IMG/VR virus record: IMGVR_UViG_3300032294_001820
Coordinates: 1 to 63,242 of that record
Origin: a virus
Direction: 5' to 3' (one strand)
DNA length: 63,242 nt
The notes beneath the pieces were generated by a model. That model made no database searches. It worked only from the letters and a program-made list of their open reading frames with translations, and was not told where the DNA came from. Shown here piece after piece: positions 1 through 63,242 of the stretch. A program made the position numbers and the translations under genes. Each line of letters begins with the position of its first letter. Positions within the stretch are counted from its first letter, which is position 1.

Positions 1-128
1 AGCCTCACTTTCATTTACATTTGCCGTAGCGGTATTATCTCTGGTATTCTTACCTGTATATGGTCTTTCAAGAATAAAGCACTGACGAGCCTTAGAATCG
101 CCAATAAACAATTCTGAAATACTACTAT
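1..128. repeat. Terminal overlap, left copy
   Basis: Bases 1-128 match 63115-63242. Bases 1-75 and 100-128 are identical, and nine mismatches fall between 76 and 99. This indicates a circular or circularly permuted genome whose assembly ends overlap, with two sequence variants of one short stretch of the DUF5675-like gene. Confidence 0.9.
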
Positions 129-240
129 TTGCAGTAAACCTAAATTTGCGTAGATGTAGTTCTAATGGAGTAATTTCTGCACGAACCTCAACCGGTCTTG
201 CATTATTACCGCCTAATGGCAAATCATTTATCTTGGCCAT
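1..240 (-). CDS. DUF5675-like protein, N-terminal part (continues at the other end of the window)
   Basis: An ATG at 240 opens a frame that stays open to base 1 (80 codons, starting MAKINDLPLGG and ending in TANVNESE). The same frame resumes at 63114 and ends at 62845, so across the circular junction the protein is about 169 aa. The joined sequence carries features I associate with DUF5675: an N-terminal LERPYTG motif, then GRYELT, VPGRDGIRIH and a GCLAPG segment. Several phages keep such genes beside lysis genes, and here it converges on a glucosaminidase gene. The molecular function is unknown. It overlaps the next upstream gene by 17 bases. Confidence 0.8.
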   Translation of the reverse strand, partial: MAKINDLPLGGNNARPVEVRAEITPLELHLRKFRFTANSSISELFIGDSKARQCFILERPYTGKNTRDNTATANVNESEA

Positions 241-514
241 CTTCAGGATTGCTTGAATTGTTTTTATGAGCAAACTGAATTATTAGCCCAGCAAATGGAC
301 AAATCCAATCCAACCAATCCATAATTAATTCCTTACCAATATCAGTTCCAAAAGGAGCACTATGAACCCACTCCATTACCATTGGCTGATATGTAGCATA
401 ACCGATAAGGAAAATAGAAATCCAATTCCAAAGAACAGGAGTTCCGTGCATAAAACCATCAAGTGTAATTTTGTTTTTCATAGCATTTAAGTAATCACTT
501 TCTCCAATACTCAA
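224..514 (-). CDS. Small membrane protein, holin candidate
   Basis: This 96-aa protein has two hydrophobic stretches, roughly residues 27-46 and 69-83, separated by a short polar loop, and a polar tail ending in GQDK. The size, membrane topology and position directly upstream of the DUF5675-like gene suggest a holin. I see no motif that proves it. It overlaps the preceding gene by 20 bases and the following gene by 17, which fits translational coupling. Confidence 0.6.
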   Translation of the reverse strand: MSIGESDYLNAMKNKITLDGFMHGTPVLWNWISIFLIGYATYQPMVMEWVHSAPFGTDIGKELIMDWLDWICPFAGLIIQFAHKNNSSNPEDGQDK

Positions 515-773
515 TTTCTTTTTTTATCCCCTGCAACTCCTTCTCAAACATATCATTTTTTGCGTCCTGCAATTCCTGAGAAGTTTCCATTTTTATATTT
601 AACTCAATCTGATTCTTTTGGATTTGATCTAAAACCATTTGGTTTTCCTTATTCCCATCAACAATCTGATTACCGTAAATACTTACAACAAGAGTTATTA
701 CAGGAACGCCCAAGGATTTAGCCCAATCTGAAATAATACCGATAGTTTTTTTGTCTTGATTTTCTGTTGACAT
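495..773 (-). CDS. Membrane-anchored coiled-coil protein, lysis-region candidate
   Basis: The start at 773 (MSTENQDKK) is preferred over the in-frame ATG at 806 because it lies one base after the upstream stop. The 92-aa product has one membrane segment around GVPVITLVVSIYG followed by a long charged helix (KENQMVLDQIQK onward) with coiled-coil character. This N-anchored, coiled-coil layout is seen in inner-membrane spanins and some holin-associated proteins. The role in lysis is inferred from position only. Confidence 0.6.
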   Translation of the reverse strand: MSTENQDKKTIGIISDWAKSLGVPVITLVVSIYGNQIVDGNKENQMVLDQIQKNQIELNIKMETSQELQDAKNDMFEKELQGIKKEIEYWRK

Positions 774-774
774 A

Positions 775-987
775 TCAACTATTGTACCAATTATCCCATT
801 CCTCAATTTGATTCTCTGTGGATTCTTTTGAACCTTCAGGAATTAATGAACCTTGGTTATCACCGGCAACTAAGTAATCGCTCGGAGAATAAATACCATA
901 CATTCCCTCAATAATGAGTTCTAAAGCCTTTATTGTTCTTTCTCCAAACTCAGTTTGAATCCTGTAATATTTTCCTGTCTTTATCAT
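775..987 (-). CDS. Hypothetical protein, 70 aa
   Basis: A short acidic protein of no recognised family, starting MIKTGKYYRIQTEFG. The start overlaps the stop of the upstream gene in an ATGA arrangement (984-987), and it is followed one base later by the membrane-anchored gene. It is part of the fibre-to-lysis minus-strand operon. No signal peptide or membrane segment is visible. Confidence 0.6.
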   Translation of the reverse strand: MIKTGKYYRIQTEFGERTIKALELIIEGMYGIYSPSDYLVAGDNQGSLIPEGSKESTENQIEEWDNWYNS

Positions 988-1586
988 GATTGCAATGCAA
1001 AAAGAATAAGCCTTGTACCTACTGCGTATCCATTTGATATGGATGCGTAACCTAATTGAATACTTGTTAAGTTCGTAGAGTTATCACGCCACAAACCACC
1101 AAAGGTTGGATATAATGGAACTGTAATTTGGTTTGCTCCAAATGTATTTGCAACCCCTTGAATTGTTCTGTTTTTTCCTGTGGAAGCATCTATGTTAATG
1201 TCAAACATAGTCATCGAATTACTTCCGTTGTTAGGAGCAAGAAATATACTTGTTTGTGCATTTGAACCAACACTTGATGCAGCACCTACATAAGAATACC
1301 TTGAATCATACACATTTGTAGCAATGCTATTAATGCGTAAAATATGTGTATCCGCAGTTCCAGCATTAATTGTTGTGCCAATAATTTTATAATACTGCTC
1401 AGTATTGCCATTTAAACCTGTAATACTTATTGAGGTTTGAGCCCCTACTAAATAAGTAACTCCTGGAATTGGCACAGCAGGTAAAGCAGAAACAATTCGT
1501 ATATCACGAATTTTAATCATAATACCTGCCAAACTTGTAGGTACATCAACTAAACTCGGACCTAAAACATTATTATCAGTTACCAT
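984..1586 (-). CDS. Probable virion surface or fibre protein
   Basis: A 200-aa protein rich in Ser, Thr, Gly, Asn and Ile with few charges, typical of beta-rich phage tail or capsid appendages. The N-terminus (MVTDNNVLGPSLVDVPTSL) has no signal peptide. It lies downstream of the Cys-rich fibre genes and upstream of the lysis genes, as adhesin accessory proteins often do. There is no recognised domain, and function is inferred from composition and context. Confidence 0.6.
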   Translation of the reverse strand: MVTDNNVLGPSLVDVPTSLAGIMIKIRDIRIVSALPAVPIPGVTYLVGAQTSISITGLNGNTEQYYKIIGTTINAGTADTHILRINSIATNVYDSRYSYVGAASSVGSNAQTSIFLAPNNGSNSMTMFDINIDASTGKNRTIQGVANTFGANQITVPLYPTFGGLWRDNSTNLTSIQLGYASISNGYAVGTRLILFALQS

Positions 1587-1591
1587 ATATA

Positions 1592-2329
1592 TTATTGCAA
1601 AGAAGCCCTAATACGCAAATCTGGGAATGTTGCCGGAGCACCACTTGAAATACCAGAAGCACTTGCACGAATAGAAAGTCTGTAAAACTTACCGTATCCC
1701 GTACTATAACTAATACGAATTTGCTTTGAAGGTAATGATGCAAATTCATAAGGAATTGAAACAGCCCCAATTTCTGCTGTGATTTGTCTAAAAATAGCAC
1801 CAGCAGAATGCGGAATAGCAGCACCATCACTTACTAATACGGAAGCAGGAGCTAAATTATACAAGTCTTTCCAAACAGAACCATCATCACTAACCTCAAG
1901 AAGTGCTATTATTGTTCCATTGTTAGCCAAAGTTCCTCCGTTTGCAATAAGAAAATCAAAATGAACCTGTGCCCTTCCAGTTACTTCAATGCTTTGAGTA
2001 TTTACATAAGCACCTGTTGTAATAGCATTGGCACGAATCGTAGAAATCGTAGTTGGAGCTGGCGAAATTGAAGCTGAGGTAAAGATATTTTTATTGAACT
2101 CCTCCGCTAAATTGGCAAAAGTACCTGCCCAAGCAACTCCATCAATGATGAAATTAAACAATCCTGAGTTAAAAGGTAGGGTTAGTCCAATTGGAGGACA
2201 TTGCAAAATAAGCGTATCCCCACTAACACTATAATCTGCCTTAGAGGTAGATGAAGGAAAGTAGAAAATACTACTATTAAAAGTTACCTGAACATCAGGA
2301 GTGCCGGTTATTACTGTTACTGTTATCAT
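1592..2329 (-). CDS. Probable virion surface or fibre protein
   Basis: A 245-aa protein that looks beta-rich, opening MITVTVITGTPDVQVTF and containing many short hydrophobic/Thr/Ser strands. The central part (VSDDGSVWKDLYNL) resembles a carbohydrate-binding or jelly-roll segment, but I cannot assign a family. It lies 3 bases downstream of the 85-aa gene and 5 bases before the 200-aa surface protein, with which it may form an appendage. Confidence 0.55.
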   Translation of the reverse strand: MITVTVITGTPDVQVTFNSSIFYFPSSTSKADYSVSGDTLILQCPPIGLTLPFNSGLFNFIIDGVAWAGTFANLAEEFNKNIFTSASISPAPTTISTIRANAITTGAYVNTQSIEVTGRAQVHFDFLIANGGTLANNGTIIALLEVSDDGSVWKDLYNLAPASVLVSDGAAIPHSAGAIFRQITAEIGAVSIPYEFASLPSKQIRISYSTGYGKFYRLSIRASASGISSGAPATFPDLRIRASLQ

Positions 2330-2332
2330 GGC

Positions 2333-2590
2333 TTAATCCTCCTCCTCCTCAATTTCCACCTTTGACATTGACATAATTTCCTTATCAACATCAGCACCTT
2401 GACCATTTGCTTCGCATATTTTCAAGTAAGCCTTTACAGCCTTGTCGTTGCTTTCAAAAACAAGTTCACGAGGCATACCCTCGGAATACATACCTCGTTT
2501 AATATCATCTGGTTCTTCGCATTTTGTGTAGCAAAGTTTATGTCCGTTGTCTGCCGGTTCTAATCTGATATACTTGTACTTTGTTGCCAT
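2333..2590 (-). CDS. Small acidic hypothetical protein
   Basis: This 85-aa protein begins MATKYKYIRLEPADNG and ends in an acidic run (KVEIEEEED). It is charged, without membrane segments, and carries two Cys in a CYTKCEE stretch. It resembles small conserved phage proteins found between fibre genes, such as accessory or chaperone-like proteins, but no family is recognised. Confidence 0.55.
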   Translation of the reverse strand: MATKYKYIRLEPADNGHKLCYTKCEEPDDIKRGMYSEGMPRELVFESNDKAVKAYLKICEANGQGADVDKEIMSMSKVEIEEEED

Positions 2591-2597
2591 AACTATA

Positions 2598-2906
2598 TTA
2601 TAACCAATTGTTAATGTCCGTAATTGCAGTATTCAATTCAGCCTGTGTTCCACCAACCCAAGTAGGTTGATTCACAACTTCTTGAATGTCAAAATCTAAG
2701 AAACTACCCATATCATCCCCTAAGAAAATTCTGCACTGATTCGGGTATGGATATGTTTGAGTTCCTAAAGCAGCAAGGTTAGCCACAAAAACAGGAGCAA
2801 CCTTAGTAATTCTCGTTTTGCGAATAGAACTCCACTGGATTCCATCTCCGCTTGTTACGATTACCGTTGTAGGAAAACCTTGGGTGGGACCGTTAGAAAT
2901 ATACAT
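2598..2906 (-). CDS. Small virion-associated hypothetical protein
   Basis: This 102-aa protein opens MYISNGPTQGFPTTV and looks mostly beta with a C-terminal helix (TQAELNTAITDINNWL). The composition matches its fibre-region neighbours. A 44-base gap separates it from the upstream gene, and no clear terminator or promoter lies in that gap. Function unknown. Confidence 0.55.
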   Translation of the reverse strand: MYISNGPTQGFPTTVIVTSGDGIQWSSIRKTRITKVAPVFVANLAALGTQTYPYPNQCRIFLGDDMGSFLDFDIQEVVNQPTWVGGTQAELNTAITDINNWL

Positions 2907-2950
2907 GGCTTAAAAATTTTATGTAAATGTATAGAAAATTAGACACTTTT

Positions 2951-3235
2951 TCAAGGGTTTACAGGATTTTCATTTGGAGTATGCCTTTGAATCCAATTAC
3001 AATAGCATTCAGCCTGTTTCTCGTTGATTGTTTCTAACACCTGACCATCAGCATCGAGGTCATTATACCTATCAACAATAGCCTTCAAAAGCGTTACTTT
3101 GAACACTTCCTGCAAGTGATTACAGCAAGATTCGTAGCCATATAGTCCTCGAACAGCCTGATTCTGTAATTCTTGGCCATGAGAATTTACTACTGAATTT
3201 ATCCTCGCCTCGCAGGTTACGCTTACATTTCCCAT
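2951..3235 (-). CDS. Small Cys-containing hypothetical protein
   Basis: This 94-aa protein has paired cysteines (YESCCNHL and ECYCNW) and a helical centre. It follows the 702-aa Cys-rich fibre gene by 3 bases. The Cys pairs echo the Cys-rich C-terminal modules of the two upstream proteins, which suggests a partner or chaperone of those fibres. This is inference only. Confidence 0.5.
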   Translation of the reverse strand: MGNVSVTCEARINSVVNSHGQELQNQAVRGLYGYESCCNHLQEVFKVTLLKAIVDRYNDLDADGQVLETINEKQAECYCNWIQRHTPNENPVNP

Positions 3236-3238
3236 TTC

Positions 3239-5347
3239 TTATTGGCAATTACAGGTTGAACAAAGTTTTTTCAAGTAATTCAGCACATCCCTTTGATTCT
3301 CAAAAGTGTTTTCGTTATCAAGGTATTGCTTTACTGAAATCAAATACAAGTAATTCTGAATGCACTCGTTATCGCAAATGTTTACATTGCAGAACTCCTT
3401 AATACTACAATAAAGCCTATTTCTGTACTCGTTAATGCAATCGTCAAGGAAACAGAAATTAGTATAAACCTGAGTATCGCAATACTTTTCATCCAAACTA
3501 TTCTCAGATACCTCAGTCCAATAGTTCTGCCAACCACCTGTTGTTAATGGCGTAATTCCTGACCTACTCTGAATGCACTGAAAGAATCTTATCGCACCAG
3601 TTCCATCAATTAGGCAAACGCAGTCATCAACTTGGTATGCAATATCCGTTCTGAATGTAGGAACATTACACATTGTAAACTCGTAATACCCTCCCTGAGA
3701 AACAGGAAAAGTAGTAAAAGGTGCTAATGGATTTACCGAAGCAGGATTTATTAATATGTCGTATGGAACAACGGAGGACAAGAACTGCTGATTACCGTCT
3801 GGAAGTGTAACGGTAACTTTGCGGTACAAATTGAAGTCTGATTGACTATGCCCTGGCGTATATCCAAATAAGGAACTATCATTGAGTTGAATTTCAACGC
3901 AATCCCGTCCTTCGGCAAAGTTGAGGTCGAGTATTGTTTCATAATCACATTCTTGTCTTTTGATGGTAAGGGTTTGATCATTGCACTCAATACAATCAGC
4001 AGGGTAGTATTTAATCAGTTCTACATTCGCCCAATCGGAACTTGCACCATCATTTAAGTACAGGTCGCCAATAAGTAATGTGTTTGGTCCCGAAGCAAAT
4101 GTATTTACATATCGAACAAAAGGGGTAATTGCAGAACCAGCACCACTTTGCCATCTAATTCCTATATCATGCCATTGACCCGGAGGTGTATATTGAGTAA
4201 AGTAAGGAATTGCAGGATTAAAAGTTCCACTTCCAGAAACAAAGAATCTATCAAGGTGAACTTCCTCATTGGCTTTAATAAGGTGCAAAGGATTTTGAAC
4301 CCTTGCTTTGCATTTTAGCCAATATCTTTCGCCATTTGTAACAGAAATAGGATTGGCAATATCTCCTTGCCAAATAATACTTCCAGTAGTAGGCGAAGTT
4401 GCAACAGGCGTATTTGGAACAGGTCTATTGGTATAATCAGGAGGACTTGTAATTGTTGTGCGAAGTGCTGTTCCAGCAACAGGATTAACGGTAAAAGTAA
4501 ATGCGGTTAAATCTCTTGCAAATATTCCTGCTGCATTAAATTGTCCTTGGGTAACATACCCTGACATCGTACCATTATTGAAATTGGTAAACAGATTAGG
4601 ATTAAAACAAGAGGCATACTCTGTTGTCGCAGTTATATTGCAAAAACAGTTAATTAAAGCTGAATCGTAATTGATATATATACCAAAGTAGTCATCGGCA
4701 TAGTCATACGGTAAACTAACTTCAAGCTCTGTTGGACTAACTAAGGTATAGGTTACTCCTGCTGTTGGTTGGGTTTCATTAAACTCTAAACCCTCACATT
4801 CAGTTTTAAACAATACTCTTACAGGACCAGTGCATTGTGGGCTTTGACCAAGGCTAAACCGAGTATTTAACAAGCCCGAACCTGTTACATTTATTAATGG
4901 TTCGTCAAATTTAGCATAGCATTTGTTTGGCCATCGAGCATCAAACCTGCAAACCTTAATGCTTCTGTTGGGTTTAGAACATGGAGTAGGCTCTCCTCCT
5001 CCAGTATCTGCCCCATAGTCAGGGTCAGCCTCATAGTAAACGGTAAATTGCCAAGAACCGCACCTGTCATATCCGCAGTCAGTAGCAGTAACCTTCAGGG
5101 GAATGTATAGAACCTGTCCGGCAATAACGGTCTTGGTAAGTGCAGTAGTTCCTGATTCAGCAAAAACAGCAGTCATTCCCTGTTCATCAGCAATGCTTAA
5201 TTGAACGGCTCCTGTGTAAGTAGGTGTCGCAGTGGTATCAATAACCAAGGCATCATTAACCAAGGTTTCAATACCTATCGTTAGTACGGCACCGGTATTC
5301 TGAGGGTTAAATCCTACTAAATCTTGTTCACACCTTGTATTAGCCAT
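3239..5347 (-). CDS. Large Cys-rich tail fibre or adhesin candidate
   Basis: A 702-aa protein made of several beta-sandwich-like segments. The N-terminal domain (about 1-110) resembles an Ig-like fold. A central part (about 250-430) looks like a carbohydrate-binding jelly roll (NLFTNFNNGTMSGYV onward). Cysteines recur throughout, and a compact C-terminal module (about 640-702) contains CNVNICDNECIQNYL and ends in CSTCNCQ. The same type of module ends the 217-aa protein encoded just upstream. Position and repeats suggest a receptor-binding fibre. It overlaps the upstream gene by 8 bases. Confidence 0.6.
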   Translation of the reverse strand: MANTRCEQDLVGFNPQNTGAVLTIGIETLVNDALVIDTTATPTYTGAVQLSIADEQGMTAVFAESGTTALTKTVIAGQVLYIPLKVTATDCGYDRCGSWQFTVYYEADPDYGADTGGGEPTPCSKPNRSIKVCRFDARWPNKCYAKFDEPLINVTGSGLLNTRFSLGQSPQCTGPVRVLFKTECEGLEFNETQPTAGVTYTLVSPTELEVSLPYDYADDYFGIYINYDSALINCFCNITATTEYASCFNPNLFTNFNNGTMSGYVTQGQFNAAGIFARDLTAFTFTVNPVAGTALRTTITSPPDYTNRPVPNTPVATSPTTGSIIWQGDIANPISVTNGERYWLKCKARVQNPLHLIKANEEVHLDRFFVSGSGTFNPAIPYFTQYTPPGQWHDIGIRWQSGAGSAITPFVRYVNTFASGPNTLLIGDLYLNDGASSDWANVELIKYYPADCIECNDQTLTIKRQECDYETILDLNFAEGRDCVEIQLNDSSLFGYTPGHSQSDFNLYRKVTVTLPDGNQQFLSSVVPYDILINPASVNPLAPFTTFPVSQGGYYEFTMCNVPTFRTDIAYQVDDCVCLIDGTGAIRFFQCIQSRSGITPLTTGGWQNYWTEVSENSLDEKYCDTQVYTNFCFLDDCINEYRNRLYCSIKEFCNVNICDNECIQNYLYLISVKQYLDNENTFENQRDVLNYLKKLCSTCNCQ

Positions 5348-5993
5348 TTCTGTTTTCTATTGTTGATTCAACCACTCCAATTGTATTTCTATTTCCTTGG
5401 CAATCGCATGGACAAATATCCTCCAACGCTTGTTTGTAAAGGTCATTTACAGCCTTCCAATCTTTTTTCAAGGTCTTAAACTGCAATATCTCGTCAATAA
5501 GAAACAATCTCATGAACCTTTGATAGCATGGGTCTTTGCAAATATCGTCAACACAGGCAATATCTAAATTGCAATAAACCTCACTCGCACTCAACAAGCA
5601 TTTTTGTTGGTCGCAGGTAGCATTATAGGAAAAAACAGTTGTACTACCCTCGCAACTAAATATACCCTCCTGTGTTTCGTATTCGAAAATATAAGTAATA
5701 ACACAATTGAAATCACCACAATCATCCTCTAAGTTTATTCTGAAAGGAATATAGTATTGATTATCAGGGTTAATGATAAGGTTGTAGTTGTTTGTGTATC
5801 CACTTTGTCCAGGGAACTTTATTTGGGTACATTCGCTGTCAAAACTTACTATTCTATTCGTGAAAGGAAAGTCAGGACTTACATCGAACCGTATTAACCC
5901 ACTTAAAACCACATCGGTATTTGCAGGAATATACCCTACATTGTATTCTGCCTGAGAAAAACCAAGGGTATCACATATTACTACTTCTGCCAT
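5340..5993 (-). CDS. Cys-rich virion protein sharing a C-terminal module with the fibre
   Basis: This 217-aa protein has a beta-rich N-terminal part (about 1-135) and a helical Cys-rich module with CVDDICKDPCYQRFM and CPCDCQG, matching the C-terminus of the adjacent 702-aa protein in layout. It may be a short paralogue, a fibre tip or a connector. No enzymatic motif is seen. Confidence 0.55.
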   Translation of the reverse strand: MAEVVICDTLGFSQAEYNVGYIPANTDVVLSGLIRFDVSPDFPFTNRIVSFDSECTQIKFPGQSGYTNNYNLIINPDNQYYIPFRINLEDDCGDFNCVITYIFEYETQEGIFSCEGSTTVFSYNATCDQQKCLLSASEVYCNLDIACVDDICKDPCYQRFMRLFLIDEILQFKTLKKDWKAVNDLYKQALEDICPCDCQGNRNTIGVVESTIENRNG

Positions 5994-6006
5994 ATACCAA
6001 AATTAA

Positions 6007-7053
6007 TTAATTTTCACTTACACCCCATATAATATCCAAAACGAAATCTTTCTTTTCTTCGCCATAAACCAACAGAAAACTAACCTTAACAGAGTTTATA
6101 CCCTTTATTTTGTTTGGAATGAAAGAAAATTTAATTGTTTTGCTGTCATATCCACCTATCTCAAATGGTTGTGCATCCGGTCTTGAAACAACAGAAATTA
6201 ATTCTCCTCCTGTAATCGTAGCACCCAAAACAGAAATAGCCCTATCGCTTACAGCATTTATCTTTATTTGTGCCGTAATGAGTTCAGGAGTATCAATTTT
6301 GCCTATTTTAAGACAATCGCCAACTAAATCAGATATTTCTTTAACAGGAGTTCTCGCTTGGCCATTTATTTTTATAGGCAAAACGGAAATGCTAAAAGGC
6401 AAATCAGAGTTATCGTACCCCTCAACTTCAATGTTTATTTTAAACTTAGAGGTAATATCTATCCCTCCAGCTCTGTAATTTACACACAAAGCAGATTTAA
6501 GTGGGTCAATCCCTGATATAATATTTACTGCAACGGTCTTTGTTACAGATTTACCTGGAGCAATTACGAATGGCTGAAAAGAGCCAAAGATAACGCAACC
6601 ATGTATATTGCAATTGAAACTAAGTGCTTGTACTTCATATTCGCCCGTATTTTTTAATTCAATATTGTGGTCAAATGCTTGACCAATTTTCAGCGTTCCA
6701 AAGTTAAGGCTTTTTTCACTTATTTCAATACCTGCCATAAACTCAATAATCTTAAACTCAACCTTTTCTACCTTGTCCCCAGATACAAAATCCACCGAAA
6801 CAAACACCTCATTCGTAGAAATATACCCTGCTTCAAAACCAATAATACATACCAACGCACCCTTCTTAAACGGAACTTCACCTATTGAAATGCCATTTTC
6901 ACTTATCCAATTGTACATCGGCAACAACTTAAAATGCTTGAAATCAGCATCTTTTACATGGATAAATACCTGCTCCTCCAAAGATTCTCGGATAACTACT
7001 ATCCTATCCTGCATTCCTGCATGAATTATATTGCTATGTGGTTTGATTGTCAT
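6007..7053 (-). CDS. ASH/Ig-like domain virion protein
   Basis: A 348-aa protein. Around residues 110-150, the motif SLNFGTLKIGQAFDH followed by IELKNTG is typical of ASH (ASPM-SPD2-Hydin) or abnormal-spindle-type Ig-like domains, which often occur in Bacteroidota surface and phage tail proteins. A second Ig-like repeat is likely near residues 240-345. It lies just downstream of the 2506-aa polyvalent gene and heads the fibre cluster, so a tail-associated structural role is probable. Confidence 0.6.
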   Translation of the reverse strand: MTIKPHSNIIHAGMQDRIVVIRESLEEQVFIHVKDADFKHFKLLPMYNWISENGISIGEVPFKKGALVCIIGFEAGYISTNEVFVSVDFVSGDKVEKVEFKIIEFMAGIEISEKSLNFGTLKIGQAFDHNIELKNTGEYEVQALSFNCNIHGCVIFGSFQPFVIAPGKSVTKTVAVNIISGIDPLKSALCVNYRAGGIDITSKFKINIEVEGYDNSDLPFSISVLPIKINGQARTPVKEISDLVGDCLKIGKIDTPELITAQIKINAVSDRAISVLGATITGGELISVVSRPDAQPFEIGGYDSKTIKFSFIPNKIKGINSVKVSFLLVYGEEKKDFVLDIIWGVSEN

Positions 7054-7057
7054 TGTC

Positions 7058-10000
7058 TTAATTCGTTTTAGGTTTTTGTCCGTATGCTAACTTTCTTTCC
7101 TTCCACAAAAATCTACGATTCATTAACTCCGAAGCCCCTACATCAAACTTCTCCGGTGCCCCTGCAAGGAATGTATCAAAGAAGTGGTCAATAGCAATAG
7201 GGCTAATCCTAACGCCATTCCTTTCAAGTTTTTTGCTCAGATTAACAGAATACTCAGGGGTAAATTTATTTTTAAGCAATGAAGGGCTATAAGGCTTTCC
7301 TGTTTTTGGATCAACAACCTCATTCATAATTGCATTCCTAAGCATTTTGCCTCGAATATTTTCTGGCAATAGTGGATATTTACCAAAGAAGTTTTTGTTT
7401 GCTATCCTTTCCAATGGATATTTTATCAGTGGGTTTAGTCCAGAAATAGCAGACATTCCCCTGTTAATCCACTCTTCTTCTTTTCTTTTTGTTTTTCTTT
7501 CTCCTGTTTCTGGGTCAATATCTGAAAGATAGGTTTTATCCGCAAGGTTGAAAGTCATCATTTCAGAACCGCTTGAAGTTAGCAGGTCTTTCACTATTCT
7601 CTTTATTTCTTCATCGGAAAGTTTATCCTTTATCGCCTCTCCAAATGCTTGTCCAGAAGCCCTTCCAATAGAGTTAAAAATAACAGGTAGCCCACGAATA
7701 GGGATTGTAACAAAATCTGCCTGTACGCCTTCGCCTTCAATTTCTCTTTCTATTGGAATTATCATGTTTTTCCACTTGGAGTTTTCATCCATGTCGTCAT
7801 ACATTTTCTTTTCTTCATCATCATCTGACTTTAATGCCATTGCTAATCCTGTCATAAACGCAGGAATTGTAAAAACAGCAGCGTTTCTTGCTGAGAAAAT
7901 CAAAGCATCTTTTCGTTCCTTAGCCGAAGCCCCTGCATTTACAGCATTCATCATTCTGGAAATATCAGTCATGTTCCCTTTTACCGCAGCACCAAGGAAA
8001 GGAATCATCACAGAAGCAGCCCTCATATTCGGTGGAATTTGCTCAAAGTTTGGACTGCCTATATTGTTAAGGATTTCATCGTTTATTTCCTCTATCGCAT
8101 TTTCCAACTCAGCCTGAGTTAGTCTTTTTTTGCTATGCAACTTGTCAATATAGCCACCAATATAGGTATCTAATCCACGCCTAACACCTGCCTCTGTGCC
8201 TGAAAGTTTTATATTCCCATAGATTTTATGGGAGTTTTCAAGAATCTTACTGATAGTATTGATTATATCTATTAGTCCATCAACCGTTAGCCTTGTCTTT
8301 TGCCTTGCACCAAGCATTGCCTCTGAAATTGCTTTAGCGGTTTTAGGGTTGCCAAGGATTGTTTGAGTTCTCCTTTGAACTGTTTCTAAGAATTTTGCAT
8401 CCTCGATTTCATTTTGGGTTCTACCTGATTTTAGTTTATCGGTAAAGTAGTTCATGTAAGTACCCTCTGAGTAAGAAGGAGATTTCCTCCACGCCTCATA
8501 TTCCTTAAACATAAAATCAGGAGTTATGCTTTTAAGACCTAAAGCATTTCCAAGTTTAGTGTTTAACAAATTACCAATGATACTTTCAACAAGAGCCTCT
8601 GAATATAATACAGGAACCTGAACAACAGAAGCAACTCTTTCGGTTATATTTGCTCCTGAACCAAGTCCAGCCTTTGAAGTAAGCGTACGGACGGTATCAA
8701 TAACAAAGTTTGTGGGAAGGAATGTAACACTCGCTGATGTAGCCGCTATCTTAAACCAAAATGAACCAAACTTTAGCACTTGTTCAAAAGCACTTAATTC
8801 AGGTTTGGTCATTCCATCAATAGCCTGTTTTAATTTTTCATCAACCGCAACTCTTTGCTGAACTCCATCTTTGTAGTATGTAATTATAGCCATACCGCTT
8901 GGGAGTTTTTCTCCATCCTCTAACCTCTTAAAGTAATCGTTGTTGGTATCTGCATCAATGAGCCTATCAACATCTTCCATATACCCTTGTCTTGCAACTT
9001 GATATTGAGAAGCATTAATGATATTTAATGTTTTGTTAAGCGGTGAATGCAGTTCTAATCCAGGTTCGGATAGAGAATCCATTAATTCCTCATATTCCTG
9101 CTGAGTTATATTCCCTTGATTCCTTGCATCAGTAATCTTTTCTGTTGCTAAATAGTAATATGAATCAACATCAATATCACCGTTTTGCATCATTTTGTAA
9201 AATATCTCAACAGTCTTGTCGGCATCCGCAGCATTCTTAGGTGTATCAACCCCTGTTATCTTTTTAATAACACTTTGCCCTTGGGCATTAGTCCTGTCGT
9301 ATTCCGTGCCTGTAATTACATTTCCTCTAAAATCTCTCTGTACTACATCAAATGGGATATAGAACTCATTCTGAGCCTTAATAGCATCGTACCTATCCTG
9401 TGTAAGCACTCCGGCATCAACTAAGTCTTTTAGGTTATCGTCAAAAACTTGTTGCAAATCATCCCCTGCCTGAGTGAACTTATCAAACATATCTGCACCT
9501 ATTTTGTTTCTAAGGTCATTAAGTAGAATATCAGCATTTGTTTCTGTTATTCCACCTGTTGTTCTCCTTACAGGCCTCTTCTTTAATAAACCTTGATTGT
9601 AAGCCTCTTGGTTGGCTTTGTCCTGTATAGCCCTATCAATAATCCTTCTGTATATCAAATACTTTTCAAAGTCAGGAAGATTGCTTTCAATAGGTTTTAG
9701 AATTTCTGATATTCTCTCCATGTACGGCAAAGCCAAAGACCTTGCTTTCCCACGAAGTTGTTCCATAGCCCTACCAAGTGGTAATTCCCTTGTTCTATTG
9801 TAGGATGAACCTGGAGTTGTGCCTATCATTTTTTCGACAAAATTCAACAGTTCTTTAGGGCTATCTAATTTCTGTCTTAATTCAGCAGTTTTCCTTTTTA
9901 CAGCAGTCCAAAATGGCTCACTACGAGAAATGAATGGCTTACCTTCATCCATTTTCTTTTCCATCTGTCTTGCAAGTTCCTCTTGTTCTTTTGTATAAAT

Positions 10001-13000
10001 AGGAGCCTGTGTTTTGTTTGGCTGTCCGGCAGTTCCGATTTGTCCTTTATTATTTCCCGAAGGAGAAACAACACCCTCTGCAAGTTTGCGAACACTATTG
10101 ATTATGTTTACAATATCGTCTTTATCGGGATTCAATGATGTTTGACCTGATTGTGCCAACATTTGATTAACCTCTAAGATAGCATTGTCAACTACCTTTT
10201 TTATTTGAGAGGCTACCCCTGCACTTGATAGTTTAGTTTGCTTTAACAGTATCTGTAAGTTCTTCCAAGCGATTTGAGCAAGCAATGATACCTGTTGTGG
10301 GTTAAGGTTCATTGTAGCCTTGCCCATTTCTTTTTTGAACTGCTGTATTAAAGAATCTCTTTCAGACTTTAAGGTATCAATATCAGATTTATCTAAAGCC
10401 TCCGTAAGTGCCTTATAATTCCCATCATTTAGAAGGAATGCCTTAAACTTCGCAGGGGTATCGAGGGTTATTTCTTGCCCACCGATTTTCAGGGTTTTGC
10501 CATCGTAGATTCCTGCTTTTCGGGCTCTATCTGATAAGTCTTGGCTGTTATCGAATGCCCTTTTGAGTTCCTTGTTAGTCGGCTTTGCGAGTGCGAGTTC
10601 ACGCCCTTTTTCTGGGGCTTTTTCTATTTTCTCAACTTGTGCTACATCTGTGGCGTTGATAGGGGTGATGGTGGGTTGGGGAGTGGTGGGAGATATTAAT
10701 TCTGTTATTTCTGCATCAGACAATCCAAGCGATTTCAAATCTTTTTTTGCCGATTCCATTTCTAATTCAGCATTTTTAATTTGATTCTTCCTACGCCTTT
10801 CGTTTACACTATTTACGCTAACATCCCTACCTTCTAACTCTCCACCAACTGAAACATTTAGATTTCCTGCTGATTTATATACTCTGCTTTCCCAATCTTC
10901 TTTTACTTTCTTGGCATTATTATATTGCTCTACAAGTTTCTTCTTTGCTTCTTGGTATGTTCTTGCCCACTTCTTATCGAATGAAGATTCTTGGTATCTT
11001 AATTCCCTTTCTTCATCTATGGGTAGTGGTTCAGCATTTTTAGCATCAGAAACTAATTTGTCAAAATCAACGCCTTTGGTTAATTCCTCTATATTGCTTA
11101 AATCCTCAACTACCTCCCCTTTGGCTTCCGTGGCTGTGGCTTCGCCTTTACCTTGTTGGGTAGGGCTTTCAGGTTTTGCTTGGGGTTTTCCTTCCGCCAC
11201 TTCCGGGCTAACTCCGGCTTTTGGCTGAACAGGAACTTTTGCTGTGCTTTCGATTTGAACGGCATTTTGTCCTCCTTGTGTTTTCTGTCTTTCTTTTATT
11301 TCTTTTACCTTGGCTTCTATCATTGGTCTAACACGGTCAGCATTATCTTTAGATGCCTGTGTTGCTTTATTATCCTCCATAAATCGAGGACTATTAAACC
11401 AATCTTCTGCGGCTTTTAATGTTAGTGTGTCTTCAATATTATCAGGAAGATTACCATTATCTTTAATCATAGCCATGGTATATCCTGTACGACCACCAAA
11501 TTGTTCATACCCTACTATTGCAACAACCCATGTATTATTTTTTGAATCCTTTTTTCTATATACAACAACCCCGTTATCAAACAATTTGCTTGTTTCTGTT
11601 GGCGTCCTTACATCTACTGCATTGTATGTTGATGGTTTAAACCCTCCATCCGCCTTTGCTGTTTCTATATTTTTTGCTACATCTTCTTCCACATCCGCCA
11701 AAGCCTTCGGTTGTCCCTGAACTTGTTGGGGTTGGGAGGAAGGTTTAGAGTATTTCTTTATATCGCTACTTGACAATAAAACAACCTCATTTGCAAACCT
11801 TGAACCTTTAGGGTACTTAAACGCATCAAACCCTTTTGCTTTCAATAAATCAAAAATCTTCTTGTCAATATTAGTCCATTTATCTTTTGATTTGCGTGTG
11901 TCAAATACGAAGTCAGGACTTTTAGAAATTAGGGCATCAATTTCAGTATCCCCACCTATATAGATTTTGCTTTGAGGAACTTCAATCTCTACAACTTCTT
12001 TTGCATCTTTTGAAAATACATCAGGAGTTTCAGTGTAATTACCGCCTTCTTCTTCGCTAACTATATTTTCATCAAAGAAACTAATTGGATTATCTATATC
12101 CGTTAATCCCTCCCTTGAATAATGAGTCAGTTTTACAACAGGTTCGTTTTTAATATCCTCCGCAACTACTTCCCCTTCCGCATTGGCTTGGGCTTGCCCT
12201 GTTTCTTGGGGACGCAATTGGGTACTTTCTTGCCCGACTTGACCTTGGTTCCCACCATCTCGTACCCCTTCCAACATGGGGACTTCTTGTTTGCCTGTTT
12301 CATTTTCTTGTATGGTTAGTTGTTGTTGTGCTGATTGTGGAGTTACTATAACCTCCCCTGAACTCGGTAGTACATTAACACCTCCTCGTACCCTACGGGC
12401 TTGCCTTATACTTTCCCCTTGTCCTTTCGGAGTTATCGTGGCTTGACCTTTAGGTTCTTGACCGGCAGGTAATGTCTTGACACCCTCCCTTACCGCAGGA
12501 ACCCTGTCTTGAACTGAACCTGCTTCTACTTCCTGAATGAACTTCTGACCTTCGGTATTCGCCTTGTCAATATCAGCAAGCATTCCCGACAAAATATTTA
12601 AGGTAGCACCTTTTTCAGCATCTGACAAAGCGTTGTTTCTAATTACTTTTGGGAACAACCCATTAGCCCATTGATAAGCACCATGTAACGCATCTGGACT
12701 AACCATAACCCCATCTGCAATCTTATCAAATATAGACTCCAATTCAGAAGTCATTTCATTTAGTGGATTTGTTTCAGAAGGTTTATTGTCATTGAAATAT
12801 GTTTGGGCTTCTGGAAGATTTGCAACCTCGTATGGCGAAGGTGTTACTATTGTCTGGCCAGATGAAGGAGTTCCTCCGCCTCCCATTGGAATAGCCTTTT
12901 TATCCTTTGCTGTTTGAGTTCTTTCTGGCAATAGACCTGCAACTTTAGAACCGCCCTCCGTTAAAAGTAACTGATTATCTAACGCCTGTAACTTATCCTG

Positions 13001-14578
13001 AACAAGAGTTTCAGCCTTATTAATATCCTCTAACTCCGCAATCGCCTCTTGTTGGGTTATTTCTCCATTCTGAACCTGTTGTCTTATTTTTGCTCGTTTG
13101 CCTGTTAGTGCGGTTAATACTGAACCTAAAACAAAACCTGTTGCACCTCCACCCTCTGCACTCTCATATAAACCACTTGTTAACCTTTGAGCCTCGTTAT
13201 AAGTCTGTCCTATTCCGGCATTAAGAACCAACTGCTGTAAGGTTTCCTGTATGGCTTCCTCAGCACCCTGAACACCGCCTTGCTTGAAAGCATCTATAAC
13301 AACATTCGTTACAGGTTTCCCAAGTCTTGCCATTAACCTTTCCAATGGAATAGCCTCCAAAGAACCTGCGAACAAAGCCGTAGGTATTATTGAACTTGCT
13401 ACTTCGTCCTCAGTTGTATTCCTTAATGATTCCCAAGAATTACCTGCATCTTTAGCATTTTCACCGGCTGTAACTCGTTCAAGAACATAAGCGTCCTTAT
13501 CCATTGAGTTAGCCATTTTGTGCAATTGTCGTGCAGCTTGTGTTTCTGCACCAACCATTTGAAATGCACCTGCAACAGAAGGTCTGCTAAATAATTGCTT
13601 CGCACCATTGGCTATTAATTGTCTATTAGTTAATGCCCCTCTGCCAAGTTTCATAATGCCACCTGCCGGATTTAAGCCTCCCTGAACCATTATTGAACCA
13701 ACTTGACCCAATGCCGTTGCAACCGTTCCTGTAAGTCCACCTGCGTATTCAGGGTTTCTATAAATGTCTTTTTCAGCAAAGTTTTCTAATCCCTTCCCTG
13801 CTTGATAAATCCATGAATCTTCAGGTTTAGAAAGCATTGAATAACTACCCTCTAATGGAGTTCCTTTAAGTGCATTGACAATTTTATTATCAAGACTATA
13901 TCCTAATTCAGAAATTCCCCTTAACTCACTTCCAATACCACCGATAAGTCCTGCCTCAAATTCACCAAGTTTAGTAACACCAAATTGATATGGATTAACC
14001 TCAGAACTTTGTGGAGCAGAAACGGGAATTACCGATTCTCCACTTACCCCAGTTACCTGTGGCTGAACTCCTGCCATCTGTGGCTTTTCGGAAGCAACAG
14101 GAGGCTTCGCTTCTGCACCACGAGTATCCGTAATTTGAAATTGCCCTGCACCAAGCCCTTGACCTTGTGGCATTCCTCCCTGAACCTGTCCTGCCTGTTG
14201 TTCAATCGGTGCTATTTGCGTTTCGGCAGAAGTGGCTTTTGGTTGGTTGGTTGGAACATTAGAAACAGGAGGTAATACCGGTTGACCAGAAACAGGTGTA
14301 CCCATCTTTTTTATTTCTGCAACTTCCGGTATATCTTCTGCTATTTCAGGCTGTGTCGGGAATTGACCAACTTGCAAAACAGAGTTAAATTCATTTTCGT
14401 TAGGAACCCCTTTTACAATGTTTAATTCAGCAGCAGTCTTTAGTCCACTATAAACAATTTTGGCATAATTATCATCTCGTATTTTGAGATTGAACGCCTC
14501 AAATGATGTTTCAGGCTGAACAACACCTGCCCTGACAAGTGAATCGTAATATGCTTTTTTTTTACTTTCGTCTGCCAT
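7058..14578 (-). CDS. Giant polyvalent (ejected/cargo) protein with ART-like and LPD38-like regions
   Basis: At 2506 aa this is the largest gene in the window. Residues about 200-520 are Gly/Ala-rich with amphipathic helices, as in internal virion proteins. Residues about 813-945 begin KLTHYS and continue to GFDAFKYPKGSRFANEV, which resembles the ADP-ribosyltransferase fold found in polyvalent proteins. Long Gln/Pro/Glu-rich linkers separate the domains. Around 1930-2250, the segment FKIAATSASVTFLPTNFV and what follows resembles the large polyvalent protein-associated domain LPD38. Such proteins are thought to be injected with phage DNA. I found no RNA polymerase DxDGD motif and no clear peptidoglycan hydrolase motif. 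Domain calls are from memory of the families. Confidence 0.7.
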   Translation of the reverse strand: MADESKKKAYYDSLVRAGVVQPETSFEAFNLKIRDDNYAKIVYSGLKTAAELNIVKGVPNENEFNSVLQVGQFPTQPEIAEDIPEVAEIKKMGTPVSGQPVLPPVSNVPTNQPKATSAETQIAPIEQQAGQVQGGMPQGQGLGAGQFQITDTRGAEAKPPVASEKPQMAGVQPQVTGVSGESVIPVSAPQSSEVNPYQFGVTKLGEFEAGLIGGIGSELRGISELGYSLDNKIVNALKGTPLEGSYSMLSKPEDSWIYQAGKGLENFAEKDIYRNPEYAGGLTGTVATALGQVGSIMVQGGLNPAGGIMKLGRGALTNRQLIANGAKQLFSRPSVAGAFQMVGAETQAARQLHKMANSMDKDAYVLERVTAGENAKDAGNSWESLRNTTEDEVASSIIPTALFAGSLEAIPLERLMARLGKPVTNVVIDAFKQGGVQGAEEAIQETLQQLVLNAGIGQTYNEAQRLTSGLYESAEGGGATGFVLGSVLTALTGKRAKIRQQVQNGEITQQEAIAELEDINKAETLVQDKLQALDNQLLLTEGGSKVAGLLPERTQTAKDKKAIPMGGGGTPSSGQTIVTPSPYEVANLPEAQTYFNDNKPSETNPLNEMTSELESIFDKIADGVMVSPDALHGAYQWANGLFPKVIRNNALSDAEKGATLNILSGMLADIDKANTEGQKFIQEVEAGSVQDRVPAVREGVKTLPAGQEPKGQATITPKGQGESIRQARRVRGGVNVLPSSGEVIVTPQSAQQQLTIQENETGKQEVPMLEGVRDGGNQGQVGQESTQLRPQETGQAQANAEGEVVAEDIKNEPVVKLTHYSREGLTDIDNPISFFDENIVSEEEGGNYTETPDVFSKDAKEVVEIEVPQSKIYIGGDTEIDALISKSPDFVFDTRKSKDKWTNIDKKIFDLLKAKGFDAFKYPKGSRFANEVVLLSSSDIKKYSKPSSQPQQVQGQPKALADVEEDVAKNIETAKADGGFKPSTYNAVDVRTPTETSKLFDNGVVVYRKKDSKNNTWVVAIVGYEQFGGRTGYTMAMIKDNGNLPDNIEDTLTLKAAEDWFNSPRFMEDNKATQASKDNADRVRPMIEAKVKEIKERQKTQGGQNAVQIESTAKVPVQPKAGVSPEVAEGKPQAKPESPTQQGKGEATATEAKGEVVEDLSNIEELTKGVDFDKLVSDAKNAEPLPIDEERELRYQESSFDKKWARTYQEAKKKLVEQYNNAKKVKEDWESRVYKSAGNLNVSVGGELEGRDVSVNSVNERRRKNQIKNAELEMESAKKDLKSLGLSDAEITELISPTTPQPTITPINATDVAQVEKIEKAPEKGRELALAKPTNKELKRAFDNSQDLSDRARKAGIYDGKTLKIGGQEITLDTPAKFKAFLLNDGNYKALTEALDKSDIDTLKSERDSLIQQFKKEMGKATMNLNPQQVSLLAQIAWKNLQILLKQTKLSSAGVASQIKKVVDNAILEVNQMLAQSGQTSLNPDKDDIVNIINSVRKLAEGVVSPSGNNKGQIGTAGQPNKTQAPIYTKEQEELARQMEKKMDEGKPFISRSEPFWTAVKRKTAELRQKLDSPKELLNFVEKMIGTTPGSSYNRTRELPLGRAMEQLRGKARSLALPYMERISEILKPIESNLPDFEKYLIYRRIIDRAIQDKANQEAYNQGLLKKRPVRRTTGGITETNADILLNDLRNKIGADMFDKFTQAGDDLQQVFDDNLKDLVDAGVLTQDRYDAIKAQNEFYIPFDVVQRDFRGNVITGTEYDRTNAQGQSVIKKITGVDTPKNAADADKTVEIFYKMMQNGDIDVDSYYYLATEKITDARNQGNITQQEYEELMDSLSEPGLELHSPLNKTLNIINASQYQVARQGYMEDVDRLIDADTNNDYFKRLEDGEKLPSGMAIITYYKDGVQQRVAVDEKLKQAIDGMTKPELSAFEQVLKFGSFWFKIAATSASVTFLPTNFVIDTVRTLTSKAGLGSGANITERVASVVQVPVLYSEALVESIIGNLLNTKLGNALGLKSITPDFMFKEYEAWRKSPSYSEGTYMNYFTDKLKSGRTQNEIEDAKFLETVQRRTQTILGNPKTAKAISEAMLGARQKTRLTVDGLIDIINTISKILENSHKIYGNIKLSGTEAGVRRGLDTYIGGYIDKLHSKKRLTQAELENAIEEINDEILNNIGSPNFEQIPPNMRAASVMIPFLGAAVKGNMTDISRMMNAVNAGASAKERKDALIFSARNAAVFTIPAFMTGLAMALKSDDDEEKKMYDDMDENSKWKNMIIPIEREIEGEGVQADFVTIPIRGLPVIFNSIGRASGQAFGEAIKDKLSDEEIKRIVKDLLTSSGSEMMTFNLADKTYLSDIDPETGERKTKRKEEEWINRGMSAISGLNPLIKYPLERIANKNFFGKYPLLPENIRGKMLRNAIMNEVVDPKTGKPYSPSLLKNKFTPEYSVNLSKKLERNGVRISPIAIDHFFDTFLAGAPEKFDVGASELMNRRFLWKERKLAYGQKPKTN

Positions 14579-14586
14579 TGTTATTT

Positions 14587-17500
14587 CTATTGACCAAATG
14601 TAAATGGTTGTCCTGCTGATTTAGTTGACTCCTGCAATGTTTTTGCCTGTAAGACATCATCTGCAACTTTGAAGTTCTGAGTTATCGGGCCAATTGAATA
14701 AACCGTTTTTGATTTTCCGGGAACCGTTTGAATTCCAGATGATTTTGGCTCGTACTCAATGGTAATTTTTTGTTTTACAAACAACTCACTTCCGGTAGGA
14801 ACATCTTTTGAATCCCAAGGAACAAGTTTTCCATCAGGTGTCATAAGTACAATTTCCTGACCGACTAAACTACCTCCTGCTGCTCTTGTCGAAAAGTTAG
14901 TTTCATCTAAGCCAAAATCTGTCGGGTTTGAATTTCTGAAAGACTTGGTTTTTTCGTCATAAACCATATACTCCCCAAGCAAAGAAGGTTGTACTTTGAA
15001 ATTATACGGCTTAACATTTACTGGTTCAAATCCAATATACTCTTTTGTAATTTCACCTTGGTCGGAAATGCCTCTGAATATATTTTTAACAGCACCCTGT
15101 AAAGCACCAACTCTTTGTTGACCTTGCTGATTAGCCTTGTTTATTTTATCCAAAGCATCTTTTGTGCCACTAATAATACTATCACGCTGTTGGTTTATTC
15201 TTTCGTAGTAAGGCTTATTAGTAGTGGTTGCCCCTGAATTTACAATGATATTAGTATCGCTCTTACGATTCTCCGTAACTGTTCCTTGGCTATACTGTCT
15301 GCCAAATAAAGCAGCAATACCTCTGGCAATTCTTAATTTAGCATCTTCAACATTCTCTCCGGGAAGAACCAATTGTTCTGCTGCTGTTTTTTCTTGGTCA
15401 AAAAACGGCTGAACAATACCATCCATAACCTGTGGTAATGCAGCCTCAGTATATTTTTGAGTATACAGCCATGTATTAAAGTCAGGTGCTTTATCGCCTA
15501 AGTCTAATTTTACGGCTTCAAAAACCTTTTGATCTTCCGGTGTATAGTTTTTCAATTGCTCCGGTGTAGGAATATAGTCAGTTGGTTTTAACTTACCCAT
15601 ATTTTCCTGCTTGAATTTCTCCCATTTATCCGCAGTAATAAACTGTTGCTCTAACTTGTTTAAGTCTTCGCCACTTATTAATCCATCAGCATAAGCACCC
15701 GCACCATTCATGAAGTTAGTTGCAGCCCTAACGCCTTCGGGAGAAAAGTACATAGTAGTAGATTTTTCTTGGGCGTTTTTTAAGAAATCTTTTGCCCTAT
15801 CAGCCGTTTGGTCAATACTCTTTGCAATGCCATTGTATTTGTTTTCTATTTCAGCAAGTTTACCACTTTGCTTTAGGTTTCGCATAGCTATTTGCCTATT
15901 GCCCCCAGCCTGTTTAACAGCTTCGTTAACTACACTTGTTATTTCATTAGTAAAATCACCTCTGAATCTTTGAATATACGCCCCTGTTTTTATTTCAGGA
16001 ATTTTAAGTTGCATTATATTGCTTTTGGCTTCGTCAAGTTCTGCTTGTGCCCTTGCTTTTCGCTGTGCATCGTAAGCCGCCATTGGGAACTGTGCCCCTG
16101 CACCTGAAAATATCGGGTCGCCCCAAGCAGTACGGCTTTCAGAAAATGGTTGATTGGGATAGTAGTCTTCATTCTTCAAGTCAGGCATAGCAGCCTGTCT
16201 ACGAAGTTTGCGAGCATAGACATCATCATCGAATCCTGAACCACCTATTTCGATAAGGTCTTCAATAGACTTGCTTTTTACGCCTTTTTTGTCAGTGGTT
16301 TCTACTACTTGCCCCGGCATCACACGAACAAACTCACTTCCTGCACCAAGGTTAATTACACCACCCCCAACTATTCCCGGAGTAGAACCCGGAGGAGGAG
16401 CAGTTCCACCACCTCTTGTGTTTGCAACTCCTATTTCACCGCCTGTTGTTTGAGTGCCTATTGTTTGAGTGCCTGTTTGAGTGCCTGTTTGGTTGGTATT
16501 TTGCGTAAGTCCGCTATCAAATGTAGTAGCAGGAGGATTATTTGGGTCAAATTGAAAATTCTGAACACCATTTACACTATCGCTTATAGTACCCGTTTCC
16601 GTTCCTGTCGTTCCATCTAATGTCATCCCTGCATCCTCAAATGAGGAAATATCGTTTTGATTTTCTTCGTTAAACCCGAATAGTGATTTTAACTTCCCTA
16701 ATACGCTCATTTTTTGTTTTGGTTGTTGTACCGCTTGTGTATTTGGTTGCGTTACCGGTGTACTATTAACTCCTTGTTGATTTGCAACCGTTTTAGCCGC
16801 TACATCCTGAGCTTTAATCGCATTAGGGTCAGTATATACTCCAGGCTCAACATTGTCAGCAATAGCCATCATTTCGTTCTGACGATTGCCAGAAACTCCA
16901 CCACTAACACTTGGTGCTTCCTCTTGAATTGCCAAGGCTTGTTGTGGAAATCCTTGCGTTCCTAATCCTCCTTGGATTGTTTTAGGTGTTGCTTGCGGTG
17001 TACTTGGCAATGGCTCACTACCTAAAGTTCCAACATTTACAAGCGGAGGCAAAGGAACTTTACTTGTAGTTTCGTTAGGAACAGGCGTTTGCGGAATAGA
17101 CTGTTTAGGCTTTGGCATTACAGGTGCAGAAGCAGGTACTTGCTCTGCCTGTTTTTGCATAAACTCTACCTGACCTTGTGGGGTAGAAGGAGGAATTATA
17201 GGTGGTGGAGGCGGCGTTTGTGCTTTTTCAGGGGCTTGTTTAGTTGTTTCTTGCGACTGTGTGACTGTGGGTTGCTGTTTAGATTCTCTACCATAATCCA
17301 TAAACTCACGCTCACTGACACCAAGTTCAACAGGAGGAAATTCAGAATTTAACTTGTCCTGTAATTCCTTTTTCTTGTTATAAAGAATACTTTCAAACCT
17401 ACTGCTTTTTGAAATTGTTGGGTGATTTTTTAACTCTTCAACCTCTTTATTGTATTCAGATACTCTTTGATTTCTTAGTTGTTGTTTTTTTTCTTGCTCT

Positions 17501-17964
17501 TTTTTTTCGTCTTCGGTTAATTGCTTTGCAGGAGCAACGGTTTCAGTAGTGGTAGGTTGTTTAACTTCTGTGTCTTTTGTAAGAGGAGGAGGAGAAGTTC
17601 TTTGAACAGGAACATCTTCAGTATCTTCCTCTGTATTGTTTTTATTGTCGCTTTCCGGGAAAAATTGATTAATTAAATCCTTTACCTTTTGTGTATATGA
17701 ACCCTTTGATTTAGCAAGAAACTCAACATCCTCTTTTGAGTATCCTGAATTTTTTCTACTAAGAGTGGGAATTACCTTCAAAATCCCCGCCTCTTTGTAT
17801 TCAGGTGTGTTTTCTACACACGATTGACTTTCATAATCCCAAACATATCCTTCAGGACAATCTCCTTTACGAGCTTTAATCTTTTCGCATTCTTTCGTAA
17901 TAGGATTCCATGAATACCCCTCTGGGCAGTCGTTTGTGCTACTTGTATTTCTTGGTTCTGCCAT
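14587..17964 (-). CDS. Probable cargo/ejection protein with CPEGY repeats
   Basis: A 1125-aa protein. The N-terminus has two short Cys repeats (DCPEGYSWNPITKECE and DCPEGYVWDYESQSC), each probably a small disulphide loop. A long Pro/Gln/Thr-rich low-complexity region (about 90-470) follows, with TGTQTGTQT-type repeats, then a helical region (about 560-900) and a beta-rich C-terminus. Its place between the small glycine-rich gene and the giant polyvalent gene matches cargo proteins of crAss-like phages. No enzyme motif is seen. Confidence 0.6.
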   Translation of the reverse strand: MAEPRNTSSTNDCPEGYSWNPITKECEKIKARKGDCPEGYVWDYESQSCVENTPEYKEAGILKVIPTLSRKNSGYSKEDVEFLAKSKGSYTQKVKDLINQFFPESDNKNNTEEDTEDVPVQRTSPPPLTKDTEVKQPTTTETVAPAKQLTEDEKKEQEKKQQLRNQRVSEYNKEVEELKNHPTISKSSRFESILYNKKKELQDKLNSEFPPVELGVSEREFMDYGRESKQQPTVTQSQETTKQAPEKAQTPPPPPIIPPSTPQGQVEFMQKQAEQVPASAPVMPKPKQSIPQTPVPNETTSKVPLPPLVNVGTLGSEPLPSTPQATPKTIQGGLGTQGFPQQALAIQEEAPSVSGGVSGNRQNEMMAIADNVEPGVYTDPNAIKAQDVAAKTVANQQGVNSTPVTQPNTQAVQQPKQKMSVLGKLKSLFGFNEENQNDISSFEDAGMTLDGTTGTETGTISDSVNGVQNFQFDPNNPPATTFDSGLTQNTNQTGTQTGTQTIGTQTTGGEIGVANTRGGGTAPPPGSTPGIVGGGVINLGAGSEFVRVMPGQVVETTDKKGVKSKSIEDLIEIGGSGFDDDVYARKLRRQAAMPDLKNEDYYPNQPFSESRTAWGDPIFSGAGAQFPMAAYDAQRKARAQAELDEAKSNIMQLKIPEIKTGAYIQRFRGDFTNEITSVVNEAVKQAGGNRQIAMRNLKQSGKLAEIENKYNGIAKSIDQTADRAKDFLKNAQEKSTTMYFSPEGVRAATNFMNGAGAYADGLISGEDLNKLEQQFITADKWEKFKQENMGKLKPTDYIPTPEQLKNYTPEDQKVFEAVKLDLGDKAPDFNTWLYTQKYTEAALPQVMDGIVQPFFDQEKTAAEQLVLPGENVEDAKLRIARGIAALFGRQYSQGTVTENRKSDTNIIVNSGATTTNKPYYERINQQRDSIISGTKDALDKINKANQQGQQRVGALQGAVKNIFRGISDQGEITKEYIGFEPVNVKPYNFKVQPSLLGEYMVYDEKTKSFRNSNPTDFGLDETNFSTRAAGGSLVGQEIVLMTPDGKLVPWDSKDVPTGSELFVKQKITIEYEPKSSGIQTVPGKSKTVYSIGPITQNFKVADDVLQAKTLQESTKSAGQPFTFGQ

Positions 17965-17975
17965 TTTCTTTTATC

Positions 17976-18677
17976 TTATATCCCTAACGGCATTCCACCA
18001 AAACCCATAATAGGGGCATTTCCAGCAGCAGTAATTTGTTCCATATTCATAGATTGTGGACCAAAAGAACTTCCGTAAATTCCCTTTGTTCCAATTTCAG
18101 CACCGGTATTAGTAGATTTCCCTCCCCCCATCTTCGCCATCCCTGCCATAATTCCCTGTGTTCCTGCACCGATATTCTTTTCACTTCTCATACTCATGGC
18201 ATCAGCAGCCTTACTTTGAACCCTCATTCTGCGGTCAGCAACGGTTTCAAGCATATCGTTAAACATAGTCCTATAACTCTGTTCCTGTGCTTGCCCCTGT
18301 GCTAAAATATTATTCAAGGCATTACCCTGAATCCTACCTAACTGAGCATATTGACCAAGATTTCCACCTCTACTTAAAGCCTTAACTCCTGCACCCTGCA
18401 TCTGTGCTAAATCACGCATTTGATTGCTAATATTAGCCCCTGTCATAGCATTATTCGCCCTACGCTGATATTCCTGCATTGCAGTAACTTGTTGAGCATC
18501 TTCCTGTGCCGGTTGCATTTTCTTAGCCTTAGCCCGTTGAATATGCCCCTGAATAAGTTGTGCCCCTCCAATTGCCATTGGTAATCCTGCACCTTGCATA
18601 CCACCTCCACCACCTTGACCCCCACTTTGACCCATCATCATTGGTAACATTTTCATTAATAACGCTGGTGCTGGCAT
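17976..18677 (-). CDS. Gly/Met/Gln-rich internal virion protein candidate
   Basis: A 233-aa protein, very rich in Gly, Met, Gln and Ala. It opens MPAPALLMKMLPMMMG, then has a Gly run and a helical amphipathic middle (about 60-150). Small Gly/Ala/Met-rich proteins next to the tail barrel gene act as internal or ejection proteins in several podoviruses. It lies 36 bases downstream of the 1550-aa gene. Function is inferred. Confidence 0.6.
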   Translation of the reverse strand: MPAPALLMKMLPMMMGQSGGQGGGGGMQGAGLPMAIGGAQLIQGHIQRAKAKKMQPAQEDAQQVTAMQEYQRRANNAMTGANISNQMRDLAQMQGAGVKALSRGGNLGQYAQLGRIQGNALNNILAQGQAQEQSYRTMFNDMLETVADRRMRVQSKAADAMSMRSEKNIGAGTQGIMAGMAKMGGGKSTNTGAEIGTKGIYGSSFGPQSMNMEQITAAGNAPIMGFGGMPLGI

Positions 18678-18713
18678 AATTTCCTCCTTATTTTAACACT
18701 TCAAAAATACACA

Positions 18714-21700
18714 TTATACTAAAGGTTTCCAATAAATTCCGGAACTCACAATCTTAAAATCCCCACTTCCACCAAAGGTTATTTCGTAAACAATTGCCGT
18801 TCCCTGCATTCTATTGTCGTTTCCTGTAATTATTCTCCTACCAATGTACTGCTCAAAAGCACTTCCGTAATTCCTTAAATCAGCACCATTGATAAAACAT
18901 TGAATCGTTCCTGCCTCCGCTTGTTGAACATTATCAAACAAATTTACCCTCGTAGGAACCTGACTTGAACTAACCCTGATACCCTGAAACTCTTTAGCCA
19001 ATATCTGATTCTTAGCACTTGACTGCCAAACTTTAGCCTGAACAACAGCATTATTTATCCTATCCCCTGTATCTAACAAGTAAGTACCTGCTTCATCACC
19101 ATCTATCCACCTACCCATTCCGTAAGTCTTATTGTCAAAGCTCAGGTATTGGTCATAACGATATGAATACCTGCCATTCCAAGCCTGATTCTTTTGGCTA
19201 AACACAAACAATTGAGTTTCCTCCCTTGTATTCTGTATCTGAACCATATACTCTTCGTGCTTAGTGTCGTAGCATGATGTAATCCAAGTAGCATATCCAT
19301 TGCCAAAAGCATTCAAATACTGAATTATCTTAGCGAAATAGTTGAATTTCCTTGCAATATCTAAGGCTTCATTACCATTGAACAAATAAGCACTTGTCTT
19401 ATTCATAAAATACAATGAATTATTATACTCAGCCCTTGACCTCCAAGACTCCTCATTCATACCTATCTCTCGGCTAATCCAATACTCGCCACCGATAACC
19501 TTACCCTCAGTTACTAACCCCATTGCTATCTGCTCACCTGTTGCATCCCTAATAATAGCATCCTCAGTAAGCAATAAACACATACCCCTTTCGGTAAAAG
19601 CATATAGGTTATTACCCTTGTTTCCTCCCAATGCAGACCAAGCAAACTTGATTTCTCCGGTTTGATCATCCAAGTCATAAACATTTTGGGCAAGGAAAGT
19701 CCTGATACCTGGAGAATCTACTCTGGCAATTTCACGCTTTAGGCTATAAGCATCCCTTGTGCAAAACTCTGTTAATTCTCTAAATCCTGTTGTTGGTTTA
19801 GTTGTCCAAAAAGTAACATTCTGGATGTGTAAATAGTCAATATTGAATTGAGGTTGGTATCTGTAACCTCCATATCTCCAATAAATCCATTCATCGGGGT
19901 AGTCAGACTTATAGTTGTCATAAATAATACCTGAACCACCACAGAAGTTATCGTCCTGAACCGTTGTTTCCCATTCATTAGGACGCATAATATAGTTTGT
20001 CACAGGGAAGAATTTTCCCATTTGATAACTTGGGGGGTCTGTTATTGGTGCTTCGTAGTTGTATGGCAGGTGAATCCGGCTTTCGCAATTGAATAAAGCA
20101 ATCATTTGGCGTAACCACCTACTTTGCAAACTACTGCAATCTTGAATTTTGTTTCCACCACCTCTGGCATCCTGAGTAATAAACATTCTTGGATTAACCT
20201 GAATCTCATAGTAAGGCAAACCAAGGTTAAGTGGTAGCGGAGAACTTGTACCTGTATTTGCTGGATTTCCACCGCCATTAGGAATTTGTCTATCAACAAA
20301 ACAGGCTGTATCATCACCGGTATAAGCATCGCCCCCAAAAGCCTTAACAGGAACTTCATTATCGTATTTGATAATAACCTTGCTACCTGTAATGGGGTTG
20401 ACGGGAACTGTACCGCAATTAAATACAATAGAGTATATGTTTGATGGGAATGTTCCAAATGTAGTTCTATAAAAACCTGAAATTGTTACTCCATCTTTAC
20501 TGCCTCCGGGTGTGTTAGTGCCTATTACATACGGCAAAGAGGGAAGCATTAAGTCAACATTGAAATTTGAAACATTATCGGCATTTAACCAATATTGAAC
20601 AGTTCCATCAGGTAACTCTATTTGAATTATAGAGTTTATGGTATTATTGTCAATTGTCGCAACAGTTGTATATGTGTTTGGTGTCCAAGGTCTAATATCC
20701 TCCCACCTTTCATCACCTGCAAGGTTAAAGAATATTGAAGAAGGCGTGTATGTTCCTACCCAAGACCGCAGTTTCTGATATGCACCTGTATCAAAGTATG
20801 TAGTTACATCACTTTGTGGAACATTTGCCAAGGTATCAACAATGTTAATATTGTACCAAGGTTCGTGGAAACTCTTTAGGTCAGCACTTGGGTATTTGTT
20901 ATCACAAGCGTTTGAACCAACTGATTGAACATTATAAACAGCCGTACTTGTACCTAAAACAAAGAATTGATTACCTCTGTCGCCTAAATACTCACTACCA
21001 ATACCACTTGTGTCTGTTCCTGAATTATTGGCACTCCGGAATTCGTTTAATACAAAACTTGCCCTGTTTATATTCAAATTTGCTTCCCATCCCGGAAAGC
21101 CGGCATTTCTCCACTTGCCAAATTGAACATACCCACCTGTACTCGTAGGGTCAGGAGTAAGATTAATCGTTGCGTTATCCTCATAGAATCTCGGATACAA
21201 ACACATATCAATATGGTCTTCCTGAAGCCCTGTTCTATTTTCTCCGTGCGGAACTTCAGGGAATATACCAACAGGTGAAACTAATTGAGCCTCATACCTT
21301 GAACCTGAATTAGTACCTATCTCGTTAATTACCTGTTGAGAAATAAGACCAGCCCTTGCACTCGCTTCGAAACTATAAAACCATAATTTATCCGTTGCTT
21401 TATATGCAGGGTCTGTTGCATTGCCACTCGGATTCGGATAAAGATAGTAACCACCTATGCCTTGAAACACAACTCTGCCAGCAGGTTTAGTTCTAAGGAT
21501 TGAAAATGCCTGAATATATGAAGGCAAAAGACTGTCATCAATACCATTTAATGCAACTCCTAAAGCGAAATATTCAGGTGCAAAACCAGCAGGGTGAAAA
21601 TCCGCAAGTGAACTGCAATCATTCTGAACCCTTGTATTTATTACATAATCGTGTCCGGTTACGCTTGGGTCTCGTTCACTTATTGGAGTTAATGGTTGAT

Positions 21701-23366
21701 ATCCTATATCAACAGCCTGTGTTGGATTCGAAACAGAACCGCAACCGCAGAAAGCCGGCATATTAGTTATGCCCTCATTGCCATCGCAGGTTAAAATTCC
21801 TCCGTCTTGTTTTTGCCCATCACAAGCAATATTCTTAAAACTGCAACAATCATTCTTTGTTACAGCATTGACTAAACTATATGTTTCATAGCATTTACTA
21901 TTGCTATTTGTTTGATAAACAGACGCAATTGGCAGTGTAGTCGCACCTGCATAAGTATAACTATATGTGTCGTTAATAGAGTTGGTGATAATTTCATCCC
22001 TTCTATCAGGCAGTTGATAATTTGTAAACCCCGTAACAGGCGTAGCAAAACTTTGCCCCATTAAAGAATTCCAAAATCCTACTCCAAAACCGTACTTCTC
22101 GCCTCTGAATAAACTACGATAATAAGTTGTGTAATAGGCATCATTGTACCCAATAGTACCAAGCGGTGCCATTACAGGAAATAAGTTTGGTCGCCCATTG
22201 CTTACGAATGTCGGAGTAAAATCCATTGAGGCATACCTTACATTCATAAGGTGCAAACGGTTCTCAAAGTACCTTAAAGTCTTACAGGCTTCAATAGGAC
22301 CATACTGAACAGTATCGTCTTCATCAGTAATAGGTTCTCCAACTGCACCAAAATCAACAATGTACTTTACTACATTTTCGCCATCAACTAATCCCAATGT
22401 GCCTATAAGTTCTGCACTCGGAGTAAAACCTACGGGAACACCATTGTTATATGAATAACGCTTAATCTCAATGTAGTCGTACCCAAGTTCATTCTGAATC
22501 CTGAAATTAAGTACAATTCCATATCCTGTTTGAGTATTGGGGTCAGCACCATAAGTCTTAATGCTCGGATATTGGTCGCTTTTTACATTTATTTGAACAG
22601 GTACAGGAATTGTCGGAGTAACATTTGTCCATGCAGTTCTATCCCCACTTGTCGTTACATACCGAAATGAATAAGAATACATACCTACTTTTAATCCAGC
22701 AGAACCAATTACTTTATCAGCAGGATAGCCCGGACTTGGAGTAAGTTCAACAAACGACATCATATGTGGAGGCATCTGTGTATTTACCTCATACCTTCTT
22801 CTGTCGAATTCAGTAAAGTATTTCTCCGTACAAACAGGGTCGCTTGAATCTATCATGTCCTGAACATTCAGGATAATAGGTGCAGTTCTGTTATCGGTAA
22901 TATAAATCTCCCCACCAAGGCAGGTATTATTCCAATGGAACTGAATAGGATAATCTATGTCAATTGGCAGTTGTGGACTTGCAGCGTAAATAATGCCGTC
23001 AATACGAATGAATGGAGCAAGTCTTGTTCCCGGAGGTGTATCTGGGGTTTCATCACACCACAACTCAACTATCTTTCCTTTGACAAATATCGTCGCCATA
23101 CACCTCCAAGCACCATTGATGAATGTTGCACCATAGTAACTATTGCAACTATTATCCTCTGAAATATACTCAATCTCTTCTCCACTAATTCTTGACAATG
23201 CCATTTCATCAGCATTAAGCCCCGTTGGTCGCATATTCTCGGCATCAATATACATACCTGAATCTGACTGCCCAAGGAACTGCTCGTCAATGCTATATGA
23301 AGCACCTTTGTTAAAGGCTTTTACATCTATCTCCGTTCCCTTCTGATTGTGTATCGGTAATGGCAT
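18714..23366 (-). CDS. Tail barrel/muzzle or DNA-stabilisation-like protein
   Basis: A 1550-aa protein with a propeller-like, Tyr/Asn/Gly-rich composition and many Cys. The N-terminus (FLGQSDSGMYIDAENMRP) resembles the opening of large tail-tube or stabilisation proteins of podoviruses. Size and position, after two ring-like proteins and before cargo proteins, match the muzzle protein of crAss-like phages. This is an analogy from gene order, not a sequence match that I could test. Confidence 0.6.
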   Translation of the reverse strand: MPLPIHNQKGTEIDVKAFNKGASYSIDEQFLGQSDSGMYIDAENMRPTGLNADEMALSRISGEEIEYISEDNSCNSYYGATFINGAWRCMATIFVKGKIVELWCDETPDTPPGTRLAPFIRIDGIIYAASPQLPIDIDYPIQFHWNNTCLGGEIYITDNRTAPIILNVQDMIDSSDPVCTEKYFTEFDRRRYEVNTQMPPHMMSFVELTPSPGYPADKVIGSAGLKVGMYSYSFRYVTTSGDRTAWTNVTPTIPVPVQINVKSDQYPSIKTYGADPNTQTGYGIVLNFRIQNELGYDYIEIKRYSYNNGVPVGFTPSAELIGTLGLVDGENVVKYIVDFGAVGEPITDEDDTVQYGPIEACKTLRYFENRLHLMNVRYASMDFTPTFVSNGRPNLFPVMAPLGTIGYNDAYYTTYYRSLFRGEKYGFGVGFWNSLMGQSFATPVTGFTNYQLPDRRDEIITNSINDTYSYTYAGATTLPIASVYQTNSNSKCYETYSLVNAVTKNDCCSFKNIACDGQKQDGGILTCDGNEGITNMPAFCGCGSVSNPTQAVDIGYQPLTPISERDPSVTGHDYVINTRVQNDCSSLADFHPAGFAPEYFALGVALNGIDDSLLPSYIQAFSILRTKPAGRVVFQGIGGYYLYPNPSGNATDPAYKATDKLWFYSFEASARAGLISQQVINEIGTNSGSRYEAQLVSPVGIFPEVPHGENRTGLQEDHIDMCLYPRFYEDNATINLTPDPTSTGGYVQFGKWRNAGFPGWEANLNINRASFVLNEFRSANNSGTDTSGIGSEYLGDRGNQFFVLGTSTAVYNVQSVGSNACDNKYPSADLKSFHEPWYNINIVDTLANVPQSDVTTYFDTGAYQKLRSWVGTYTPSSIFFNLAGDERWEDIRPWTPNTYTTVATIDNNTINSIIQIELPDGTVQYWLNADNVSNFNVDLMLPSLPYVIGTNTPGGSKDGVTISGFYRTTFGTFPSNIYSIVFNCGTVPVNPITGSKVIIKYDNEVPVKAFGGDAYTGDDTACFVDRQIPNGGGNPANTGTSSPLPLNLGLPYYEIQVNPRMFITQDARGGGNKIQDCSSLQSRWLRQMIALFNCESRIHLPYNYEAPITDPPSYQMGKFFPVTNYIMRPNEWETTVQDDNFCGGSGIIYDNYKSDYPDEWIYWRYGGYRYQPQFNIDYLHIQNVTFWTTKPTTGFRELTEFCTRDAYSLKREIARVDSPGIRTFLAQNVYDLDDQTGEIKFAWSALGGNKGNNLYAFTERGMCLLLTEDAIIRDATGEQIAMGLVTEGKVIGGEYWISREIGMNEESWRSRAEYNNSLYFMNKTSAYLFNGNEALDIARKFNYFAKIIQYLNAFGNGYATWITSCYDTKHEEYMVQIQNTREETQLFVFSQKNQAWNGRYSYRYDQYLSFDNKTYGMGRWIDGDEAGTYLLDTGDRINNAVVQAKVWQSSAKNQILAKEFQGIRVSSSQVPTRVNLFDNVQQAEAGTIQCFINGADLRNYGSAFEQYIGRRIITGNDNRMQGTAIVYEITFGGSGDFKIVSSGIYWKPLV

Positions 23367-23372
23367 ATCGTA

Positions 23373-24137
23373 TTAATACTTTGAGGTTTCGTTGTTTAAA
23401 TTAAACTCATTACGCTTCCATGTTCCCATTCTGACAAGAAACACTTTAGCCCTTGCTAATGCCCCTTCTCTTGGGTCATCGAGGTCGCCTACTATCGTTT
23501 GGTAGATAGTCCGGTACTTCTTTTCATCCCTCGCCAATAATGCCTTACAGACACGCTTTGCAGTCATTAAAGTAATGCACTCCCTAACTACTCTCGGAAT
23601 CTCAATGGTAGAACCTATCTCACCTCCAAGGCTATTATAAACCAACCTCAAATACTTGAACTCCAAAGAAGGACTACTAAGCATTATCAGTCTATTCTCA
23701 ATATTGGCAAAGTAAGTAGTGAACCCCGTACTCTGAATATCGAACCCCTGACCACCTGCATTGTAGTAGTAATCCTGTGCCTGATTGTCTTTTATTAAAG
23801 CCGTATATCCAGGACCACCTTGGCTATTGTTATACAACCTCTTCCAATGCACAACAGCCATTTCGCTTCCAGGTTGACAACATACGCCATTATGCAAATA
23901 CATTTCACGAATATTGAAACTATCAGAAGGCATATCCAAAGTAAACCTACCGGGAACCAAGGGAATATCCTTAGTAAGAATAGTCATAAACGATTGCAAA
24001 TTCAAATCCTCATAAGACCTTTGAACACTATTCATATAGTACCCACGACTTAATCCCCTCTGTAAATCTGCATCATCAAGCATCATACTTACCTCTGAAA
24101 TAATATCGTCAGCAGTAATTCTATCGCTCCATTCCAT
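23373..24137 (-). CDS. Tail ring/adaptor-like protein
   Basis: A 254-aa protein beginning MEWSDRITADDIISEVSMMLDD, an N-terminal helical pattern seen in podoviral adaptor and ring proteins. The middle is beta-rich (LVPGRFTLDMPSDSFNIREMYL), and the C-terminal helix is basic. It lies 6 bases before the muzzle-like gene and 2 bases after another ring-like gene. Confidence 0.55.
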   Translation of the reverse strand: MEWSDRITADDIISEVSMMLDDADLQRGLSRGYYMNSVQRSYEDLNLQSFMTILTKDIPLVPGRFTLDMPSDSFNIREMYLHNGVCCQPGSEMAVVHWKRLYNNSQGGPGYTALIKDNQAQDYYYNAGGQGFDIQSTGFTTYFANIENRLIMLSSPSLEFKYLRLVYNSLGGEIGSTIEIPRVVRECITLMTAKRVCKALLARDEKKYRTIYQTIVGDLDDPREGALARAKVFLVRMGTWKRNEFNLNNETSKY

Positions 24138-24139
24138 AA

Positions 24140-24916
24140 TTAATTACCTCCCTGTAATTGTTGTGTAACTTGTTGCTGATACAATTGGTCAGCACGACTT
24201 AATCCACTTTCAGCCGAAAGTGTATTCTGACCATCGTTGATATTATCACTAATCGTTGCTAATACAAATTTGCCAAGGCTGATTACATTGTATTTCAATA
24301 CCTCAATCAGGTGTTCCGGCAAATCAAGAATATCATCAAGGCTTTTAATATCAGCAGCAGTAGTATAGGCATAGCACCCTATCTGCAATTTAGCAATACT
24401 ACTACATTCTAAACCCAATAAATAAATCCGTACCCCATTTCCACTTTCGTCCTCAACTACATAGAAATATGGATTGGCTTCACTCGGTTTTTCATACTCA
24501 TTTCCATATAACCTCTGTATTCCAAAACCCGGTGTAGTTCGTGTGAAATTCACCTGATTTGGGCCATAACAGCAATTCGGGTCTAAATGGTCATAGGTAA
24601 TGAACTTTATTCCTCCATCCCTCGGCAGGTCAATTATTCTCGCAGGAAGGATGATATATTTTTGATTCTTAATTACATTCGGATTGCTTGATGTGCTTTG
24701 AGATTGAATAGGAATATTAGAATATACCCTTAAATAATCGCCTCCAATCGTGCTTGAATCCTTTAATTCATTGTTTAAATGCTGATATTTCAACCTGTTA
24801 GCACTTACGCTTACATGGTACAAAACCTGTGCTAAGGTCAGTTCTCCATCGTCAAAATTCTGTTTTAGGGATTGCCAAATATCATAGACAACCTCCCTAT
24901 ATGTGTATCCAGCCAT
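24140..24916 (-). CDS. Tail ring/adaptor-like protein
   Basis: A 258-aa protein with an N-terminal helix bundle (about 1-50), a beta-rich centre (IILPARIIDLPRDGG) and a C-terminal helical part. Its layout parallels the 254-aa and 291-aa neighbours, suggesting ring or adaptor duties. The ATG lies only four bases after a TATCTTTG element, so transcripts started there would be leaderless or nearly so. Confidence 0.55.
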   Translation of the reverse strand: MAGYTYREVVYDIWQSLKQNFDDGELTLAQVLYHVSVSANRLKYQHLNNELKDSSTIGGDYLRVYSNIPIQSQSTSSNPNVIKNQKYIILPARIIDLPRDGGIKFITYDHLDPNCCYGPNQVNFTRTTPGFGIQRLYGNEYEKPSEANPYFYVVEDESGNGVRIYLLGLECSSIAKLQIGCYAYTTAADIKSLDDILDLPEHLIEVLKYNVISLGKFVLATISDNINDGQNTLSAESGLSRADQLYQQQVTQQLQGGN

Positions 24917-24920
24917 ACCC

Positions 24921-24954
24921 CAAAGATACGAAATTGTATATTAAATAGGACAAA
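24921..24954 (-). promoter_or_regulatory. Bacteroidota-type promoter candidate
   Basis: The minus strand reads TATCTTTG (24921-24928), matching TAnnTTTG, with a TTTG 22 bases upstream (24951-24954). The spacing is longer than the 19-20 seen at other sites. It lies just after the terminator of the exported-protein pair and would restart transcription into the ring, muzzle and cargo genes. Confidence 0.5.
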
Positions 24955-24955
24955 T

Positions 24956-24989
24956 AAAAAAAGCCCGAAGGTCATCAATCCTCCGGGCT
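24956..24989 (-). terminator. Rho-independent terminator after the exported-protein pair
   Basis: A 10-bp stem (24962-24971 with 24980-24989, two G-U or mismatch positions) closes an 8-base loop. On the minus strand a T-rich tract follows. It ends transcription from the two exported-protein genes. Confidence 0.75.
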
Positions 24990-25016
24990 CTGTCAAAAGG
25001 CAACGCTAATTAACCC

Positions 25017-25493
25017 TTAATTCTTAGGCTGTAAACTCTGCCAGCCAGATGCTTGCGTCCTTACTCTGAACAATGCACTGTCTTTATCATAGTAGTAATA
25101 ACCAACTGTTGCGGTATCAGGAACAAATAATCCTATTTTCTGATAATTACCCAAATAGTTACCTTTTTTGGCATTTACAGATTGATTTAACAAGTCAACC
25201 GCTTGGTCTCTTGTGTAACCAAAAATTGTATCGCCATTCTGAGTACCTGAATAGAAAATTCTTGTGTAAATAAGATTCGTCAAAGCTCTGTCGCTGTAAA
25301 CAAAAATGTTTTGTGTACCAAAAGGTGCAAAGTAAACATTTGATATATTAGCTCTGAAATGTACAAAATTATTAGGACCAGTCCTAACTATCATCATATC
25401 ATTTTTGAACTCATAACTGAGAACCCTATACACCTGAGCATTTACAGATAATCCGCAAACAAGCAGTATTGATAAAAACAGAAATTTTTTCAT
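25017..25493 (-). CDS. Exported protein, paralogue of the adjacent lipoprotein
   Basis: This 158-aa protein has a clear signal peptide (MKKFLFLSILLVCGLSVNAQ, cleavage near NAQ). Its C-terminal half (NQSVNAKKGNYLGNYQK … YYYYDKDSALFR … WQSLQPKN) aligns with the lipoprotein encoded just upstream, so the two are duplicates. A host-surface role such as superinfection exclusion is possible, but no family is recognised. The unit looks like a moron placed among structural genes. Confidence 0.7.
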   Translation of the reverse strand: MKKFLFLSILLVCGLSVNAQVYRVLSYEFKNDMMIVRTGPNNFVHFRANISNVYFAPFGTQNIFVYSDRALTNLIYTRIFYSGTQNGDTIFGYTRDQAVDLLNQSVNAKKGNYLGNYQKIGLFVPDTATVGYYYYDKDSALFRVRTQASGWQSLQPKN

Positions 25494-25503
25494 GGTTGGT
25501 TAA

Positions 25504-25983
25504 TTAAAACTTAGGTTGAATACTTTGGAACCCACCTGTTGCTCTCTTGAATCTAAAGGTAGCACTATCGGTATCGTAGTAGTAATTCCCTGTAAAAGCA
25601 GTATCAGGGGCAATTAACTGTGATTTCTTATATGCACCAAGATAATTTCCTTTCGCAGCATTAATAGTCTGATTCATAATATCACGAGCCTGAACAGCAG
25701 TACGACCTGCAATAGTATCAAGTGTTGGAGAATATCGCAAATTTATAGCTGTTCCATTTCCGATAAATCGCAAAGTTGTGTGGTCAAAGTTATTTAAAGG
25801 TCTTTGAAGTGTGTCAACTTTTGCGTCTAATACTGATAAAGTTACCAGTTTAGTTGTTCCTGATTTTACCAAAAAGTAACCATTGGTAACTTCATAGGTA
25901 ATTGTTCTTTGTGCAGTAGCCGTAGAAGGCTCACAGGCAAACAGCAATACTGCTGTCAAAAGGAGGAAAAGAATTTTTTTCAT
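25504..25983 (-). CDS. Lipoprotein, paralogue of the adjacent exported protein
   Basis: The start at 25983 (MKKILFLLLTAVLLFAC) is chosen over the in-frame ATG at 26076 because it begins a standard lipoprotein signal with the lipobox Cys at residue 17. The mature part shares INAAKGNYLGAYKK, YYYDTDSATFR and FQSIQPKF with the downstream gene. The product is 159 aa, probably displayed on the host envelope during infection. A promoter-like TATATTTG lies 35 bases upstream. Confidence 0.75.
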   Translation of the reverse strand: MKKILFLLLTAVLLFACEPSTATAQRTITYEVTNGYFLVKSGTTKLVTLSVLDAKVDTLQRPLNNFDHTTLRFIGNGTAINLRYSPTLDTIAGRTAVQARDIMNQTINAAKGNYLGAYKKSQLIAPDTAFTGNYYYDTDSATFRFKRATGGFQSIQPKF

Positions 25984-26017
25984 GTTTGAAATATGTTTTA
26001 GTTGAACTTTGTGAATA

Positions 26018-26025
26018 CAAATATA
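26018..26025 (-). promoter_or_regulatory. Promoter -7 element for the exported-protein pair
   Basis: The minus strand reads TATATTTG, an exact TAnnTTTG match, about 35 bases before the lipoprotein start. No TTTG was found at the usual 19-20 bases upstream, so the -33 element is weak. Confidence 0.45.
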
Positions 26026-26041
26026 AGAAGATTTTAATTCA

Positions 26042-26332
26042 CTACCATTTGGATTTTTTGGCCCACCAAGCCGCACTCATTTTACCCTTGGCGATATTCT
26101 TACCATGACGAGCATTGAAACTCTCTCTACGCTTTCTATCGGAATCAGATTCGCCTTTTCGCTTAGGACTTCCAGAAACTCCCTGTTGCCCAAAACGAAT
26201 CGTCTTAACTTTATCCCCTTCTTTCGCCACAACTACATGGCTTTTAGTTGGATGACTTGGTGTACGCTTAGGCTTGTTAAAACCACTCACGCCTACACGC
26301 TTCAAAATGCCTTGCTTTGGATTCTGTGCCAT
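26042..26332 (-). CDS. Small basic virion-associated protein (DUF5872-like)
   Basis: This 96-aa, Lys/Arg-rich protein contains KVKTIRFGQQGV and, near the C-terminus, FNARHGKNIAKGKMSAAWWAKK. This pattern (VRFG near the middle, SFxARH with a C-terminal W) is one I associate with a widespread small phage and viral protein family (DUF5872-like). Its role is unknown. It lies 6 bases after the 291-aa ring-like gene. Confidence 0.65.
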   Translation of the reverse strand: MAQNPKQGILKRVGVSGFNKPKRTPSHPTKSHVVVAKEGDKVKTIRFGQQGVSGSPKRKGESDSDRKRRESFNARHGKNIAKGKMSAAWWAKKSKW

Positions 26333-26338
26333 AATCTA

Positions 26339-27214
26339 TTACTCTACTGCCCCAAGTAATGAAAGTAATTCTTGATCCGTTGTGCCCCTCAAATTCGTGC
26401 CGTTATTCTGCTTAATACTGATATAGTTCAATGCCTTAGAAACTAAAACATTCATCATAATTGCAGGAAATGGAATAGTATCGGTTGCTAAAACTACCTC
26501 AGCAGGAGTATGAATGTAGAAAACAGCAACTAATTCATTGGGAATATAGGGTGCAATTTCTAATTCTCTGGGAATAGTAAGTTTGTAACCTCCATAAACC
26601 GAAGTATAATCAATGTAACTTACATAAACATATTCGGTAACATCGTCATTGTAGGAAATATTACCCGGTGCAAATGGATTTCCTTTATTAGTTGCATACC
26701 TTTCAAGGTTCTCTCTACGGCAACTTTTATCGCTTCGTAGGAAACTTAATTCAGGTCTGAATGTACCCTCGTGCGGAAGTAATGTAGTTAATCCTGTGGC
26801 ATTCCAAGCCTGTGTAACAATAGGTGCATTAAAAACCTGCTGATTCAAATAAGGCTGAATCTCGTTGTAGTAAGTACCTGGAAGATTAGGAATTAAATCA
26901 GAAGCATTTTCAACAACTACATAAGGCTTAGGGTATATTGCAAGAATTGTCCAAATATCCCTATTGTTCAAATCTGCTGGATTGATATTCACCCTGCTAT
27001 ACTCACTTGTCTGCCAAATTTTACTGAAAGTCAATTCCCGAAATAGTTCTTCGGAGAACTTTTTTTGACCAAGGTAAGGAGTAATAACAGATACAGACCA
27101 CTCTAAAGCATAGTTGATTGCTGGCTTAAAATCCCTGCCGAAATTGTAGTAATCACTACCCTCAGCATCTAAAGCCGACTTCATTCTGTCTATAATGGTC
27201 TGTACCTGTATCAT
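26339..27214 (-). CDS. Head-tail connector/ring-like protein
   Basis: A 291-aa protein starting MIQVQTIIDRMKSALDAEG, a helical N-terminus typical of connector or adaptor proteins. Beta-rich segments follow, with a C-terminal helix (MMNVLVSKALNYISI). Its placement after capsid-region genes and its general resemblance to the two later ring-like proteins suggest a connector role. Confidence 0.5.
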   Translation of the reverse strand: MIQVQTIIDRMKSALDAEGSDYYNFGRDFKPAINYALEWSVSVITPYLGQKKFSEELFRELTFSKIWQTSEYSRVNINPADLNNRDIWTILAIYPKPYVVVENASDLIPNLPGTYYNEIQPYLNQQVFNAPIVTQAWNATGLTTLLPHEGTFRPELSFLRSDKSCRRENLERYATNKGNPFAPGNISYNDDVTEYVYVSYIDYTSVYGGYKLTIPRELEIAPYIPNELVAVFYIHTPAEVVLATDTIPFPAIMMNVLVSKALNYISIKQNNGTNLRGTTDQELLSLLGAVE

Positions 27215-27222
27215 AGTTTAGT

Positions 27223-28107
27223 TTATACTCTCTCGTGTACCGCAGGTTTGTTAGAACCCATTTCGAAGATAGCCTTACGCTTTCCATCGCTACTAAGCAT
27301 TGCGTTGTTGGCCATAATCTTATCTTCTTGCTTCAATCTTTCATCAGCCAAAACAGCAATTAACTGATTTCTATTCTGACCCATATCGGTAGATACCTCC
27401 TTGCCTAAGTTCTGCAACCTCTCAATTACGCTATCATTCCGCAATACATCAACCTCGTTGGCTGCATCTGCTAAAGCTCTGCCACGAATGGTATCTGTGG
27501 TGGTAATCTCATTTTTCGCACGGAAGAACTCAATTCCTAATTTCGGATGGTTCAACAAGTAATCCAACTCCTTCTGATTCTTACAGAAATAAGTACAGAA
27601 AGGAATGTCGTTAAACTCCCCTAATTTGTAATTGGCAACTTTCTCGGCATAACTGAACCGGAAGTGAATTGGTTTTACCGGATATTCACCATTCTCGTTT
27701 TTATTCTTGCCTTCATCCCTAAAAGGAGGAATGTGGTATCGTCCTGTTTTGTGGTCGAAACAACCATAATCAATAAACTCTCTACGCAAAGAAAAGAATA
27801 CTACGGGTTCATCAAGGTAATCCTCAACCCGATATTGTAACTCAGGATTGGTACTTTCAGTAGTTTTCTCTGCAACACGATTATGTTGTTCTGCAACTTG
27901 AATAACTCTCGGACCAAGGCTTTCCTGAATCTGTCGGAGTTGTTCGAGGGTGATAGTAACAGGTTTGCCATCTTTATCATTGATAACGATTTGACCTGTG
28001 AATGAATTGTCGTGAATCTCCTTCTCTGTCAAAGGTAATTCTACTTGGCTTTTATCGCTGTTGTTTCCAGCGTTTGTGCCGGGTTTCGGCTGATTGTTCT
28101 GTCCCAT
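27223..28107 (-). CDS. Capsid-region hypothetical protein
   Basis: A 294-aa protein with a disordered N-terminus rich in Asn, Gln and Gly, a middle beta/alpha part with FFSLRREFIDYGCFDH and FCTYFCKNQKELDYLL, and a helical C-terminus. The same-strand gene following the major capsid gene is often a head completion protein. No family is recognised. Confidence 0.5.
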   Translation of the reverse strand: MGQNNQPKPGTNAGNNSDKSQVELPLTEKEIHDNSFTGQIVINDKDGKPVTITLEQLRQIQESLGPRVIQVAEQHNRVAEKTTESTNPELQYRVEDYLDEPVVFFSLRREFIDYGCFDHKTGRYHIPPFRDEGKNKNENGEYPVKPIHFRFSYAEKVANYKLGEFNDIPFCTYFCKNQKELDYLLNHPKLGIEFFRAKNEITTTDTIRGRALADAANEVDVLRNDSVIERLQNLGKEVSTDMGQNRNQLIAVLADERLKQEDKIMANNAMLSSDGKRKAIFEMGSNKPAVHERV

Positions 28108-28142
28108 TTTAATTTATGTAATGTGATAAGTTGTATCGGAAA

Positions 28143-28172
28143 TTCAGGGAGGATTTTAATGCCCTCCCTGAA
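28143..28172 (-). terminator. Hairpin after the capsid gene (attenuator or terminator candidate)
   Basis: A perfect 10-bp stem (28143-28152 with 28163-28172) closes a 10-base loop, 23 bases past the capsid stop. The downstream minus sequence has only a short T run, so it may partly terminate or stabilise the capsid mRNA. Confidence 0.55.
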
Positions 28173-28194
28173 CCTTACCGATGATACAAAGAAA

Positions 28195-29436
28195 TTACTG
28201 AATTGTAATCAATGAAGAATACTGTGGAGCCTCAAACTGTAAGCCCAAAGAAGAACTCATTCCGAACTCATAGAAGTTGTTCAAAGAAGGACCACCGTTG
28301 TTACGAGGATTAATTGTCCAAGTAGCATCATAGCCTAACAATTTAACAGTTTTGATTTTCTCTTTCTGCAATACGAAGGCATAATTTTGCCATGCAGCAG
28401 GGAAACTTGCTCTGTCCTCAAAACGCAAATTAGGTACTAAAACTGCTTTTGCTGAACCGATGTCAATCATGTTCAGGTTCAATTTAGCAACCATGTCGTT
28501 TGGAGTGTAACGAGTCAAGGCAGACTTAAACTGCTTAGACAATTGAAGGATACGAGTAGGGGTAGCAAACAAGAACTTCTCTTCTCCAAGTGGACCACCC
28601 ATTGTGTTCAGCAACGCTGATTCAACGGCATCTCCAAAAGAAGAAATAGGAGTTTGAATGTTTGGACTACCAGCAGCCAACATTTCGTTCAAGATACCAC
28701 CCATCATTTTAACGGGAGTTCCGTCAGCCAAGAACATCATACCTTTTTTACCCATCCACAATTGGTTGGACATAGAGATACGGAAGTTTTTTAACATTCT
28801 ATCACGCTCGTCTGCAAGGAAAGTAGGCAGGTAGTTGTTTGACTTGTATTTCAACAATTCAACAAAACCATAACGCATACCAATCGCTAACAGATAAATG
28901 TAATTGTATTTACGCTGAAGGTTCAAACGGTAGTAGTTGCTGATATTGGTAGCACTATCACCCTCGATTTGAGAAGCAAAAGTAAGAACATCACCTGCTG
29001 CAATAGCAGGAAGACTGTCGTTCTGCATTGGAGTAACGGTAATAACATTACCGGCTTTAGCAGTTACAGTTCCTTGCTTGTTGTTAGGGTAAGTCAATAC
29101 CATGTTCAAGGTAACATTGTCAGAAGTAACAAGGGTTACATTCTGAGTAGTTGGCCATGTAACGGTTGCACTTACGGCATTTACAGGAAGACCATAACGG
29201 TCATAAGGGGCTTCAAACCACTCGTGTTCATCACTTGTCTTAGTGATAGGTGATTTGTCCATAAGCAATTTCAAATCGTAAAACTGCTGTGGGGCAGAAT
29301 CTACAATCGAAGTGTAAATCTCTCTTTCGAGGATTGCTTGTTGTTGGCCTGTTAGACCTCCCCAAAAGGAACCAAGGGGGTTTGCTGCGTTATTATTATA
29401 CGCTGCATTAGGCGGGGTGTATTGTGTACTTGCCAT
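28195..29436 (-). CDS. Major capsid protein
   Basis: A 413-aa protein at the expected place, after a portal and a scaffold-like gene, with the length and composition of an HK97-fold major capsid protein. The N-terminus (MASTQYTPPNAAYNNN) is disordered, followed by a helix (LTGQQQAILEREIYTSIVD). A beta-rich insertion with TVTWPTTQNVTLVT lies near residues 85-155. The C-terminal half (RMLKNFRISMSNQLW onward) has the strand-helix pattern of a P-domain. A hairpin after the stop could fit high expression. Confidence 0.75.
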   Translation of the reverse strand: MASTQYTPPNAAYNNNAANPLGSFWGGLTGQQQAILEREIYTSIVDSAPQQFYDLKLLMDKSPITKTSDEHEWFEAPYDRYGLPVNAVSATVTWPTTQNVTLVTSDNVTLNMVLTYPNNKQGTVTAKAGNVITVTPMQNDSLPAIAAGDVLTFASQIEGDSATNISNYYRLNLQRKYNYIYLLAIGMRYGFVELLKYKSNNYLPTFLADERDRMLKNFRISMSNQLWMGKKGMMFLADGTPVKMMGGILNEMLAAGSPNIQTPISSFGDAVESALLNTMGGPLGEEKFLFATPTRILQLSKQFKSALTRYTPNDMVAKLNLNMIDIGSAKAVLVPNLRFEDRASFPAAWQNYAFVLQKEKIKTVKLLGYDATWTINPRNNGGPSLNNFYEFGMSSSLGLQFEAPQYSSLITIQ

Positions 29437-29449
29437 TTCTTTTTAAGAA

Positions 29450-30595
29450 TTAAATTTTGTGAGTGTTAGTTCGAAGCCAATCTGGTACTATGTTTTGCTC
29501 ATTGGATTTCATAGAACTATCTCCACCTTTTTCATCTGCAACGGTATCTCTCCCTCGGCTAACAACCCCTGCAAGTTGGTCAGAAAGTTCTTTGTTCTTC
29601 TGCTGTAACTTCGTAAGTTTTTTGCTCAATCTTTCGATTTCTGTGGGAGCATACTGAATTAATGCAAGTTTTTTGGCGGCATCTACCCGATAAGTACCAT
29701 CCTTGTTGAAAAACTCAGAACCTAAACCGCCACCTGTTAAGACCTTTTCGAGTTTCTTCAACTCTTTGTCGTCAATACCAGGGAAGTCAGCCTTGACCTG
29801 TTCGAGTGAACTGAGTGCGGAATTCTTGAAAGAGTTTTGTCTTTCGTTTTGAACACGCTTTGCCTCAGCAACCTGCCGGTCATTCTGTTGTTTGTCAAGT
29901 CGGAAAGCTTTTTCAGCAACCCTTAACAAGCGTAAGACTTCTTTAGAATTTGGGTCATCTTCAAATTCCTCTTGAGTCAATTCATCTGGTGCATAGGCTT
30001 CGATTAATGCCCATCTGTCCTGACTTTCCAAGTCTTTATTAAAATCAAGTTTCAATCCAGGAGCAGACATAATTGCTTGTTTCCAATCACTGCCATTGTT
30101 ATAGGCTTCGATAGCCTTAACGATTTCAGGAGGCATTTCAGCAAATGCTGTTTCTATATCTTCCTTGTATTTTTCGAGTTCTGTTGCCTTCTGTGCATTG
30201 GTTCTTTGCTTGTTAAAAGCCTCAACCAATTTTGCATATCCAGCAGGGGTGTTTACATCAATTCCTAATTTTTCCTTGATATAACCTTTGGCTTCGCTTT
30301 CATCCTTGAAATTTACTTTAGTACCTTTCTTAGATTGAAATACGCTTACTTCTTCTTCTTCATCCTGTTCTTCCTCAAATTCTACCTCAGCCTCAATTAC
30401 AGGTGCTTCGGTGTTTTCGGGAGTTTCAGTTGTTTCAGGTGCTTGTTGTCTGGGAGTATCCTCTACTTCGGTTAAATAACCCTTTGCTTTGGCATATTCT
30501 ACCGGTGATAAATGGTTTAGAACGGGGTCTAATTCCATTACCTCCCTGATTTCTACTTCTTGTTCAGGGGTTAAAAGTGCTTGTTGTTCTGACAT
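29450..30595 (-). CDS. Scaffold-like protein
   Basis: A 381-aa, very acidic protein between portal and major capsid genes, the usual place for a scaffold. Residues about 50-95 are Glu-rich and disordered. A clear coiled coil near 315-345 (EIERLSKKLTKLQQKNKELSDQL) precedes a short polar tail. A promoter with an overlapping inverted repeat sits 20 bases upstream. Confidence 0.65.
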   Translation of the reverse strand: MSEQQALLTPEQEVEIREVMELDPVLNHLSPVEYAKAKGYLTEVEDTPRQQAPETTETPENTEAPVIEAEVEFEEEQDEEEEVSVFQSKKGTKVNFKDESEAKGYIKEKLGIDVNTPAGYAKLVEAFNKQRTNAQKATELEKYKEDIETAFAEMPPEIVKAIEAYNNGSDWKQAIMSAPGLKLDFNKDLESQDRWALIEAYAPDELTQEEFEDDPNSKEVLRLLRVAEKAFRLDKQQNDRQVAEAKRVQNERQNSFKNSALSSLEQVKADFPGIDDKELKKLEKVLTGGGLGSEFFNKDGTYRVDAAKKLALIQYAPTEIERLSKKLTKLQQKNKELSDQLAGVVSRGRDTVADEKGGDSSMKSNEQNIVPDWLRTNTHKI

Positions 30596-30615
30596 ACTTT
30601 GTCCATTATTTTAGA

Positions 30616-30650
30616 CAAAGATATAAAATTCCTAATTATCGTACAAAAAA
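30616..30650 (-). promoter_or_regulatory. Promoter for scaffold and capsid genes
   Basis: On the minus strand, TTTTTTG (30644-30650) is followed by 20 bases and TATCTTTG (30616-30623). The match and spacing equal the Bacteroidota TTTG/TAnnTTTG layout found at several other sites in the window. Confidence 0.65.
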
Positions 30651-30657
30651 TTGTACG
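30640..30657. promoter_or_regulatory. Perfect inverted repeat over the -33 element (operator candidate)
   Basis: CGTACAA and TTGTACG (7 bp each, 4-base centre) form a perfect palindrome that overlaps the TTTTTTG element of the scaffold/capsid promoter. A repressor or phage regulator could bind here. No partner protein is identified. Confidence 0.5.
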
Positions 30658-30683
30658 GACAGAAAAATATACAATTGAAATAA

Positions 30684-30719
30684 AAACAAATGTCCGAGGG
30701 ATGCTGATTCCCTCGGACA
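30684..30719 (-). terminator. Strong terminator after the basic peptide gene
   Basis: A perfect 11-bp stem (30691-30701 with 30709-30719) with a 7-base loop is followed on the minus strand by a T-rich stretch. It separates the portal and basic-peptide transcription unit from the scaffold promoter. Confidence 0.8.
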
Positions 30720-30747
30720 CTCTCTCGTTTGAAGTGTAAAAGCAAAG

Positions 30748-30894
30748 TTAATACTTTTTGTACTTCATCATTGCTTTCTTTGCAGTTGCCTTACCCTTCG
30801 CAGGAACCGCTTTTTTAGCAGGAGAACTTTTCTTAGCAGGTGCCATTTTCTTGGCAGGTGCCATTTTTTTAGCAGGTTTTGGTTGCATCATCAT
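30748..30894 (-). CDS. Tiny Lys/Ala/Pro-rich basic peptide
   Basis: A 48-aa frame from 30894 (MMMQPKPAKK) to a TAA at 30748-30750. It is almost entirely APAKK-type repeats (PAKKMAPAKKMAPAKKSS) and ends in KYKKY. The composition is like histone H1 tails and other DNA- or RNA-binding basic peptides, so it may condense packaged DNA. It lies 19 bases after the portal gene and just before the terminator. Confidence 0.65.
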   Translation of the reverse strand: MMMQPKPAKKMAPAKKMAPAKKSSPAKKAVPAKGKATAKKAMMKYKKY

Positions 30895-30913
30895 ATGTGT
30901 GGAGTTTAAATTG

Positions 30914-33175
30914 TTACATTACTTGATTACTTTGTTGCCTCGGTTGTTGCCGACTTGCCATTTGAGCCTCTGACTTCATCATTGTTTCCAATAACTTAGC
31001 ATCCCTATTCTCAGCCATATTCGCATCAGCCCGTTCCATTTGCTCTAATTGTAGCATCTGATTCGCTATCTGCTGCTCCTGTGCCTGTGCCTCCATAGCC
31101 TGTCCTTGTGCTGCCATTGCCTCCTCTTGTTGACGCAGAATCTCCTGTTTCATTTTCAGATACCTGCGACTTGCACTATAAACCTCAGCCGGAGTACACA
31201 AATTAAGTACCTTGCTAAGAGTATTCTCGTCAAGCATACCCATTTGTAACAACTGCATCGCAACAACATTACCTTGGTTAATCAACTCCTTCTCGGGTTC
31301 GCTACGCTGTAAACTAATGCGGAAATCAGCCAATAGGTCATCAGCCGTAAAACTTATTCTCTCAGCACCTTCATCCCCAACAGCATTTATCAAAGTGTGT
31401 GGACTATCAGCATATATCTTCCTACCCCTGTTAGCAATACTCTGATACATTTGCTTCATGCAATCAGCCAAACTAAAGTAGAAATCCTCCTGAATAAGTG
31501 TTCCTCTGTTAATCATTGCCTGATTATTTCTAACCAATTCTAAACTACCGGTTCCAAGCATTTGCTCGTTTACACCCGTAATTGCCAATGCCGCACTTTT
31601 TACCTGACCAATCGCTGCACTTAAATACTCAAACCCATCAAGCCTTGTTCCAGGTATATTCGCAACAGCATTATTCAACCCAAATTTGCCATTTACCAAT
31701 ACAGGGTCGCCATTACGGATATTCCTTCTAAGCCCTTCTTCACCTTCCTCCTCGTCAATAATACCTCTGTCAATTAATGTAACAGGTGGAACTGCCCTAT
31801 TAACTTGATGCTCCTGTGCTGACCAAAAACGGTTAATCATTCGCTGTGGGTCAATCATAGAATCCAACGGACTAACCACCATTCCATTCCAATACTCAAA
31901 GGTCTGGACGCTATATGGGAATTTTGCACTGCTTGGATCTAAACTCGTTGTTTCCTGATAAGGCATAATTCCTGACTCCAAAACAATTGGAGCCATATCA
32001 TCGTCTTCGCCAAATGCACTGCTTGAAATATCGTACACAAATACACAATACCGAACTACATCAGCATTGAATTTCCGCTTCTTTTTGTTCTTACGATTCT
32101 TTCCTGAACCCTGTCCAAGAATCTTTTTATACTTTTCGTCTGTGGCAACAATGAGGTCTTTGTCTTCGTACTTCCCACCTTCGTAGTTAATACGCACAAA
32201 TAACTCATTCTCCATTTCATCGCTAACTACTCCGTATTCGTGTTCCTCAATATCACGCCAAAAAGCATAATAGGTACTTACCCTGCCTGTTTGGTCGCCT
32301 GTCCATAAACCATTGTCAAATTGGTCGCCATTGTTCTGATAACTTGCAATCTTCTCGATTTCCTCCCTTTGGAGTAAGGTCAAATCAGGGTACTTCTCAT
32401 ATATGTAGGTAGGGTCTAAAAACGCTTTATGGCCCATATACATAGAATCGCTTAGGTCATCTTTTTGGGCACTTACATCCCAAAAGAAATACCGGCTATC
32501 TAAACCCTCAAATACTTGGTGTCCGAAATGTTCCTTGTTAAATGCAACACATAGCCCCGAAGCACATAATTGCTTAGTAAGCCACTTCTTTAATTTTCCG
32601 TTTAAATCATTCCTGTCAGCAACAACCTTAATCAAGTTGTTTACATCACGAGTAAGGGTATCGAAATAATAACCATCAAATAGTCTTTCAGCATCTTCTG
32701 GTCCTTCTCCAATCGGGAATTGGTCTTGAAGAATATCCTTGAACATACCTCCCATTTCCTGAGCAATTTGGGAAATAATCATCATTTTGCTCATTTCTTC
32801 ATCTCGTTTCTGCTGAATACTCTCGCTTAGGGGTTCTGCCCTGTATTCGAAACTTGTCCTAATAGCATTACCTACATACTGACGAAGTACAGGTGCCATA
32901 ATATTATCTTGCCACCGAACCCTGCCATTAGGCTGTCCACTTTCGTCATTAAGGAATGTATCAATATCTTCATCCAACATCCACTGCCACTTCATTTGGT
33001 AGTTCGATAAAAGGAACATCCAATTGGTATCAGTTTTTGTTCTAAAAAAAGTTAGCCTCCAATCAAAGATTCTGCTAACAATATAGTTTGCCCAAGCTAA
33101 ATCATAATCCTCACCTTTCTTGCCGTCAATACCGGTAATCCTATTCGGTCTTATAGATGTAGTTGAGTATTCCAT
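30914..33175 (-). CDS. Portal protein
   Basis: A 753-aa protein located between terminase-region genes and scaffold/capsid, with the size of podoviral and crAss-like portals. The N-terminus has an aromatic-rich helix cluster (FLLSNYQMKWQWMLDE). A wing region around 190-330 and a clip-like acidic loop (about 375) follow. A Gln-rich helical barrel-like C-terminus (MAAQGQAMEAQAQEQQIANQ) ends the protein. The assignment rests on size, helical barrel and gene order. Confidence 0.75.
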   Translation of the reverse strand: MEYSTTSIRPNRITGIDGKKGEDYDLAWANYIVSRIFDWRLTFFRTKTDTNWMFLLSNYQMKWQWMLDEDIDTFLNDESGQPNGRVRWQDNIMAPVLRQYVGNAIRTSFEYRAEPLSESIQQKRDEEMSKMMIISQIAQEMGGMFKDILQDQFPIGEGPEDAERLFDGYYFDTLTRDVNNLIKVVADRNDLNGKLKKWLTKQLCASGLCVAFNKEHFGHQVFEGLDSRYFFWDVSAQKDDLSDSMYMGHKAFLDPTYIYEKYPDLTLLQREEIEKIASYQNNGDQFDNGLWTGDQTGRVSTYYAFWRDIEEHEYGVVSDEMENELFVRINYEGGKYEDKDLIVATDEKYKKILGQGSGKNRKNKKKRKFNADVVRYCVFVYDISSSAFGEDDDMAPIVLESGIMPYQETTSLDPSSAKFPYSVQTFEYWNGMVVSPLDSMIDPQRMINRFWSAQEHQVNRAVPPVTLIDRGIIDEEEGEEGLRRNIRNGDPVLVNGKFGLNNAVANIPGTRLDGFEYLSAAIGQVKSAALAITGVNEQMLGTGSLELVRNNQAMINRGTLIQEDFYFSLADCMKQMYQSIANRGRKIYADSPHTLINAVGDEGAERISFTADDLLADFRISLQRSEPEKELINQGNVVAMQLLQMGMLDENTLSKVLNLCTPAEVYSASRRYLKMKQEILRQQEEAMAAQGQAMEAQAQEQQIANQMLQLEQMERADANMAENRDAKLLETMMKSEAQMASRQQPRQQSNQVM

Positions 33176-33909
33176 TATTTGTCTTGTTTTTCTCTTTCGT
33201 GTGCCATATCCATAAGTGTTCTGCCTTTCATACCCTCTATTTCAATCTTCTTAGAAACTGTACGAACACCATATCCCTCCTCCACATTTTTTATTACTGC
33301 TGGTAACTCTTCGTGAATCTTCACGCACATATCAACATACTTTTTTCTTTCATCGGTATCTGTAATTTCCTCTGGATTTCTATTGAGAAAATACATAAAA
33401 TCGTCCAATATCTTTTCAGCCATCAACCTTGCCTTGAACCTGGCATTGGGATTGAACATTTCCATTCTTCGGATAGCAGTGTTTACTTCCTCGGAAAAGG
33501 TACCTCTTAGGTAATTGTCGAAATCCTGATTGCTTATTCCATCACGCAGTCTGTCTTTATTGACATCCCACATAGCCCGTTTTACTGACCTGTTACGCCT
33601 TGAAGATTCAGCCATTTCAGTCTTTGCGTATTCGCTACACGGGCTTGCGTATAGCCACACAAAGTACATTTGCCAAGTCTTTAGTATTTTGAACTCTTCA
33701 ATTCTGCCAAGTTCAGGGTATTCTTTCCGTAAATCAGTAAGGATATACCGATTGTCCTTATTGATATTAGGAACAAACAGTATATCCTCACCAAGACTTA
33801 CATCAGGTTTTTTGGTTTCAGCCCCCAAACCTCTTTCGTTAGAGAGTTTCTCCACTTTTTGAGATTCGGGATGCTTTCCCATTTCTTCCTGTGGAGGCAG
33901 TTCAACCAT
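33175..33909 (-). CDS. Hypothetical protein between decoration and portal genes
   Basis: A 244-aa, mostly helical and charged protein, starting MVELPPQEEMGKHPES. The centre (LKTWQMYFVWLYASPCSEY) is hydrophobic, and the C-terminus (KGRTLMDMAHEREKQDK) is basic. Its stop overlaps the portal start by one base, so the two are co-translated. Similar proteins occur before portals in Bacteroidota podoviruses. No function is assigned. Confidence 0.5.
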   Translation of the reverse strand: MVELPPQEEMGKHPESQKVEKLSNERGLGAETKKPDVSLGEDILFVPNINKDNRYILTDLRKEYPELGRIEEFKILKTWQMYFVWLYASPCSEYAKTEMAESSRRNRSVKRAMWDVNKDRLRDGISNQDFDNYLRGTFSEEVNTAIRRMEMFNPNARFKARLMAEKILDDFMYFLNRNPEEITDTDERKKYVDMCVKIHEELPAVIKNVEEGYGVRTVSKKIEIEGMKGRTLMDMAHEREKQDK

Positions 33910-33931
33910 TTTTTATATACCCGATTTAGAA

Positions 33932-34699
33932 TTACGGACGAGCCAAGTAATCGGCAGCAACACCTGTACCACCAAAGATAGAAGACCAACTTCCAGCGAA
34001 AAGAATATCTGCGGTGTCATCTACATAGACAACAGCCTCACGATTGAATACCTCAAAAGTACCTGCGGCATTCTGAACTTTCTCTGTGTAGGCAACCTCA
34101 TAGGTGTTGTAAGTCGCAGCAGTAAGATTTGCCAAAGGAATACCTGTGTTGGCATTAATTACCGAAGGAGTACCATTTGGCTGAACCAATGCAGTAACTA
34201 CGGTCTGAGTAACAGCAAGGCTAATGCTCATATTGAAGTCATAAACTTCCTGATTCAAAGTACCTAAGTTACCCTGAATACGAAGGTCGTTTGCAACATT
34301 CGTAGCAGTGTAAGTTCCTTGGGAATCTGCTGTTATTTGTGCTGCAATAGCAGTAACCAAAGCTGCAATCGCAGGAGCAGTAGTACCAGTAATGTAAATG
34401 TAGGTACTTGGATTAATTCCACTTGCAGGGTCAGGGAAAATCCGAACCGTGTACTGAGTGTTTGCGGTAGGAACAACAGCAGCAGTGTTAAATTCCTTTA
34501 CGGAAAATACACCAGCACTTGAAGCGGTTACGGTGTTATCCGTAATATCTACCCACTTAATTACACCGCCCCATGACAAACTGCCAACGGTTACGGTAGT
34601 ATCTTGAACACTTAATTCTCCGTTTGCAATCGCCACATCGGCAGCAACGGAAGGGTTTGTGTTCAAAACCCCAATGAGTGAATAATTCTTTAAAGCCAT
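33932..34699 (-). CDS. Capsid decoration or head fibre-like protein
   Basis: A 255-aa protein, Thr/Ala/Val-rich and beta-dominated, with almost no Cys and few charges, beginning MALKNYSLIGVLNTNPSV. This composition is typical of auxiliary capsid or head fibre proteins. It has its own promoter 31 bases upstream and leads the portal operon. Confidence 0.55.
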   Translation of the reverse strand: MALKNYSLIGVLNTNPSVAADVAIANGELSVQDTTVTVGSLSWGGVIKWVDITDNTVTASSAGVFSVKEFNTAAVVPTANTQYTVRIFPDPASGINPSTYIYITGTTAPAIAALVTAIAAQITADSQGTYTATNVANDLRIQGNLGTLNQEVYDFNMSISLAVTQTVVTALVQPNGTPSVINANTGIPLANLTAATYNTYEVAYTEKVQNAAGTFEVFNREAVVYVDDTADILFAGSWSSIFGGTGVAADYLARP

Positions 34700-34729
34700 T
34701 TTTTGTTAAATAAATAGTTGAACTTGATA

Positions 34730-34763
34730 CAAATATACAATTGTCTAAGAAACTATACAAAAA
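34730..34763 (-). promoter_or_regulatory. Promoter for the decoration and portal genes
   Basis: On the minus strand, a TTTG (34758-34761, in a TTTTTG run) is followed by 20 bases and TATATTTG (34730-34737). It matches the scaffold promoter in spacing and element order. Confidence 0.65.
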
Positions 34764-34769
34764 AATAAA

Positions 34770-35117
34770 TTATTCCTCAATAAAATCTTCATCTGTCCTA
34801 TCACGAACCGCCTTAGAACTACTCAGAACCGCCCCTCTCTCTCTGCCTCCATATTTCATATCTTGTATCCATATTTCCTGAATCTCTTTTCGGTACATCT
34901 TTGTCAGTATCTCTACTTTCCTTAACTCCCTCAATATGTGCTTTATTTCCTTGGGGCAACTCCGCTTCGCCTCCACTGAGGTTATTTCTGCCGTCATTTT
35001 CACCAAATACTCTATCAACTCTAAATGAGTTGGCATTAACTCCCGTAACTTCGCTGATGTATCCGGTAATTTCCGTTTGATTTTGTTCTGAAACCCTATC
35101 TGATTTTTCTCTGTCAT
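34770..35117 (-). CDS. Basic helical protein, overlapping the next gene in another frame
   Basis: A 115-aa frame, Lys/Arg/Glu-rich and helical (MTEKNQIGFQNKIKRK), lying within the C-terminal half of the 199-aa gene in a different frame on the same strand, with about 299 bases shared. It lies between the terminase and portal genes, where small terminase subunits and helical assembly proteins are common. Both frames look protein-like, so I list both and note the overlap as unusual. Confidence 0.45.
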   Translation of the reverse strand: MTEKNQIGFQNKIKRKLPDTSAKLRELMPTHLELIEYLVKMTAEITSVEAKRSCPKEIKHILRELRKVEILTKMYRKEIQEIWIQDMKYGGRERGAVLSSSKAVRDRTDEDFIEE

Positions 35118-35418
35118 ACCTTTGCTTTGTTATTATCGCAGGACTTACCTCTTTATCCTCAATTATTAACTGAACCCTTAACTTAACTTTTAACAATGCA
35201 CAAACTCTAAGTACCTCATAATGACTAATATACTTAGTATTTACGCTGTCTGTAATTAGCCACAATCTCAAATCATCGTACTTCACCCCTGTCGAAGCCG
35301 TCAAACGCAAAGGACTTACATTGAAATCCTTTATGCGTTTGATTATCAACTTCTTCAATTGAGTGTTGTGCAGGATTATATCAACCCTGCCGGGGTCAAT
35401 ATTTTCATCCTTTAGCAA
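34819..35418 (-). CDS. HTH-like protein, terminase-region regulator or small terminase candidate
   Basis: A 199-aa protein. The N-terminal half (about 10-90) has an HTH-like pattern (LRLTASTGVKYDDLRLWLI and YEVLRVCALLKVKLRVQ). The C-terminal half is polar and Gly-rich (GENDGRNNLSGGEAELPQ), as expected for sequence constrained by an overlapping frame. The start overlaps the 89-aa gene by 14 bases. It lies downstream of the terminase, so a small terminase or regulator is plausible but unproven. Confidence 0.5.
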   Translation of the reverse strand: MLKDENIDPGRVDIILHNTQLKKLIIKRIKDFNVSPLRLTASTGVKYDDLRLWLITDSVNTKYISHYEVLRVCALLKVKLRVQLIIEDKEVSPAIITKQRYDREKSDRVSEQNQTEITGYISEVTGVNANSFRVDRVFGENDGRNNLSGGEAELPQGNKAHIEGVKESRDTDKDVPKRDSGNMDTRYEIWRQRERGGSE

Positions 35419-35674
35419 ACCTGTGTTGCATTACATTAAACTTCGCAGTTTCTAATACCCCTACTACCTCAAAGGCAGACAAGGTATTCGGATACTCAGG
35501 GTCTGAACTATCAATTCTTAACTGCATATCCATACTTCCATCTTTCTTCATCGTTCTCTCGAATACAAAGAAATCTACTCTGGCTACGCCCTCTGGCAAC
35601 TCAATCTGTGGAACTGCCTGATTTGCCTCACTTGGGGCTTGAAATTGTGGTAAAATGAACTTCTCGTCTGACAT
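35405..35674 (-). CDS. Hypothetical protein downstream of terminase
   Basis: An 89-aa protein starting MSDEKFILPQFQAPSEAN, with a disordered N-terminus and a short alpha/beta part (ARVDFFVFERTMKKDGSMD). It starts 11 bases after the terminase stop and overlaps the HTH-like gene. No family is recognised. Confidence 0.5.
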   Translation of the reverse strand: MSDEKFILPQFQAPSEANQAVPQIELPEGVARVDFFVFERTMKKDGSMDMQLRIDSSDPEYPNTLSAFEVVGVLETAKFNVMQHRFAKG

Positions 35675-35685
35675 ATAAATTAAAA

Positions 35686-38055
35686 TTAAACTAAACTTAC
35701 TACTCTCCTTAGGTTCCCATTGGCATCCCTGACAAAAGTATTCTTTACTTTTTTAGGTCTGTTTTCATCTATGAACTCCGGATACCTGTGGCTACTCTGA
35801 TAAACCTGTGAAGCCATATACGCAAAAGTTGAACTAAAAAGAATATCATCGTAATGCTTCTTTAGGTTCTCGGCTTGCCACTTAATACCTCCGTTAGCAG
35901 TATCCTTCTGAATAAATGTTTTGTGCTGTTCCCAGAACTCCTGAATGTAAATATTATCCCCATACATTTCAGACAATTCCTTCAATTTATTGATAATCTT
36001 ACCCTTAGTAGCAGCCTTATTGCTTATACCTATTCTTGAGCCGTCAATGTGCATCATAGGATTCAACTCCTTGTTATAAATCAAGTTTTTGTCAAATCCT
36101 TTCCTCTCCCTAAACCCAATGTAATCCCCTCCAATATTGTACTCAATCAACTCAGGTGTACCCTTCCACTCCTTTTGGTCATAGTATAACCCCATCAATA
36201 AACTCTGTTGGTAGCACTCCATAAAATTCCGAACACGCCAAAATAACTGACAACTAATGGTATTCCACTCGGCATCCCAAATCGTACTCGAAAACTTACT
36301 ATGCCCACTCTCTGTATTTATAGGGTCGGTTCCCTGAAAATATCTATGCTTCCACCTCTTATCGGGTTCGTGAAACATAATTATTGGTGGATCGTCCTCG
36401 TAAGCCATTGGCACGAATATCACTCCAACAACTCTATATGGCCAATCATTAATATCAGTAGTAGGACTATTGGTATCAAAAACGGGTTCAAATCTGCCGT
36501 AAATAGGTTTTGCAGCATCCTCTAAATCCCATATCCTTTTCAAATGACTATTGCAGGTAGAAATAGGAACCAATGTGTTTACACTCCGGATGAACATATC
36601 GTCAATATGAACGGGATAACCGGCATGAAACTGACTTATAGTAGCATCTCTGTCGGCACCGATTTTCGAATAAGCATTGGTTTTTTCACTTTCATAAAAC
36701 TCTCCCTCGATACCTGGTTTGCAAAAAGCATCAAGAAATACAGGTATAATTCCGTACTTGAAATTCCTTTTCTTCCAATTCTCTAATGCAGCCTTAAACT
36801 CTGTTTCAAAACTATCGGTTTTCATTTCTCCACCGGTTCCCCACATAAACAACTGCCGTTTGTACTCAATCCGTTTGGTTTCTGGATTGTAAATAAACAT
36901 AGTCGGACGAGCTTCGTTGACCATTTTAGTCAGAATAGGGATATTCCCAATTTCATCTATAAGCACTAATTGAGGACTACCTGAGTTCACAGCCGTTGCA
37001 CTTGGAGGAACTACCTCAACTTTAGAATTTGCTCCATCTACTCTACCCTTAACCTCCTTTAAGCCAAACTTCAACTGCCTTTCTTGGTCGCTAAAACTAC
37101 TTGGAACCAAATAGTGTGGCGTTTCGCTTATCGGGTACTTGATTTTATCCTCAAATACGCTTCGGGTCTTGCTGTCATCCTCACAAATGTACTTGGTAAA
37201 CCACTCTCTGCGGTACATAGTCTTAGAAGCAGCACCCATTCCGATTATACTCGTAATACCCAACTGCCTCATTTTACCGATTACAGCAGATAACTCGCAA
37301 TCAAGCAAGTACAAAAGTAGTTTCTGTGCTTTGTAAGGCTCTATTCGCCTTCTGCCACCATCGTAACTACCATCCTTTAACCTGCCGTTTTTATACACAT
37401 AGTACAGGCTGTTTTGCTCATACCTACGCTTTTCCTCTACACAGAAATCAATTTGTTCGTCAATTCCAAAAGCATTGTTTATATCATACCCTGCTTGGTA
37501 CCAATCCTCTGCTTGTTGGCAATAAAGATTAAATTTAGAGTATTCTGTTGCATAACTGAACCCTCTTGGAAACCATGAATCTACCCACTTAACGAAGGTT
37601 GTGTCGAAATCAAACTTATCACCATTCCTATATGGAATCCAATCTGCCTTGACAATCTTACCGCCCCTGTAATGCGTAAGGACATTTTCTTGCTCCTGAA
37701 GTTTGCGTTCCTCGGTAACAATTACCGTAGGTGCATCCTTGAAATTCCCCTCTAAGATCTCTATGTAGTTATCGCTAACTTGTTCGAATAACTGCTTTGT
37801 ATGTGTTTGCCCGAACTTCTGTTCAAGTTTACCTGTAAGCCGTTTTGACCTCGCTATTCGTTTCTTTCTGAATGCCTTGGCAATGTATTCACCAGGGGCA
37901 TAGTCGCTGTTTATCGCATGACCTTTGCGTTCAAGTTCTACGACATACTTTGGGGGCATAACACTTTCAGCACCGTACTCAAATAACATTGAATACAAGT
38001 CTGAAAGATTCTGTAATAGTATCTTTTCGTAATTTATTGCTCTTGGTTCAGGCAT
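35686..38055 (-). CDS. terL: Terminase large subunit
   Basis: A 789-aa packaging motor. The ATPase domain shows a deviant Walker A near residues 260-272 (GKMRQLGITS) and a Walker B near 360-367 (QLVLIDEIGNI). The nuclease domain has acidic motifs near 573 (FQGTDPINTESG), 645 (YNIGGDYIG) and 753 (KHYDDILFSS). The long N-terminal region (about 1-170) is characteristic of large Bacteroidota-phage terminases. It sits near the start of the structural operon. Confidence 0.85.
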   Translation of the reverse strand: MPEPRAINYEKILLQNLSDLYSMLFEYGAESVMPPKYVVELERKGHAINSDYAPGEYIAKAFRKKRIARSKRLTGKLEQKFGQTHTKQLFEQVSDNYIEILEGNFKDAPTVIVTEERKLQEQENVLTHYRGGKIVKADWIPYRNGDKFDFDTTFVKWVDSWFPRGFSYATEYSKFNLYCQQAEDWYQAGYDINNAFGIDEQIDFCVEEKRRYEQNSLYYVYKNGRLKDGSYDGGRRRIEPYKAQKLLLYLLDCELSAVIGKMRQLGITSIIGMGAASKTMYRREWFTKYICEDDSKTRSVFEDKIKYPISETPHYLVPSSFSDQERQLKFGLKEVKGRVDGANSKVEVVPPSATAVNSGSPQLVLIDEIGNIPILTKMVNEARPTMFIYNPETKRIEYKRQLFMWGTGGEMKTDSFETEFKAALENWKKRNFKYGIIPVFLDAFCKPGIEGEFYESEKTNAYSKIGADRDATISQFHAGYPVHIDDMFIRSVNTLVPISTCNSHLKRIWDLEDAAKPIYGRFEPVFDTNSPTTDINDWPYRVVGVIFVPMAYEDDPPIIMFHEPDKRWKHRYFQGTDPINTESGHSKFSSTIWDAEWNTISCQLFWRVRNFMECYQQSLLMGLYYDQKEWKGTPELIEYNIGGDYIGFRERKGFDKNLIYNKELNPMMHIDGSRIGISNKAATKGKIINKLKELSEMYGDNIYIQEFWEQHKTFIQKDTANGGIKWQAENLKKHYDDILFSSTFAYMASQVYQSSHRYPEFIDENRPKKVKNTFVRDANGNLRRVVSLV

Positions 38056-38058
38056 TTA

Positions 38059-38343
38059 CTACACTTCTGTTTCGAGCCGTCCTGAGTTTCGGGCTGAATA
38101 CAAAAGTGCCATTGTATGCTTAAAAAGTTCATCTAATGCACGAATATCTACATCAATGCTTTGTTGGTTGAATTTGAAATTTTCAGCCTCCTTTAGCAGA
38201 TTAGGTATTCCGTGAATGATGAAATCATTTTTTTCTACATCAACGCTGACTTTAAGTTTCCTTCCCGTATTTTCGTCTATGCTTACCTCAAAATTTGAGG
38301 TACGGTGCTTTACTTTTACACCATTGGGCTTAACTTCTGTCAT
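38059..38343 (-). CDS. Small hypothetical protein upstream of terminase
   Basis: A 94-aa protein starting MTEVKPNGVKVKHRTSNFE, an alpha/beta mix without membrane segments or Cys. It is 3 bases upstream of the terminase start and 20 bases downstream of the 93-aa gene. Function unknown. Confidence 0.5.
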   Translation of the reverse strand: MTEVKPNGVKVKHRTSNFEVSIDENTGRKLKVSVDVEKNDFIIHGIPNLLKEAENFKFNQQSIDVDIRALDELFKHTMALLYSARNSGRLETEV

Positions 38344-38363
38344 AAATATGTTTGGTTAAATGC

Positions 38364-38645
38364 TTACTTACCGAGGATTTTATTAATCCTATCAATCAAC
38401 TTCTGATTGGCTTTCCCGTTTACAAGAATCCGGACTAATATAGAACCCCAAAACTTTACAGAACGCTGGATACGCTTAATCTTTTCTTCTATTTCGTCCT
38501 CAGACTTAACAGTGAAAGTTTTAACAATCGTCTTTCCGTTCATTATTACATGAATCGTAACGACATTTTCTGTTTCAGGAACTGCCTCGATAACCGGAGT
38601 AGTGGTTTCAGCAGTAGTTTCGGGTGAATCTTTTTTCTTTGCCAT
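38364..38645 (-). CDS. Hypothetical protein, first gene of the structural operon
   Basis: A 93-aa protein. The start at 38645 (MAKKKDSPETTAETTTP) is preferred to 38795 because the promoter and most of its -33 region would otherwise be inside the gene. The first 30 residues are Thr/Pro/Glu-rich, followed by a Val/Ile/Lys-rich C-terminal domain (VVTIHVIMNGKTIVKTF). It opens the terminase transcription unit. Confidence 0.6.
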   Translation of the reverse strand: MAKKKDSPETTAETTTPVIEAVPETENVVTIHVIMNGKTIVKTFTVKSEDEIEEKIKRIQRSVKFWGSILVRILVNGKANQKLIDRINKILGK

Positions 38646-38663
38646 GACGGTAATTAGTTTCCC

Positions 38664-38695
38664 CAAAGGTAATGAAAAAAATATTTTCAGCAAAA
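38664..38695 (-). promoter_or_regulatory. Promoter for the structural operon
   Basis: On the minus strand, TTTTG (38691-38695) is followed by 19 bases and TACCTTTG (38664-38671). It is divergent from and adjacent to the plus-strand promoter at 38707-38738. Confidence 0.7.
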
Positions 38696-38706
38696 TGTAA
38701 CTTTTA

Positions 38707-38738
38707 TTTGGGATTGTCGTAATCGCAATATACCTTTG
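38707..38738 (+). promoter_or_regulatory. Divergent promoter for a plus-strand small RNA
   Basis: On the plus strand, TTTG (38707-38710) is followed by exactly 20 bases and TACCTTTG (38731-38738). It faces away from the structural-operon promoter and is followed within about 110 bases by a strong terminator, with no coding frame between. Confidence 0.7.
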
Positions 38739-38743
38739 TTCCG

Positions 38744-38844
38744 TTGTTACGGCTTGACATCTGTAACGGGGTAACTTAAAGATAGTGTTCATCACAGAAC
38801 AAGTTAAAGCCCGAAGCCCGTCAAGCCCTTCGGGTTTTTTCTTT
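38744..38844 (+). ncRNA. Candidate small RNA (about 100 nt)
   Basis: The interval from the predicted start near 38744 to the terminator T run is about 100 nt, with no ATG frame. Internal helices are visible: GTTAC with GTAAC, and TAACTT (38771-38776) with AAGTTA (38801-38806). The 5' GGCTTGAC (38751-38758) is exactly complementary to GTCAAGCC (38820-38827) in the terminator loop, so a pseudoknot or competing pairing could form. Any target is unknown. Confidence 0.6.
38807..38844 (+). terminator. Rho-independent terminator of the small RNA
   Basis: A 10-bp stem (38807-38816 with 38828-38837, one G-U) with an 11-base loop is followed by a T tract to 38844. It is oriented for plus-strand transcripts only. 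Confidence 0.75.
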
Positions 38845-38850
38845 TATAGG

Positions 38851-39170
38851 GATACCCGGAAAGCAACTCGGTTATGTATCGGGAGGGAATAAAAGACCAC
38901 CGGGGTACTAACTAAAAGCGGTACCGGGGGGATTCCTAACACACCGCAAACTGACTACAAAGGAGAAACAGTGTTTGGATGGGTGGCATATCACTTGAAA
39001 GTCGGCTCCAACCTAATAGCACATATGTGTTGACTATTGGGCAGTTTATCGAAAGGGCTCAACGGGGAGGAAAAACCTGTTACTGATTGAAACTGAAAGG
39101 TACCAACCTGGATTTGGAAGCAAATTTGGGGATGGTACTACTTTCAGTAATCTCAGGGTCTAACAAAGAG
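38851..39170 (+). ncRNA. Structured gene-free region (candidate noncoding RNA or long leader)
   Basis: About 320 bases hold no credible gene, and the sequence is more G-rich than its surroundings. A long hairpin spans 39085-39152: ACTGAAAG pairs with CTTTCAGT, GTACCA with TGGTAC, and an inner ATTTG/CAAAT stem has a GAAG loop. A second stem pairs CCTAATAG with CTATTGGG around a CACATATGTG palindrome near 39022. It may be a separate RNA or the leader of the 86-aa gene. I see no clear promoter inside it. Confidence 0.45.
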
Positions 39171-39232
39171 GAAGTATAGTTAAGTAAGTAGTATAAAGTA
39201 TAGTAATAATAGTAAATAACCCCAATTCACTG

Positions 39233-39240
39233 TAACTTTC
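39233..39240 (+). promoter_or_regulatory. TAACTTTC promoter-like element
   Basis: The 12-base string CTGTAACTTTCA occurs here and again near 62077, both upstream of plus-strand genes. It differs from TAnnTTTG only at the last base. The -33 element is not evident. Confidence 0.35.
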
Positions 39241-39268
39241 ACCCCAGAAACTCGTAAGAAATAAGATT

Positions 39269-39529
39269 ATGAAAACACAACCTAAAAAACACACCTACGA
39301 CTTTAAGATTTACAATGGCAGGGTAAAAATCTATGTAGATGGCTTTGTTATGTTTAGTTTCAATCAGATTGACTTCGCTGGGTATTATGGATTTAAAGAT
39401 GATTCGGAGATTTTTGGTTTGACCGTTTACCTCAATCGTGAGAAGGCTGGTCCTATGGAAATGGATATTTACTTCAAGAAAAAACAGACATGGTTGGCTA
39501 TCCTTGAATTACTTGATAAGAACTTGTAA
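39269..39529 (+). CDS. Hypothetical protein, 86 aa
   Basis: The protein begins MKTQPKKHTYDFKIYNG and is beta-rich (YVDGFVMFSFNQIDF) with a C-terminal helix (TWLAILELLDKNL). It is the first of two plus-strand genes downstream of the structured region. No family is recognised. Confidence 0.55.
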   Translation: MKTQPKKHTYDFKIYNGRVKIYVDGFVMFSFNQIDFAGYYGFKDDSEIFGLTVYLNREKAGPMEMDIYFKKKQTWLAILELLDKNL

Positions 39530-39536
39530 TCACAAT

Positions 39537-39806
39537 ATGAAAACAACACTACTATCATTCTCAGACTTTCTTGAAGTAAGAAAAACAAAAGGTACAATCT
39601 TAGGTAAAATTGAAAACCGATTATTTATTCAAGAATCAAGAAGTCGCTTAGAGGAGTTTCAGTTGTTCACTAAAGAAGAACTTGATAATGCTGAAAAAAG
39701 CGAAGACAAATATGTAAAAACTATACACGAATTAGGATATGAATTAGTGTATCACATACGAACCCCTAAACCTTCCACTTCCCCAAAGGACAATCTTGGT
39801 TCTTAA
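39537..39806 (+). CDS. Hypothetical protein, 89 aa
   Basis: The start at 39537 (MKTTLLSFSDFLEVRK) follows the previous stop by 7 bases and is preferred to the in-frame ATG at 39438 inside that gene. The product is mixed alpha/beta and acidic. Its 3' end overlaps the convergent Cys-rich gene by about 41 bases, so the two may silence each other through antisense transcription. Confidence 0.55.
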   Translation: MKTTLLSFSDFLEVRKTKGTILGKIENRLFIQESRSRLEEFQLFTKEELDNAEKSEDKYVKTIHELGYELVYHIRTPKPSTSPKDNLGS

Positions 39807-40155
39807 GCCATACCTTACCCCTTATCTTACCTACTCTGCTAATCAAAAAGCAGTCGCAAGCCATACACTTATCAAGTTTGCTGACCTTCTTTTCCTCAAA
39901 CTTACCGGTAAGTACATTCATCCTGTGTGGACATCCACGGCATATCTCCTTACGCCTCATGTACTCCAAATTATCTACATAGTCCTCATTGACCATATCA
40001 ACAACGCCTCTAACAAGGTTCTTAGCCTTGTCAATTATACCATATCCTTCTACCTGCCCAGCAACAATACTACCCTCAATTAACCTATTCTTCTCTTCGC
40101 AGGGACGGCACACAGGTTTATCCTCCTTAATTAATTCGCTATCAGTATTCATCAT
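39766..40155 (-). CDS. Cys-rich zinc-binding protein candidate
   Basis: A 129-aa protein (start MMNTDSELIKED at 40155; an ATG at 40173 is also in frame). Cys pairs CRPCEEKN, CRGCPHR and CMACDCF suggest one or two zinc-ribbon sites. The C-terminal half is basic (GKIRGKVWLKNQ). Such proteins often act as transcription or nucleic-acid-binding factors. Its start overlaps the upstream stop. Confidence 0.6.
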   Translation of the reverse strand: MMNTDSELIKEDKPVCRPCEEKNRLIEGSIVAGQVEGYGIIDKAKNLVRGVVDMVNEDYVDNLEYMRRKEICRGCPHRMNVLTGKFEEKKVSKLDKCMACDCFLISRVGKIRGKVWLKNQDCPLGKWKV

Positions 40156-40474
40156 TGACTTCGTTAAATCCATCTATTACGATATTATCAATTTCCCCGA
40201 ACTTCTCCTTGACACCAGGTAACTCATAAACACTACCATCGTTTATCATTTCAGCAAGCATCTTCTCGGTTTTAATAGTTATCTTATCCTCAAAAACACT
40301 TTCACGATCAATAAACTTCAAGCTCAGGTACTGAGTTTTCTTATCAGGCATTAGTTTCACAAAGATACCAACTCTGCACAATTTACCACCTAACTCTAAA
40401 GGCAATCTTATATGCCCATAGAAATCAATGTCGTAAACACTCTTCTTCCTGTTGTTCTTATTCAAGAACCCCAT
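40142..40474 (-). CDS. Hypothetical protein, 110 aa
   Basis: The first internal ATG after the SSB-like stop is at 40474 (MGFLNKNNRKKSVYD). The longer frame to 40723 would run through the SSB-like gene and is rejected. The body is alpha/beta (YDIDFYGHIRLPLELGG). No family is recognised. It is co-transcribed with the Cys-rich gene. Confidence 0.5.
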   Translation of the reverse strand: MGFLNKNNRKKSVYDIDFYGHIRLPLELGGKLCRVGIFVKLMPDKKTQYLSLKFIDRESVFEDKITIKTEKMLAEMINDGSVYELPGVKEKFGEIDNIVIDGFNEVNDEY

Positions 40475-40530
40475 GCCTGGATTATAGTTGGTTACATACT
40501 CGTGAAACCCACCAAACCTAAACTGTCGTT

Positions 40531-40944
40531 TTAGAACGGAAGGTCGTCTTCCGTAGTCTGTGAAGAATGTCCATGGACCGTAGTAGGGGTTGGGCCAGAT
40601 GCTCCAGTTGCGGTAGCAGAATTGGGAGTCGATGTAGTAGGAACGCCCGTATTCCCACTTCCTGTTGAAGAACCACCACGATAAAACTTCTCCCCCAATG
40701 CAGATACTCCTCCTGAGTACCACAATTTTCCACTCTTACTTTCTCTTGCCCAAAAACTGAACTTCATTAGGGTTCCTGCTTCTAACACTTCTCCTTCGTC
40801 AGTTACAATTTTGAAAGGAAACCGAACAACAGCATCAATCGCAGGTTTTTTATCACCGGCAGTTTTGTGGTTTACATTACATACTCCCTGACCCGGCTTT
40901 AAGCCCTGATGGAACTCTGAATACAATGAATTTGAATTTGCCAT
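40531..40944 (-). CDS. Single-stranded DNA-binding-like protein
   Basis: A 137-aa protein with an OB-fold-like first 90 residues (AVVRFPFKIVTDEGEVLEAGT and MKFSFWARES) and a Gly/Ser/Thr linker. It ends in the acidic tip DDLPF, the hallmark of SSB proteins. It is probably the phage SSB acting with the helicase and RecT. No closer family match could be tested. Confidence 0.65.
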   Translation of the reverse strand: MANSNSLYSEFHQGLKPGQGVCNVNHKTAGDKKPAIDAVVRFPFKIVTDEGEVLEAGTLMKFSFWARESKSGKLWYSGGVSALGEKFYRGGSSTGSGNTGVPTTSTPNSATATGASGPTPTTVHGHSSQTTEDDLPF

Positions 40945-40965
40945 ATACTTACTTTATTTACAATT

Positions 40966-41283
40966 TTACTTAATAAATGATTTGTTGATGTAGGCAATGC
41001 AATCTTCAATAGACCTGCCACCTAATGCTACACCAACAGGTTCTCCTAACCTAACTTTTTCAATAAACTCCTCCTCGGTCATACCTACCGGAATGATAGT
41101 CTTATCGAACAAAATGGATTTACTTTGCAGATTTTCTATGTCCTTATCCATTGATTCAATTACCCTATCATAGACACGACAAACCCTTTCGTGTTCAGAT
41201 TCTTTTCTCTTTAATAAAATGTACCAATACAAGTTAGGGCCAATAAAGGCTAACAACAAACTCAATAAATCTAACATTTCCAT
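40966..41283 (-). CDS. Membrane-anchored hypothetical protein
   Basis: The 105-aa product (start MEMLDLLSLLLAF at 41283, one base after the upstream stop) has one N-terminal membrane segment (LLSLLLAFIGPNLYWYILL) and a cytoplasmic helical part. No homologous family is recognised. Confidence 0.55.
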   Translation of the reverse strand: MEMLDLLSLLLAFIGPNLYWYILLKRKESEHERVCRVYDRVIESMDKDIENLQSKSILFDKTIIPVGMTEEEFIEKVRLGEPVGVALGGRSIEDCIAYINKSFIK

Positions 41284-41284
41284 A

Positions 41285-41494
41285 TTACTTACCCTCAAAC
41301 AACCAACAACAGTCAGTCTTTAATACAACCAATTTACTCTCAGCACAAATACCATCACTCCCAAACTTAACACAGTTCACACACCTATCCCCCAACTCAG
41401 CATCACTCTTTCCGCTAAACTCATTAAATGCAACATCCTTCACCCACTTCATGTCTGCTTCGCTTAATTCAATTGGTTCCTTATTTTCTTCCAT
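41285..41494 (-). CDS. Small Cys-containing protein
   Basis: A 69-aa acidic protein with Cys pairs (CVNCVKFG, CAESK, CCWLF) in the C-terminal half, plausibly a metal-binding knuckle. It starts 3 bases after the RepL-like stop and ends one base before the membrane protein start. Confidence 0.5.
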   Translation of the reverse strand: MEENKEPIELSEADMKWVKDVAFNEFSGKSDAELGDRCVNCVKFGSDGICAESKLVVLKTDCCWLFEGK

Positions 41495-41497
41495 AAC

Positions 41498-41926
41498 CTA
41501 AACCTTACTACCAAACAACCTATCCCAAATCTGAATAGCCCTTTTCCTGTCATGAAAATCCCCTGCAAAAGCAACTCTCGGATTTACCATAACACTCCTA
41601 CGACCTGTTACACTATTACTACTCAATACCAACCTTTTAGCCTTCAATACCTTCATATCACGCTGATACCTCCTGACATTGCCATCCCAACTATCAATAC
41701 CCCTATAAGCTATCCCAATTACATCAAACCTAACCCTGCTATCACAAAGCATAACGCAGTTGCTTAAAACATCACTATGGAAAAGCAATGAACGAAATAG
41801 CCTGAACTCACTATCACTCATATTGTTAAGGCTAAAGATACTGTCATTGTAATACCTAACATACCTATACCTATTACCGCAATACGGACTCAATTCAGCC
41901 TCATTAACTACTTTATCACTATCCAT
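41498..41926 (-). CDS. Winged-helix replication-initiator-like (RepL-like) protein
   Basis: The start at 41926 (MDSDKVVNEAELSPY) is preferred to 42034 because the promoter sits between them. The 142-aa protein has the helix-turn-helix and wing pattern of RepL-type initiators: MSDSEFRLFRSLLF, then DMKVLKAKRLVLSS, and near the C-terminus RRSVMVNPRVAFAGDF, a VNP signature that RepL proteins also carry. It adjoins the 1.3-kb gene-free stretch, so it may act at an origin there. Confidence 0.55.
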   Translation of the reverse strand: MDSDKVVNEAELSPYCGNRYRYVRYYNDSIFSLNNMSDSEFRLFRSLLFHSDVLSNCVMLCDSRVRFDVIGIAYRGIDSWDGNVRRYQRDMKVLKAKRLVLSSNSVTGRRSVMVNPRVAFAGDFHDRKRAIQIWDRLFGSKV

Positions 41927-41940
41927 AATAATTAATATCA

Positions 41941-41974
41941 CAAAGTTAGCAAGAATGAAACAAAAAACAAAAAA
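41941..41974 (-). promoter_or_regulatory. Promoter for the RepL-like gene and its operon
   Basis: On the minus strand, TTTTTTG (41968-41974) is followed by 19 bases and TAACTTTG (41941-41948), another good match to the Bacteroidota pattern. Confidence 0.7.
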
Positions 41975-42950
41975 GCGTTCAATTTGTGTAATTATTTTTC
42001 CGAAAACGACAAGAAACTGTGGTTTTTGAGGCACTTTTTAGCAACCCAAATACTGAGTATCAAGCAGTTACAAAAGCCCCTTATCTTAGATGTGCTTCGC
42101 AGTTTTTTACTTACTGTTTTTAATCAAAAGCACATCCCTGTTATACGAACTCCAACTCCGCTTCCCTTCCCTTCAGCCTATCATTTTTATCGTTTAGTGC
42201 TTAACTCACAAACTAAACTAACCACAGCACTTAAACTCAAAAACATACTACTCCCACCCACCCACTCAAAAATTCATTTCGGTTCACAACTCCCAATTTG
42301 CCCTCATTCATTTTTTCGGGGTGGTCGTTTGATAACCAATTTGCAGTGTACTTAATTACCGATACCCTGAACACCTATCATCCCACAACCAGCCGCTTTA
42401 AATTTCATTCCCCACGCATTGCGGTTTGTTCGCATTTTCATGCCCTGCAATCCCAACCCTTCCATGACGAACAAATCCTCATTTGGGGGTGTGCGTGATT
42501 TTTTTAGCAGTGTAAAATCCGGTAGTAGCAATTTCGGGCGAGAAACCCCAAAGCCATGAAACGCAATCCGAATTATCGAAACAAACTTCGTATGTGTAAA
42601 ACCAAAACCAATCAAAGCCTGCTCGCTGAAATTAACTTCGTGTGTGAAGTGGGGGTATGATTATATAAAAGCACCCCCGGTCCTGGCTGTGGCGAAAATT
42701 CAAAATCCGCAAACCGGCAAAGGGGAGGTTCAATTTCGTGCCTATCCTATCCTTTGCAGGGCCTTGAATTATGCCAGTATGTCAGTACCTTAATACTATT
42801 ATATTGAATCCGGTATCATTCGTTCCTTAATTGCTTGCTTATCAACCTGTTAACCTATGAGATAAATCCTACTTAACATAATATAACTTATAAGTACACA
42901 CTATTAGTATAATGGTATTATATTCACGCTCATTCGTGCCGGGTTCGGGT

Positions 42951-42970
42951 TCGGTTGAATTCGGTTGAAT
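42951..42970 (+). repeat. Tandem 10-base repeat (iteron-like)
   Basis: TCGGTTGAAT occurs twice in direct succession, preceded by a partial copy (GGGTTCGGGT). Short tandem repeats beside an AT-rich patch can be initiator-binding sites. Confidence 0.55.
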
Positions 42971-43070
42971 GAATTTAGGATTGAAAAATTTCCTTACTTT
43001 CCCTTTGTACAAAAGATACGGAAATTACTCCCTCCCTTAAAACCTATTCAAAGGGATCAAGTTTTAGTTT

Positions 43071-43146
43071 ATTCCGGTCCTTTCCTTGGTATCGTTTGAG
43101 CCTGGTTTTTATTCAGGTCCTTAGTTTCGTTTGTGTGCCTGGTTAT
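43071..43146 (+). repeat. Imperfect tandem repeat of about 40 bases
   Basis: Unit 1 (43071-43110) and unit 2 (43111-43146) share ATTC-GGTCCTT, TCGTTTG and GCCTGGTT blocks, and a third partial CGTTTGAGA follows. It lies upstream of the plus-strand small-gene promoter. Confidence 0.5.
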
Positions 43147-43253
43147 TCGTTTGAGATAGGATTAATTAAATATAATTTACTTATTCATTAAAATTTTTTT
43201 TGGTTGATAATCAGGTTGTTATAAATTATTTGTTAACTTTTTATAAATACTAC

Positions 43254-43284
43254 TTGTTTTTAATAAAATCCTGCTTTTACTTTG
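43254..43284 (+). promoter_or_regulatory. Plus-strand promoter for the small-gene operon
   Basis: TTG (43254-43256) is followed by 20 bases and TTACTTTG (43277-43284), one base off TAnnTTTG. The first gene starts 42 bases downstream. Confidence 0.5.
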
Positions 43285-43325
43285 CTGTCAGTTAATCAAT
43301 TCACCACTTAATCATTTTATCACTT

Positions 43326-43616
43326 ATGAAAACTTCATTTTACTTTCGTTCGCCTGTTTTATCCTTTTGGGACCTATCCTTTGATGAACAAATCAAAGTA
43401 GGACAGGAAATGGATTATTTGAGTCCCTCAGAATTAGAGAATGAATCCTTTGTTATTGACTCGGAAAGGTCCGAAATTTTACCTTTGTCAATGTTTATGA
43501 GAGTTGATAAGCCGGGTATTTTTTGTGGCGTTTATGGTCAGACCGCTTTTTCAGCCTATTTCATAGCAATTTCAAAATGTGGCGAAGATGCCGTAATTGC
43601 TTACAAATACTCCTAA
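43326..43616 (+). CDS. Hypothetical protein, 96 aa
   Basis: It opens MKTSFYFRSPVLSFWDLSFDEQ and is mixed alpha/beta with several Phe and Tyr. It heads a plus-strand group of seven small genes ending in a membrane gene and a terminator. No family is recognised. Confidence 0.55.
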   Translation: MKTSFYFRSPVLSFWDLSFDEQIKVGQEMDYLSPSELENESFVIDSERSEILPLSMFMRVDKPGIFCGVYGQTAFSAYFIAISKCGEDAVIAYKYS

Positions 43617-43645
43617 TTTAATCATTCACCCTTAAACCGTTTTTT

Positions 43646-43819
43646 ATGTTTTTAACACCAAAAGAGAAACAATTATACACCCAATTAGTAAGGGAGTATA
43701 ACAGCAGTCCAATTTCAAATATTTGCAGTTTAGACAGGTTTTTTAAATCAAAGTACGAAAATTCCGGATACCTTACCAGTTATTACAATGTTTGGAAATT
43801 TGCCCAAAATAATCAATAA
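43646..43819 (+). CDS. Small hypothetical protein, 57 aa
   Basis: This frame begins MFLTPKEKQLYTQLVREY, is helical, and ends QNNQ at a TAA. The spacing of 29 bases from the previous stop and the consistent small-gene pattern support it, although no family is recognised. Confidence 0.5.
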   Translation: MFLTPKEKQLYTQLVREYNSSPISNICSLDRFFKSKYENSGYLTSYYNVWKFAQNNQ

Positions 43820-43883
43820 TTCACATTCAAACCGTACCGGACGGATTCCGGGATATTCACCTAATTAAAACCAAAAAAAAGTT

Positions 43884-44057
43884 ATGAGTACAGAAACAAT
43901 TAAAAGACAGACAAAGGATTCAATCCTTGCGGAAATCAATTCCAATGGCGGTTTTGACAATTTCAGAAATTGGAATATTGCCGACAAAACAAAGTGGGTA
44001 ATGGCAAACTACAATTGCACCAAAAAATTAGCATTCAAAATAGCCTGTGAGTTATGA
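43884..44057 (+). CDS. Small hypothetical protein, 57 aa
   Basis: It begins MSTETIKRQTKDSILAEI and has an HTH-like or small helical look (GGFDNFRNWNIADKTKW). Its stop overlaps the next start as ATGA. No family is recognised. Confidence 0.5.
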   Translation: MSTETIKRQTKDSILAEINSNGGFDNFRNWNIADKTKWVMANYNCTKKLAFKIACEL

Positions 44058-44170
44058 GAAAATTTCCCAAGCGTCCGAAAAACATTCATTCTTTGTCATT
44101 CACAGAATGGCTAATTGTAATTCTTTTAGTAATGGCAACAACACTTATCATTCACAATTTAACACTTTGA
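44054..44170 (+). CDS. Tiny membrane protein, 38 aa
   Basis: It is translated from the ATG inside the overlapping stop (gttATGAg). It is 38 residues, with a basic N-terminus (MRKFPKRPKNIHS) and one membrane helix (WLIVILLVMATTLIIH). This is a typical single-span small phage membrane protein. Confidence 0.55.
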   Translation: MRKFPKRPKNIHSLSFTEWLIVILLVMATTLIIHNLTL

Positions 44171-44175
44171 AACCT

Positions 44176-44574
44176 ATGAAATTCATTCAAAAATCCCTCG
44201 AATACAGGGAAAGACAAGCAGATTTGCACAATGAAACCAAAGAACTTTCCAGGCTTATTGCCATCAGGGAGAAGCTCGGTCTACCTGCTGGAGATTATAA
44301 CCTGAAACCACAGGCAAAAAAACATCCACTAAAAACCCTCGTTATCCTGCTCGCTATTGCAATATTCACGGGCTGTCAAACCCAAGTGCCAAGCAACTGT
44401 ATTAAAGCAAGCAGAATGTACCGTATTGCCAAAAAGACCCTGAAAACAGGAAAGCACTCAGGGGGATTCTTTCTCATGCACGATTCAACCCACGCATTCC
44501 ATGTATCACCGGGCAAATACCGAGTTATCCGGAACTACTATTTAATTGACAATCACTTTATTTATGTACCGTAA
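44176..44574 (+). CDS. Membrane protein, 132 aa
   Basis: The start at 44176 (MKFIQKSLEYRERQADL) follows the tiny membrane gene. An in-frame GTG at 44047 would overlap it and is rejected. The N-terminal 50 residues form a helical coil, then a membrane segment (LVILLAIAIFTGC) and an extracytoplasmic domain ending YLIDNHFIYVP. The internal FTGC is lipobox-like, but it is not at the N-terminus, so I read it as a membrane anchor. Confidence 0.55.
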   Translation: MKFIQKSLEYRERQADLHNETKELSRLIAIREKLGLPAGDYNLKPQAKKHPLKTLVILLAIAIFTGCQTQVPSNCIKASRMYRIAKKTLKTGKHSGGFFLMHDSTHAFHVSPGKYRVIRNYYLIDNHFIYVP

Positions 44575-44577
44575 GTA

Positions 44578-44853
44578 ATGAAAACAACCCTTAAAGACAA
44601 CTACGCAAATGAAGCGTATAAAAAATTCATTGACGACTGCTACCTGAAAATGTCAGTAGCAAAACGGAGATTAGGAATGACCAATAACGAAATTGCCGAA
44701 ATCACCGGGCTTACTCCAGTAACAGTTTCTAATATCATCACCGGAAAAGCAAGTTCAGTACAATCTGTTATTGCAGTCCTGCATTGTCTTGATATGGACC
44801 TTAAAGCTCGTAACAGAGAAGGGTTCCAGGAAAGGAGAAGGGAAGATATATGA
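44578..44853 (+). CDS. XRE-like HTH regulator
   Basis: A 91-aa protein with a helix-turn-helix near residues 30-58 (NNEIAEITGLTPVTVSNIITG), an XRE/Cro-type pattern, preceded by a helical N-terminus and followed by a basic tail (REGFQERRREDI). It is the only obvious regulator of the plus-strand operon. Confidence 0.7.
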   Translation: MKTTLKDNYANEAYKKFIDDCYLKMSVAKRRLGMTNNEIAEITGLTPVTVSNIITGKASSVQSVIAVLHCLDMDLKARNREGFQERRREDI

Positions 44854-45050
44854 AATCATTAATTATTTGGCAGTTAATCTATTGGGCACCGTTCATTTGT
44901 TACTTAATCTGTGCAGTATTTTTGAAACGGATCAGGGGATACAATTGCTATTCAGACATATTGATTAACACTTTCCTATCCTGCTTCATGGTAACATGGT
45001 TCGTAGCATGGCATAATCTCTATGAGTTAATTACTGACAAGCACAGGTAG
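44850..45050 (+). CDS. Small membrane protein, 66 aa
   Basis: Two membrane segments (LIIWQLIYWAPFICYLICAVF and ILINTFLSCFMVTWFVAW) with short charged ends. Its ATG overlaps the regulator's stop. It closes the operon just before a terminator. Paired regulator and small membrane genes can reflect exclusion or immunity functions, but nothing here proves it. Confidence 0.6.
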   Translation: MKSLIIWQLIYWAPFICYLICAVFLKRIRGYNCYSDILINTFLSCFMVTWFVAWHNLYELITDKHR

Positions 45051-45077
45051 GATTGATTGATTAGGTAGAAAAAAAAG

Positions 45078-45107
45078 AAACCGGGCTGTAATTAGTCCGG
45101 TTTTTTT
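45078..45107 (+). terminator. Terminator of the plus-strand small-gene operon
   Basis: A 10-bp stem (45078-45087 with 45094-45103, one G-U) with a 6-base loop and a T run to 45107, 28 bases after the last gene. Confidence 0.8.
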
Positions 45108-45185
45108 ATGCTTTTTATGGTAGGTTCAGGGCTGATATTAACCTGAGAAAACAGGGTGAAATTATACACGAATCACCGGGTAAAA

Positions 45186-45347
45186 TTACTCCGGTTGTCC
45201 GTCCGGCAACGAATGTTTTTTAACAAACTCGATTAAGACATCCAATGCCTCAGTAATTTGGCGTGGTGTGTATTTCATTTCATCAATCAGTCCTTGTCGA
45301 TACTGCTGATGATATTCAAGTATTTCGAGGGCTTTGTCTTTACTCAT
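45186..45347 (-). CDS. Small hypothetical protein, 53 aa
   Basis: The frame from 45347 (MSKDKALEILEYHQQYRQ) to a TAA at 45186-45188 is helical (RQITEALDVLIEFVKK). Its start overlaps the 147-aa gene's stop. No family is recognised. Confidence 0.5.
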   Translation of the reverse strand: MSKDKALEILEYHQQYRQGLIDEMKYTPRQITEALDVLIEFVKKHSLPDGQPE

Positions 45348-45783
45348 AAACCCACACTCCTTTCAATGTTGCGTCTGGGTGCGTGGCGGGAATTAATTGC
45401 CAAATCTCCAAAGCATGATTATAATATCGCACCATCTTCACCTCAATCGCAATTGGGATGCGTGGGGTGCGGAGGGATGCGATAAAGTCATCAAATGAAT
45501 CAAATGGCTCAAGTGTTCTACCGTAAGCGAATGCCTGAGCCATATCGTACAAGGTAAACTCGTACTTCTCACGGGCTTTGGAGTAACCTCTAACAAAGCC
45601 ACTTTTCAAATCTTTATTTAAGTCGTATGGATTACCTCCTCTGATGCTATCAATGTCAGTTCCGTATTGGGATTCAGCCATCCCCTCAATATCATCATCC
45701 TGATAATTTGGTATCTTAGGCAACTTGTACCCCTCCAATTCGGGGCAGGTTAGTTCGGGGGTTAGTTTAAATGTTTTTTTCAT
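45340..45783 (-). CDS. Hypothetical protein, 147 aa
   Basis: It starts MKKTFKLTPELTCPELEGY, is acidic and mixed, and contains no recognised domain. A cluster of aromatic and charged residues (YSKAREKYEFTLYDMAQA) sits near the centre. It is the second of three small genes between the MTase-1 cassette and the plus-strand operon. Confidence 0.55.
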   Translation of the reverse strand: MKKTFKLTPELTCPELEGYKLPKIPNYQDDDIEGMAESQYGTDIDSIRGGNPYDLNKDLKSGFVRGYSKAREKYEFTLYDMAQAFAYGRTLEPFDSFDDFIASLRTPRIPIAIEVKMVRYYNHALEIWQLIPATHPDATLKGVWVYE

Positions 45784-45784
45784 G

Positions 45785-45940
45785 TTAATTACAATCGTTT
45801 AATTCAAATTCAATGATTTTTGAAACTTTCCTGTACATAAAATAATAGAAGTCTGGATAATAATTACTTCGATTCAATCTCCTTGCCTCGATTCGGTTGC
45901 GGATGTCGGAGGGGCGGATTATTTTTTTGTGGATAAACAT
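45785..45940 (-). CDS. Small basic hypothetical protein, 51 aa
   Basis: This Arg/Lys-rich helical protein from 45940 (MFIHKKIIRPSDIRNRI) ends one base before the 147-aa gene's ATG. It may be a nucleic-acid-binding peptide, and no family is recognised. Confidence 0.5.
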   Translation of the reverse strand: MFIHKKIIRPSDIRNRIEARRLNRSNYYPDFYYFMYRKVSKIIEFELNDCN

Positions 45941-45981
45941 ATTTAAATTGCTGATTGTCAGATATGGTTTAGAATATTGTT

Positions 45982-46026
45982 GCGTAAAGCCTGTTGTTAG
46001 CTGCCATGCCGTGACAGCCTCCGTTA
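45982..46026 (-). mobile_element. attC-like site, R''/L'' half, after MTase-1
   Basis: On the minus strand GGCAGCTAAC (45996-46005) is followed by an ACAGGCTTTACGC stretch (L'' side). The MTase-1 stop TAA lies about 9 bases upstream. The extended arm GGCATGGCAGCTAAC is complementary (14 of 15) to the cassette's own 5' end GTTAGCTGCCGTGCC at about 46670-46684. The L'/R' half was not found downstream. Confidence 0.6.
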
Positions 46027-46752
46027 AAACATTCGTAGTTGTGATTTGAAGTCATTAAAACGCTTTTTAGATTTTTCGTAATAATCGGCATCAATCTCAA
46101 ATCCAACAAAGTTGAACCCACCTTTGTCCGCTGCTATTCGTGAGCTTCCACTTCCCAAGTGAGTATCCAAAATCAAATCCCCACGCTTTGCATAGTTCTG
46201 TAAAATCCAATCATACAATGCTACTGGCTTTTGTGTGGGATGTATCCGTTCTTCTTTGTCCTTCATATTCTGTTGTAACATTCCGTTCCATCTCCATTGA
46301 AACTTCCTTACTGCAGTATCAAATGAAGTCCAAGCCAATTCACAATCAGCGAAGTTTCCTGTATTGTCTTTATCCCACACAAGCCAGCAGCTACTATCGT
46401 GTGGCATTTTACTAATAAAGTGATTAGCCCCCCACACAATTTGATTTTTGGATACTCTAAACAGTTGGCGGAAATATTCTTCATTTGGTGGCTGTTTATC
46501 CCATTCTTTAGCTCCGTAATCCTTAGCTTTACCTGCGTTGTTTCCGCCAACCTTCCCAGTTTTAGCCACGTCAATCCCATAAGGTGGGTCAACTATCGCT
46601 AAATCAAAATGGTTATCGTTAAAGCGTTTTAATGCCTCCGTGCAGTCTTCTAAATAAACTTCGGTGAAAGGCACGGCAGCTAACACGGGTTTGGCAAAAG
46701 CGGGGCTTCCGTTTTCCAAATCAACTTTTGTATGTAAATCAAATTCTGTCAT
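46024..46752 (-). CDS. Amino-methyltransferase (beta class, N6-A or N4-C), cassette-borne
   Basis: A 242-aa enzyme. Motif IV DPPYG lies at 55-59, HPTQKP at 171-176, and the AdoMet motif LDTHLGSGSS at 195-204 followed by FVGFEID, an order typical of beta-class adenine-N6 or cytosine-N4 methyltransferases. The N-terminal 28 residues are translated from the attC-like loop and arm. It probably protects phage DNA against restriction or marks it. The TAA stop abuts the next attC-like core. Confidence 0.8.
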   Translation of the reverse strand: MTEFDLHTKVDLENGSPAFAKPVLAAVPFTEVYLEDCTEALKRFNDNHFDLAIVDPPYGIDVAKTGKVGGNNAGKAKDYGAKEWDKQPPNEEYFRQLFRVSKNQIVWGANHFISKMPHDSSCWLVWDKDNTGNFADCELAWTSFDTAVRKFQWRWNGMLQQNMKDKEERIHPTQKPVALYDWILQNYAKRGDLILDTHLGSGSSRIAADKGGFNFVGFEIDADYYEKSKKRFNDFKSQLRMF

Positions 46753-46812
46753 TCTATTAAACTTTTGTGGTTAAATTCCCCGCCTTCGCCAAGCCCGAAA
46801 ACGTTATGTGCC
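46675..46812 (-). mobile_element. attC-like recombination site before MTase-1
   Basis: Two imperfectly complementary arms, 46675-46708 (GGCAGCTAAC then a TTTGGC and GGGG block) and about 46774-46812 (CCCC, GCCAAG, CCCG, then CGTTATGTGCC), flank a loop of about 65 bases that contains the MTase-1 start. TAAC and GTTA cores sit near each end. The R' region GTTAGCTGCC and R'' region GGCACATAAC are on the minus strand. It lies just after the 69-aa gene's stop. Confidence 0.75.
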
Positions 46813-46813
46813 A

Positions 46814-47023
46814 TTAATAGACACCACTCCAAGTACAATTGTGATACGGCTTCTTAATGTCGTTGCCGTTTTTGCCTCTTAATTTAAGAGAGTTGGTTCT
46901 CTTAAATCCAAAGTTTTTAAAATAAGCGACCTCAATAAACGGCAACTTAAATCCGAATGAATAATGAAAATGGTGTATGTAATGAACACCAGTAAGCAAT
47001 TGAATTAATCTAAATTTTTTCAT
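46814..47023 (-). CDS. Cassette-borne hypothetical protein, 69 aa
   Basis: A small basic protein (MKKFRLIQLLTGVHYIHHF), with no recognised family. Its cassette is bounded by GTTATGTGCC at the 5' side and GGCACATAAC at the 3' side, 8 bases after the TAA stop. Extended, GTTATGTGCCGTTA and TAATGGCACATAAC are complementary in 13 of 14 positions. Its attC-like site follows it directly. Confidence 0.55.
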   Translation of the reverse strand: MKKFRLIQLLTGVHYIHHFHYSFGFKLPFIEVAYFKNFGFKRTNSLKLRGKNGNDIKKPYHNCTWSGVY

Positions 47024-47041
47024 CTGTTTTTAAATTTTAAC

Positions 47042-47140
47042 GGCACATAACAAGGGCTTTGCGTAATAGCCCTATCAAGTGTCGTGGTTAATTTTAAGTT
47101 TCTACTAAGGGCTACTACGCAAAGCCCCGATACGTTACCT
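47042..47140 (-). mobile_element. attC-like recombination site before the 69-aa cassette
   Basis: The arms 47042-47073 and 47107-47140 share a roughly 20-bp near-perfect stem (GGGCTTTGCGTA-TAGCCCT). GGCACATAAC lies at one end and CGTTAC at the other. Extra bases (TATC) on one arm give the usual attC asymmetry. The 129-aa gene's stop TAA (47135-47137) lies in the R'' core. Confidence 0.75.
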
Positions 47141-47524
47141 CTTTACCCCTATCCAAAACCCATCCCCACTAATCGGGTATCGGTCAACCCGTTTGAATTC
47201 GAGTTTGCCCGGTGTAATGCGATAAATCAGGGCTTCGTTATTCCAATCAGTAACATCCCAGACCTGAACGAAATAATGCGAGTGTTTGCCGTAAAGTTTG
47301 ATAATAACGGCACAATCCGAGGCGAGTGTATCTTTATCGGACATAAACCAATCGGGGTACAAGCAGGACAAAGGAATAGCATCGAAGCCTTCGTAAACCT
47401 CGTTACGATTCAAGTCTATTAGTACCGTATCTTTTGGAATTTCGTTTCGGGTAAGCGTCCATCCGGCATAGTATTTATCGGATTCAAGTGCCCATAGTGG
47501 GTGTGTTGATGGTGTGAATGTCAT
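47135..47524 (-). CDS. Hypothetical protein, 129 aa, with stop inside an attC-like core
   Basis: This 129-aa protein starts MTFTPSTHPLWALES, is beta-rich (YHSHYFVQVWDVTDW region) and ends DGFWIGVKR. The stop codon is the TAA of the R'' core GAGGTAACG. Its 5' cassette border was not found. Its start overlaps the previous stop as ATGA. Confidence 0.55.
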   Translation of the reverse strand: MTFTPSTHPLWALESDKYYAGWTLTRNEIPKDTVLIDLNRNEVYEGFDAIPLSCLYPDWFMSDKDTLASDCAVIIKLYGKHSHYFVQVWDVTDWNNEALIYRITPGKLEFKRVDRYPISGDGFWIGVKR

Positions 47525-47697
47525 GATACGCTAAATGTTTTACCTGTTGATGTTTCGCAATAATACCTGCCTATTAAACCGTTTCTATAATGGAAATCGT
47601 TTGCAACAGATATTGCATGATTGTCTGAAATTGCTTCAAGTTTAAATTCTTGAATATTTACCCCACCGGAAATCTTGAACATTATAAATGTTATCAT
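47521..47697 (-). CDS. Small hypothetical protein with a Shine-Dalgarno, 58 aa
   Basis: The ATG at 47697 is preceded by AAGGAGT (a strong Shine-Dalgarno, unusual in this window) inside GCGTATAAGGAGTATG. The product (MITFIMFKISGGVNIQEF) is mixed alpha/beta. Its stop overlaps the 129-aa start. A near-identical leader precedes the YopX-like gene. Confidence 0.6.
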   Translation of the reverse strand: MITFIMFKISGGVNIQEFKLEAISDNHAISVANDFHYRNGLIGRYYCETSTGKTFSVS

Positions 47698-47726
47698 ACT
47701 CCTTATACGCTATTCGTTCCAAAAAG

Positions 47727-47846
47727 TTACTTGCCCGTCTTAACTATCCTCAATATTGTCGATTCGGCTTTGCCGTACATTTTGGCTATGTCGTAGATTG
47801 ACATTCCACACTCGTAAAATGCAAGGATGTATTGGGTTTCGGTCAT
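47727..47846 (-). CDS. Tiny HTH protein, 39 aa
   Basis: The frame MTETQYILAFYECGMSIYDIAK … ILRIVKTGK shows a helix-turn-helix (MSIYDIAKMYGKAESTILRI). Its ATG overlaps the upstream stop as ATGA. It resembles the small recombinase or homing-endonuclease HTH arm found before HNH domains, here alone. No further domain follows. Confidence 0.5.
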   Translation of the reverse strand: MTETQYILAFYECGMSIYDIAKMYGKAESTILRIVKTGK

Positions 47847-48625
47847 TTCAATTTCGGGTTAACTCTCAATGATTTCTTCCAGTCCAAGCCGGATGGGAGG
47901 GTGTGGTTAGATTTAAAATCAACTTGATTCCAAGTGCCTTCTCTTCCCATGTTGTGAAGTACACCATACCAGCGACCTTTTCCGATTTCATCAAAACAAT
48001 GCACATTAGCCCAATCCGGAGCCTTCTCCCAATCCACCTGATACGGGTCGGGTTCAGAGTTGCGTAATGATTCAGCCGTTCTAATTATTTCGTCAAGTTC
48101 GGTTTGCGTTGCAATTACATTGTGTTCCTGATGCAATAGGTTAAACAATGGCTGATAATATTCAGCAACTTCCTGTATTGGTTTAGCCGTAACCGATTCG
48201 TGTACGCTGATGTGGTATTGGATAGGTCGGATGGGGCGGTAGCGGTTAGTGGATGGGATTGTAGGATTGTTCCAGATGTAACCAACTTGCATTTGCTCCG
48301 ATTCTGGCACACTCAAAATTATCTCCACCTTCACCCACTTCTCCGCATCTTCCTCGGTGCAGAACTCGTAGCCTTCTGGGAGTAAATGGGTGTAATCGGG
48401 TTCTGAACTATTCGGTTTTTCCGAATGGTTCAACTTCCCAAAATTATTCGGAATGTGCTGTTCGGCTAAGTGTGCCTCGATTCGCTCAATCCTTAATTGA
48501 AGTCTGTCAATTTGTTCCTGTTTTTTCCCCATTGGTTTAATTATATTAATGATTTCCTGCATATCTGAATCGGTTGCAATCAACCCCAATTCATGTAGAT
48601 AGTTAAATAGTTTTTGGTTTTTCAT
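47843..48625 (-). CDS. Hypothetical protein, 260 aa
   Basis: An N-terminal helical segment (MKNQKLFNYLHELGLI) with a coiled coil (KKQEQIDRLQLRIERIEAHL), a Pro/Ser linker and a C-terminal part with GKGRWYGVLHNMGREGTWNQV. Related proteins with short repeats of EYxxPLFNLLH occur in Bacteroidota phages. No function is assigned. It is coupled to the YopX-like gene by ATGA. Confidence 0.5.
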   Translation of the reverse strand: MKNQKLFNYLHELGLIATDSDMQEIINIIKPMGKKQEQIDRLQLRIERIEAHLAEQHIPNNFGKLNHSEKPNSSEPDYTHLLPEGYEFCTEEDAEKWVKVEIILSVPESEQMQVGYIWNNPTIPSTNRYRPIRPIQYHISVHESVTAKPIQEVAEYYQPLFNLLHQEHNVIATQTELDEIIRTAESLRNSEPDPYQVDWEKAPDWANVHCFDEIGKGRWYGVLHNMGREGTWNQVDFKSNHTLPSGLDWKKSLRVNPKLK

Positions 48626-48978
48626 GGTTTAAATAGATTGCTGGTGATTTTCAAAAGTGAAGGATACCTCCAATTATGCAAGTGCCAAAACTCGCCATTG
48701 CTATTCTCGACAACAAATGAACCATTTCTATATAAAACCTCTCCCAAAACCTCTCCTGTTATTCTTACTCGCATTCCTTCAAATATTTTATCTGCATTTT
48801 TATCGCACAACCCCGTAAACTGCCCAACGCTGTCGGGGTGAACGGGGATAATATCAGTTAGGCTATTTATTTCAATTGGAAGAATCCATTTTTTATTTAT
48901 CTCACATTGAATCAAATCACCCTCAACCCACTTGTTTAGGCTTTCTGAGAAGCCTCTAAATAGTATTATTCTTTTCAT
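48622..48978 (-). CDS. YopX-like protein
   Basis: A 118-aa protein with the YopX-family pattern: an N-terminal FRGFSESLNKWVEG, the signature PDSVGQFTGLCDKNADKIFEGM and a beta-rich C-terminus. YopX proteins are common in phages of Gram-positive and Bacteroidota hosts, and their role is unknown. The start has a strong Shine-Dalgarno (AAAAGGAGTATG). Confidence 0.75.
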   Translation of the reverse strand: MKRIILFRGFSESLNKWVEGDLIQCEINKKWILPIEINSLTDIIPVHPDSVGQFTGLCDKNADKIFEGMRVRITGEVLGEVLYRNGSFVVENSNGEFWHLHNWRYPSLLKITSNLFKP

Positions 48979-49011
48979 ACTCCTTTTACGCTTACTTACT
49001 CGGTTTTGTTA

Positions 49012-49019
49012 CAAATGTA
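49012..49019 (-). promoter_or_regulatory. TACATTTG promoter element
   Basis: An exact TAnnTTTG match on the minus strand, 34 bases before the YopX-like start. A matching -33 element was not seen. It would allow transcription of the downstream cassettes independently of the replication genes. Confidence 0.45.
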
Positions 49020-49045
49020 AGTTGTTGATGTTCATATGTGAATTA

Positions 49046-49075
49046 TGGTAGTATTGCGTATATTTATTGTTAGCG
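49046..49075 (-). mobile_element. attC-like half-site after MTase-2
   Basis: On the minus strand, the MTase-2 stop TAA lies in CCGCTAACAATA, followed by TACGCAAT. The extended arm ATGCTTTCCGCTAAC is complementary to the cassette's own 5' end GTTAGCGGAAGGCAT in 14 of 15 positions. A matching L'/R' half was not found. Confidence 0.6.
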
Positions 49076-49822
49076 GAAAGCATTAGCACCCTGCTTATCA
49101 TTGAACATTTTTACCCTTTGTTCGTCAATTTCGTATGCTATAAAATTCCTATTTAATTCTTGACAAACTTCGCCAACTATTCCACTCCCAAAAAACGGGT
49201 CTAAAACTATCCCATTATCAGGGCAAAAGCATTTAATAAGTATCTGTATTAAATCTTTCGGCTTTGCAGGTATTTTTCCCGTATGTGGCTTATTAAAATG
49301 ATAGTGGTCTCTTATCCAAGTTCCTTCATCTGATTTATCAAATTGCCTTCCTTCCGCTTTGTAGTCTCCAAATACCTTACTACTTCGCTTCATTGATTTT
49401 GTGCCTTCATTGTAATCTAATCCAGTTCTTACATCTACATAAAAGTCTTTGCTCAATGTAAGCCAAAAAATTTTTTGGAAGGATACAAGTGGCATTCGCT
49501 TACTTACCCAAGCACCACCATTTGAAAAACTCCAAATAATTTCACGCCTAAATATGTGGTTTACTTCGTTCCGCAATTCGTAATCAAATGGTTGCTTAGT
49601 GAAGCAAATAATATTTCCAGTTAGTTTTGTAACCCTTACTGCTTGACAAATTAAACCTTCTTCGCAAAGTTTATCCCAATCCTGATAATCGGGGTCTAAT
49701 ATTGTTAAGTCAATACTATGGTCATCTAAATCGCAAATTAAATCCATTGCGTTACCGAGAATTAACCCATGCCTTCCGCTAACATCGGTTTGGCAAAATG
49801 GGGGCTGACTGCTTTCTATCAT
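49070..49822 (-). CDS. Amino-methyltransferase (beta class, DPDY variant), cassette-borne
   Basis: A 250-aa enzyme. Motif IV reads DPDY at 43-46 (usual form DPPY), followed by a middle region that includes NGGAWVSKRMP. Then come KPKDL and the AdoMet motif LDPFFGSGIVG with FIAYEID near the C-terminus. Motif order is beta class. The first ~17 residues (MIESSQPPFCQTDVSGR) are encoded by the attC-like loop and arm, with no later in-frame ATG before the core fold. The TAA stop lies in the next attC-like core. Confidence 0.75.
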   Translation of the reverse strand: MIESSQPPFCQTDVSGRHGLILGNAMDLICDLDDHSIDLTILDPDYQDWDKLCEEGLICQAVRVTKLTGNIICFTKQPFDYELRNEVNHIFRREIIWSFSNGGAWVSKRMPLVSFQKIFWLTLSKDFYVDVRTGLDYNEGTKSMKRSSKVFGDYKAEGRQFDKSDEGTWIRDHYHFNKPHTGKIPAKPKDLIQILIKCFCPDNGIVLDPFFGSGIVGEVCQELNRNFIAYEIDEQRVKMFNDKQGANAFR

Positions 49823-49907
49823 CTTTTATCTGTTATTGAACATTAGTAATTCTAATCGGCTTTTGTTGGTATAATTCCCCCACTTCGCCAAGCCCGAAAA
49901 CGTTATT
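49779..49907 (-). mobile_element. attC-like recombination site before MTase-2
   Basis: Arms 49779-49807 (GCTAAC then TTTGGC and GGGGG) and about 49874-49907 (CCCCC, GCCAAG, CCCG, then CGTTATT) form an imperfect long hairpin around a loop of about 66 bases. The first core carries TAAC and the second carries GTTATT. The TM protein's stop TAA (49903-49905) lies in the second core. Confidence 0.75.
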
Positions 49908-50211
49908 CCTCCATCGCCTTCCTTGCAATATTTTCCCGGAACAAATCTTTCCTACTGCAATACAAATCCCACATAGCCATTTCTTGCGAAGTTATCTGGT
50001 CAATGACCAAATCTGTTTGATGAATTGAAACCAAATATAACGCCTTGTTAGTGATTGCTTCTTTCCGCCAATACATTTCATTGGTTTTGGAAATATCTCG
50101 CCGTGTTGAGGCTGTAATCCACGCTACGATTAATCCGGCACAGATAAAGGTCATCAGGTAGAATCCGAACTTGTAATAAAATCGGTAGGTATAGGAGGAG
50201 GGCATTTTCAT
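49903..50211 (-). CDS. Membrane protein, 102 aa
   Basis: A basic N-terminus, one membrane segment (FGFYLMTFICAGLIVAWITA) and a cytoplasmic helical part ending RENIARKAMEE. The stop TAA is in an attC-like core. It is the last gene of the small-protein operon before the cassette region. Confidence 0.6.
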   Translation of the reverse strand: MKMPSSYTYRFYYKFGFYLMTFICAGLIVAWITASTRRDISKTNEMYWRKEAITNKALYLVSIHQTDLVIDQITSQEMAMWDLYCSRKDLFRENIARKAMEE

Positions 50212-50468
50212 AATTCGTCCTGTGTGTTGTTTGGTGTTAAATTATACCTGTTTAAATAATCCACTCCGATATGAGGCACATTGTCCCTTATGTAGAATTG
50301 GCAGAATTTAATTTGCACGGCTTTGAGGTCGCTGTACGGCACTAATTCGATTCCAGATTTATTACTTGCAATCATCCGGTAAAGCATGATTTTTAGATTC
50401 TCGTTCTCGTATTGTAACGATTCGAGGCGTTTCTCTAATTCCTGAACTTGTTGGGATAGTTTGGTCAT
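50208..50468 (-). CDS. Coiled-coil hypothetical protein, 86 aa
   Basis: The N-terminal 35 residues (MTKLSQQVQELEKRLES) form a coiled coil, and the rest is short alpha/beta with no known motif. Its ATG overlaps the upstream stop as ATGA. Confidence 0.5.
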   Translation of the reverse strand: MTKLSQQVQELEKRLESLQYENENLKIMLYRMIASNKSGIELVPYSDLKAVQIKFCQFYIRDNVPHIGVDYLNRYNLTPNNTQDEL

Positions 50469-50968
50469 ACTATCACCCCCATGCTTTCCTTAATTCCTTC
50501 CGAAATCGTCTGGTTGACTACGGGGTAAGTGAGTTCGTGGATGTCGAATTGATTATTATTCGCTATAAACCTAATTAACATTTTTCTTCTCGGTCTTTCC
50601 CAATTAACTTTTTTTAGTTCATTGTAGAGATTATCCATAGCGTAATACATACCACGATTAAACAACATTTCCAACATAGCCCATGGTCTTACATCGTATA
50701 GTTCAAACCTATTTACATCGTCCCTATCTTTCAGTTCCCAATCTTTCCGCCAATCAAGTGAATCATGGTTAAAATTATGCTGAACGGTCTTGACATTATT
50801 ATCCCGGTCAAACTGAACCAAGCACGGCTTACCGCCCGATTCGATTTGGAAATTCTTTAGTTGGTCGTAATTATCGAACTGGCAATACAAGGTCTGGCCG
50901 TTCGGTAAAATAGCCTCGGCAAGTGCTGGGCAGTCTTGGGGCGTTTCGTGAAGTTTGGTCATAATCAT
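50465..50968 (-). CDS. Hypothetical protein, 167 aa
   Basis: It begins MIMTKLHETPQDCPALAEA, right after the previous stop, and has a mixed alpha/beta body with YDVRPWAMLEMLFNRGMY. No family is recognised. An ATG at residue 3 is an alternative start. Confidence 0.5.
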   Translation of the reverse strand: MIMTKLHETPQDCPALAEAILPNGQTLYCQFDNYDQLKNFQIESGGKPCLVQFDRDNNVKTVQHNFNHDSLDWRKDWELKDRDDVNRFELYDVRPWAMLEMLFNRGMYYAMDNLYNELKKVNWERPRRKMLIRFIANNNQFDIHELTYPVVNQTISEGIKESMGVIV

Positions 50969-51397
50969 TTATACGGTTTTAGGTTCATTTTGTTTCACCA
51001 AGGTAGCCAACATTTTCAGAGCGTCTTTATCCCCGATTGAAATTAATCCGCTGAAATCGTCTCTGTGATGCATTACCGTAGTGTGGTCAATATACCCGAG
51101 CATATTGGCTGTGTCTTTCAGGCTCAAGTTATTCAACTCAGTTAGGTAGTAACACAATGCTTTTCGAATGTTTATAATTTTCCTCAGCCTACATTTTGAC
51201 CGGATGGATTCTGGAGTGAATCCGTAATATTTAAGCCATTCAGAAAGGTCTTCAATCTTTTGAATTTTCCGCTTCGATATGTCGGGAGCAAGTGCTTGCA
51301 ATCGTCTGCGTTGTTCCTCGTATATCATATCGCTCAATGCTTGGCTGACTGCTTGCTGTCCGCATAACTTTACGGCTCGGTGGTATGCGTTGCTCAT
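50969..51397 (-). CDS. DnaA domain IV-like DNA-binding protein
   Basis: This 142-aa protein has at its C-terminal half (about 85-130) KCRLRKIINIRKALCYYLTELNNLSLKD, then LGYIDHTTVMHHRDDF. This resembles the DnaA domain IV box: basic helix, then a DHTTV DNA-contact loop. It may bind DnaA-box-like sites at the origin. The N-terminal half is a helical region with no AAA+ motor. Confidence 0.65.
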   Translation of the reverse strand: MSNAYHRAVKLCGQQAVSQALSDMIYEEQRRRLQALAPDISKRKIQKIEDLSEWLKYYGFTPESIRSKCRLRKIINIRKALCYYLTELNNLSLKDTANMLGYIDHTTVMHHRDDFSGLISIGDKDALKMLATLVKQNEPKTV

Positions 51398-51666
51398 ATC
51401 TCAAACACCTTAACAGCCTCAACCAAACTCAAATCTACCTTATCCAAGCCATGACAAATAGTGCTGGGATGTTGGTTGTAAATCGCACCTATCTCTTCAC
51501 AGGTCAATCCTTTTCGCCTGAGATTCCACGCAATCGCTCGTCTGATTGCAACTATCTCTCGGTATTGGATACCGCTCAGGATTAATTCTTTCGTTACTGG
51601 CATCCATGTGTCGGTAAGCCTATTTTGCTTATCTCGCAGTCGGTATTTTAATTGGTTCTCGTTCAT
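51394..51666 (-). CDS. DnaA domain IV-like small protein
   Basis: A 90-aa protein with YREIVAIRRAIAWNLRRKGLTCEEIGAIYNQHPSTICHGL near the middle, again a DnaA-domain-IV pattern (two helices, then an H-P-S-T-I contact loop). It is next to the 142-aa protein with a similar domain, so the pair may act together. It is coupled by ATGA overlap on both sides. Confidence 0.6.
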   Translation of the reverse strand: MNENQLKYRLRDKQNRLTDTWMPVTKELILSGIQYREIVAIRRAIAWNLRRKGLTCEEIGAIYNQHPSTICHGLDKVDLSLVEAVKVFEI

Positions 51667-51857
51667 TTTATAGTTATCGTTATTTCCAAAATCTTAACTA
51701 TTTCCATCAGCCTCGGAACGCTCAAAGTCGTTATTTGTCGTTCCATTCTGGTGTACTGCTGTTTGGTCATGTGAAGTTTGTCTGCCATTTCATTTTGACT
51801 TAAACCGATTAATTTCCGAGTGGTTCGGATTTTGTGAATTAGTTCGGGGTAGGTCAT
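51663..51857 (-). CDS. XRE-family HTH regulator, 64 aa
   Basis: The full protein is one helix-turn-helix (LIGLSQNEMADKLHMTKQQYTRMERQ), an XRE-type repressor pattern. It probably controls the early replication genes and could be an immunity or lysis-timing factor, but no operator was seen. Confidence 0.75.
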   Translation of the reverse strand: MTYPELIHKIRTTRKLIGLSQNEMADKLHMTKQQYTRMERQITTLSVPRLMEIVKILEITITIK

Positions 51858-52054
51858 ATTCCATCCTCCATTTTAGATTTCCGTTCCTCGTCACCTCGGC
51901 TGTTGGCATCCCACCACGCCATGGTTTCAATGTCCATTGTTTCTTCTGGAATGTCGTGGTGCGGGCATCTGCCTTTTTCTTCACAGCACCCAACTACATT
52001 ACAGCAGTTACCATCGCATTCACCGTTTAAGCATTTTACTTCATTAGTTTCCAT
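51854..52054 (-). CDS. Cys-rich small protein, 66 aa
   Basis: This 66-aa protein contains CLNGECDGNCCNVVGCCEEKGRCPHH, a dense Cys cluster that may bind zinc or form disulphides, followed by an acidic tail. No family is recognised. It overlaps its upstream gene by 11 bases. Confidence 0.5.
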   Translation of the reverse strand: METNEVKCLNGECDGNCCNVVGCCEEKGRCPHHDIPEETMDIETMAWWDANSRGDEERKSKMEDGI

Positions 52055-52325
52055 CCTTAATCTCCTTTCCTATTGTGATAACAATGTACTCCGAGTGAAT
52101 CTTACGCTTAACCTGGGTCTTCTTGCACTCAATGATCCAATCATACTTATGCCTCAATTCATAAACCCTTGCACCAAGTCGGTAAATTCCAAGTTCCTTC
52201 AAAGCTTGCATAGGATTAATCTTCTTATGCACCCGAAGGTAACTCGCAAGTCTTTGAACGCCTATATTATCCTCATTAGAGTAGGTGTTTACATCTGCTT
52301 GCATTTGCGTGTATCCTGTTTCCAT
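52044..52325 (-). CDS. HTH-like protein (HTH_39-like), 93 aa
   Basis: The central part (NPMQALKELGIYRLGARVYELRHKYDWII) resembles a helix-turn-helix domain (HTH_39-like) seen in many phage small proteins. It heads the small-gene operon that runs to 49903. A 98-base gap with a small hairpin (CCGACCAATGCTCGG) precedes the RecT gene downstream. Confidence 0.55.
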   Translation of the reverse strand: METGYTQMQADVNTYSNEDNIGVQRLASYLRVHKKINPMQALKELGIYRLGARVYELRHKYDWIIECKKTQVKRKIHSEYIVITIGKEIKDGN

Positions 52326-52423
52326 GTGATTTAATTGGTTTTAATTGATTAAACTTATTTTCTCCTCCTCCGACCAATGCTCGGATGAACCTAATCACCC
52401 GAAGCACGGTCCTATTTGGAGTA

Positions 52424-53236
52424 TTAATTGTCTGGAGTAATATCTAACGGAAGTTCTCCATTGTTTGTTTCAGGTTGTTCTTGTTGCTGAACAAACAACT
52501 CATTCAAATTAGGCTTCTCAACAATGAACTGCTGATTATCCAAGTCAATTACATTGCTAATCTGCTCAGACTTCGGCAAATACTTGTAGTGCCTCTTAAT
52601 TACGGTTTTCTTCCGCATTTCATCAGCCCAATTACTTTCCTGCCAAGGACTATATTGAGAGTTTGCACCATCACTTTTACTTTTAATCTTCTCTAACTCC
52701 CATCCAGGCATAAACTCATAATCAAGGCTTCCATCTGCTAATGTAGCACAGGAATATGCCCCAATTACTTTCCTTGCCATGTGTTCCTTCTCGGTTTCAG
52801 CATATCTTTGCTCATGTACTACGACCATTCTCGTACTTGCATTGTACTCAAATTGTTCATCGTCATAAACAACTACTGCTGATACCTTCTTTACGCTTCC
52901 TGAATCAGTAAGAATCTTTGTCAAACCCATATAAGAAGGGTCAAGTACGGCTTTCCCTTTGCGTGGGATAAGATATGCCAACTTCATTGCAGGATTCAAT
53001 GTAAGCCCTGTAAATGCGATATTCTCAACAGCACTACGAATGCTCACTAAATCAACATTCTGCCACCCTTTAGGATTGTTCTGAATAATTTGCAAGGCAA
53101 AGTTAGCCTCCTTGACAAATGTTTCCTGTGGCATTACGGATAGGAACCTCGCTTTTGCTGCTGCGATAGCCTCTGAAGGGGTAGTGATTTTTGCAGGTTT
53201 ATTTTCCTGCTTCTGAATTGCGTTTGTTTCTGACAT
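52424..53236 (-). CDS. recT: RecT-family single-strand annealing protein
   Basis: This 270-aa protein has the RecT pattern: QIIQNNPKGWQNVDLVSIRSAVENIAFTGLTLNPAMKLAYLIPRKGKAVLDPSYMGL, then EFMPGWELEKIK and YKYLPK. It anneals single strands during recombination and replication, working with the adjacent exonuclease. A disordered acidic tail ends the protein. It is 16 bases after the exonuclease gene. Confidence 0.9.
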   Translation of the reverse strand: MSETNAIQKQENKPAKITTPSEAIAAAKARFLSVMPQETFVKEANFALQIIQNNPKGWQNVDLVSIRSAVENIAFTGLTLNPAMKLAYLIPRKGKAVLDPSYMGLTKILTDSGSVKKVSAVVVYDDEQFEYNASTRMVVVHEQRYAETEKEHMARKVIGAYSCATLADGSLDYEFMPGWELEKIKSKSDGANSQYSPWQESNWADEMRKKTVIKRHYKYLPKSEQISNVIDLDNQQFIVEKPNLNELFVQQQEQPETNNGELPLDITPDN

Positions 53237-53251
53237 GATTATTGGTTTAAA

Positions 53252-54130
53252 TTAAAGTTCTACTAATCCAAATTCGTTTGTGGCAAAGTATTCTACTCCT
53301 GGCCATTTAACACCCTCCATCCAAGGTTCTCCAAACTTATCAAGGCAATCACGATAAATCTGCTTCGCACGAGTGTAAATAGTCTTTCCTGCACTAACAG
53401 AATAATCCTGCCAAACAGAGTTAAATTCACCTGGAGATTGTGGCACCAAGAAAAATCCGTTCTGTTGGCTTTCTTTATGACATCCAATTACGATATGATA
53501 CTTGGTTTCGATACCCATTGTTACCTCTACGGCTTCGGTATAAACTGCTAATTGAGCATGAATAAGCCTATCTCTGTGCTTAATGTAGGTTTTCATACTT
53601 TCAATATCAATGTCGGGTAGTTTCTTTAAGTCGCCTATTACAGCAAATCCTGAAACAACTTTGAACAAATCCACTTTGCCTTTCATGGGAATATTGTACT
53701 CAGTGTCTATCCAATGAAATTCCTTCTCTACTTCGGCATCGCTGAATAGTTGCTGATAGATTGGAGATTTACGAACATTTCCTGCGGTACTCATAATTTC
53801 ATCCCAATCTTCTTGTTTGATAATTGGAGTTACTTTATCGAGTTCGCATTGATTTAGAAATTCATCCCGGATGCCTTTGTTTACTGCGGATCGAAATTCA
53901 ATCTTACCTTCTTTGTTGCGTTCAAGCCTTGTGTCTGCAAGTAGTCTGAATCTATTAAAGATTTCAGTTTGTTCCATTGTTGCTGTATGGATAAACTGCC
54001 CGTGGTTCATTGCTTCTGTGGTTTCGATGCCATTAAGCAGGTAGTATTGGTAGTGTGCAGGACTTTTCAGAATATGCTTTATTCCTGAACTGCTGAAACG
54101 GGTTTTGTCTGAGTAATATATTTGGCTCAT
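53252..54130 (-). CDS. PDDEXK-type exonuclease (RecE/DUF3799-like)
   Basis: A 292-aa nuclease. The start region (SSSGIKHILKSPAHYQYY) and MNHGQFIHTATME are typical of RecE/DUF3799 exonucleases. The catalytic core shows D154 in GKVDLF and D167-x-K169 in IGDLKK. It degrades one strand and supplies RecT with single strands. It lies 9 bases after the coiled-coil gene and 15 bases before recT. Confidence 0.8.
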   Translation of the reverse strand: MSQIYYSDKTRFSSSGIKHILKSPAHYQYYLLNGIETTEAMNHGQFIHTATMEQTEIFNRFRLLADTRLERNKEGKIEFRSAVNKGIRDEFLNQCELDKVTPIIKQEDWDEIMSTAGNVRKSPIYQQLFSDAEVEKEFHWIDTEYNIPMKGKVDLFKVVSGFAVIGDLKKLPDIDIESMKTYIKHRDRLIHAQLAVYTEAVEVTMGIETKYHIVIGCHKESQQNGFFLVPQSPGEFNSVWQDYSVSAGKTIYTRAKQIYRDCLDKFGEPWMEGVKWPGVEYFATNEFGLVEL

Positions 54131-54138
54131 GGGTCAAT

Positions 54139-55311
54139 TTACTTAGTTGACTTTGCCCAATTTTTAAACGCTTCGAACTTAGCATTGATTTCCTGAACTC
54201 TTGCTTGTCCCTTTGCGGTATATCCTCCTCCGGGAATTGCTGGGAGTTCAAAAGATTCAATCCAAGTCAGGATTCGTTGCTTTTCTCCCTGTGAGGCAAT
54301 TGCTTCGGCTTCTGCAAGTCTATCAGCCTCCTCTTTGGATTTGGCTTCCATAAGGGCTTGTTCTGCTTTCTTCAATGCGTAAAGTTGGTCAATTGCTTTT
54401 TGAGTTGCTTCTTGTTCCGCTTTGAGTTTAGCATCTGCCTCGGCTTTCAACTTAGCCTGAGCCTCCTCATTTTCCTTACGGAGTTTTTCGGCTTTGGCAT
54501 CGGCTTCGTCCTGAATACGCTTCTTTTCGGCTTCGGCTAATCTTTGCTTCTCCTCAGCCTCCTTTTGAAGCCTTTCATTTTCGGCTTTGATTTGGGCTTG
54601 TTGGGCATCATAAGCATCCTTTTTGGACTTGGATTCAACGCCTAATTTGACAAAATCCTCCTCAGTGATTTCCCCGAAATAGTGGCTATCAAACTCCGGG
54701 ATAAAATCAGCATACCGGGATAACCGAGATTTCCGGTCATTATGTAAGGTATCCTTGCGTTGCTTTTCTTCCGCTTCTTTACGGGCTATTTCATCCTGCT
54801 CATATTTTGCCTTAACGCCTCCAAGGTACATTTCGAATTGGTCTTGCAACATCTGACCTAATCCCGGTATTTCTACCTGATTGTATTCAGCCAATAATGC
54901 AGACCTTTCAACTCTTCGTTTCTCAATCTGTTCTGCCTCCCATCTTTCAGCAAACTTCTCCTTTTCTTCGAGTTTGGTTTCGAGGTTCTTGAAAACGGCT
55001 TCCATAATTTGACCACTACGCAACCAAAGTTTATCCTCTAAGACATCATCTGCCATTCGGGATTTAACAATTTCTCGTTGGTTTTTAACAAGTTTTTCAG
55101 CCTCCAATCGAATGTTCTTTAACTGCAAACGACCTGTTTTCGCCAATGCCATTTTATCTGTTTGGCTTGGGTCGGTGATGACAATGGTTTCTACCTGTGA
55201 TTTCCATTCGTCTGCTTTGGCAAAAAATGGTTGAAGAATACCACTGACAATATTCTTCTTTTCTTCGGCAAGACTAAACTCCTGCAATACTTGTACTAAT
55301 TCTGTTGACAT
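54139..55311 (-). CDS. DUF1351-like coiled-coil protein
   Basis: A 390-aa protein with a long coiled coil (about 100-315) rich in Ala, Glu, Lys and Arg. The N-terminal part (SLAEEKKNIVSGILQPF … LVKNQREIV) matches the general look of DUF1351 proteins that accompany RecT and exonuclease genes. Its function is not known. It probably works in the same recombination operon. Confidence 0.6.
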   Translation of the reverse strand: MSTELVQVLQEFSLAEEKKNIVSGILQPFFAKADEWKSQVETIVITDPSQTDKMALAKTGRLQLKNIRLEAEKLVKNQREIVKSRMADDVLEDKLWLRSGQIMEAVFKNLETKLEEKEKFAERWEAEQIEKRRVERSALLAEYNQVEIPGLGQMLQDQFEMYLGGVKAKYEQDEIARKEAEEKQRKDTLHNDRKSRLSRYADFIPEFDSHYFGEITEEDFVKLGVESKSKKDAYDAQQAQIKAENERLQKEAEEKQRLAEAEKKRIQDEADAKAEKLRKENEEAQAKLKAEADAKLKAEQEATQKAIDQLYALKKAEQALMEAKSKEEADRLAEAEAIASQGEKQRILTWIESFELPAIPGGGYTAKGQARVQEINAKFEAFKNWAKSTK

Positions 55312-55367
55312 AATTTAATTGATTTAATTACTTGTCCTTATACGCAAAACAGATACTTGGGGTTACA

Positions 55368-55922
55368 TTAAACCCTCCCGGACAACATACTTAAAGCCCT
55401 GCTGAAATCTGCTGTCTTAAGACCGGCATAAAATACCGCTACCGCATCTGCTTTGTGTTCCTCCGTTGTTACCTGGGGCTTACCGGTTTTATCAAGTTTC
55501 CATTCAAGTTCAGGGTGCCGGTCAAATGCCCATGCAATCATATCAGCCTTACTTGCGGTCTTACTGCCTACTGTGGCTTTCTTTACCTCAATAGGAGTTA
55601 CCTCGATAGGGTTAGGTGTTAGGGTTGCTAACAAGAAGCAAGATACCCCATAAGACTTCATTCCGGAAGCACTTTGGCTACCACTTGGGGTTTCAGCAAA
55701 TATCAAATCCGGTTGGTGGATTTTAATATAATACTGCGTTGGTTCATATAATTCCCTACATCTTCCGATTAGGTCTGAACTTGCTCGAACTTGTTTAGAC
55801 TTGGTTTTCTCGGTATTCAGAGTTGTACTCCAAATCACTTTTGCGTCCATTGTCGCTACATCGAGTTCAAATAAAACCAATGCTGTGTGGCTCATACTTG
55901 GGTCAATACTTAGTATTTTCAT
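55368..55922 (-). CDS. RuvC-like Holliday junction resolvase
   Basis: A 184-aa RNase H-fold protein. It has SIDPSMSHTAL (D7), FAETPSGSQS (E77), VKKATVGSKTASK and EEHKADAVAVFYA (H156, D159), the acidic pattern of RuvC-type resolvases. It probably resolves branched phage DNA before packaging. It overlaps the methyltransferase gene by 20 bases. Confidence 0.75.
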   Translation of the reverse strand: MKILSIDPSMSHTALVLFELDVATMDAKVIWSTTLNTEKTKSKQVRASSDLIGRCRELYEPTQYYIKIHQPDLIFAETPSGSQSASGMKSYGVSCFLLATLTPNPIEVTPIEVKKATVGSKTASKADMIAWAFDRHPELEWKLDKTGKPQVTTEEHKADAVAVFYAGLKTADFSRALSMLSGRV

Positions 55923-57165
55923 AATGATTCTGTATTGCTTTCATAACTTGTAAAACTACTTGGGGCACTATGGCATTTCCGGCACATTTGATGGCTTCTT
56001 TCCGGAGCCAGTTGGCTTCTTTTCGGAGGTACGCTTCAATGTTTTCAGGCGTTTCTCCAGCCTCTCCAAGAGTGGTTCGGATATGTCGCACCAGTTCTTC
56101 GGAAAGCCCATCATATCCAGAGTGAAAAGGTGACTGAGATGGCCAGTTTCCCCAGTAGTTACCTGAATGTAGTTTGGCAACTGGTCTATGTGGATTACCC
56201 GATTCGGGTCTTTCGATAGGTGTTCCGGGCTGTTCGCTCCCTTGATGTCCCGGGTTGCCGGGGTGGGAATTAGTCCTGCCACCAGCATATCCCCAAGTCT
56301 TGCCTGTCCCTCCACTCCATTGTTGCTCTGAACCCTCGGAGAATTTGCTTTCATTACTACCGGACGAGCCACATCTATTGATTCCGATTTCGTTGGGGTG
56401 GGCAGTAACCCCTGCATCCTCTCCATCAGGATTCCATTCATGGCTTCCTGTGCCAAGTTCCCCGAACTCCCCGAAACTCCCTTGCTGTTCATATTCTCCA
56501 TCAGGGCATCCTGAGCTCCCGGAGTTTTGAGAAGTCCCTGTACCTGCGTTGCAAGATTCGGCATTTTCGTGCCATTCGGATATTTCTCCATTCGCTTTTG
56601 GAATTGATCCAAATCCTGAACCTCTTCGCACCTCGTTGGAGTAAGCAACAATCCAGACTCTATCCCGGCGGTGCGGTGCACCTGTGGCACAAGCTGGAAG
56701 TACAAACGCCTGGACTTCGTAGCCTTCGCTTTCCAAGTCAAGGCACACCTGTTCGAATACCACTCCCCCTTCAATACTAAGTAATCCAGGCACATTCTCC
56801 CCAATAATGTAGTCCGGACGGATTTCTTTGATAAGTCTAAACATTTCTGGCCAGAGATGTCGAGAATCTTCTGAGCCCTCTCTTGCACCTGCAACTGAGA
56901 ACGGTTGACATGGTTAATGGAACCCACCGGTTGCGATAATTCCGCAAGTTGCCCAGTGGGTTCCAAATCGTTTAGAAAGTTCAGTGTTAATTGTGTCATA
57001 ATTTAGTGTATGAATATCTCCGTGATGATAAGCGTTTGGAAATCTTTTCTTTAATACTGCTTGAGGAAATGGTTCAATCTCACAGGTAACACCTGTTTCC
57101 CATCCCATTTCTTTTGCTGCAATAGAAAAACCTCCAATACCCTCAAATATACCTATATGAATCAT
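55903..57165 (-). pseudogene. C5 cytosine methyltransferase interrupted by an in-frame ochre codon
   Basis: The frame opens at 57165 with motif I (GIFEGIGGFSIAAKEMGW) and reads to GIIATGGFH, then TAA at 56914-56916, then continues in the same frame with PCQPFSVAG (56896-56913 holds PCQPFS), ENVPGL, RRDRVWIVA and a C-terminal GNAIVPQVVLQVMKA. Without the stop the protein would be 420 codons long. Homologues normally read GGFPCQPFS with no residues between F and P, so six bases (CATTAA) look inserted. It may be a broken gene, a split gene, a readthrough case or a strain variant. The start overlaps the HNH stop. Confidence 0.8.
55968..56999 (-). CDS. Long overlapping frame within the C5 methyltransferase region
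   Basis: A 343-codon uninterrupted frame (MTQLTLNFLNDLEPTG onward), shifted by one base from the methyltransferase. It repeats LLxTPT-type motifs (GLLLTPTRCEE, GLLKTPGAQD, GLLPTPTKSES, GLIPTPATRD) and ends with LDMMGFPKNWCD and GKKPSNVPEMP. These resemble, from memory, proteins often annotated near phage and Bacteroides C5 methyltransferases. It may be a real overprinted gene or a by-product of a conserved nucleotide layout. I cannot decide without alignment. Confidence 0.4.
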   Translation of the reverse strand: MTQLTLNFLNDLEPTGQLAELSQPVGSINHVNRSQLQVQERAQKILDISGQKCLDLSKKSVRTTLLGRMCLDYLVLKGEWYSNRCALTWKAKATKSRRLYFQLVPQVHRTAGIESGLLLTPTRCEEVQDLDQFQKRMEKYPNGTKMPNLATQVQGLLKTPGAQDALMENMNSKGVSGSSGNLAQEAMNGILMERMQGLLPTPTKSESIDVARPVVMKANSPRVQSNNGVEGQARLGDMLVAGLIPTPATRDIKGANSPEHLSKDPNRVIHIDQLPNYIQVTTGETGHLSHLFTLDMMGFPKNWCDISEPLLERLEKRLKTLKRTSEKKPTGSGKKPSNVPEMP

Positions 57166-57596
57166 ATATCAATTTGATTAATTGCTGTATTGTTTTTATG
57201 CCACTCATGATGGCATTTTTGGCACAACCACATTACCTCAAGTGGTTTGCTGTAATCGCAATGGTGAGCCTGAATTCCACTACGACCATCAGAAAATACT
57301 TTGGTTAAGTTACATGATTCGCATTTGTTTGGGTTTATAAGAACTCCCCTTTTTATCGCTTTTTCAACAATATGTTGAACCCTTTTCTTTTTGGAATTAT
57401 CTGTTGCTGAAGACCTATAAAATGTATTTTCTTGACCAAACTTTATATTATCTCTGAAAAGGCATCCTCTTCTTTTTAGAATAATATGCATAGCCTGCCT
57501 TGTAATACCGTAATATATAGCACAATCACTTATGCTCATGCCAGAATTATACAACTCAACAGCATTGTCGTATTTTTTACTTTTTAATCTGCCCAT
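57162..57596 (-). CDS. HNH endonuclease with N-terminal HTH
   Basis: A 144-aa protein. Residues about 17-42 form an HTH-like arm (SISDCAIYYGITRQAM). The HNH core follows: C92-x2-C95, H111/H112 in QAHHCDY, and C125-x2-C128 with HHEWH. Such enzymes can be homing endonucleases. It lies directly upstream of the interrupted methyltransferase and overlaps it by four bases. It has its own promoter, with the ATG only 5 bases past the -7 element. Confidence 0.75.
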   Translation of the reverse strand: MGRLKSKKYDNAVELYNSGMSISDCAIYYGITRQAMHIILKRRGCLFRDNIKFGQENTFYRSSATDNSKKKRVQHIVEKAIKRGVLINPNKCESCNLTKVFSDGRSGIQAHHCDYSKPLEVMWLCQKCHHEWHKNNTAINQIDI

Positions 57597-57600
57597 GCCA

Positions 57601-57631
57601 CAAAGTTAATATAAAGTTGTCAGTATGCAAA
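57601..57631 (-). promoter_or_regulatory. Promoter for the HNH gene
   Basis: On the minus strand, TTTG (57628-57631) is followed by 19 bases and TAACTTTG (57601-57608). The start codon is at 57596, so the transcript would be leaderless or nearly so. Confidence 0.65.
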
Positions 57632-57654
57632 CCTTATTTATATTATTTGCATAC
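57623..57654. promoter_or_regulatory. 9-bp inverted repeat over the HNH promoter (operator candidate)
   Basis: GTATGCAAA (57623-57631) and TTTGCATAC (57646-57654) form a perfect inverted repeat with a 14-base centre that overlaps the -33 element. A repressor binding here could limit HNH expression. Confidence 0.5.
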
Positions 57655-57942
57655 CTATTTACTCCCAATTATCTTCTCTACATCAAAACATTTATCATTA
57701 TCAACGAGGAATCTAAACTCCTCAAAGGTCAGTAAGTTTGGCTCATGGTTAAGTCCGTAATTAGGACTACTTATGCGATACCCACGACTTACGCTTACAT
57801 AGTGCTTTCCTGCTTTTAATTCAGCCTGAATACCGAAGCAATCAAGGAAGAACTTGTGTTGGTCATGGTTATTTATTGCCACCACAATAGGCATTTCTGA
57901 ATCCCGAAAGTAGGATAATATTGTCGCTGATGGGTTAGTCAT
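57655..57942 (-). CDS. Hypothetical protein, 95 aa
   Basis: It begins MTNPSATILSYFRDSEMPIVV and is mixed alpha/beta with a C-terminal helix (DVEKIIGSK). It is coupled by ATGA overlap to the 135-aa gene. No family is recognised. Confidence 0.5.
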   Translation of the reverse strand: MTNPSATILSYFRDSEMPIVVAINNHDQHKFFLDCFGIQAELKAGKHYVSVSRGYRISSPNYGLNHEPNLLTFEEFRFLVDNDKCFDVEKIIGSK

Positions 57943-58346
57943 GGTCTTGGAATAATAAATTCAGCGTCATAAATCCTAATTACCTCTTTAATGTATTCTT
58001 TGGCAACATATCTGTTTTTTGCAGTGTGGTAGTTATCATTGTAAAAATAACAAATATGTACTTCTGCTTTTGCATTATGAAATGCTTTTACTCTATACTG
58101 ATTCCTTGGATTAAACCTCGCATAAAAGTGTCTGCATTGTTCATTGTCCAATCTAAATCCGTAGCATTTCTGAACATGGTCGAAAAACTGCTCTCTTTGA
58201 CTATCATTCATTCTGTGATAATGCCTTTCAGAGAAATCATCAAAACACATTGAACGGGCAATAGGTCTTTCAGGAATAACCGATTCCGCTAAAAACATAA
58301 GTTCAAAAAAGTCAATTACAAATCCTTCGCTATTACTCATACTCAT
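57939..58346 (-). CDS. Hypothetical protein, 135 aa
   Basis: It starts MSMSNSEGFVIDFFELMF, has an alternative ATG at residue 3, and carries a central segment with HYHRMNDSQREQFFDHVQKCYGFRLD, a helical DNA- or RNA-binding look. Its start overlaps the previous stop. No family is recognised. Confidence 0.5.
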   Translation of the reverse strand: MSMSNSEGFVIDFFELMFLAESVIPERPIARSMCFDDFSERHYHRMNDSQREQFFDHVQKCYGFRLDNEQCRHFYARFNPRNQYRVKAFHNAKAEVHICYFYNDNYHTAKNRYVAKEYIKEVIRIYDAEFIIPRP

Positions 58347-58645
58347 TTCAATTTAATTATTCCCAAAACAAACATACTACAAACACGGTTAATTTCCGTG
58401 CTTAACTTCAATTTCTCTTCATTACTCTCCCCACATTCTACCTGTAACGAGCCAAACGCTGTTTCGGTTACAAGTTTATAGCCTCCATCAATCTTATGAA
58501 TCTCCCCAACCTTAACTCCATTGAGTTCTACAAGTATTGGATTCAGGCTCCTGTGATATTTGATATTCATTCCCATAACATTTGCTCCGTATTCGTCAAA
58601 AAACTCACTTACTAACTGCCATAAAGTTTCAAATTCAGATTTCAT
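58343..58645 (-). CDS. Hypothetical protein, 100 aa
   Basis: An alpha/beta protein beginning MKSEFETLWQLVSEFFDE, with a Gly/Val-rich beta centre. It starts 7 bases after the DnaB stop and is coupled to the 135-aa gene. No family is recognised. Confidence 0.5.
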   Translation of the reverse strand: MKSEFETLWQLVSEFFDEYGANVMGMNIKYHRSLNPILVELNGVKVGEIHKIDGGYKLVTETAFGSLQVECGESNEEKLKLSTEINRVCSMFVLGIIKLK

Positions 58646-58651
58646 GACAAA

Positions 58652-60157
58652 TTAAAATGGAGATTCTTCTGTGTCTGAAGAACTTGGTTCAATAAACTTA
58701 TCGCTTGGTGAAAATGGTTGATGTTTATACTCTTGGGAGTTGTTGTTTGCGTACTTAACATACTGCCCAAATCGAATGTAGGCTTTATCAAACCTTGTCA
58801 TTACAGCCCCTGTTTTGCCATTCCTATGCTTTGCTACATGAAGTTCAGCCATATCAACAGAAGGAGTTTCTCCATCTGTCATCATTTCCTCTTTATAGTA
58901 TTCAGGTCTATGTGGGAATATTACCATATCAGCATCCTGCTCAATGGCACCTGATTCACGCAAATCAGACAACATTGGTATATTGCTACCTTTCCCCCTG
59001 CTTTCAACTGACCTATTCAACTGAGATAGCATAATCACAGGAATATCACACTCCTTTGCAATTACTTTTAGGTTACGGCTTATAAAGGATATTTCCTGCT
59101 CTCTGTTTCCGCTAAAGTCATTTCCAGCATTCATCAACTGCAAATAGTCTAAAATCAAAAGTTTAATCCCAAAGTCATGAACCATTCTTATTACCTTAGC
59201 CTTTAACTCAAAAATACTAATCCCTGCTGAATCGTCAATGTGAATAGGCAAATCCTTAATTGACATTGCAACTTCCTTGAATTGATTAAACTCATACTGA
59301 TTCAACTTTCCAGACCTAATTTTTTCAGATTCTACCTCTGATTCCATTGATTGAATTCTAAATGTCAATTCGCCATAACTCATTTCCAAACTAAAAACAG
59401 CAACCGGATACTTTGCCTTACTCGCTGCTAAAGCAAAAAACAAAGCAAGTGCAGTTTTGCCCATTCCAGGTCTTGCCCCAATTACGATAAGATTCTGTTT
59501 CTGCCATCCAGAAGTAAGTTCATCCAATTGGAAAAATCCTGTTGGTATTCCCGTAACACTTGCTGTAATTGCCATTCTCCTTGACAATTCGTCAATATTT
59601 TCTAATGTAATCCTCTCAAAAGAAACTGAACTTCGCTTGTATAGGGATTGAATAAGGGAAAATGTTTGAGATTGCAAATGGTCTAAAAGTTCAAAAGCAT
59701 CTACAAATGGATCAAAACCCATGTTTTTAATATCATTTCCTATTCTTATCGCATCCCTGACTATATGTTTTTCCTGAATAGTCTTTGCCTGATATTCAAT
59801 ATTTGTTGGATTAACAATGTTATTCCCTAATGAAACAATAAACTGAATACCTCCGACATATTCAAGTTTTCCGGTAGATTTTAATTTTTCAACAACGGAA
59901 ATCAACTCAATTGGTTGGTTTTCCATAAACAGCAATTGACATACTTCGAAAATTATGCCGTATTTCTCAAAATAAAACCACCTCTTGTCCAAAGCAGACA
60001 TAATCTGAGGTATAGTGTCAGGATAGTAAACTAATGCCGTACAGATGATTATTTCGGATTCTTCGCTGTATGGAGGAGTTAACCCTGCAACAAAAGCGGA
60101 TTGGTCAATTTTTGGCTTTTCTTCTTGGTAGCCTTTTTTTCTTCTATTATTGTTCAT
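58652..60157 (-). CDS. dnaB: DnaB-like replicative helicase
   Basis: A 501-aa protein. The N-terminal domain spans about 20-150. Then comes the Walker A motif GARPGMGKTAL near 226-236 and Walker B LLILDYLQLM near 335-344, followed by LSQLNRSVESRG and LRESGAIEQDADMVIF, all standard DnaB motifs. It unwinds phage DNA during replication and probably recruits the host primase and polymerase, since neither is encoded here. It overlaps the upstream gene by 11 bases. Confidence 0.9.
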   Translation of the reverse strand: MNNNRRKKGYQEEKPKIDQSAFVAGLTPPYSEESEIIICTALVYYPDTIPQIMSALDKRWFYFEKYGIIFEVCQLLFMENQPIELISVVEKLKSTGKLEYVGGIQFIVSLGNNIVNPTNIEYQAKTIQEKHIVRDAIRIGNDIKNMGFDPFVDAFELLDHLQSQTFSLIQSLYKRSSVSFERITLENIDELSRRMAITASVTGIPTGFFQLDELTSGWQKQNLIVIGARPGMGKTALALFFALAASKAKYPVAVFSLEMSYGELTFRIQSMESEVESEKIRSGKLNQYEFNQFKEVAMSIKDLPIHIDDSAGISIFELKAKVIRMVHDFGIKLLILDYLQLMNAGNDFSGNREQEISFISRNLKVIAKECDIPVIMLSQLNRSVESRGKGSNIPMLSDLRESGAIEQDADMVIFPHRPEYYKEEMMTDGETPSVDMAELHVAKHRNGKTGAVMTRFDKAYIRFGQYVKYANNNSQEYKHQPFSPSDKFIEPSSSDTEESPF

Positions 60158-60998
60158 TTGTCAGTTGTGGTGGTGGTGGATTAAAAAATATTGTTTGACT
60201 TTTAATTTCTTCTGCTACCTTTTCTCGTTTGCGAATATCTGCAATAACAGGGCTGTTTTTTACAGATAGTGCCTCCCTTGCGTTTTTCATCACCCAAGAC
60301 TTACGCAAAACCGATTCATCTCGGACATATAACTCTTTCCCGCAATATCTGTCATTCTGTGCTTTGTAGAGGTCAAGTTGAATTATCATTTCATGAAGCA
60401 TAACCTTACCAAATTCCTTCAATAGTTTATCGTAATCCTGCCTTCTTAGGTAAACTAATTCATTTCCAAGTTTAACCTGCTCCTTTCCATCTTCCTTCAT
60501 CTTAGCCAAAAACTCTTCCTCGCTTAAAAAGTTTTTCTTTTTTCTTTTAGGTGAAACTTTGTTTACAGGTAAACTTTGTTCTTCTTGGGGTAAACTTTGT
60601 TTACTCAATAAGATTATAGAAGAATTATTTATACTATGTATATCTTCTTTTAATATATTATTGGGTAAACTTAGTTTACTCCTTTCGTTAACTTTGTTAA
60701 CCGGTAAACTTAGTTGACCGGTAAACTTAGTTAACCCCTCCTGATTTACCATTAACCATCCTTGTTCATTCTTAATCAGTAAGTTACGCTCAATAAGTCT
60801 CTGAATTGCTTTCAACAAACCTACCTTGCTCATGCCGAACTCTTCCGCAAGTCTTAACTTACCTACATAGCACCATCCTGAACCATTTTGGTCATACTCT
60901 GAAAAGTATCTAATCCTTTCAAGCAATCCAGCCTCAACAAAGGAAATGTTTAATTCCTTCATCAAAGCCAGATTGACCATTACGAATGATTCTTTCAT
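60147..60998 (-). CDS. Winged-helix replication-initiator-like protein
   Basis: A 283-aa protein. The N-terminal half has a winged helix (LLERIRYFSEYDQNGSGWCYVGKLRLAEEFGMSKVGLLKAIQRLIERNLL). A repeated LSLPVNKV/LSLPNN-type linker (about 95-150) follows, then a basic helical C-terminal part. This layout is like phage replisome organisers or helicase loaders. It probably helps load the helicase encoded downstream. Confidence 0.65.
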   Translation of the reverse strand: MKESFVMVNLALMKELNISFVEAGLLERIRYFSEYDQNGSGWCYVGKLRLAEEFGMSKVGLLKAIQRLIERNLLIKNEQGWLMVNQEGLTKFTGQLSLPVNKVNERSKLSLPNNILKEDIHSINNSSIILLSKQSLPQEEQSLPVNKVSPKRKKKNFLSEEEFLAKMKEDGKEQVKLGNELVYLRRQDYDKLLKEFGKVMLHEMIIQLDLYKAQNDRYCGKELYVRDESVLRKSWVMKNAREALSVKNSPVIADIRKREKVAEEIKSQTIFFNPPPPQLTNEQ

Positions 60999-61267
60999 TA
61001 ATTTACCAATGTTTCATATTCAATCCGATATGATTTACGGCAATCGCTCGGAAGGTCATTTTGTTCACTTGTCAACTGACCAAGCAATTGATACATAATT
61101 GATAAATTTTGGTCATTATCTTCCATTGCAAACAAAAGGAACGGATAATCAAAATCTAAATCACCATACTCATAAAGACAAACTAATGAATTTGTTTTTC
61201 TTTGTTTTTTGAATTTATGCACTATTAATGTGCATGCATCATGAACTGCTTTTACTGAATCTTCCAT
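60998..61267 (-). CDS. Hypothetical protein, 89 aa
   Basis: It starts MEDSVKAVHDACTLIVHKF, is mostly helical, and has no recognised family. It is coupled to the initiator-like gene by a one-base overlap (stop and start share base 60998). The upstream gap carries a terminator, so expression may depend on read-through. Confidence 0.5.
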   Translation of the reverse strand: MEDSVKAVHDACTLIVHKFKKQRKTNSLVCLYEYGDLDFDYPFLLFAMEDNDQNLSIMYQLLGQLTSEQNDLPSDCRKSYRIEYETLVN

Positions 61268-61282
61268 AACTTTCCTTAAACT

Positions 61283-61328
61283 AAAAACCCCCGAAACAAG
61301 TGGTGGAAGGCACTCGTTTCAAGGGGTT
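61283..61328 (-). terminator. Terminator after the lipoprotein gene
   Basis: A long stem pairs CGTTTCAAGGGGTT with AACCCCCGAAAC on the two sides of a loop, followed on the minus strand by a T run (61283-61287). A related hairpin occurs at 61860-61905. Confidence 0.7.
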
Positions 61329-61402
61329 CGTTTTCCCATGAAGAAGGAAATTTCTTGTATCTGCTTCCACACAGATTTAATCTAATACACTACAAACTTA
61401 AA

Positions 61403-61792
61403 CTATTTTTTTTCCAAATCAAAATGATACTCGTCCTCGTCCTGAATCATCCAAGCTCCTGTACAGGCATCAACTATTAACGAAGGAATACCGAAAAAGT
61501 TTACCATCGGAATGAAACACATACCAATATTGGCAACAGCATACCCAGCCCTTACCTGCCGATTAGTCCTGATTTGAGCCGTTTCGTAGCCATCAGCCTT
61601 GACTATAATAGTGTTTTTCTTCTTCTTTTGTACCTCAACAGTGCAGGTTCCTTCGCCTACCTTGTTTCCGTTAATGAAGACTTTTGCGTTCTCAGGCTTA
61701 GTGTAGATTGTAATATCTTGCCTTGAACCTGTGGTGATTGTAGCACATCCTGTAAAGAATGCCAATGCTAAAATTAATGTAACTTTTCTCAT
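61403..61792 (-). CDS. Lipoprotein with PEGA-like domain
   Basis: A 129-aa protein with a signal and lipobox (MRKVTLILALAFFTGC, Cys16). A PEGA-like stretch follows (YTKPENAKVFINGNKVGEGTCTVEVQ), then a hydrophobic segment (AVANIGMCFIPMVNFFG) and an acidic end. It resembles Bacteroidota and phage surface lipoproteins and may modify the infected cell envelope. It is monocistronic between two terminators. Confidence 0.65.
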   Translation of the reverse strand: MRKVTLILALAFFTGCATITTGSRQDITIYTKPENAKVFINGNKVGEGTCTVEVQKKKKNTIIVKADGYETAQIRTNRQVRAGYAVANIGMCFIPMVNFFGIPSLIVDACTGAWMIQDEDEYHFDLEKK

Positions 61793-61859
61793 AATGTTTT
61801 TGTGTTTATGAAGGTTCTAACGACAACTATTTATTTAGGTTACATTTTTAATCAAAAAT

Positions 61860-61905
61860 AAAAAACCCTCGAAACAAACGCTGCAAGTCATTTATTCCAA
61901 GGGTG
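61860..61905 (-). terminator. Terminator of the candidate small RNA
   Basis: A stem pairs ACCCTCGAAA with TTCCAAGGGT (imperfect), followed on the minus strand by a T tract. The stem strand ACCCTCGAAACAA resembles the terminator at 61283-61328. Confidence 0.6.
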
Positions 61906-61975
61906 CTTAAAAATTGGGGGAAGTCCTAAAAAAATTCCAGTTAATCAAGGAACCTCCCCCTTTCACCAATTAAAC
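61860..61975 (-). ncRNA. Candidate small RNA with two hairpins
   Basis: Between a TATATTTG promoter element and a terminator lie about 115 bases with no coding frame. A first hairpin joins GGGGGAGGTTCC and GGACTTCCCCC. A second (61866-61905) is the terminator, with GGGT/ACCC stem blocks and a T run to 61860. It is a possible regulatory RNA from the start of the lipoprotein region. Confidence 0.45.
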
Positions 61976-61979
61976 CAAG

Positions 61980-62017
61980 CAAATATACGAGTATTCCAGA
62001 TGGAAGGTTACAAAAAA
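61980..62017 (-). promoter_or_regulatory. Promoter of the candidate small RNA
   Basis: TATATTTG (61980-61987) on the minus strand, with TTTTTTG 23 bases upstream (62011-62017). The spacing is wider than the usual 19-20, so it is a moderate call. Confidence 0.45.
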
Positions 62018-62076
62018 CATTAAATTATTGGTTACTCTATTTACTCAAATTGAGTTTATTGAGTTTCCTTTTTCTG

Positions 62077-62084
62077 TAACTTTC
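62077..62084 (+). promoter_or_regulatory. TAACTTTC promoter-like element
   Basis: The 12-base CTGTAACTTTCA is identical to that at 39230-39241. It lies 28 bases before a plus-strand gene. No -33 element is obvious. Confidence 0.35.
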
Positions 62085-62111
62085 AGATTCGTTGAGTCGT
62101 ATAGGGAGATT

Positions 62112-62405
62112 ATGGATATAATAGAACCAAGAAAACCAAAGAGAGTACAAGCACCGGAAGGATGTTCAATGTATTTAACGCCCGGAAAAGTTTATGATAT
62201 TGTCAAAGTTCATGAAGTTGAATATTCAGAAATGCTTGGATATTTACTTACAATTATAAATGATTTAGGAAGCGAAACCGCCACAAACGAAAAAAAATCA
62301 TACCACCTAAACTGTCAAGATTGGATTATAATTGAGCGAGAAGGTGATATATGGCTTGATAAAATCATTGGAAAGATTAAGAACTACTTTAAAAACCACC
62401 TATGA
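62112..62405 (+). CDS. Hypothetical protein, 97 aa
   Basis: The start at 62112 (MDIIEPRKPKRVQAPEG) follows an AGGGAGA Shine-Dalgarno and the TAACTTTC element. The in-frame ATG at 62028 would place the promoter inside the gene. It is alpha/beta with a charged C-terminus (KIIGKIKNYFKNHL). No family is recognised. Confidence 0.55.
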   Translation: MDIIEPRKPKRVQAPEGCSMYLTPGKVYDIVKVHEVEYSEMLGYLLTIINDLGSETATNEKKSYHLNCQDWIIIEREGDIWLDKIIGKIKNYFKNHL

Positions 62406-62848
62406 GAACATCAGAAACTCCGTTTTACCTACTAATCGTAGCAATACTATTCGGTTGGGGATTTAGCATATCACAGCACCTTAGAGTATCAAAAGAACTC
62501 AAACAAGAACGGCAAGTCCGAGAGTTCAGAGATTCCCTGTGGTTTAGTTACCACGAAATAGACTCCCAAGTTCAGGTACTCCTTACGGGAAATCCAGATT
62601 CTCAAATGATTTATAAGACAATCGTTAGTGAATCAGGAAACTTCAATTCGCCTCAATTCAGGAAAAACAGGAACTTATTTGGCTTCCACAATGGCATAGA
62701 GTATATTTACTTTGATCATTGGAAACAGAGTTTTTCTAAATTTATGAATCAGTTCTACTGCGACATTCGCCAAGGAGAATCATATTGTGCTATGATGCGT
62801 AGGAGGAAGTTTGGAAGCAATGGAGTGGTAGATTATTGTATGGATTAA
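62402..62848 (+). CDS. Signal-anchored glucosaminidase-like endolysin candidate
   Basis: This 148-aa protein has an N-terminal membrane/signal-anchor (YLLIVAILFGWGFSIS). Then TIVSESGNFNSPQFRKNRNLFGF carries the Glu and NLFGF pattern of glucosaminidase (GH73-like) domains, followed by YIYFDHWKQSF and an aromatic C-terminus. A secreted or signal-arrest-release endolysin fits the position next to lysis-region genes. It is coupled to the 97-aa gene by ATGA and overlaps the convergent DUF5675 gene by 4 bases. Confidence 0.65.
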   Translation: MRTSETPFYLLIVAILFGWGFSISQHLRVSKELKQERQVREFRDSLWFSYHEIDSQVQVLLTGNPDSQMIYKTIVSESGNFNSPQFRKNRNLFGFHNGIEYIYFDHWKQSFSKFMNQFYCDIRQGESYCAMMRRRKFGSNGVVDYCMD

Positions 62849-63242
62849 CCCCTATCAATACTCAAAAACACCCTTCTGCCTTTGAGCATTTCAGGGAGTA
62901 TCCTACCAACTAAAGCCATTAAAGCATTCGTGCTATCTGTTACGGTATCAGTACCTACTCCATTACCAGGAGCAAGACAACCCAATAACTCAGAAGGCTT
63001 ATTCGCTATGTGTATTCTGATTCCATCACGACCCGGAACATTCAATACCAACAACATAATTTGCCTGAAAGCAGGACTCCAAGTCAAGGTCAATTCATAC
63101 CTGCCTGGTAATATAGCCTCACTTTCATTTACATTTGCCGTAGCGGTATTATCTCTGGTATTCTTACCTGTATATGGTCTTTCAAGAATGTAGCATTGGC
63201 GAACATTACTATTGCCAATAAACAATTCTGAAATACTACTAT
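62845..63242 (-). CDS. DUF5675-like protein, C-terminal part (continues at the window start)
   Basis: The frame is open to the end of the window at 63242. The apparent TTG start at 63225 is an artefact, since upstream codons continue (the same Ser-Ser-Ile-Ser-Glu-Leu-Phe stretch as at the window start). It encodes LERPYTGKN, GRYELTLT, VPGRDGIRIH and GCLAPGNG before ending ILPEMLKGRRVFLSIDRG. Near the overlap it reads NSNVRQCYIL where the left copy reads DSKARQCFIL, so four residues differ between the two copies. Confidence 0.8.
   Translation of the reverse strand, partial: SSISELFIGNSNVRQCYILERPYTGKNTRDNTATANVNESEAILPGRYELTLTWSPAFRQIMLLVLNVPGRDGIRIHIANKPSELLGCLAPGNGVGTDTVTDSTNALMALVGRILPEMLKGRRVFLSIDRG
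63115..63242. repeat. Terminal overlap, right copy
   Basis: The same 128 bases as 1-128, with nine mismatches at 63190-63213, corresponding to 76-99 in the left copy. It closes the circle but leaves the sequence variant unresolved. Confidence 0.9.

Follow-up and report, generated by a model that had tools for sequence, protein, structure and literature searches.

Integrons are the systems that spread antibiotic-resistance genes, and the IntI-specific insertion together with extrahelical bases is regarded as what makes them work. How, then, are hairpins resembling attC sites to be explained between the minus-strand genes of a phage genome of Bacteroidota type, and what could have moved them? 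The window (the whole stretch of DNA analysed, 63,242 nt) had been read in an earlier note as carrying five attC-like sites in one array and no integrase. The three complete sites stand, and no tyrosine recombinase was found within the window; the two "half sites", however, are attI-like targets, and the array resolves into two separate insertions. Three integron-type cassettes thus occupy two insertion points about 2 kb apart, one holding a single cassette and the other two. It is likely that these attI-like points received cassettes moved by an IntI/XerA-type recombinase without the IntI-specific insertion, with genes inverted for phage transcription.

All features of the two insertions lie on the minus strand. 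Cassette 1 (49070..49902, 833 bp) comprises an attC-like hairpin (49778..49907, covariance-model E 2.1e-27) and MTase-2, an N6_N4_Mtase gene from the ORF list (49070..49822; PF01555, E 6e-23), whose start codon lies within the hairpin and whose stop codon, TAA, doubles as the R'' core. At both ends we infer exchange at TAA|C. The neighboring resident phage gene of 102 aa (49903..50211) has a stop codon, TAA, that is the outer R core, and the insertion therefore sits directly behind that stop. At the opposite end is an attI-like target flank (49046..49069) reading C|AATAAATATACGCAATACTACC; what follows the last R core there is similar to the TAAC-N8-TATACGCAA of other phage insertion points. 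The second point shows the same arrangement, with a resident gene of 129 aa (47135..47524) upstream of cassettes 2 and 3. Cassette 2 (46804..47134, 331 bp) has the complementary ends GTTATGTGCCGTTA and TAATGGCACATAAC, a hairpin (47046..47139; covariance-model E 6.2e-13, fold z −4.15) and, as cargo, an ORF of 69 aa (46814..47023) that matched neither Pfam nor PHROG. Cassette 3 (45997..46803, 807 bp) combines a hairpin (46679..46808, covariance-model E 5.6e-29) with the N6_N4_Mtase gene MTase-1 (46024..46752; PF01555, E 8e-19), the start codon of which again falls within the hairpin. This two-cassette array ends at an attI-like target flank (45975..45996) reading C|AACAGGCTTTACGCAACAATA, a motif of the same type as at the cassette 1 target. 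Inspection of the "half sites" (49046-49075 and 45982-46026) reveals each to be one recombined R core plus the L-box-like motif of the insertion target, a combination also present at many unrelated insertion points. Their identification as decayed attC sites is ruled out by the missing partner arm and the match to target motifs.

The sequences quoted in the earlier note are present at the positions given, and the complementarity of each cassette's own ends is real, at 14/15, 14/15 and 13/14 positions. A GTT/AAC-anchored search for end pairs (13/14 complementary, 150-1200 bp spacing) recovers the three cassette pairs and one chance pair at 30913-31783, as compared with 0-2 pairs in each of 12 dinucleotide shuffles (mean 0.33). 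The three hairpin sites are confirmed by our own covariance model, built from 28 related stems, none of them from the window, and the reading of the genes as cassettes delimited by such hairpins is supported. Searching both strands of the window with this attC-type model gave only three strong matches, all on the minus strand (E rounded to 6e-29, 2e-27 and 6e-13), while the weaker matches are the opposite strands of two of these and 61790-61899 (E 0.36). A CALIN is a cluster of two or more adjacent attC sites lacking an integrase; the window has two adjacent candidate sites and a separate one with no integrase, as scored with a covariance model of related stems.

The folding properties of the hairpins are directional. 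The cassette 1 hairpin folds at −15.7 kcal/mol on the minus strand (z −1.97) and at −11.0 on the other (z −0.3), and across 143 stems the proposed bottom strand gives the better fold in 126 and the worse in 4. Covariation was seen in the stem, both sides having changed in 11 of 23 pairs. The predicted consensus fold has R and L stems separated by a one-sided bulge of 3-6 nt, and within the L stem no bulge position is conserved in the folding predictions. The cores of this phage are GTTAGCG, GTTAGCT and GTTATGT; among 88 distinct cores, in which the invariance of GTT is built into the search, the fourth base is A or G, the fifth T, G or C, and the sixth and seventh any base. The system's own core is therefore GTTA/G plus variable bases, which is not the GTTRRRY / RYYYAAC of the standard criterion.

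Do these units move as cassettes? The MTase-2 unit alone (49894/49904/49908 to 49069) is common to contigs L001-L005 at 92-95% DNA identity, and the sequence around it does not align with this phage. The cassette 3 stretch (46805-46000) likewise aligns to L024 at 82.6%, and the surroundings in L024 do not. Cassettes with these boundaries are thus shared between unrelated phages. In relatives of this phage, cassette gain and loss take place at the predicted core. Cassette 1 is absent from L058-L062 and L064, where the homologue of the 102-aa gene has no cassette behind it; a different cassette stands at the cassette 2 point in L059, L061 and L062, and behind the homologue of the 129-aa gene L058, L060, L063 and L064 have none, L059 another one. 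The empty points in the relatives are not base-exact, as the differences also take in tens of bases surrounding the attI-like motif. The relatives also show the hairpin travelling with the downstream gene, contrary to the earlier assignment to the upstream gene, a polarity that is ruled out by the relatives, the position of the recombinase at the attI end and strand folding.

Cultured Baltic Flavobacterium phages, which carry long cassette arrays, display these events at higher resolution. A single cassette separates hemulen9-1, which carries a gp014 methyltransferase cassette, from stinky9-1, the blocks on either side of the difference being 99.8 and 99.985% identical. Between lillamy9-6 and lillamy9-7, a 438-bp cassette of unchanged sequence has passed from an interior position to the attI position with no scar. 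Gain and loss in these phages are thus scarless, and insertion may favor attI, the position reached in this one natural relocation. Pairwise breakpoints in 14 of the phages fall mostly at TAAC|G, and no recombinase was found in the six of these that were searched. Variable methyltransferase genes were reported in Baltic Flavobacterium phages by Nilsson et al. 2020 (PMC7077304), the main text of which does not use the terms integron, cassette or attC; here those variable genes are found to lie within cassettes.

Which enzyme would be responsible? An IntI/XerA-like recombinase adjoins chromosomal arrays and arrays in a few phages, and it is located at the attI end in 18 of 19 related loci and in the chromosomal arrays of genomes G013 and G151 (20/21). 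Examples of the enzyme are encoded in L102 (4183-5016), G151 (L345:7591-8658) and L243 (4601-5497). Proximity and topology suggest the association of this recombinase with the cassettes. In the array-adjacent enzymes the IntI-specific insertion is missing and the match to the TIGR02249 profile is confined to its two ends (about 1-180 and 237-315), whereas IntI controls span 1-315 with scores of 434-451 bits; the best-scoring profile for the array enzymes is NF040815 (NCBIfam, XerA / integron integrase). The recombinase tree, with two Xer references only and with sequences that we take to be those of IntI1 and VchIntIA, gives no firm order of divergence among IntI, Xer and the array enzymes. 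Each cassette couples a single gene to an att hairpin that can fold as a single strand. We propose that an IntI/XerA-type tyrosine recombinase without the insertion, coming from the host or from another phage in the same cell, would act on the folded minus (bottom) strand at TAA|C, equivalent to G|TT on the top strand. Excised cassettes would then enter beside the L-box motif, just past the stop of a resident gene.

Because the hairpin belongs to the downstream minus-strand gene, the genes are inverted in integron polarity. This inversion holds for 42 of 42 callable cassettes in phage arrays found with the covariance model, and a second, pattern-found phage set has none in the other direction. 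On Bacteroidota chromosomes, 27 of 32 array cassettes are in the canonical direction, and inverted cassettes occur there as well (5/32 in arrays, 5/46 pattern-found). In phages the inversion is systematic and spans some 30 gene families; the start codon frequently falls inside the hairpin, and the cargo, which includes DNA methylases and Mom, is mostly for DNA modification. Cassettes successful in phages may be those with a gene direction opposite to that of chromosomal cassettes, which would bring the gene into line with the one-directional transcription unit of the phage and leave the hairpin upstream of it, where it would often provide the start codon. Such DNA-modification cargo would help the phage evade changing host restriction.

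One alternative hypothesis is that these are ordinary cassettes, each gene followed by its attC, that were taken up from an integron of the host encoding a standard IntI. The attC-like sites, the G|TT-type core, the bottom-strand preference and published work on phage CALINs and on phage attC sites that IntI1 can use (Qi 2023, PMC9892861) all speak for it. This is improbable, as the hairpin travels with the downstream gene, which contradicts the orientation, the core is not GTTRRRY and conserved extrahelical bases are not predicted. Moreover, the dependence on an ordinary host integron put forward in the earlier note finds no support in 38 cassette-bearing genomes, none of which has an IntI above the TIGR02249 cut-off. 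Ordinary homologous recombination between similar stems could also swap genes with no site-specific recombinase, consistent with the likeness of stems between cassettes and with apparent stem-gene swaps at GTTA in L033, L044 and L045. We regard this as quite improbable, since most breakpoints lie at TAAC|G instead of being scattered along the stems, attI flanks at insertions have nothing in common beyond TAAC and a weak L box, the lillamy cassette relocated scarlessly to the attI end, and a recombinase consistently stands at that end. A single-strand transposon (IS200/IS605-like) or other hairpin-bounded element would similarly leave hairpin-bounded DNA at a short motif without target duplication, but each unit has one hairpin only, its ends are complementary and differ from unit to unit, the arrays hold different genes and a tyrosine recombinase lies in register with them, all of which makes such an element scarcely credible.

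Movement by an insertion-less IntI/XerA-type recombinase would instead place these cassettes in a little-noticed Bacteroidota version of integron cassettes, in which enzyme and hairpins differ from the textbook ones. On sequence grounds, the Bacteroidota system appears to work like an integron and yet to fail the defining tests of IntI integrons. One-gene cassettes, a single folded att site in each, complementary own ends, R-core boundaries, the better bottom-strand fold, a recombinase placed at the attI end, one case of a cassette reaching attI and, presumably, GTT-core exchange are features in common; the array recombinase, however, lacks the IntI-specific insertion (alpha-I2 region) and scores below the IntI cut-off, the core departs from GTTRRRY, and a one-sided 3-6 nt bulge replaces conserved extrahelical bases in the predictions. 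Smyshlyaev et al. 2021 (PMC8138268) described integron-like simple tyrosine recombinases, which are among the closest known counterparts of the array enzymes, and called the insertion essential for integron function. Since insertion and extrahelical bases are missing together, a working system would change what counts as essential.

Sites of this type occur in more than 100 viral contigs at the least and, by the covariance model, in 34 of 61 sampled Bacteroidota genomes, and the rarity supposed in the earlier note is not borne out; an exact-pattern search (9/296) is far too narrow to estimate prevalence. IntegronFinder has reported almost no integrons in Bacteroidota (PMC9024848), and the open-access journal literature searched here yielded no paper on Bacteroidota cassettes of this type and no text linking insertion-less recombinases to cassette arrays. 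We consider it probable that Bacteroidota own a widespread, overlooked integron class with insertion-less IntI-like recombinases and att hairpins without the extrahelical bases read by the missing part of IntI. The phage branch of this class would be marked by attI sites of its own, by inverted genes whose translation begins inside the hairpin, by cargo given over mostly to DNA modification and, at times, by a recombinase clade specific to phages. If it works, Bacteroidota would gain a common cassette system, and phages would use cassettes to exchange methyltransferases in the face of host restriction. A direct test is within reach, given cultured phages that are nearly identical but one cassette apart and the plating data already published for the group.

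The closest published precedent is that of Qi et al. 2023 (PMC9892861), whose phage CALINs include Polaribacter phage P12002L, with "divergent directions" and a suggestion of phage mosaicism. Those CALINs share with the present arrays the lack of an integrase, methyltransferase cargo and a Bacteroidota phage among the carriers, and differ in that here the inversion is systematic, the start codon is often in the hairpin, the phages have attI-like sites and the recombinase belongs to another family. Ordinary integrases may also act on such sites, because IntI1 proved active on one of the P12002L sites in a recombination assay (Qi et al. 2023). Model R1 gave no match in P12002L; judged by eye, the stems of that phage are shorter.

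Within 45.5-50.5 kb, the sequence bears out the earlier note on the arms, the cores and the gene ends that complement each other. The window has four own-end pairs of this kind, among them the note's three (14/15, 14/15 and 13/14); twelve dinucleotide shuffles of the window gave 0-2 each. A covariance model (R1) was built from 28 stems, all taken from contigs other than the window; its stem comprises 23 base pairs, and for 11 of them one or more sequences have both partners changed. In the window the model has three strong hits and no more, each on the minus strand (E = 5.6e-29, 2.1e-27 and 6.2e-13). Of 143 stems, 126 fold better as the strand read TAACG...GTTA (the window's minus strand) and 4 fold worse; on the polarity derived here, this is the bottom strand. 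A one-sided bulge of 3-6 nt sets the R and L stems apart, and folding predictions and stem comparison reveal no conserved extrahelical base in the stem.

Relatives of MTase-2 (cassette at 49070-49902, minus strand) are found in unrelated phage surroundings. Across 46000-53000, the window and contigs L001-L005 have the MTase-2 unit alone in common (92-95% identity over 826-840 bp, ending at 49069), weak matches between related stems aside. The stretch common to these contigs spans the hairpin that precedes the MTase-2 gene and the gene itself as far as CCGCTAAC at its end, and the MTase-1 unit shows the same pattern in contig L024 (46805-46000, 82.6%). Each hairpin therefore belongs to the gene behind it, and not to the upstream gene with which it had been paired; likewise, the supposed half sites are really where the last cassette meets its target on the far side. 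The targets have the motif TAAC-N8-TATACGCAA in common, and at both window points exchange occurs directly behind the TAA stop codon of a resident gene. An attI-like stretch, AACAATAAATATAC(G/A)CAA, is seen at the MTase-2 point (49046-49069) and at the two-cassette array point of the relative L059 (about 6875-6900), and is missing where there is no cassette.

Among relatives of the window phage, the MTase-2 cassette is absent in L058-L062 and L064, and the two-cassette array (69-aa gene, 46804-47134; MTase-1, 45997-46803) is absent in L058, L060, L063 and L064, while L059, L061 and L062 carry a different cassette at that point; the empty points are not base-exact, as the attI-like stretch itself also differs. 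In contigs L033 (4915-5040), L044 (1256-1370) and L045 (2724-2849), an MTase-1-type gene follows the MTase-2 hairpin (96-98% identity), the two meeting at GTTA, and unrelated methyltransferases therefore have the hairpin-encoded N-terminus MIESSQPPFCQTDV in common. To judge from these joins, hairpins are also swapped between genes.

Cassette arrays are carried by cultured Muminvirus and Lillamyvirus Flavobacterium phages (Nilsson et al. 2020); filifjonk9-1 has about 15 R1 sites and lillamy9-1 has 14, within some 9 kb. Phages hemulen9-1 and stinky9-1 are one methyltransferase cassette apart, the blocks on either side of it being 99.8% and 99.985% identical, and breakpoints among 14 phages lie mostly at TAAC|G. 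A 438-bp cassette adjoins the attI flank TAAC|TACAATATTACATG in lillamy9-7; an identical one lies in the interior in lillamy9-6, and its old place in lillamy9-7 is closed without a scar.

What enzyme might move these cassettes? A tyrosine recombinase is absent from all six cultured Flavobacterium phages searched, and a profile search found IntI above the cut-off in none of 38 genomes carrying such cassettes; the controls Enterovibrio and Undibacterium both gave IntI above it. The recombinase adjoining arrays aligns to the IntI profile as two halves, the middle part being absent, and is best described by NF040815. In the alignment, the insertion is missing from all adjacent and phage recombinases, and the five phage recombinases form one clade (100/99). 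In 18 of 19 loci the recombinase is found at the attI side; its transcription points away from the array in 13. In two genomes (G013 and G151) it follows arrays on the chromosome, with at least 12 and about 24 sites and each array having all its sites on one strand, and phage contig L102 (1252-5016) holds the full set of two cassettes, attI-like target and adjacent insertion-less recombinase. Such proximity does not prove action on the arrays. Since the insertion helix of VchIntIA touches the extrahelical base G20'' (PMC3053210), joint loss of insertion and extrahelical base would be consistent with that contact. Cassettes, attI-like target and adjacent insertion-less recombinase also form a complete set in phage L092 (948-9459) with L309 (904-1800), and the 169-kb contig of L092 has about nine sites. 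Epilithonimonas hispanica (G001, L182) has 49 stretches matching the profile of integron integrases, far above other genomes, and insertion-less recombinases have apparently been amplified there.

R1 sites occur in 34 of 61 genomes drawn evenly across the phylum Bacteroidota. These results are best read as a cassette system of integron-like type that is proper to Bacteroidota and exploited by their phages, the viral status of the IMG/VR contigs being as assigned there. Gene direction was counted in a second, pattern-found set for cassettes whose gene is 60 aa or longer. Among the matches listed, at least 83 phage cassettes read away from the hairpin, none reads the other way and at least 4 are ambiguous, the viral scan favouring one hairpin type; these 83 represent 30 protein families, the largest with 38 proteins. 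Of the chromosomal cassettes, 41 (40 families) read towards the hairpin and 5 away. Arrays found with the covariance model give 42 away and 0 towards in phages, and 27 towards and 5 away in chromosomes. Phage operons are one-directional, with stop codons (TAA then C) as non-disruptive targets; such targets would fix a cassette antisense to transcription, so that only inverted genes would be expressed, and selection could then favour inverted genes.

Among the matches listed, 49 of the 83 phage genes have their longest ATG frame beginning inside the hairpin. Because many of these 49 have a further in-frame start within a few codons, translation starting in the hairpin is not established as a general rule. 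For MTase-2, no ATG, GTG or TTG lies in frame from the R core to the conserved motif GNAMDL, and a start inside the hairpin is therefore most likely. Phage cargo is chiefly DNA modification (N6_N4, C5, MT-A70 and Mom). One cassette, on viral contig L094, has as its cargo a DNA modification gene of the Mom family (PF25680, E 9e-66). Outside its cassettes, the window has a further DNA methyltransferase in two overlapping frames (phrog_363, 55903-56999), and a few plus-strand ORFs (175, 91, 66 and 75 aa) lie at 44047-45485, nearly every other gene being on the minus strand.
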